In this document: positions 1 to 23,481 of the stretch, piece after piece
Position numbering within the stretch: position 1 is the first letter of the stretch
Layout of the letters: each line of letters opens with the position of its first letter
IMG/VR virus record: IMGVR_UViG_3300027771_000104
Location: 1 to 23,481 of that record
DNA length: 23,481 nucleotides
From: a virus
Strand: one strand, 5' to 3'
The notes under the pieces: generated by a model
What the model saw: only the letters and a program-made list of their open reading frames with translations
Database searches by the model: none
Told to the model about the DNA's origin: nothing
Position numbers and translations under genes: made by a program

Positions 1-1
1 G

Positions 2-586
2 AAGACGGTAAACAGTTCAGATCAAGATTATAATAACTTTTATAATATTGGCACATCTACATTTAATTATTGGCTTAATAGAGGTACGGGTTCTGGAGCT
101 GGCTACGCACCTATCATTAACGTAGGCGCTACATCAAACGATACACAAGAAGATAAAGCTCCGTTCTCAAACTGTGGCAGTCAAGTAGATATTTTTGCTG
201 CAGGTGAAGCAATACAAAGCAGCTTACACAGCGGCGGTCTTGGTGACGCAAGAAACGGGTCGTATCAGCTTGGTAAATATCAAGGGACAAGTATGTCCGG
301 ACCTCAGGTTGCGGGTGTTGTTGCTATATTAGCAGAATCTTGGCCAAACATTACTCAAACCGAAGCACACGCTTGGTTGATAAATAAAGCATCTACAGAT
401 CAAATGCAAGACACTGGAACAGACGATCCTATGGATACAAACAGTTTACAAGGTGCAGCTAATCGTTATTTAAGATGGATTAACCAGCGACCAACTGTAG
501 GCGGTACTTTTCCAGTAAGAAACTTTAAAACAAGACCAACATCCGGAATTACTTATCCTCGCTCTAGAATTCGTAGAAGAGGCTAG
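2..586 (+). CDS. Subtilisin-like (S8) serine protease, C-terminal part; 5' end outside window
   Basis: The frame is open from base 2 to the TAG at 584-586 (194 residues), so the start lies upstream of the window. The sequence reads like the second half of a subtilase catalytic domain: a 'VGATSND...APFSNCG..VDIFAAGE.I.S' stretch (about residues 42-76), then GTSMSGPQVAG. In family S8 the serine of GTSM is the nucleophile; here it is the AGT codon at 290-292 (partial-protein residue 97). The Asp and His of the triad would be upstream and cannot be checked. The tail after the domain is short and basic, ending RSRIRRRG. The ATG at 293 lies inside the catalytic motif and is not a real start. A late promoter and the gp8-like gene follow directly, so the protease lies in the baseplate cluster. 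It may mature virion proteins or act on the host surface; that role is inference. Confidence 0.88.
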   Translation, partial: KTVNSSDQDYNNFYNIGTSTFNYWLNRGTGSGAGYAPIINVGATSNDTQEDKAPFSNCGSQVDIFAAGEAIQSSLHSGGLGDARNGSYQLGKYQGTSMSGPQVAGVVAILAESWPNITQTEAHAWLINKASTDQMQDTGTDDPMDTNSLQGAANRYLRWINQRPTVGGTFPVRNFKTRPTSGITYPRSRIRRRG

Positions 587-593
587 AATTGTT

Positions 594-601
594 TATAAAT
601 A
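594..601 (+). promoter_or_regulatory. T4-type late promoter for the gp8-like gene
   Basis: TATAAATA lies in the 39-base gap between the protease stop and the ATG at 626, with 24 bases between box and ATG. In T4 this octamer alone is the late promoter element, read by RNA polymerase carrying the late sigma gp55 with the clamp-linked co-activator gp33. A start about 10 bases downstream would give a very short leader containing the ribosome site TAAGG (612-616). The position in a real intergenic gap makes chance unlikely. Confidence 0.78.
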
Positions 602-625
602 TTAAAAAAGCTAAGGTTAAGTGAA

Positions 626-2284
626 ATGGCAGATATACTAACTACAAAATTAAAAAACGACGTAACACGAATGTTCTATCAGGATATTCTGGATAACGAG
701 TTTTTCTTTGCGGTTTCTTCAACCGTTATCGGTGAATTGAACCGTGTGCAGAGCGTGAACGCTGTGTATAGTAAAAACGAATTCCAAGAGAATATAGTTT
801 TTGGTAAAAGAGTATTTGAAGACGACGTTAAGTTTATGATAAAGTATTACCCTTGGCAAAAAGATGCTGCATATACACAATACGATTCTACTGTTGATTT
901 AGAATCAGCAAACTTTTATTCTGTAGTTGGGCCGAACAATAACGACTCTGGCGATTATAGAGTTTATAAATGTTTATCTAATAACAACGGTGCAGATTCT
1001 ACAACTCCACCAAACTATAACCCAGAAACTACAGCACAGATTTATAGAATGCCAGACGGATATGTTTGGAAGTTTATGTATTATCTGACTGAACAACAGT
1101 TTGAAGCATATAACGCATCTGGATTTATTCCATTAGTTGGAACGTTTGATATTAATCCGGATCCTAACGCTGATGCAAATAACATTGTTACTGGTTCTGA
1201 AATAAGCGATATATTCGTAGAGAATTTTATTGATAACGCAGGTTATCCTTATTTGGAAAGTGGAATAGTTGCTGGACCTCCTGGTAATGACTTTACTATA
1301 CTTTTAAGATCTAACGAGTTAAGTGAGATTCAAAACTATTATTCTGGTATGACTATCACACTAAATACGCCAAACAACGTTGCTTACACATATGTTATTG
1401 ATACTTATACTTGGGATGGTGCGTCTGATAGAGGAACTATTAAAGTAATCGGCGATCCTAAAAATGATGGAGTAATTATTAACTCTACGTTTAAGATCTT
1501 ACCAACAATTAAAGTTGAAGGCGATGGCATAGGTGCTGTTGCTATTCCAAGAATCGTAGATGGTAGAATTACTAACATTGAGCTTATTGGTGATAGTGGC
1601 GAAGGTAAAAACTATAATAATGTTACCGCAACAGTAATAGATCCTCCTTTTGATTTTGATCCAGACGATGCTAATTCTATTGATGTGAGAGCAGTGTTAA
1701 GACCTGTTATTTCTCCATTCGGCGGCCACAACTTTAATCTAATTGACGAGATGTACTGCCGTCATATTTTACTTTATTCTTATATTACTGAAACTGATAA
1801 TAATAAAATCGGTGCAACAAACTCATATTCAGCAGTTGGTATTTTAAAGAATCCAACGTTTATTCCAGATCCTGAAACAGCAAATACTGCTTCGCCTGAT
1901 GTGTTTGATAACCGCGTACAAGTTATTACTGATGATTATGGAAAACTTATTGTAGATGGAATTGTAACGCAAAAAGATATTAACAGCAATACAACGTTCA
2001 GCGGACGAGTACACGAAATTGATGACGTAGCTAATACTGTTTACTTATGTAGCTATATGGGTCCGCATATAAATACTGCTAACAACGATATATCATTGGA
2101 TTACACGCAAGATCTTATCAATTCTACTGGTCAGAGAATACAGATAAATATACCTGTAGCCAATAATGTTATTGAATCACGATACACTCAACGATCTGGT
2201 ACCGTATACTTTATGGAAGACTTCTTTCCTTTAACAAGAGAGACAAGTTCACGCGAAGAATATAAATTGGTCTTGGAATTTTAA
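626..2284 (+). CDS. gp8: Baseplate wedge subunit, T4 gp8-like
   Basis: This 552-residue protein has the sequence hallmarks of T4 gp8, a baseplate wedge component. Residues 111-129 read YRVYKCLSNN...STTPP and residues 144-152 read DGYVWKFMY, matching the 'VYRCLD...TPP' and 'DGYVWEYLF' blocks of T4 gp8 as recalled. The C-terminus (SGTVYFMEDFFPL to KLVLEF) matches gp8's 'SGEMIYMENRPP...INILFTF' ending. It is much longer than T4 gp8 (334 residues); the extra length is mostly between residues 170 and 400, which looks beta-rich. TAAGG at 612-616 sits 9 bases before the ATG. It lies behind its own late promoter and is followed after 13 bases by the DUF4815-type gene. In the virion it should join gp6- and gp7-type proteins in each wedge. 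Confidence 0.87.
   Translation: MADILTTKLKNDVTRMFYQDILDNEFFFAVSSTVIGELNRVQSVNAVYSKNEFQENIVFGKRVFEDDVKFMIKYYPWQKDAAYTQYDSTVDLESANFYSVVGPNNNDSGDYRVYKCLSNNNGADSTTPPNYNPETTAQIYRMPDGYVWKFMYYLTEQQFEAYNASGFIPLVGTFDINPDPNADANNIVTGSEISDIFVENFIDNAGYPYLESGIVAGPPGNDFTILLRSNELSEIQNYYSGMTITLNTPNNVAYTYVIDTYTWDGASDRGTIKVIGDPKNDGVIINSTFKILPTIKVEGDGIGAVAIPRIVDGRITNIELIGDSGEGKNYNNVTATVIDPPFDFDPDDANSIDVRAVLRPVISPFGGHNFNLIDEMYCRHILLYSYITETDNNKIGATNSYSAVGILKNPTFIPDPETANTASPDVFDNRVQVITDDYGKLIVDGIVTQKDINSNTTFSGRVHEIDDVANTVYLCSYMGPHINTANNDISLDYTQDLINSTGQRIQINIPVANNVIESRYTQRSGTVYFMEDFFPLTRETSSREEYKLVLEF
2261..2268 (+). promoter_or_regulatory. Possible weak late promoter (TATAAATT)
   Basis: A one-mismatch late-promoter octamer lies in the last codons of the gp8-like gene, 29 bases before the ATG at 2298. 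Its distance from the start is like that of the two consensus boxes at 594 and 10762. It also simply encodes Tyr-Lys-Leu, so chance is a fair alternative. Confidence 0.3.
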
Positions 2285-2297
2285 GGAACTCAAATAG

Positions 2298-5200
2298 ATG
2301 CCTATTAACACAAATTTAAATATTGCACCATATTTTGATGACTTTGACGTCGAAAAACAGTTCTATAAGATTCTGTTTAAGCCAGCTTATGCCGTTCAAG
2401 CGCGCGAGCTGACACAACTTCAAACGATTCTACAAAACCAAGTTGAACAATTCGGTGATAATATCTACCAAGAAGGTAGTATTATTAAGGGTTGCAACTT
2501 TACCGATCTCAACGGATTGCAATTCGTAAAGCTCACTGATAAAACCGGGTTTGACGTAGAGCAATACGTATCTGGTCCAAGCACAGCTATTATTGGTGGC
2601 ATCTTAACAGATATTGACGTCGTATATGAAGTTCAAAACGCGGCAGGCTTGAAAGCAAACATCATTGCTGCAGCTCGCGGTTTTGAAACACGTCCGCCTA
2701 ATCTTAATACATTTTTTATTAACTACCTAAACACTTCTGGTGCTGTTAAAGCATTCGTCAGTGGTGAAGATTTAACAATAACTAAATACGTGTATAACGG
2801 CTCTGTTCTTGTATCAGCACTTCAAGATGGTGGAGCTGGAGCAGACGCTGCTATTTGGCAGATCAACGTTACAGATACTGCTGGTTTAAACTGTGTTGGA
2901 CAATCGTTTGGTATTAGAGCATCTGCGGGTGTTGTATTCCAAAAAGGTCATTTCTTATTTACAGAAGATCAAACACTAGTTGTTTCTAAATACAACAACG
3001 TTCCAAATGATCTATCTGTTGGTTACGAAGTTACTGAAAGTTTAGTTAGTTCTTTACAAGATAATAGTCTATATGATAATGCAAACGGATCACAGAACGA
3101 AAATGCTCCTGGTGCTGATAGGCTTAGAATGGTTCCAACTCTTGTAGTTAAAGATACTGCAATCTCTGATGTTGATTCCGGGTTCTTTACGCTTATTCGC
3201 TACCAAAACGGTTCAGCAGTTAGTTTGCGCGACGTTTCACAGTTTAATGCTATTGCTGATGAGCTTGCTAAAAGAACATATGAAGAATCAGGCAACTACA
3301 TTTTAGATAGCTTTAAAGTTGATATGGATCGCCGAGGTACAGAATTAACTGCACTTGTCGGTAAAGGCACAGCGTATGTTAAAGGTTATCGTGTAGAAAA
3401 CAGTGGCAAAATGTCATTTACTATAGACCAAATTTCTGATACTGCTGTACAACAAAATCAAGCGACATCTGTTGACTATGGTTCTTATTTAGATATAGTA
3501 GATATTAGTGGTACAGTAGACATTAATTACGGTACAGTAGATCTGCAAAATACACTGAGCGGTAAAATCGGTGAAGCTTACGTTAGAAACATTACACCAA
3601 CTAAGATTTATTTGTTTGGTGTTAAAATGGTTGGAAGCAACTCGTTTGACGAGGTTGTTCGTGTTGTTGGTACTTCTGGTGTGATTACAGTAGCGGCAAA
3701 CGCAAAAGTTAAAAGCATCAAAAATTCTCCATTAGTTTTCGAAATAGGTACTCCTTACGTTAAGCAGCTTACCGATATTATTGTTCCAGTTAGGTCTCAT
3801 TCTTCAGTTACTGTTACAAGTAACGTTATTGAGCTTACTGCAGGTATCGATGAAGACTTTGGTTTAGACCAAAATGATATTATTTTTGTTGATACTTCAA
3901 ACACAGTTATTCCGGTTGTATCTGTAGCAAAATCTTTAAACAACACAGTATTAACTCTCACGCTTCAATCAGGCTCTACAGGCGGCGGTGAAGTGTATTA
4001 TAATAAGCGTATGACTAATGCAGATTCTCATAATAAAGCTGCCGTGCAACCATATGTTAAAGTAAATTATTCTACAGCTACTACTAAGTACAGCTTAGGT
4101 TTCCCTGATGTTCACAAGCTTATTAGTGTTACTACAGGCCCTGGTGGAACAGATTTTACTAGCAGTTTTAAGCTTAATACAAACCAGACAGATCACTTCT
4201 ATGATATCTCGTACATGGAATACATCCCAGGTCGTCCACAGCCACAAAACGGTCAACAATTAATTGTACAGGTTGGAGTGTTTGAAATCAATACTTCTAC
4301 TGGCGATTACTTCTTCACAATTAATAGTTATCCAATTGATGATGCAACCACAGTGTTGCCCGGCGGGTTTATTAGATCTTCTGATCTTGAAACTTACACT
4401 GGATCAAACGGGGCGCGTTATAGTTTAAGAAATTGCTTTGACTTTAGACCTTATGTTGATAAAGATCCACTTGTTGATTATACTGATGTTAGTATAGGAG
4501 CTGCAGGAGTTATTACAGCAGCCGTTGGTTCTTATAACAAAACATTCAGCGGCAACTATGCAGTTCCTGCATTAGCATCTACTATTACTTCTGACGTTGA
4601 AAATTACTTGTCACGCGTTGATGTTATCGCTTTTGACTCTTTTGGTGATGCCAAGCTTATTAAAGGTGAAGAAGATCAGAATCCGATTACACCAAAAGTA
4701 AGTCCAGACCAGCTAGTTGTTTCGGAAATTTATATCCCAGGATATCCTGCGTTATCTCAAGCTGAAGCGTCTGCACAAGGTAGATTCTCTTGCGCAGTTC
4801 AACTGAAAGCTGTTGGTACTACAAACTATACAATGCGAGATATTGAAAAGATCGAAAAAAGAATTAAAGGTCTTGAATATTATGTCAGCTTAAATCAATT
4901 AGAGCAAAGTTCAGAAAATCTATTAATATTGGATGAAAACGGGTTAACAAGATTTAAGAATGGTTACATTGTTGATCCAATGAATGATGGACAAATTGCT
5001 AATACTGATGATCCAAACTACAGAGCTGCTATTCACTTTGATAAGCAAATTCTTACACCAGCACTTAATACATTCCCACTAGATTTAAAATATTCATCTA
5101 GCTCTAGCGCATCTATTTTCCCAAGTGTTAATGATGCTGAAATTGCAACACTAAGCAGAAATGCTAATATTAAATTAATGGGTCAACCATACGCAACAAA

Positions 5201-7688
5201 CTTTAGAAACTGTGTATCTAACTTCTGGAAGTATGACGGTAATGTTCAAATATCTCCAAGCCATGATATGGCTCACGATACAATACAAAACCCAGTTCCA
5301 GTAGAAATTGATTTAGTTTCAGTATTCCAAGACTTGCAAGAAACTTGGCCGATGACTGGCACCACTGAATGGGGTGAGATTAGTGAAGGCGCAGGAGTCG
5401 AAAGCAGAAGAGGCAGAGGGTGGTTCAGAGGAACAAGAGTAACCACAACATTCCCTAGAGAACAAGCTGGTACTATATCTTCGCTAGGAATAAACGATGG
5501 TGGTCTAAACCAAGTTGGTGATTTTGTTACTAACGTTGCATTCCAACCGTATATGAGATCACGCGATATCAAAGTGTTTATCTCTGGTTTGCGTCCTAGC
5601 ACACAACATTATTTCTTCTTTGATGGTGTTGATGTAAATGCTCATGTCGCCCCAGGATCTCCAGTAGCTGATCGTGCAAGTGCTGTTCAAAGCTTTGGTG
5701 CAAAAGCTGCTGTAGTGTCAACAGACGCTGATGGAATTCTAAGAGCAATATTTACTATCCCGCAGGGACAGTTCTTTGTTGGTGATAGAGTATTAACAGT
5801 AGTTGACGTTGACCAGTTCTCTGCAATTGGATCAGCTTCAACTTCTATTGGCGAAATCGCATATCACGCTTACAATATTGCGCAAAGCAAAACCACGGTT
5901 TCTACAAGAATGCCAGAGTTTGGTATTGAAGAAACTACGACATCTAGAAACTTAGCTGCCCGTACCGCAACACGTCGCGAAGGTGGTTTCGATCCTCTAG
6001 CACAAACATTCTTCATTAAACAAGGCATGGGTCGTGGATCTAATACAGTGTTTATCTCTAAGGTAGATTTATACTTTAAAAGAAAGAGTGATATTAACGG
6101 TGCAACAGTTACTTTAAGAGAAGTTGTAAACGGTTATCCTTCTTCAATTATTCTGCCATTCTCCAAGTTGCACATAGCTGCTTCTGATATTAGTGTTTCG
6201 GATGACGCAACATCAATAACAGAAATTAATTTTGATGCTCCAGTTAGAATGGATGTTGAAAAAGAATACGCAATTGTTGTACAGCCAGACGCTAACGATC
6301 CTAATTACTTAATCTTTACATCTAAGGTTGGTGGATTAGATCTTACTGCTGGATCTACACAAGGACAATCAGTTAATATGGACTGGGGCGACGGTGTTCT
6401 ATTCACATCTACAAACAACAGAGCTTGGCAATCAGTACAAGACGAAGATATTAAGTTTACTCTTTATCGTCACGACTTTAATGCTGCAATTGGTTCAGTA
6501 ACACTTACAAACGATGATCACGAATTCTTTACATTAAGTGATTGGGATGGAAGATTTACTGCTGGCGAATTTGTTTATAAGCAAATAGATGTTGGTTACA
6601 CAGTAAGCATGGTTCAAGGAACTAATGTTCTTACTCAATCAGGTAATGACTTCTCAGCGGATTATGCAGTTGGTGATTATATTCGTGTAATCGCGTCTGG
6701 CGGAGTAAGTAACGGAACAGATATATTTAGAGTTGCAAGTGTTGATAGTGCAACACAGATAACTACCGACAAGCCATGTTCATTCAATGGAGCAAATGCT
6801 ACGGGTCTTCCAATCGTTGCCGGTATAATTTCTCACTACAACAAGTACACTGCTTCAGAACTTCATCTAAAGCAAAGCTCGTCTGTATTGGCTAAGAGAT
6901 TTGAAGCTGCTGATGTACTTACTGGATTTACTAGTGGAACCAATGGAACTATCGGAACAATTGATAATATCAATTTAAGTTATATCCAACCATTAATTCA
7001 GAAAGCAAACGATTCTGCAACAACAACTTCTATTAATGGTACATTTACTGATCCTGCTAATGTTATTAATACATATAATATGCCACTAAAGTTTGGTACT
7101 AGTAATCACTTTACTAATAAGGGTGTTGTTATTTACAGTAAATCAAATAACTTTATTAACCCAAAACCGTTTAGTATTAATGTTAATATGACTAACTCCT
7201 CTAATGCTACTTCAACTCCTATTGTTGATTTAGAATTGGCCACGTTGTTAGCATATCAATTTAAAGCTACTAATGATGCCGCTACTACTTCTAAGTATAT
7301 CTCCAAGACTATTGAGTTAGCGGAAGACTTAGATGCAGAAGATATGAATTTGTTAGTTACGGGTTATAGACCAAACGGTACGGATATTAAAGTTTATATT
7401 AAACCACAACATATGCAAGACAGTGCAGCTTTTGATACAGTTGATTGGATTGAGCTAGAATTATTCGAAGGTGTTAAGACATATTCTTCGTCCTCTAACC
7501 TAAATGATTATAAAGAGTTTAGGTACAAAGTTGCAGACGCAAACAAAGATTCTGGTGTTATTACTTACACAAGCACAGCAGGTACATTCGTTGGATATAG
7601 AAAATTCGCAATCAGAATTGATATGATCGCCGACAGTATTCATAACGTACCCTTTGTGAAAGATTACAGAGGAATCGCGTTAACATGA
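2298..7688 (+). CDS. DUF4815-type long virion structural (baseplate/tail) protein
   Basis: A 1796-residue protein of the type found next to gp8 in marine T4-like phages. The N-terminus (about residues 10-65, PYFDDFDVEKQFYKILFKP...QARELTQLQTILQNQ) is the recognisable DUF4815 start. A helical block begins near residue 846 (MRDIEKIEKRIKGLEYYVSL). It is followed by RFKNGYIVDP, then GLRPSTQHYFFFDGVDV near 1097-1113, DPLAQTFFI near 1232 and a beta-rich region with VNGYPSSIILPFS near 1280. These blocks recur in this family as I recall it. AAGGA at 2283-2287 overlaps the previous stop and supports the ATG at 2298. The stop overlaps the next start (ATGA), suggesting translational coupling. It occupies the place where T4 has genes 9-12, so it may be a peripheral baseplate or fibre-anchoring protein; its exact role is not established. 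Length and beta content fit an extended trimeric protein. Confidence 0.77.
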   Translation: MPINTNLNIAPYFDDFDVEKQFYKILFKPAYAVQARELTQLQTILQNQVEQFGDNIYQEGSIIKGCNFTDLNGLQFVKLTDKTGFDVEQYVSGPSTAIIGGILTDIDVVYEVQNAAGLKANIIAAARGFETRPPNLNTFFINYLNTSGAVKAFVSGEDLTITKYVYNGSVLVSALQDGGAGADAAIWQINVTDTAGLNCVGQSFGIRASAGVVFQKGHFLFTEDQTLVVSKYNNVPNDLSVGYEVTESLVSSLQDNSLYDNANGSQNENAPGADRLRMVPTLVVKDTAISDVDSGFFTLIRYQNGSAVSLRDVSQFNAIADELAKRTYEESGNYILDSFKVDMDRRGTELTALVGKGTAYVKGYRVENSGKMSFTIDQISDTAVQQNQATSVDYGSYLDIVDISGTVDINYGTVDLQNTLSGKIGEAYVRNITPTKIYLFGVKMVGSNSFDEVVRVVGTSGVITVAANAKVKSIKNSPLVFEIGTPYVKQLTDIIVPVRSHSSVTVTSNVIELTAGIDEDFGLDQNDIIFVDTSNTVIPVVSVAKSLNNTVLTLTLQSGSTGGGEVYYNKRMTNADSHNKAAVQPYVKVNYSTATTKYSLGFPDVHKLISVTTGPGGTDFTSSFKLNTNQTDHFYDISYMEYIPGRPQPQNGQQLIVQVGVFEINTSTGDYFFTINSYPIDDATTVLPGGFIRSSDLETYTGSNGARYSLRNCFDFRPYVDKDPLVDYTDVSIGAAGVITAAVGSYNKTFSGNYAVPALASTITSDVENYLSRVDVIAFDSFGDAKLIKGEEDQNPITPKVSPDQLVVSEIYIPGYPALSQAEASAQGRFSCAVQLKAVGTTNYTMRDIEKIEKRIKGLEYYVSLNQLEQSSENLLILDENGLTRFKNGYIVDPMNDGQIANTDDPNYRAAIHFDKQILTPALNTFPLDLKYSSSSSASIFPSVNDAEIATLSRNANIKLMGQPYATNFRNCVSNFWKYDGNVQISPSHDMAHDTIQNPVPVEIDLVSVFQDLQETWPMTGTTEWGEISEGAGVESRRGRGWFRGTRVTTTFPREQAGTISSLGINDGGLNQVGDFVTNVAFQPYMRSRDIKVFISGLRPSTQHYFFFDGVDVNAHVAPGSPVADRASAVQSFGAKAAVVSTDADGILRAIFTIPQGQFFVGDRVLTVVDVDQFSAIGSASTSIGEIAYHAYNIAQSKTTVSTRMPEFGIEETTTSRNLAARTATRREGGFDPLAQTFFIKQGMGRGSNTVFISKVDLYFKRKSDINGATVTLREVVNGYPSSIILPFSKLHIAASDISVSDDATSITEINFDAPVRMDVEKEYAIVVQPDANDPNYLIFTSKVGGLDLTAGSTQGQSVNMDWGDGVLFTSTNNRAWQSVQDEDIKFTLYRHDFNAAIGSVTLTNDDHEFFTLSDWDGRFTAGEFVYKQIDVGYTVSMVQGTNVLTQSGNDFSADYAVGDYIRVIASGGVSNGTDIFRVASVDSATQITTDKPCSFNGANATGLPIVAGIISHYNKYTASELHLKQSSSVLAKRFEAADVLTGFTSGTNGTIGTIDNINLSYIQPLIQKANDSATTTSINGTFTDPANVINTYNMPLKFGTSNHFTNKGVVIYSKSNNFINPKPFSINVNMTNSSNATSTPIVDLELATLLAYQFKATNDAATTSKYISKTIELAEDLDAEDMNLLVTGYRPNGTDIKVYIKPQHMQDSAAFDTVDWIELELFEGVKTYSSSSNLNDYKEFRYKVADANKDSGVITYTSTAGTFVGYRKFAIRIDMIADSIHNVPFVKDYRGIALT

Positions 7689-7879
7689 TAAACCAGCGTA
7701 GTTTAATCCGAGACGAGAATACACAAGCAGTTTTAAATACTGATGTGGTTGCTCTTAATAAATACAAGTTAGAGAGAGCTTTACATCGTAAAGTCAAAAG
7801 CCTGACCGATGATCTCGCCGAAGTTAAACTATGCCTAGTGTCAATAACCGAACGTTTAGATAAGATAGAGAATAATTAA
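7685..7879 (+). CDS. Small coiled-coil protein, function unknown
   Basis: A 64-residue charged protein. Its ATG overlaps the previous stop in ATGA (7685-7688), and AGAGGA at 7668-7673 is a plausible ribosome site. Residues about 25-62 (NKYKLERALHRKVKSLTDDLAEVK...ITERLDKIENN) show regular heptad spacing of Leu/Val/Ile, consistent with a coiled coil. There is no signal peptide or membrane segment. The next gene starts on the base after its TAA. The tight packing between two structural genes suggests a minor virion part, an oligomerisation factor or an assembly chaperone; nothing in the sequence decides among these. Confidence 0.68.
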   Translation: MINQRSLIRDENTQAVLNTDVVALNKYKLERALHRKVKSLTDDLAEVKLCLVSITERLDKIENN

Positions 7880-9064
7880 ATGTCAAAACCATTAATAGCA
7901 AACATTGTTACAACGCAGACATTTCAAAATTGGTTTGATAAAACTAATGAAATTACCGACCTTGTAAGAGACTCTGTACTTACAGCATCCGTAACTGGTG
8001 ATACAACTACCGGTGATGCTGCTTTACTGGGTGAATTCACTGCAAATACTGTTATAGCATTTAATATTCTTCATACGGATGAATTTGAAGCTAGAACGCC
8101 GGCAGCTACTATTGGCATCACCTCGCCAATTAATGTTACTCCTGCGTTATCTCCTATTGCTGCAACGTTTACGTACGGAGCAACGGGTGCTCGTACCCGA
8201 TATACTGACGGAACAACAGCTTGGGATCTTGGTTACGACAATAGTACAAATGCTAATTTTCAAATTAATCAAGGTAGTGGCGGGCAGTTTTCATTGTCAC
8301 CTGCCGGTGTATTATCAGTACCAAGTGTTATTATTGATACCGATATTACTGTTGATACTATTGTTACAAATCAACTTACAGCAAATAACTTAATGGTTAC
8401 TACTGCGACTGGTTCTTTCTCTGGAACATTTGATGGAAACTTTACTGGTGATGTATATCATCCAGAAGGTAATAAAGTTTTTGAAAATGGTGGTCCTGCA
8501 GCAAACATTCCAGCAACCTTCACAGGTAACGTTCTTGGTACTGTTAGTTCATTAACAAACCATAAAACGACAAATCTTGTAGAAGGCACTAACAAATATT
8601 TCACAGATGCAAGAGCTCAAGCGGCTATAACTGGCGGCACGGGTGTTTCTGTTACTGCTGGTGTTGTTGCTATCGGACAGTCAGTAGGTACAGCGGCTAA
8701 CGTTACATTTGGTTCTGGTGGGACTGCGGTAGCGGTTTCTGCGAAAGGTCAAATTGTTGCAACGGGTGATATTTCAGCATTCGGTTCAGTCTCAGATCGT
8801 ACTCAAAAAGAAAATATTAAACCAATTACCAATGCTCTAAATAAAGTTGAGCAACTTGGTGGTTATACGTTTAACTATAAAAATAAGCCCGATACTCCAA
8901 TGACTGGTGTAATGGCACAAGAGCTTTTAGAAGTTTTACCTGAAGCAGTTTATAAAACTATCGATGGAAATACCGGAGAAGAAATCTACGCCGTAAGACA
9001 TGGAAACATAATCGGATTAATAATTGAAGCGATCAAGGAATTGAACGAAAAAGTAGGTAAATAA
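7880..9064 (+). CDS. Tail fibre protein with C-terminal S74 autocleaving chaperone domain
   Basis: A 394-residue fibre protein. Residues 1-60 (TFQNWFDKTNEITDLVRDSV...) resemble the N-terminal attachment region of many marine T4-like fibres. The middle is Gly/Thr/Ala-rich beta repeat sequence with the common fibre motif 'TNLVEGTNKYFTDARAQAAI' near residues 234-253. The C-terminal 90 residues form a peptidase S74 (intramolecular chaperone) domain: SDRTQKENI at 305-313 fits the SDxxxKxxI motif with Ser305 and Lys310 as the predicted dyad, then 'GVMAQELLEVLPEAV' and the final helix 'NIIGLIIEAIKELNEKV'. In this family the chaperone drives fibre trimerisation and then cuts itself off just before the motif serine, so the mature fibre would be about 304 residues. 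The ATG directly abuts the previous stop. The neighbour is a glycine-rich putative adhesin. Confidence 0.86.
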   Translation: MSKPLIANIVTTQTFQNWFDKTNEITDLVRDSVLTASVTGDTTTGDAALLGEFTANTVIAFNILHTDEFEARTPAATIGITSPINVTPALSPIAATFTYGATGARTRYTDGTTAWDLGYDNSTNANFQINQGSGGQFSLSPAGVLSVPSVIIDTDITVDTIVTNQLTANNLMVTTATGSFSGTFDGNFTGDVYHPEGNKVFENGGPAANIPATFTGNVLGTVSSLTNHKTTNLVEGTNKYFTDARAQAAITGGTGVSVTAGVVAIGQSVGTAANVTFGSGGTAVAVSAKGQIVATGDISAFGSVSDRTQKENIKPITNALNKVEQLGGYTFNYKNKPDTPMTGVMAQELLEVLPEAVYKTIDGNTGEEIYAVRHGNIIGLIIEAIKELNEKVGK

Positions 9065-9065
9065 T

Positions 9066-9989
9066 ATGGCTATTAAATCTTCGGGTACAATATCAATAAC
9101 AGATATTGTTGATGAATTTGGCGGCGCTGCACCACACAGACTTGAGGAGTATTACCGCAACTCAAAATTCGTATCTAATAACACTTACAACCAAAATATT
9201 CCTACAAGTGGCGCTATCTCTCTTGGAGATTTTTACGCCGCAAGAGCTTCCGTGCAATTTAGTGTACTAATGTTTGGTGGTGGCGGCGGTGGCGGCAACG
9301 GATTTGCAAATAATTCAGGAACTGGAAGAGCACCGTCTGGAAGAAGTACTGGTATTATAACAAAAGCAACTTATGATCAACTTGTATCAGCTGGTACTAT
9401 ATCCAATGTTTTAGTGAACTCTGGACAATATATCGATACTGTAATTTGTACTGGTGGGGCCGGCGGGAAGATAGCAAATGGTAACGATACTGTTCTTGGT
9501 ACGGCTGGAGCTAGCTCAGATTTTGGTGCAGGTGGTGCTGGTGGCGCAGCTAACGCAGCAGGAGCAAGCGCACCTTGGGGAAATTGGGGTGCTGCAGGTG
9601 GCGGTGGCGGTGGTGATGAAGGCTCGGGTTCATATGGTGGTTATAATAACGATCTTCCAGGCGAAGCTGGTACTGGAGGAAACACAGGTGCATCCTTAAC
9701 ACACGTTTACGAGTTGGTTTCTGGTGTAAAATATTATATAGTTCTCGGAGGCGGTGGTCAAAACGGCACTGGCGGTAACTATGGCGGTGGTGACGGAAAT
9801 CCAGGAGCTATGCTCTATAATATTAATACATTAACAAAGCCACAAGTCAACACCGCAGGAAACGCGATTTCAGATGGTGTATTTCAGCCTAATGCAAATA
9901 CTGGTACTGAAGCGCTTAGGATTAAAAACCACGTATTCGAAATTAGTTTAACAAATAGTGGTGCTATAACCACTACAAAAGTAGTTTGA
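9066..9989 (+). CDS. Glycine-rich virion protein, putative tip adhesin
   Basis: A 307-residue protein starting one base after the fibre stop. Residues 1-62 form a small N-terminal domain (SSGTISITDIVDEFGG ... SGAISLGDFYAARAS) common at the start of phage structural proteins. The body has glycine runs: FGGGGGGGNG (about 70-80), GAGGAGGAA, GAAGGGGGGDEG and GGGGQNGTGGNYGGGDGNPGA, separated by short beta segments. The arrangement resembles T2/S16-type gp38 adhesins, where glycine runs form polyglycine-II helices and the intervening loops contact the receptor. That similarity is one of composition and gene position (directly after a fibre gene), not recognised homology. There is no Cys-rich or enzymatic motif. 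The main alternative is a generic glycine-rich structural protein. Confidence 0.72.
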   Translation: MAIKSSGTISITDIVDEFGGAAPHRLEEYYRNSKFVSNNTYNQNIPTSGAISLGDFYAARASVQFSVLMFGGGGGGGNGFANNSGTGRAPSGRSTGIITKATYDQLVSAGTISNVLVNSGQYIDTVICTGGAGGKIANGNDTVLGTAGASSDFGAGGAGGAANAAGASAPWGNWGAAGGGGGGDEGSGSYGGYNNDLPGEAGTGGNTGASLTHVYELVSGVKYYIVLGGGGQNGTGGNYGGGDGNPGAMLYNINTLTKPQVNTAGNAISDGVFQPNANTGTEALRIKNHVFEISLTNSGAITTTKVV

Positions 9990-9999
9990 GGAACGTGAT

Positions 10000-10614
10000 A
10001 TGAATATGCAAAAGTTTAAAGGGTTTTATCCATCTTTAGATAGAGCTTTAGATATTGTTCCAAATGATATGATCCATTCTCTTGTTTTCACTCGAAGACA
10101 AGACGAGTTTAGTGTTGGACTTATTATGCACCAAAGAGGTGAAGAATACCAAGCCAAGTTTGAAGAACTGATTGGATACGTGCTTGGTCCTGAATGGTAC
10201 TCGGCTGCTTATAAAATTGATGTTGCATTCGTGTGTGCAGACTTATTAAGTATCGGCACTGACTCATTAAGAATTTACAAAAACCAACCACAAAATATCC
10301 CGGCAGGTTCTAAAATCGGTGATGATGTAGAAGATTGGCATGAGAACTTAGGTTACTATATCAACACTACAACAAACGAAATTTTAGGAACTAAACACTA
10401 CATCAGAAGTCATCGCGATACTTGCTACAAAATCGACTACTACGACCACTCTGGGAATAAAGTAGCAGAAGATCAAAGAGAAGTTATGGGCGTATACGAA
10501 GACTGGAATGGCCCGCGTGAAATCTATAATATCGCAATCGATGCAGGTGTTTCAACAGTGTTTGCTAAAAAAGTAAGCAAGGATCAAGGTTATTTTATTG
10601 TTCACCAAGTATAA
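10000..10614 (+). CDS. Unrecognised 204-residue protein
   Basis: I do not recognise a family. GAGGAA at 9988-9993, overlapping the TGA of the previous gene, sits 6 bases before the ATG at 10000; a second ATG two codons later is less well spaced. The protein is soluble-looking, rich in Tyr, Asp and Glu, with no signal peptide or membrane helix. A mixed alpha/beta N-terminal half (MIHSLVFTRRQDEFSVGLIMHQRGEEY) is followed by a more polar half with several His, Tyr and Asp residues (TKHYIRSHRDTCYKIDYYDHSG). Unlike its neighbours it is not repetitive or Gly/Thr/Asn-rich, so it looks globular. It is the last gene before the long intergenic region, so it is probably co-transcribed with the fibre and adhesin genes. 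A fibre-assembly helper or a host-interaction protein is possible but unsupported. Confidence 0.8.
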   Translation: MNMQKFKGFYPSLDRALDIVPNDMIHSLVFTRRQDEFSVGLIMHQRGEEYQAKFEELIGYVLGPEWYSAAYKIDVAFVCADLLSIGTDSLRIYKNQPQNIPAGSKIGDDVEDWHENLGYYINTTTNEILGTKHYIRSHRDTCYKIDYYDHSGNKVAEDQREVMGVYEDWNGPREIYNIAIDAGVSTVFAKKVSKDQGYFIVHQV

Positions 10615-10635
10615 TAAGATTAGCGCACCGAGTAG

Positions 10636-10643
10636 TATAAATA
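10636..10643 (+). promoter_or_regulatory. T4-type late promoter, distal copy before the giant gene
   Basis: TATAAATA, followed by an A-rich stretch, 22 bases after the stop of the 204-residue gene. It lies in non-coding DNA on the coding strand, 153 bases before the giant gene's ATG. Initiation here would give a leader of about 145 bases. Confidence 0.72.
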
Positions 10644-10677
10644 AAAACAGCAGCGGACAACTCTAGTGGATCTACTT

Positions 10678-10725
10678 TCTACGACGATTGATTTGTCATA
10701 AATATATTTAAATAAATTTCGTAGA
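10678..10725 (+). repeat. Inverted repeat with AT-rich loop between the two late promoters
   Basis: TCTACGA (10678-10684) and TCGTAGA (10719-10725) are perfect inverted copies separated by 34 bases. Inside the loop is a 12-base perfect palindrome, TAAATATATTTA (10699-10710). The 7-base stem is too weak and too widely spaced for a confident terminator, and no T-run follows. It could be leader RNA structure for a transcript from the distal promoter, or chance in AT-rich DNA. Confidence 0.35.
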
Positions 10726-10761
10726 GTGGCTCATAACTAGCCCAGACCTCCACGTGATTTT

Positions 10762-10769
10762 TATAAATA
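10762..10769 (+). promoter_or_regulatory. T4-type late promoter, proximal copy before the giant gene
   Basis: TATAAATA ends 27 bases before the ATG at 10797, nearly the same spacing as for the gp8-like gene (24 bases). The ribosome site AAGGG (10782-10786) lies 10 bases before the ATG, so a transcript starting about 10 bases past the box would just include it. This is the best-supported promoter in the window. Confidence 0.8.
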
Positions 10770-10796
10770 AAAGAAAACACATAAGGGTATCCTCGC

Positions 10797-13700
10797 ATGT
10801 CAAAGATTTCAGAATTAGGTCCAATTAAAGGTGCCAATACTCGCTCTGAAGACCTTTTTGTTATCGTTAACCTTATCCAAGGCGATGACGGTACTAAAAA
10901 CATAACTAGAAAAGAACTTGTTGCTGCGATTCAGTACGAAATCTTTGATAGTATTACAATCACTGGTGGATCAGTTTCTGGTGTTAGAATCTTCAATTCA
11001 GCTATTGAAGATAACATTATGGACCGTAACATTTTCAACAACGGTACTATAGACGACTCACAGATTGTATCAAGTGATATTTCTGGTGGTACAATGACTA
11101 CCACAGAAGTATCAAACGTTGCAATCCTTACATCTGATTTTTCTGACGGTACTGGTAACAACAACATATTCACAAACACAATTGTTGATCAAAGCGAGTT
11201 AAATAACTCAACTGGTAATAATAACATCTTTACCAACTCAACAATTGATGATTCGTTTTATAATAACGTTACCATCGAAGGTGGTACAGCAAACAACCTA
11301 ATTCTTACAAACATCGTAATTGATGAGCTTATTCTCGAAGATGCTTTAATCTCGAATAGTGCTATCGTTACAACAACGTTTGCTAATGGTTCAATTACAG
11401 ATTCTGTTATCTCAGGTAACACATTCCTGTTCGATACATTCATATCTAATTCAGAGATCACTAACACTGATCTAGATGATGTTGATATTACTAATTCAAG
11501 ATTCTCAAATGGTCAAATTTGGGATACACTTATTAGCAATTCAGAAATCATCGATACATCAGCTAATAATATTACCATTACGTCTTCTGCTCTTAATGAT
11601 AGCACTGCAAACAATGTTAATATTACACAGTCTGACTTTTCAAATGGTACTGGTTCTGACAACGTATTCACTAATCCCGTATTAGAAAATGCAATCTTAA
11701 CTGGTGCAATGGATACTGTTGTTGCTACAAATATCTCAATCGGAAGTTCTACTTCTGATGATCTAGTACAACAAAGATCAACTATTCAAAATTCTGATAT
11801 CTCAGAATCAGTTGTTGCTAATTCAACTATTAATCAGTCAGAACTTGTTGACTTTGATATGAATTTAACACAACAATTTGAGCCGATGCTTGACGAAGAT
11901 AGTTATTTTGCTCTGAAGAACGTCAAGACTGGCGATACAGAGAAAATGACTTACCGTCAGTTGTACGATGAGTTTTCTAGAAAGACAGAAAAATCTCTTA
12001 AAGTTCACGTTGCAACAGATGGCGATGATAGTTATCAAGGTAGTATTCTACAGCCAGTGCGCACTTTAAAGCGTGCTGAAGAACTTGCATTACAAAAAGC
12101 TGGTGGATTGTTTGATCGTAACGACATTAATAACGCGGTACACATCTCAGTAGGTCCTGGTACTTACTATGTTGATGAACCAATCATGTTACCTGATGAT
12201 TGTTCAATGACTTCAACAGCAGGTCAGTATGCAACAGTTATTCAGAAGAAAAAGGGATGGGAAAAGACTAACGGTATTCTAGTTGGATCTGGTAACTACG
12301 TTCAAGGTTTCGGTTATATGAACTTTGAAGTAGATAACTTTGACCAACCAGAAGGTGGTTTTGCTATTGCATACCGTCCAGGTGCTTTGTTAAGACGTTC
12401 TCCATATATTCGAGATAGCTCACAGCTTTCAAACTTTAACCGTTTGGATGTTGAACCACCTTTGAATCCATTCAACTCTAAAGGTACAATCCTCGACTTA
12501 GGTCAAGAATTCTACATGTCAGCTGGACACAGTGTTCAAGCGCAATTTGAAGTTGATGACGAAGTAACATTCTCGTCTGGTGCTACAGGTTATGTTTCTT
12601 ACATTGCTGATATTGATTCAGCTCGTCAAATTTACGTTAGAAACCTTAAGGGTAACGTAGAAATTGGTGACATCCTTTATGCTCAACGTGGCGGTACAGG
12701 TACAATTGAATCAATCGGTATTGATGATTTCCCTAACAGACTAGTTGGTCGTGGCGGTGGTTGTCTATTAGCTGACAGAGCAGTACTAGATACTGACTCG
12801 CTATTTACATACGTATTATGTTTTGGTTTTACACCGCGTACTCAAAACGGCACAGGCTACGTTGCCAAAAACGGTGCTGGTGTTAACGGTATCGGTTCCT
12901 TGTCAATCTTTACACGCCAAGCTTTCTTTGCACTAGATGGCGGTCAGATGACCCTGAACAACTCCGGTTCACAGTTTGGTGACATCTCAATGCGAGCTCG
13001 CGGTAGCACAGTTATTATTAGACCGGCTAACGCAAACAAAGTTGAATTAATTGGTGACACAGCTTTTGCAGATTCTCTTGAAGAAAACAAGCAAGCAATC
13101 GTAGATAATGTGGTTGATTACTTAACTGCTAACACAACAACCGGGTTTGATGGTTCGCCAGGACTTGGTTATCAAGGTTATAATGCAGACAAGTGCTTTA
13201 GAGATTCAGGATTAATTGTTGATAGTGCATCTTACGATGTTGCTACAGACAGTAACTATTGGGGACGTTTAAACGGTATCACATATCGTTCGCCTATCTC
13301 ATACATCGTTGTTAACGATCAAATGACTGAAACTGTTGGTTCTATTGAGCATATCAAAGGTGAAATCAATCACATCTTTGCTCAAGAACAAAATGCTGAA
13401 GTGCTATCACGCTTAAACACATCTTTAGATGAATCATTAAATATTCTTCAAAATGGTGTAGAAGCTGCTAATGCTATTACGTTCGCTGATACTGGTGATC
13501 AAGATGCTGTTGCATCCCGTGAAGTATTACAAGATAACAGAGCATTCGTTATTGATCAGTTCGTAGATTGGATTGATAATAACTCTGAATTCTATGCTTA
13601 CGACAGTGCTAAGTGTGAACGTGATATCCAAGAATATATCTTGCCAGCAACCAAGTTTGATATGTTGCTAGATACTAACTATAACGCTACAACTACTGGT

Positions 13701-16700
13701 TTAGCTTATTATGTTAATACTGCAAGAACAACTCTTGAAAATCAAAGAAATGAAACAGTAGCTTCGTTCGAAAGATTACGCAAAACTACTGATAACATTA
13801 TACAAGTTGAAAGCCCAGAAGGTGCAGTTGAAGCTTACTCATCATTCAATACAATTATCAATGCTTTGAATAACACAGGTGCAAAATATACACCAACCAA
13901 AACAACTTACGATCCAGTAACTGGTCGCATGGTTATAACAATTGGTACTCACGACTTAACAGTTGGTAGATATGTAAATCTTGCAAAAGAAAGCTTCACA
14001 TTCACATGCTCAAGCGATAACTTCAAGACTGAGATCAGTCACCCAAGAGCGTCTGAAAAAGCTTATCTAGCTGCGTTGCCAATCATTGAAACATCAGCAA
14101 ACACAATTACTGTTAACCCAGGATTAACTGCTGCTAACTACGAACACAGATTTGTATCTGCTAAAGCTGATGCGGTATCAGTAATTGGCGAACAGATTAC
14201 ATTCTCTGATAACGTTGCAATCTCAGCTGATAAGAGAAATGCACGTAAGCAACTACAAGCTAACAGAGAGTTTATACAAGATCACATGATGGACTGGGTA
14301 GATCAAGAATTCTACTTCTACGACAGCAAGAAATGTCATAGAGATACTGAAGAATATATCTTGCCTGCAGTTCAAAGAGATATGATCCTTGGAACAAACT
14401 ACAACTCAATCCAAACTGGTGCGGCATATCGTACTAAGTCTGGTGAGGTAAGCGTTACTGATCAGTTAACCCAAACAGTTGGTTCAGTTAATTATCTGAA
14501 ATCAGAAACTGCAGCACTAATTACTAATACGATTGCAGAAGATAGAGCTAACCAAGCTTTTGATGAAATGACTAGATTGCTTAATAATAACGGCAAAAAG
14601 TATACTCCTTCAAATGCTGTATATGCTCCGGCTTCAGGTACAACAGTACTTACAATTGGTTCACATGACTTTAACATCGGTGATAACGTTTACATTGAGC
14701 CTAACAGCTTAACGTTTACTTGTGCACTTGATAGCAACGTTACAGAACACACATATCCAACAACACAGTTCATTAACTATACTCCAACTGCTGCTACATA
14801 CGTTCCAGAAACCGGAGAGTTTAGTGTAACTATTGGTACAAATGCTCTTAAAGCTGGTGATCTTGTAGAATTCAAGCCAAGCAGCTTAGTGTTTACATGT
14901 ACTTTGGATGGTAACGTAACAAATCATCCTGCTCCTGAATCACATCACCCTTTCTACAAGAAGCAAATCGTAATTGATAGTGTTGATGGTACAACCATTA
15001 ATATGAACGTCGGTTCAGTTGTAGATGGTGGCGGAGTTCATACCTTTGTATCAGCATCAACTGACGCTGTTCAAGCAGAGAAAAGACATCCTGCTTATAA
15101 GAAACCAGTTACAATTTCTGATAGAGATGCAACAACGATCACAATCAATGTCGGTGAGTCAACTGATACATCAGTACATACATTTGTATCTGCAACTGCT
15201 AACGCGATTCGTGAAGCTGATATGTGGGAAGGTAAGTTTACTCCACAAACTGCATCATACAATCCAGTATCTGGTGACATGGAAATCACAATCGGAAATC
15301 ACGATTTACCAGTTGGTAAGTGGATTGAAATTGCTCCAGAGTCAATGATCTTTAGTTGCGATGTTGGCGGTGTAACAGGTACCGATGCTGCTCCATTATA
15401 CGACCATCCTGCTTATAAAGAGCCAGTTAGAGTAAAATCAGTAACTGCTGATACAATTACTGTAAACGTTGGCAATGCAAACGGTCATGCTAATAACCAC
15501 ACATTCGTAAGTGCTGAAATTGATTGTATCAATGCTAACGCGCTTTACTTTACAGATGCTGCTAAGGTTCAGAAAGCGTTCACACCAACTGATGCAACAT
15601 ACAATCCAGTAAGTGGAGAGTTTGTTATAACTATAGCTGGTCACGATCTTACTACAGCAGATCATGTTGAATTACAGCCACAAAGCTTTGAATTTAGTTG
15701 TGATCCTGGAACCGGTGTTGCTACTGACTTGTCACCACGTATTGGAGACTATGCTTACAAGTTACCATTAGAAATTAGTGCAGTAACAACAGACACACTT
15801 ACAGTAAACGTTGGTAACGCTGGAACATACACCGGTGCTCATACTTTTGTAAGTGCTGATGAAGGTGCTGTAGTTAAGGTTAGTTCTACAACGCAAGGCG
15901 TATATGCTAGCAGAATTCTTCAGAAGAACAAAGCATATCTTCAGGCAGAAGTTACAGCTTGGTTAGAAGATAATTACTTCACATACGATAAAGCTAAATG
16001 TGAGCGTGACACAGGATTTATTCTTGATGCAGTCGCAAGAGATGTATTAACAGACTCTACTGTTAACTCATATTACACAGGTAAAGGTTATCGCATTGGT
16101 ACAGTTGGTGCTGACGCAGTTATTAACGAACAGTTAACACAAACTGTTGGTGCAATTACTTGGCTAAAAGGTAAAATCGCATCTGAAGTATTAACTGATT
16201 CTACTGCAATTGCTCGCTCAAACGCGGCCTTCGATAATATCATCGACATTATGCAAAATGATGTAACAAACGTAGATGATCCAATTTACGGAGACGTTGC
16301 ACTTTCAAACGAACATCGTCAAGCTCGTGGTGCATTACTTACCAACAAGGCGTTTATCCAAAAAGAAATTATTGCTTGGATTACAGCAAACTACCCTGGC
16401 TTCACATACAATACCGCTGCTTGTGAAAGAGATATGGGTATCTTTGTTGATCTTGCTGCTTGGGATGTACAACACGGTTCAAACGCTGGTACGGCTACAA
16501 ATTCAAAACTTTATTTTGAAAACGCTATCCCAGTACTAAGCGACGCAGAAGTTGTTCCAACATCAGAAGCATATTTCTTCGCTGCAGAACTTGTCGGTCA
16601 GATTATTAGAAACGAAGTTGTAACTCCGCTACAAGGTGTAGTAACACAAACGATCATTGAAACAACATCATTTACACCTTCAACTGCAGATTACGATCCG

Positions 16701-19700
16701 GCAACTGGTGACTTTGAAATGTCTATCAGTGGTCACACTCTTGTAAAAGGCGATAGAGTTACACTGGATCCTAATTCATTCACATTCACTTGTGACATGG
16801 ATGGGGACGACGCTGCTAAAACTTATCCACGCCCAGGTTTAGATCCATACGCTAAGAAAACATTCAAAGTTATTGAAGCAGCTTACGCTGGTGGTACAGG
16901 CACAACTGTTAAACTAGACGTAGGAGCTTCTGGTCCAAACAAATACTTCACACCAACTGCAGCAACATACGACGCAGGAACTGGTGTTATGAGTATAACA
17001 GTTGGTCAACACGGTTTAAGAGTTGGAAATGGAGTTGTTCTAAATAATAACTCGTTTACATTTACTTGTGATCAAGATAGCAATGTTACACAGCATACAT
17101 ATCCAAGAGTTGGCGATCCATTAACTGGTAAATCATTATCGATTACTGCGGTTGGTGAAACTCAGCATACACCAACAACCGCAGCTTATTCACCAGCAAG
17201 CGGTGATACAACTATCACTCTTAGTGCTCACGGATTTAGTAATGGCGATTATGTAATGATTGCAGATTACGGATTAGTATATTCTTGTGTACTTGATAAT
17301 AATACAGTTTCTAAAGGTTATCCAAGATCTACAGATTATGCATCTGGCAGATGGTTACAAATTTCTGATGTTACAACAAATACATTCAAATTCAATGTTG
17401 GACCATCAGCTTATAGCGGCGATCACCGATTCGTATCAGCAGTTGCTAACTCTATTAGACGTCAAGATGGTACAATGACATTTAATGTTGGTAACGCTGG
17501 ATCTGCTGCATCCTCTGTACATACATTTGTAAGTGCAACAGCTAATGCCGTTAAGCACGAGCCACAGTCACCACACACATTCGTATCTGTTACTGCCGAC
17601 GCGGTAAAAGTTGCAAATATGGCTGAAGCGTTTACACCAACAGATGTAGCATACGATCATATCTCTGGTGTTATGACACTAACAATTGCAGATCACGGGT
17701 TTACAGAAAAGGATTATGTAATCTTCGCTGAAAATGCTATTACATTGAATTGTTCTAGTAATGGCGGTGGTAATCTATCACACCCAAGACCTACCGATCC
17801 AATCTTTAACAAACCAGTTAGAATTGACTCAGCAACACCAACAACGATTACAATGCAAGTCGGGCCTGCAAAAATTGATGCAGTACATACATTCGTAAGT
17901 GCACTGACTAACGGTGTAAGAAGATCCATTAAACCTGCTGTTGTACAACAGGCTAAAAACTTATTCGCAGGTGTTGGTAATGTTATCCGTGAAAACGACG
18001 GAACAATTCCAGCAATTGTAGAACCAAAAACTAGTGTACACACCGCAAGTTATACATTAACAAGCGAAGCAAACGCTATCACTGGTCAAAAGCCTAAGTA
18101 TCAAACCGAAATAATTCAACACATCAGTGAAGAATATAACGGTCTTGGCTACGATGAAGCAAAATGCCCAAGAGATGTTGGATATATCGTTGATGCAATA
18201 TCAGAAGACTTAGAGTACGGTGGAGATTCAGCTACAGTACATTCTGCAAATTATTATTACCAAGGTACACAAAGTGTCCTTGAGCCATATTCAATGTTAC
18301 CTACTAAGTTGGCGTTCAATCATATTGCTGACGTAGTTGAAAAAATTGTTAAGAACGAAGTAAATGAGCCAATCTTTGGAGCTCGCTTTACTCCAGCTGT
18401 TGGCACTACGTACAATCCAACTACAGGAATGTTAGTAGCAGAAATTGGTACTCACACATTAACAACTGATGATCATATTTGGATGACGCCAGACGCGATT
18501 ACATTCAGCTGTGATACAGGCTCTGGAGCTACTAACCATGCCTCACCAGAAGCACACCATCGCTTCTACAACAAGGCTTGCCCAGTCATTGGGGTAACAT
18601 CAACTACTATTACATTGTGGGTAGGAGCCTTCTCTGGAGGTACTACACATACATTCGTAAGCGCATTAACTGATGGGTTTAGCGAAATTAATGGTAACCT
18701 TGTATATCAAAATGTTGCTCTTGCAGCTGCTGATATAGCAACTGGTACTGAAGCTAAGAGACTTACAAATATTATTGCTGATGTAGTTGATGATCGTTTA
18801 GTTGTTCCAGGATACACCGGATCACTTGATGTTAGCGTTGGTCAACAAATACCTGAAGCGTTACCTATTGCTACTGCTTCTCTTGTTCCTATTATGGAGC
18901 CAAGTAGAACATATGCTCGTAAATCATTACAAGCTAACAGAAGCTTTATTCAAGAAGAAGTTGTTCGTTTTGTAAACGATAACAACTACACTTACGACGA
19001 AGCTAAATGTGCTAGAGACGTTGGATTCATTATTGACGCGATCGCAAGAGATGTTCAGACTGGTTCTGATTATCCTTCACAATATTACGGTCGAGCTTAT
19101 AGAGTTGGTACTGCTCTTGCACAAAATGTTATTAACGAGCAATTATCAGAAACAGTACAAGCTATCGAATATGTACGAGATGATATTCTACCAAGACTAG
19201 CTGGGGTTGCATTAACTAGAGCAACGGATGCTTTCACAAATGTTATCAACATTATGAAAACTGGTCCAGTATCATTTACTTACGACTATGGTCTTGCAGG
19301 AACTGGTAGCTCAGATATTAATGCTACTATGGGCTTAACCTTGAACATTGCATTCTTACAACAGGAAGCAATATCTTGGATCGCAGCAAATCACGGTTCA
19401 TTAGTATATGACGAAGCTAAGTGCAGAAGAGATATTCAAATCTTAGTTGAAGCTACTGCTTTTGATATTAGACACGGTTCTAACGTCGCAATGAGAGACT
19501 TCGTTAAGTTATACTTCGAAAATGGTATTAACGTTGGATTACCTGAAGCTCAAAGAGCACCAACTGCTGCACTATATGGTCACATGGCCGCTGTTGCAGA
19601 GCAAGTTGTTCTTAAACAAGCTGTAACTCCTACAGCTGGAAACACGGTTGCTCAAGTAACTGGTGGATTCGGAAATGTAGTTGGAGCCTCTGGTGTTGAA

Positions 19701-22478
19701 GTTGAGAATCTAATCGTAATCGTACAAGATATCATCGCAGAAGATTCATTGATTAATCTTCCTCAAGCAAGAGAGCCACAAGTACTTGATGGTGCTGCTA
19801 CCGGATATGATCAAGAGGCTTCAGTAGCTATCATCCTTGATCGTAAGGAAGCACTTGGTAGTGCGGTTGTTCAATACTTAAGTGATAAGTTTAGCTTCTT
19901 ACAATACAGTGAAGAAAGATGTCGTCGAGATACAGGATACATTGTTGACGCGATTTCGCATGATATCCAGTACGGTGGTAACGTTGCAATGCACGGAACT
20001 GCAGAGCTTTACTTCAAGAATGCAGTAAATATCTTGCCAATTGACCAACGTCAAGCAACAAGAGAAGCATTCGAATATATGGGTGAAGTTGTACAAAGCG
20101 TTGTTCGTAACGAGTATGTAGATCGTGAGATTGGTAAGCAGTTCTCTCCATCACTTGCTTCTTATAATCCAGACACTGGTGTGTTTACTGCAACACTTGA
20201 AACTGGTCACGGTCTAATCGCTGGTGACTATGTTCAAATTGCTCCAAACAGTATCGTATTTACTTGTAGCCTGGACGGTGATGTTGCATTACACCCAAGC
20301 CCACAAGGAAATGATCCTTACTATAACGCACCAAATATCATTACTGACGTTAGTGGTGATATCATTACATTGCAAGTTGGCAAGGTTCCTTACGGTAAAG
20401 GTGGTGGTGCTCATACATTCGTAAGCGCTTCACTAAATGCTATTTCCCACATAACTGGAAACTCAGTTAAACAAGAAATGCCTACACTTGCTGCAAGAAG
20501 AACAATTGCTACAGAAGCTATGAATCTTGCTTTAATGCTTGCTAAGGTTGCAGATGATAATAATCCTGGAGCAATCCCTGCAAGAGTTGATGCATTCACT
20601 ACTTGGATCGACGCAGACATCCTTGCTTCAAAGGAACTTGTTGATAGTGCTACTGTTCAAATGGCAAGCGATCTTCAAGGTTACATTTACGACACTTACA
20701 ACGGTGTTAGTTATTCTAAAGAGAAATGTCGTAGAGATGTTGGTACGATGATCGATGCTATTTCGCACGATGTTAACTACACAACAAACTATGCATCAGT
20801 ACGAACTGCAGAGCTTTACTTTGTTAACGCGGTATCAATATTACCTGCCGATCAAAGACAACAAACTGCTAAGTTCTACACTCAAATGTCTAATACTATC
20901 GGCGATGTTGTTGTAGGTGCTACGGTCGACGCATCAATCTCCAAGCACAGCTCTAAAGTACAAGATACATCCATCGCAGTTGCTACAGCGGTTGAAAAAG
21001 AAGAAGTTAAGGACTTGATTCGCATTGTTGAAGATGCAATTCAAAGAGATAGCATGGATGCTATACCAGCAATCATTGATCCAGATACTTCTTGGGTTAA
21101 CGCTGGCAAGATTGCAGCAGCCGCAGCAATTGATGATAACCTTGACGAATTAGCTGATGATATTACTCAGTTCTTGAAAGACACGTTTACCGTTATTGAT
21201 TACAGTAAAGTGAAATGTCGTAGAGATGCTGGTTATATCGTTGATGCAATGTCTTGGGACTTAAACTACGGTGGTAACTTAGCAACAAGATGGAATGCAA
21301 ACTTCTACTTCTGGAACAACGAGTTACGTTTACCTGAAGACACAAGAGTGGCAACAGCACAAGCATATCGCCAACTTGGTAATATTGTTTCTCAGGTTGT
21401 TGCAGGTAATTATCCTGGTCAAACAACTAGAACTAATCTTGGAACTGATATCCAAGAAGCTCAAGCAATTGATCTTGGTAATATCTTCTATAACGCCTTG
21501 TTCTATAACGATGTTAACCAACTTGGAAGAACTATTAATCCTAACTTTGGTTTCGATACTGACAAATCATACAAGTTTGCTAAAGATATTCTTGATAGTA
21601 ACAAAAACAAGATCCAACGTGAAACACAGCGATTCATTACTTCTGAATACAAGTTCATCGATCTACCTAAGACTTATCGCGATGCAGGTAACTTCCTTAA
21701 AGTTATCCAAAACGACTTTAAATCTGTTGATGCACTTGGAGTTGAAGGTTCTGATATAGCTTCAAGATCTTTTGTTGGCGCATTGTTTAATATTGATGCT
21801 AAGCACGTATTCCCAGTGTTTAATCCACCAGCAACCTTTGCTGATTGGCGCAAGCTAAGATTTAAAGGAACTGTTGCAAACACGGCAGCTCGTGATCTGT
21901 TAACTGGCATGAAGCGTTGGGACGCGTACATTATTTCGACAAACGCATCTGGCAATCGTTATGTAGGTGATATCATTCATTGGACAGGAACAACTTGGAC
22001 CGCATCAGGTGCAATTGGAGCTAATAATACTGATCTACTTGATTCGTTTACTGGCGCCTGGACACAGATGAAAACTTATATAAATAACAATATCGCTACA
22101 GATCAACCGCAAAGAGATATGGTATCCGAATTGATAGATAACGTAATTATCGATAGTGTAATTAGGCCAGACTTCTTGGTCTTTGGATCACTGGTTGAAT
22201 CAATTGCTCACCAGTTTAACGGAGCTTCGGCAGGTGTTAACAGAAACGCCTTGCCACTTAACTTCAGAAACGTTGGTTCAGCAATTGGTGCAAACGCTTC
22301 GGTACTGTCAGAAAACGGCGGTCGTATCAGGTGGTCTGGATCAGACGAATTAAATAACCAGTACTTCGCGCGTGGTTTGAAGATTAATGGTAGAACGGGA
22401 CGTATCGAAGGTAGACCGTTTACATCATCAGTAAGAAAACTTGCAAGAAGAGCATCTAACTCAAGGGCATCTCTATAA
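10797..22478 (+). CDS. Giant modular tail-fibre-like protein, 3893 residues
   Basis: One uninterrupted frame of 11.7 kb; I infer a virion appendage protein. Modules in order: N-terminal motif (1-47, KISELGPIKGANTRSEDLFVI); an Asn/Ser/Thr-rich short-period region like a beta-solenoid (about 55-345); a second copy of the N-terminal-type motif (about 363-395); a pectate-lyase-like beta-helix (about 402-752, starting VHVATDGDDSYQGSILQPV, with GPGTYYVDEPIMLPDD near 454); then about 2900 residues of two interleaved repeat families, helical 'KCxRD' modules and beta-sandwich-like modules ending HTFVSA; finally a C-terminal region (about 3657-3893) with LPLNFRNVGSAIG, GGRIRWSGSDELNNQYF and a very basic end (RKLARRASNSRAS). 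Similar modules occur in large structural proteins of marine T4-like phages as I recall them. It lies behind two late promoters and overlaps the next gene by one base (TAATG). No enzymatic residues were recognised, so the beta-helix may bind rather than cleave glycans. Confidence 0.8.
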   Translation: MSKISELGPIKGANTRSEDLFVIVNLIQGDDGTKNITRKELVAAIQYEIFDSITITGGSVSGVRIFNSAIEDNIMDRNIFNNGTIDDSQIVSSDISGGTMTTTEVSNVAILTSDFSDGTGNNNIFTNTIVDQSELNNSTGNNNIFTNSTIDDSFYNNVTIEGGTANNLILTNIVIDELILEDALISNSAIVTTTFANGSITDSVISGNTFLFDTFISNSEITNTDLDDVDITNSRFSNGQIWDTLISNSEIIDTSANNITITSSALNDSTANNVNITQSDFSNGTGSDNVFTNPVLENAILTGAMDTVVATNISIGSSTSDDLVQQRSTIQNSDISESVVANSTINQSELVDFDMNLTQQFEPMLDEDSYFALKNVKTGDTEKMTYRQLYDEFSRKTEKSLKVHVATDGDDSYQGSILQPVRTLKRAEELALQKAGGLFDRNDINNAVHISVGPGTYYVDEPIMLPDDCSMTSTAGQYATVIQKKKGWEKTNGILVGSGNYVQGFGYMNFEVDNFDQPEGGFAIAYRPGALLRRSPYIRDSSQLSNFNRLDVEPPLNPFNSKGTILDLGQEFYMSAGHSVQAQFEVDDEVTFSSGATGYVSYIADIDSARQIYVRNLKGNVEIGDILYAQRGGTGTIESIGIDDFPNRLVGRGGGCLLADRAVLDTDSLFTYVLCFGFTPRTQNGTGYVAKNGAGVNGIGSLSIFTRQAFFALDGGQMTLNNSGSQFGDISMRARGSTVIIRPANANKVELIGDTAFADSLEENKQAIVDNVVDYLTANTTTGFDGSPGLGYQGYNADKCFRDSGLIVDSASYDVATDSNYWGRLNGITYRSPISYIVVNDQMTETVGSIEHIKGEINHIFAQEQNAEVLSRLNTSLDESLNILQNGVEAANAITFADTGDQDAVASREVLQDNRAFVIDQFVDWIDNNSEFYAYDSAKCERDIQEYILPATKFDMLLDTNYNATTTGLAYYVNTARTTLENQRNETVASFERLRKTTDNIIQVESPEGAVEAYSSFNTIINALNNTGAKYTPTKTTYDPVTGRMVITIGTHDLTVGRYVNLAKESFTFTCSSDNFKTEISHPRASEKAYLAALPIIETSANTITVNPGLTAANYEHRFVSAKADAVSVIGEQITFSDNVAISADKRNARKQLQANREFIQDHMMDWVDQEFYFYDSKKCHRDTEEYILPAVQRDMILGTNYNSIQTGAAYRTKSGEVSVTDQLTQTVGSVNYLKSETAALITNTIAEDRANQAFDEMTRLLNNNGKKYTPSNAVYAPASGTTVLTIGSHDFNIGDNVYIEPNSLTFTCALDSNVTEHTYPTTQFINYTPTAATYVPETGEFSVTIGTNALKAGDLVEFKPSSLVFTCTLDGNVTNHPAPESHHPFYKKQIVIDSVDGTTINMNVGSVVDGGGVHTFVSASTDAVQAEKRHPAYKKPVTISDRDATTITINVGESTDTSVHTFVSATANAIREADMWEGKFTPQTASYNPVSGDMEITIGNHDLPVGKWIEIAPESMIFSCDVGGVTGTDAAPLYDHPAYKEPVRVKSVTADTITVNVGNANGHANNHTFVSAEIDCINANALYFTDAAKVQKAFTPTDATYNPVSGEFVITIAGHDLTTADHVELQPQSFEFSCDPGTGVATDLSPRIGDYAYKLPLEISAVTTDTLTVNVGNAGTYTGAHTFVSADEGAVVKVSSTTQGVYASRILQKNKAYLQAEVTAWLEDNYFTYDKAKCERDTGFILDAVARDVLTDSTVNSYYTGKGYRIGTVGADAVINEQLTQTVGAITWLKGKIASEVLTDSTAIARSNAAFDNIIDIMQNDVTNVDDPIYGDVALSNEHRQARGALLTNKAFIQKEIIAWITANYPGFTYNTAACERDMGIFVDLAAWDVQHGSNAGTATNSKLYFENAIPVLSDAEVVPTSEAYFFAAELVGQIIRNEVVTPLQGVVTQTIIETTSFTPSTADYDPATGDFEMSISGHTLVKGDRVTLDPNSFTFTCDMDGDDAAKTYPRPGLDPYAKKTFKVIEAAYAGGTGTTVKLDVGASGPNKYFTPTAATYDAGTGVMSITVGQHGLRVGNGVVLNNNSFTFTCDQDSNVTQHTYPRVGDPLTGKSLSITAVGETQHTPTTAAYSPASGDTTITLSAHGFSNGDYVMIADYGLVYSCVLDNNTVSKGYPRSTDYASGRWLQISDVTTNTFKFNVGPSAYSGDHRFVSAVANSIRRQDGTMTFNVGNAGSAASSVHTFVSATANAVKHEPQSPHTFVSVTADAVKVANMAEAFTPTDVAYDHISGVMTLTIADHGFTEKDYVIFAENAITLNCSSNGGGNLSHPRPTDPIFNKPVRIDSATPTTITMQVGPAKIDAVHTFVSALTNGVRRSIKPAVVQQAKNLFAGVGNVIRENDGTIPAIVEPKTSVHTASYTLTSEANAITGQKPKYQTEIIQHISEEYNGLGYDEAKCPRDVGYIVDAISEDLEYGGDSATVHSANYYYQGTQSVLEPYSMLPTKLAFNHIADVVEKIVKNEVNEPIFGARFTPAVGTTYNPTTGMLVAEIGTHTLTTDDHIWMTPDAITFSCDTGSGATNHASPEAHHRFYNKACPVIGVTSTTITLWVGAFSGGTTHTFVSALTDGFSEINGNLVYQNVALAAADIATGTEAKRLTNIIADVVDDRLVVPGYTGSLDVSVGQQIPEALPIATASLVPIMEPSRTYARKSLQANRSFIQEEVVRFVNDNNYTYDEAKCARDVGFIIDAIARDVQTGSDYPSQYYGRAYRVGTALAQNVINEQLSETVQAIEYVRDDILPRLAGVALTRATDAFTNVINIMKTGPVSFTYDYGLAGTGSSDINATMGLTLNIAFLQQEAISWIAANHGSLVYDEAKCRRDIQILVEATAFDIRHGSNVAMRDFVKLYFENGINVGLPEAQRAPTAALYGHMAAVAEQVVLKQAVTPTAGNTVAQVTGGFGNVVGASGVEVENLIVIVQDIIAEDSLINLPQAREPQVLDGAATGYDQEASVAIILDRKEALGSAVVQYLSDKFSFLQYSEERCRRDTGYIVDAISHDIQYGGNVAMHGTAELYFKNAVNILPIDQRQATREAFEYMGEVVQSVVRNEYVDREIGKQFSPSLASYNPDTGVFTATLETGHGLIAGDYVQIAPNSIVFTCSLDGDVALHPSPQGNDPYYNAPNIITDVSGDIITLQVGKVPYGKGGGAHTFVSASLNAISHITGNSVKQEMPTLAARRTIATEAMNLALMLAKVADDNNPGAIPARVDAFTTWIDADILASKELVDSATVQMASDLQGYIYDTYNGVSYSKEKCRRDVGTMIDAISHDVNYTTNYASVRTAELYFVNAVSILPADQRQQTAKFYTQMSNTIGDVVVGATVDASISKHSSKVQDTSIAVATAVEKEEVKDLIRIVEDAIQRDSMDAIPAIIDPDTSWVNAGKIAAAAAIDDNLDELADDITQFLKDTFTVIDYSKVKCRRDAGYIVDAMSWDLNYGGNLATRWNANFYFWNNELRLPEDTRVATAQAYRQLGNIVSQVVAGNYPGQTTRTNLGTDIQEAQAIDLGNIFYNALFYNDVNQLGRTINPNFGFDTDKSYKFAKDILDSNKNKIQRETQRFITSEYKFIDLPKTYRDAGNFLKVIQNDFKSVDALGVEGSDIASRSFVGALFNIDAKHVFPVFNPPATFADWRKLRFKGTVANTAARDLLTGMKRWDAYIISTNASGNRYVGDIIHWTGTTWTASGAIGANNTDLLDSFTGAWTQMKTYINNNIATDQPQRDMVSELIDNVIIDSVIRPDFLVFGSLVESIAHQFNGASAGVNRNALPLNFRNVGSAIGANASVLSENGGRIRWSGSDELNNQYFARGLKINGRTGRIEGRPFTSSVRKLARRASNSRASL
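10960..11835 (+). repeat. Short-period Asn/Ser/Thr-rich coding repeats (beta-solenoid-like)
   Basis: About 290 residues of the giant protein consist of short imperfect units such as 'xxNSxIxDSxFSN' with hydrophobic residues at a short regular spacing, as in pentapeptide-like or other beta-solenoids. A longer unit recurs: GTGNNNIFTN (ends 11177), STGNNNIFTN (ends 11240) and GTGSDNVFTN (11646-11675). Their DNA differs at many third positions, so the repeats are old or held by protein selection. A rigid trimeric stalk is the likely structure. Confidence 0.65.
12000..13052 (+). other. Pectate-lyase-like beta-helix segment of the giant protein
   Basis: Residues about 402-752. The opening 'VHVATDGDDSYQGSILQPVRTLKRAEELA' fits the common start of pectate-lyase-3-like phage beta-helices (DG.D...G....P..TL..A...A). 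'NAVHISVGPGTYYVDEPIMLPDDCSM' follows, then repeated short strands with Gly turns up to 'GDISMRARGSTVIIRP'. No conserved acidic cluster that would prove glycan hydrolysis was identified. In phage tailspikes this fold binds or cuts host polysaccharide. Confidence 0.68.
15903..16637 (+). repeat. Two-module super-repeat, copy 1
   Basis: A type I helical module is followed directly, without a beta module, by a type II module. The protein runs from YASRILQKNKAYLQAEV through KCERD, YRIGTVGADAVINEQLTQTV, AACERD and KLYFENA to NEVVTPLQG. It aligns end to end with copy 2 at 18912-19640. Confidence 0.75.
18648..20428 (+). repeat. Exact short direct repeats at module ends
   Basis: CATACATTCGTAAGCGC occurs at 18648-18664 and 20412-20428; its first 14 bases also occur at 17886-17899. 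All are in the same reading frame and encode HTFVSA. A second pair, AAATGTCGTAGAGATG, is at 20724-20739 and 21213-21228 in the KCRRD motif. Such in-frame identities could seed recombination that adds or removes whole modules. Confidence 0.7.
18912..19640 (+). repeat. Two-module super-repeat, copy 2
   Basis: The partner of 15903-16637, about 3.0 kb downstream and of nearly equal length (729 against 735 bases). It runs from YARKSLQANRSFIQEEV through KCARD, YRVGTALAQNVINEQLSETV, KCRRD and KLYFENG to KQAVTPTAG. Protein similarity is clear along the whole length, but codons differ widely, so the duplication is not recent. Confidence 0.75.
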
Positions 22479-22900
22479 TGGCTATTACAACAATCGTAAC
22501 ATCACAAGCACCTGATGCTAAACCGGTCGCCAAATCGTTTACTTTGACGACCAACTGGCAAACAATGATCGAGGTACCCAACTATGAGGTACCGGAACTT
22601 GTATTTGGTGGATCAACAACAGTAGAACCCGGAGTAGGCGAAGTTATTTCGCCTCTCATTCTGTGTAACTTTACAGCAAGCACTGTTGCAGTTGATGTAA
22701 GAACTCATAGAGAAGACGTAAATGCTGAGTTTTGGATTATAAGAAACTTGCAAATCCCAGCGTATGACACAATCCCATTACCACTTAACGGCCAATTCTT
22801 TAAATCTGGCGATTTGCTAGAAATTAAATGTGATACAAACTTAGCAGTAGATGCTTCGTTATCATTCACCCTCGGTCAGTCTGAAGAGGATGATGTATAA
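22478..22900 (+). CDS. Small beta-rich virion structural protein, function unknown
   Basis: A 140-residue protein whose ATG overlaps the giant gene's TAA in TAATG (22476-22480). AAGGG at 22463-22467 is a plausible ribosome site. The sequence alternates polar and hydrophobic residues (KSFTLTTNWQTMIEVP, SPLILCNFTASTVAVDVRTHR, AEFWIIRNLQIPAYDTIPLPL, GDLLEIKCDTNLAVDASLSFTLGQ), which suggests a single beta-sandwich with no membrane segment. Proteins of this appearance sit next to fibre genes in marine T4-like phages as I recall them, with no defined role. Coupling to the giant gene suggests it is made in step with it and may cap, anchor or trimerise it; that is inference. It ends in TAATG with the collagen-like gene. 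Confidence 0.78.
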   Translation: MAITTIVTSQAPDAKPVAKSFTLTTNWQTMIEVPNYEVPELVFGGSTTVEPGVGEVISPLILCNFTASTVAVDVRTHREDVNAEFWIIRNLQIPAYDTIPLPLNGQFFKSGDLLEIKCDTNLAVDASLSFTLGQSEEDDV

Positions 22901-23481
22901 TGGCTTTTAGATCTATTAGCGGGAACAAGATCGTTGGACAGGGACAGCCGCAAGCTGTTCCTATTCAATTAGATCCGGCACCCTACACTGGTGCGGTAGC
23001 TTATGGCTCCGATGGTTTAATTTATGTTTCTAACGGAACAACTTGGAATGCAGTTGGCGCTGGTATTCAAGGTACAACAGGTATTCAAGGCGACGATGGA
23101 CAACAAGGTCTACAGGGCGATTATGGTCCTGGATTTGATGTTATTGGTTCAGTTGCTGATGTAGATGCAGGTGGTGATCCACAAGCAACTCTTAACACAG
23201 CATTTGCATCAGCAACAACAGGTCAAGCAGCAATTGACGACGCCGATGATGAGCTTTGGGTTTATGACGGAGCAACATGGATTAACGTTGGTTCATTCCG
23301 CGGTGTTCAAGGCTTTACTGGTAACCAAGGAACGCAAGGCGTACAAGGTACTATCGGTGAAGAAGGTATTCAAGGTTCTCGTGGTTTCCGCGGTTTCCAA
23401 GGAACGCAGGGTATTCAAGGCACAACTGGTATTCAGGGTACCCAAGGTATTCAAGGAGTCCAAGGAACGCAGGGTGTACAA
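22900..23481 (+). CDS. Collagen-like repeat virion protein, 5' part; 3' end outside window
   Basis: The ATG at 22900 overlaps the previous TAA by one base, with GAAGAGGA at 22883-22890 as ribosome site. The frame stays open for 194 codons to the window end. N-terminal region: MAFRSISGNKIVGQGQPQ and a short domain containing AYGSDGLIYVSNGTTWNAVG. Then a short Gly-X-Y block (23062-23133, GIQGTTGIQGDDGQQGLQG), a globular insert ending in ELWVYDGATWINVGSF, and a longer Gly-X-Y block from 23302 onward (RGVQGFTGNQGTQGVQG... GIQGTTGIQGTQG). Gly-X-Y repeats form trimeric collagen-like stalks in phage fibres. The repeats are rich in Gln, Thr and Ile with no Pro, so stability must come from other contacts. 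Probably a fibre or head/tail decoration; the C-terminal head is not visible. Confidence 0.82.
   Translation, partial: MAFRSISGNKIVGQGQPQAVPIQLDPAPYTGAVAYGSDGLIYVSNGTTWNAVGAGIQGTTGIQGDDGQQGLQGDYGPGFDVIGSVADVDAGGDPQATLNTAFASATTGQAAIDDADDELWVYDGATWINVGSFRGVQGFTGNQGTQGVQGTIGEEGIQGSRGFRGFQGTQGIQGTTGIQGTQGIQGVQGTQGVQ

Follow-up and report, generated by a model that had tools for sequence, protein, structure and literature searches.

Genes at the Locus

The window, by which we mean the whole stretch of 23,481 bases analysed here (positions 1 to 23,481 of the IMG/VR virus record IMGVR_UViG_3300027771_000104), carries in this order a gp8-like gene, a VrlC-like gene, a small ORF, an S74 fibre gene, two ORFs, a giant ORF, a small ORF and a collagen fibre gene. 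The assigned genes and the N-terminal parts of the giant protein are:

626-2284, plus strand: gp8-like baseplate wedge protein (phrog_438, E = 5e-47)
2298-7688, plus strand: VrlC/DUF4815-like giant protein (PF16075, E = 2e-43; phrog_358)
7880-9064, plus strand: tail fibre with S74 chaperone (PF13884)
10797-22478, plus strand: giant ORF, 3893 aa, 422 kDa, matching PHROGs tail fibre and virion structural families
10797-10946, plus strand: N-terminal segment of the giant protein, aa 1-50, presumed attachment end; the same sequence starts a relative (G006)
10947-11891, plus strand: pentapeptide-repeat-like solenoid, aa 51-365, with a weak match to 2j8k
11982-13031, plus strand: presumed right-handed beta-helix, aa 396-745, read from the sequence only
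22900-23481, plus strand: collagen-repeat fibre, running off the window (PF01391)

A gene for a subtilisin-type peptidase (PF00082) at 2-586, cut by the window start, lies beside the baseplate genes and possibly encodes a virion protease. Immediately before the giant gene lies an ORF of 204 aa (10000-10614) that has no match in Pfam or PHROGs and none in four related contigs; a role as lyase or chaperone was considered and dropped, there being no family match.

The giant ORF is a single uninterrupted ATG-to-stop frame encoding 3893 aa (421.75 kDa) and takes up almost exactly half of the window, as an earlier reading of this DNA, made from the sequence alone, had stated (half of the window in one frame, 3893 residues, about 420 kDa). 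Its best PHROGs match is annotated as "tail fiber protein" (E = 1e-174 over 13 stretches), others as "virion structural protein"; with the T4-like cyanophage tail families PHROGs 5342 and 701 the values are 1e-174 (13 stretches) and 5e-153 (14 stretches). Homologues in public records likewise bear the label "virion structural protein". The gene order and the PHROGs assignments together indicate a tail or baseplate appendage, and thus support the sequence-only reading in its view of the product as a giant modular tail-region protein. Proteins of such size do get built into virions: for the giant "long tail fibre" of S-CREM2, encoded by a 14.9-kb gene, 286 unique peptides were found in cyanophage virions (PMC10665884). 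Virion proteomes have also been published for S-SM1, S-PM2 and Syn9.

The long tail fibre proteins gp37 and gp34 of T4 resemble the giant protein in their presumed host-contact role and in the tail location that we infer for it, but no sequence relation was found and the folds are different. Neither an S74-type chaperone nor a gp37-like C-terminus was detected in the giant ORF with Pfam and PHROGs, the S74 domain being located in the neighbouring fibre.

Modular Architecture of the Giant Protein

The hydrophobic period of 5 residues in the solenoid is that of pentapeptide-repeat beta-helices; the best PDB match, the pentapeptide-repeat protein 2j8k, is non-significant (E = 0.21). The presumed beta-helix matched no Pfam family. 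These N-terminal parts are followed by about 2900 residues of bead-like modules of two kinds, H and B. Trimmed profile HMMs recognised 11 B modules, 8 of them contiguous and 3 split by insertions, and 12 H modules, 11 with the motif CxRD and a degenerate one. All of the following lie on the plus strand and were located with profile HMMs; H module 7 was also modelled with a deep alignment.

13059-13427, plus strand: H module 1, Cys aa 800
13497-13832, plus strand: H module 2, Cys aa 940
13884-14180, plus strand: B module, contiguous
14211-14558, plus strand: H module 3, Cys aa 1180
14598-14765, plus strand: nest 1, outer B N-part, columns 2-57
14775-15074, plus strand: nest 1, complete inner B
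15078-15212, plus strand: nest 1, outer B C-part, columns 56-101
15234-15533, plus strand: B module
15576-15875, plus strand: B module
15876-16253, plus strand: H module 4, Cys aa 1735, inside the AF2 model of aa 1690-2276
16293-16658, plus strand: H module 5, Cys aa 1876, inside the same model
16668-16940, plus strand: nest 2, outer B N-part, columns 2-86
16944-17162, plus strand: nest 2, middle B N-part, columns 2-74
17160-17459, plus strand: nest 2, complete innermost B
17472-17555, plus strand: nest 2, middle B C-part, columns 75-101
17571-17609, plus strand: nest 2, outer B C-part, columns 89-102
17628-17921, plus strand: B module
18036-18392, plus strand: H module 6, Cys aa 2457
18384-18683, plus strand: B module
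18897-19256, plus strand: H module 7, Cys aa 2738, predicted phycobiliprotein fold (AF2)
19299-19658, plus strand: H module 8, Cys aa 2876
19800-20144, plus strand: H module 9, Cys aa 3042
20136-20447, plus strand: B module
20598-20969, plus strand: H module 10, Cys aa 3311
21084-21434, plus strand: H module 11, Cys aa 3474
21561-21719, plus strand: degenerate H, aa 3589-3641, lacking the CxRD Cys

The 11 H modules score 80-119 bits, as against 14 bits for the degenerate one. Re-counting with the profile HMMs gave the order and the numbers (12 H, 11 B) that had been read from the sequence. The protein has 27 cysteines, one in each CxRD-containing H module (11), one in each B module (11) and 5 elsewhere; the 22 in modules are each conserved in position.

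B Modules Inserted into B Modules

Searches of Pfam and of the PDB sequences revealed no recognisable relative of the B module, which is predicted to be a beta-sandwich-like domain of no known family. The partial B units that the earlier reading had set aside do exist, yet they are not leftovers outside the count: they are complementary halves of B domains into which other B domains are inserted. In nest 1 the order of the profile columns is outer 2-57, inner 2-101, outer 56-101, and in nest 2 it is 2-86, 2-74, 1-101, 75-101 and 89-102, the fragments closing like brackets, with 0-6 residues between the pieces. All three breakpoints in the window are thus complementary and in last-in-first-out order. 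The same holds in relatives: in 32 non-redundant ORFs 100 of the 125 closing B fragments match the innermost open fragment, as compared with 48.7 +/- 5.2 after shuffling of the fragments (maximum 67 in 500 shuffles), and this nested order we consider well supported. The insertion sites cluster at three preferred columns, about 57, 74 and 86. The nests of the window are two and three deep, whereas in relatives nesting is at least four deep (e.g., L069, L071 and L078).

The split units could instead have arisen by successive partial tandem duplications without nested folding; the order 2-57, 2-101, 56-101 can indeed also be generated by two such duplications, and four ORFs (L103, L107, L114 and L116) parse poorly as nests. 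We regard this explanation as very unlikely in view of the complementary last-in-first-out breakpoints, the excess of matching closers over expectation and the restriction of the breakpoints to three columns. It is also opposed by the AF2 model of aa 1690-2276, in which nest 2 is predicted with high confidence (means of pLDDT over 10 residues of about 67-98, mostly >88). At the site of nest 2, nine relatives (L006, L011-L016, L019 and L022) have a single uninterrupted B, which in L012, L013 and L016 best resembles the joined outer B and in the others is ambiguous.

H Modules and Phycobiliproteins

H had been described as an unnamed helical module, a description that structure prediction, Foldseek and profile comparison with PDB sequences overturned in favour of a predicted phycobiliprotein-fold domain. 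A template-free AF2 model of H module 7, built from 115 aligned modules (pLDDT 85, pTM 0.79), has six helices, at 10-21, 23-36, 43-63, 67-81, 87-109 and 114-130, which together with the Foldseek result correspond to the globin core helices A-B-E-F-G-H. When the PDB was searched with this model, all 50 matches listed were phycobiliproteins (probability 1.00, TMq 0.57-0.73, rmsd mostly 2.5-4 A), with overall sequence identities of about 13-26% and a best E-value of 7e-3, which is modest despite the high probability and TM-score. The second model, that of aa 1690-2276, was based on a different alignment and again gave phycobiliprotein matches, and the same fold is present in BFVD models of tail proteins from S-H9-1, S-CAM1, S-WAM2, ACG-2014d, S-PM2 and S-ShM2.

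Sequence comparisons point in the same direction. The Pfam family PF00502 (Phycobilisome) matches the whole giant protein above its gathering score and 16 of the 115 single H modules, the next family only 2. When the 11 modules of the window were made into a profile, phycocyanin alpha chains ranked top among all PDB sequences; the 115-module profile, searched against 177,635 PDB sequences, yielded a best E of 7e-4 and 58 matches up to E = 10, the large majority of them phycobiliproteins. In the latter alignment the CxRD motif of H, present in 11 of the 11 window modules, falls on Cys84-x-Arg86-Asp87, the bilin-attachment site of phycobiliproteins. An hhalign comparison of H with CpcA, motif included, gave 94.2%, and against phycocyanin the context of the motif aligned without gaps as far as the GG at C+18/C+19. 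Where the chain of H kinks from its first helix into its second, at a conserved Asn, we see the equivalent of the A/B junction of phycocyanin.

Since the 115 rows had been collected by the pattern C.RD, so that C, R and D are invariant by construction, conservation was rescored with a model masked at these three columns. Among non-redundant IMG/VR H modules Cys was found in 132 of 133, Asp in 132 of 133 and Arg in 116 of 133; among H modules of cyanophage isolates the counts were 30, 31 and 15 of 36, respectively, the equivalent of Arg86 thus being lost in 21 of the 36, and some phage modules have C.QD instead. With C, R and D masked, however, CpcA ranked only 5th of 1001 when compared with 1000 shuffles, i.e., it was not separated from them, and with 8 columns masked it ranked 24th. 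The sequence link between H and phycobiliproteins therefore appears to lie mainly in the KCxRDxG stretch and its context, and the evidence from predicted models for the fold is separate from this motif-based evidence.

Phycobiliproteins (the alpha and beta subunits of phycocyanin, phycoerythrin and allophycocyanin; PF00502) thus share several traits with H: a globin core (predicted in H), Cys-x-Arg-Asp in the corresponding place, GG at Cys+18/+19 and an Asn at the bend that joins helices one and two. Unlike them, H is arranged in tandem within one chain of 3893 aa and shows weak similarity outside the motif. The modelled module begins at the first long helix and lacks the N-terminal X-Y helical hairpin, for which the tandem spacing of 138-166 aa leaves little room. 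In phycobiliproteins this hairpin pairs the alpha and beta subunits. The bilin-binding globins found outside phycobilisomes, which are related to phycobiliproteins, have motifs (CXRD or CXQD) of the types seen in phage H modules (CxRD or C.QD), but they belong to cells and are associated with genes of bilin biosynthesis (PMC10151467).

The failure of CpcA in the masked-profile control and the identity of about 13-26% are what one would expect if H were an unrelated helical bundle that only resembles the globin of phycobiliproteins and had acquired CxRD by convergence. This appears unlikely, if less so than the other alternatives considered here, for the fold class, the motif and the ungapped context up to GG at C+18/C+19 all agree, and phycobiliproteins fill all 50 of the PDB fold matches listed. 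From the models we are confident that H is predicted correctly as a phycobiliprotein-type globin fold, and homology to phycobiliproteins is probable.

A known non-virion fold of the modules had been named in advance as an argument against a phage appendage. Structure prediction gave H just such a fold, which by the terms of the sequence-only reading would count against it, yet the tail-region context was judged to outweigh this, the conclusion being that the fold was recruited into tail-region proteins.

Distribution among Phages

The size of the protein, earlier described as extreme, turned out to be ordinary among its relatives, ORFs of 3300-7300 aa being routine in cyanophages. A tblastn search with the module region found 344 phage records, and one with a single H module 143, in both cases named as Synechococcus, Prochlorococcus, "Cyanophage" or "Marine" phages. 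Of the 16 cyanomyophages of PMC3037559, 13 gave matches to the H profile, the ORFs concerned measuring 3300-7300 aa; P-SSM2, S-SM2, S-SSM7, the pelagiphage HTVC008M, T4 and KVP40 gave no match. In cyanophages H-bearing frames attain 7312 aa in P-SSM4 (region 70560-75602) and 7124 aa in P-SSM7 (region 69265-71973). Giant tail proteins with H and B modules are widespread in T4-like cyanophages. H also occurs in a contig (G018) whose gp23 is only about 30% identical to those of T4 and cyanophages, and is therefore not restricted to Kyanoviridae.

Giant tail proteins of cyanophages are already known, as unnamed families. Those in PHROGs 5342, 701 and 4527, with S-PM2p218 and P-HM1 gp7, share with the giant ORF the H modules, the size class and tail/baseplate neighbourhoods. 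The window lineage differs from them in a diverged gp8, in module regions that are roughly 30% identical and in the lack of psbA in the window-type fragments examined. For S-PM2 the GenBank record (AJ630128, 155000-182000) locates about 16 tRNAs within S-PM2p218, the giant H gene, where ARAGORN found none; it found 9 around cpeT, so that the annotated coordinates look misplaced.

Co-occurrence with the Bilin Lyase CpeT

In 24 of 24 complete cyanophage isolates, H modules are accompanied by the bilin lyase CpeT or both are missing, 18 having both and 6 neither. Among the cyanomyophages of PMC3037559 the 13 with H all have CpeT and the 3 without H have none, as judged by profile search and by the cpeT row of that paper's table, which supplied part of the presence calls. 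CpeT of P-SSM7 and S-ShM2, missed at the first threshold, scored above the cut-off over neighbouring pieces, and for Syn1 the table shows a dash, but the record of that phage contains an annotated cpeT. Further isolates with both are MED4-213, S-SCSM1, S-SSM4, S-RIM44 and ACG-2014f, the lyase of the last being below the Pfam cut-off and aligning with the CpeT family; P-TIM68, Bellamy and S-SRM01 have neither. An unbiased IMG/VR sample anchored on gp23 consisted mostly of short fragments and was left out of the count.

This agreement raises the question whether H carries covalent bilins on the CxRD Cys, attached by the phage CpeT in cyanophages or by self-assembly, so that the appendage would be pigmented. 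The near-invariance of the equivalents of C84 and D87 with the masked model is in line with it, as is the closeness of cpeT to the giant H gene in S-PM2 and Syn1, where it lies upstream at a distance of 0.7-1.5 kb, a gene for a 2OG oxygenase and either small ORFs or tRNAs intervening; in other phages cpeT is distant. Self-assembly has a precedent in globins with CXRD that bind bilin without a lyase (PMC10151467). Against covalent bilins on H, the trait requires only three changes on a gp23 tree, i.e., three concordant independent changes, and phylogeny alone could therefore explain the 24 of 24. The occurrence of heme oxygenase and bilin reductase does not follow that of H (ho1 and pebS are found in P-SSM2 and S-SSM7, phages devoid of H), the Arg86 equivalent is frequently lost in cyanophage modules, and neither CpeT nor heme oxygenase nor bilin reductase was found in window-type contigs of up to 102 kb. 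We consider bilin attachment to H unlikely, and equally so the uses that could be proposed for it, namely sensing of light or redox state, quenching of UV or stability. A shade more doubtful still is the idea that the virions of T4-like cyanophages, and perhaps also those of the window lineage, are pigmented, the target of CpeT being the phage's own tail protein and not the phycobilisomes of the host.

Lineage and Host of the Window Phage

The gp8 of the window is about 22-29% identical to that of any isolate (Synechococcus phage BUCT-ZZ01 and phages of Sinorhizobium, Caulobacter and Stenotrophomonas). Among 21 fragmentary contigs of relatives psbA was found in G001 alone and CpeT in none; in 28 contigs heme oxygenase and bilin reductase were not found except in G002. 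The latter (148 kb, the contig of L116) contains B and no detectable H, and has heme oxygenase and bilin reductase without CpeT, like P-SSM2. In the window-type contigs among these fragments, which are up to 102 kb long, none of the four genes was detected, which makes the idea of a biliprotein weaker for the window phage than for cyanophages. A link of bilin genes to the window was dropped for the same reason, and a cyanophage origin of the window is no more than a possibility.

The 115-row H alignment proved too diverse for a genome scan; with a tighter one, H was found in six contigs of MAGs: three belong to a single Rhodobacteraceae bin, and the others come one each from another Rhodobacteraceae, a Proteobacteria and a Planctomycetaceae MAG. 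The three from one bin (L326-L328 in Water_Bin34) have coverages of 88, 67 and 6, and their H modules share 64-87% identity with the query; they are probably several phages binned together. All six look like binned phage contigs, and as host evidence for Rhodobacteraceae they are weak.

Proposed Function and Significance

Of the readings considered, we favour with moderate confidence a baseplate- or tail-attached adhesion or reach appendage of an uncultured marine T4-like phage, composed of globin and beta beads. The N-terminal segment, the solenoid and the presumed beta-helix would anchor it on the baseplate or tail, and the bead-like modules would extend from the anchored N-terminus. The H beads would be phycobiliprotein-type globin domains without the X-Y hairpin, their near-invariant Cys and Asp perhaps being kept for fold stability or for some ligand; the B beads would grow whenever an entire B domain is inserted into one of three loops of another. 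Such a body should provide length and many surface loops, with nesting making the chain bulkier at fixed points, and the chain would most likely serve as a long modular device for adhesion or reach in host contact.

In the open-access papers covered we found no description of phycobiliprotein-fold domains in a viral tail protein, nor of a retained attachment motif or recursive B-in-B insertion in giant tail proteins. Nesting of B in B, at least four deep in relatives, is a mode of appendage growth that linear repeat counting misses. Where a phage contig matches PF00502, the gene concerned may encode a tail protein and not be a metabolic gene of phycobilisomes. The bilin genes of cyanophages have been called "a mystery", Prochlorococcus having no intact phycobilisomes (PMC3037559); if H keeps a ligand pocket, these genes would gain a candidate target that is encoded by the phage itself.
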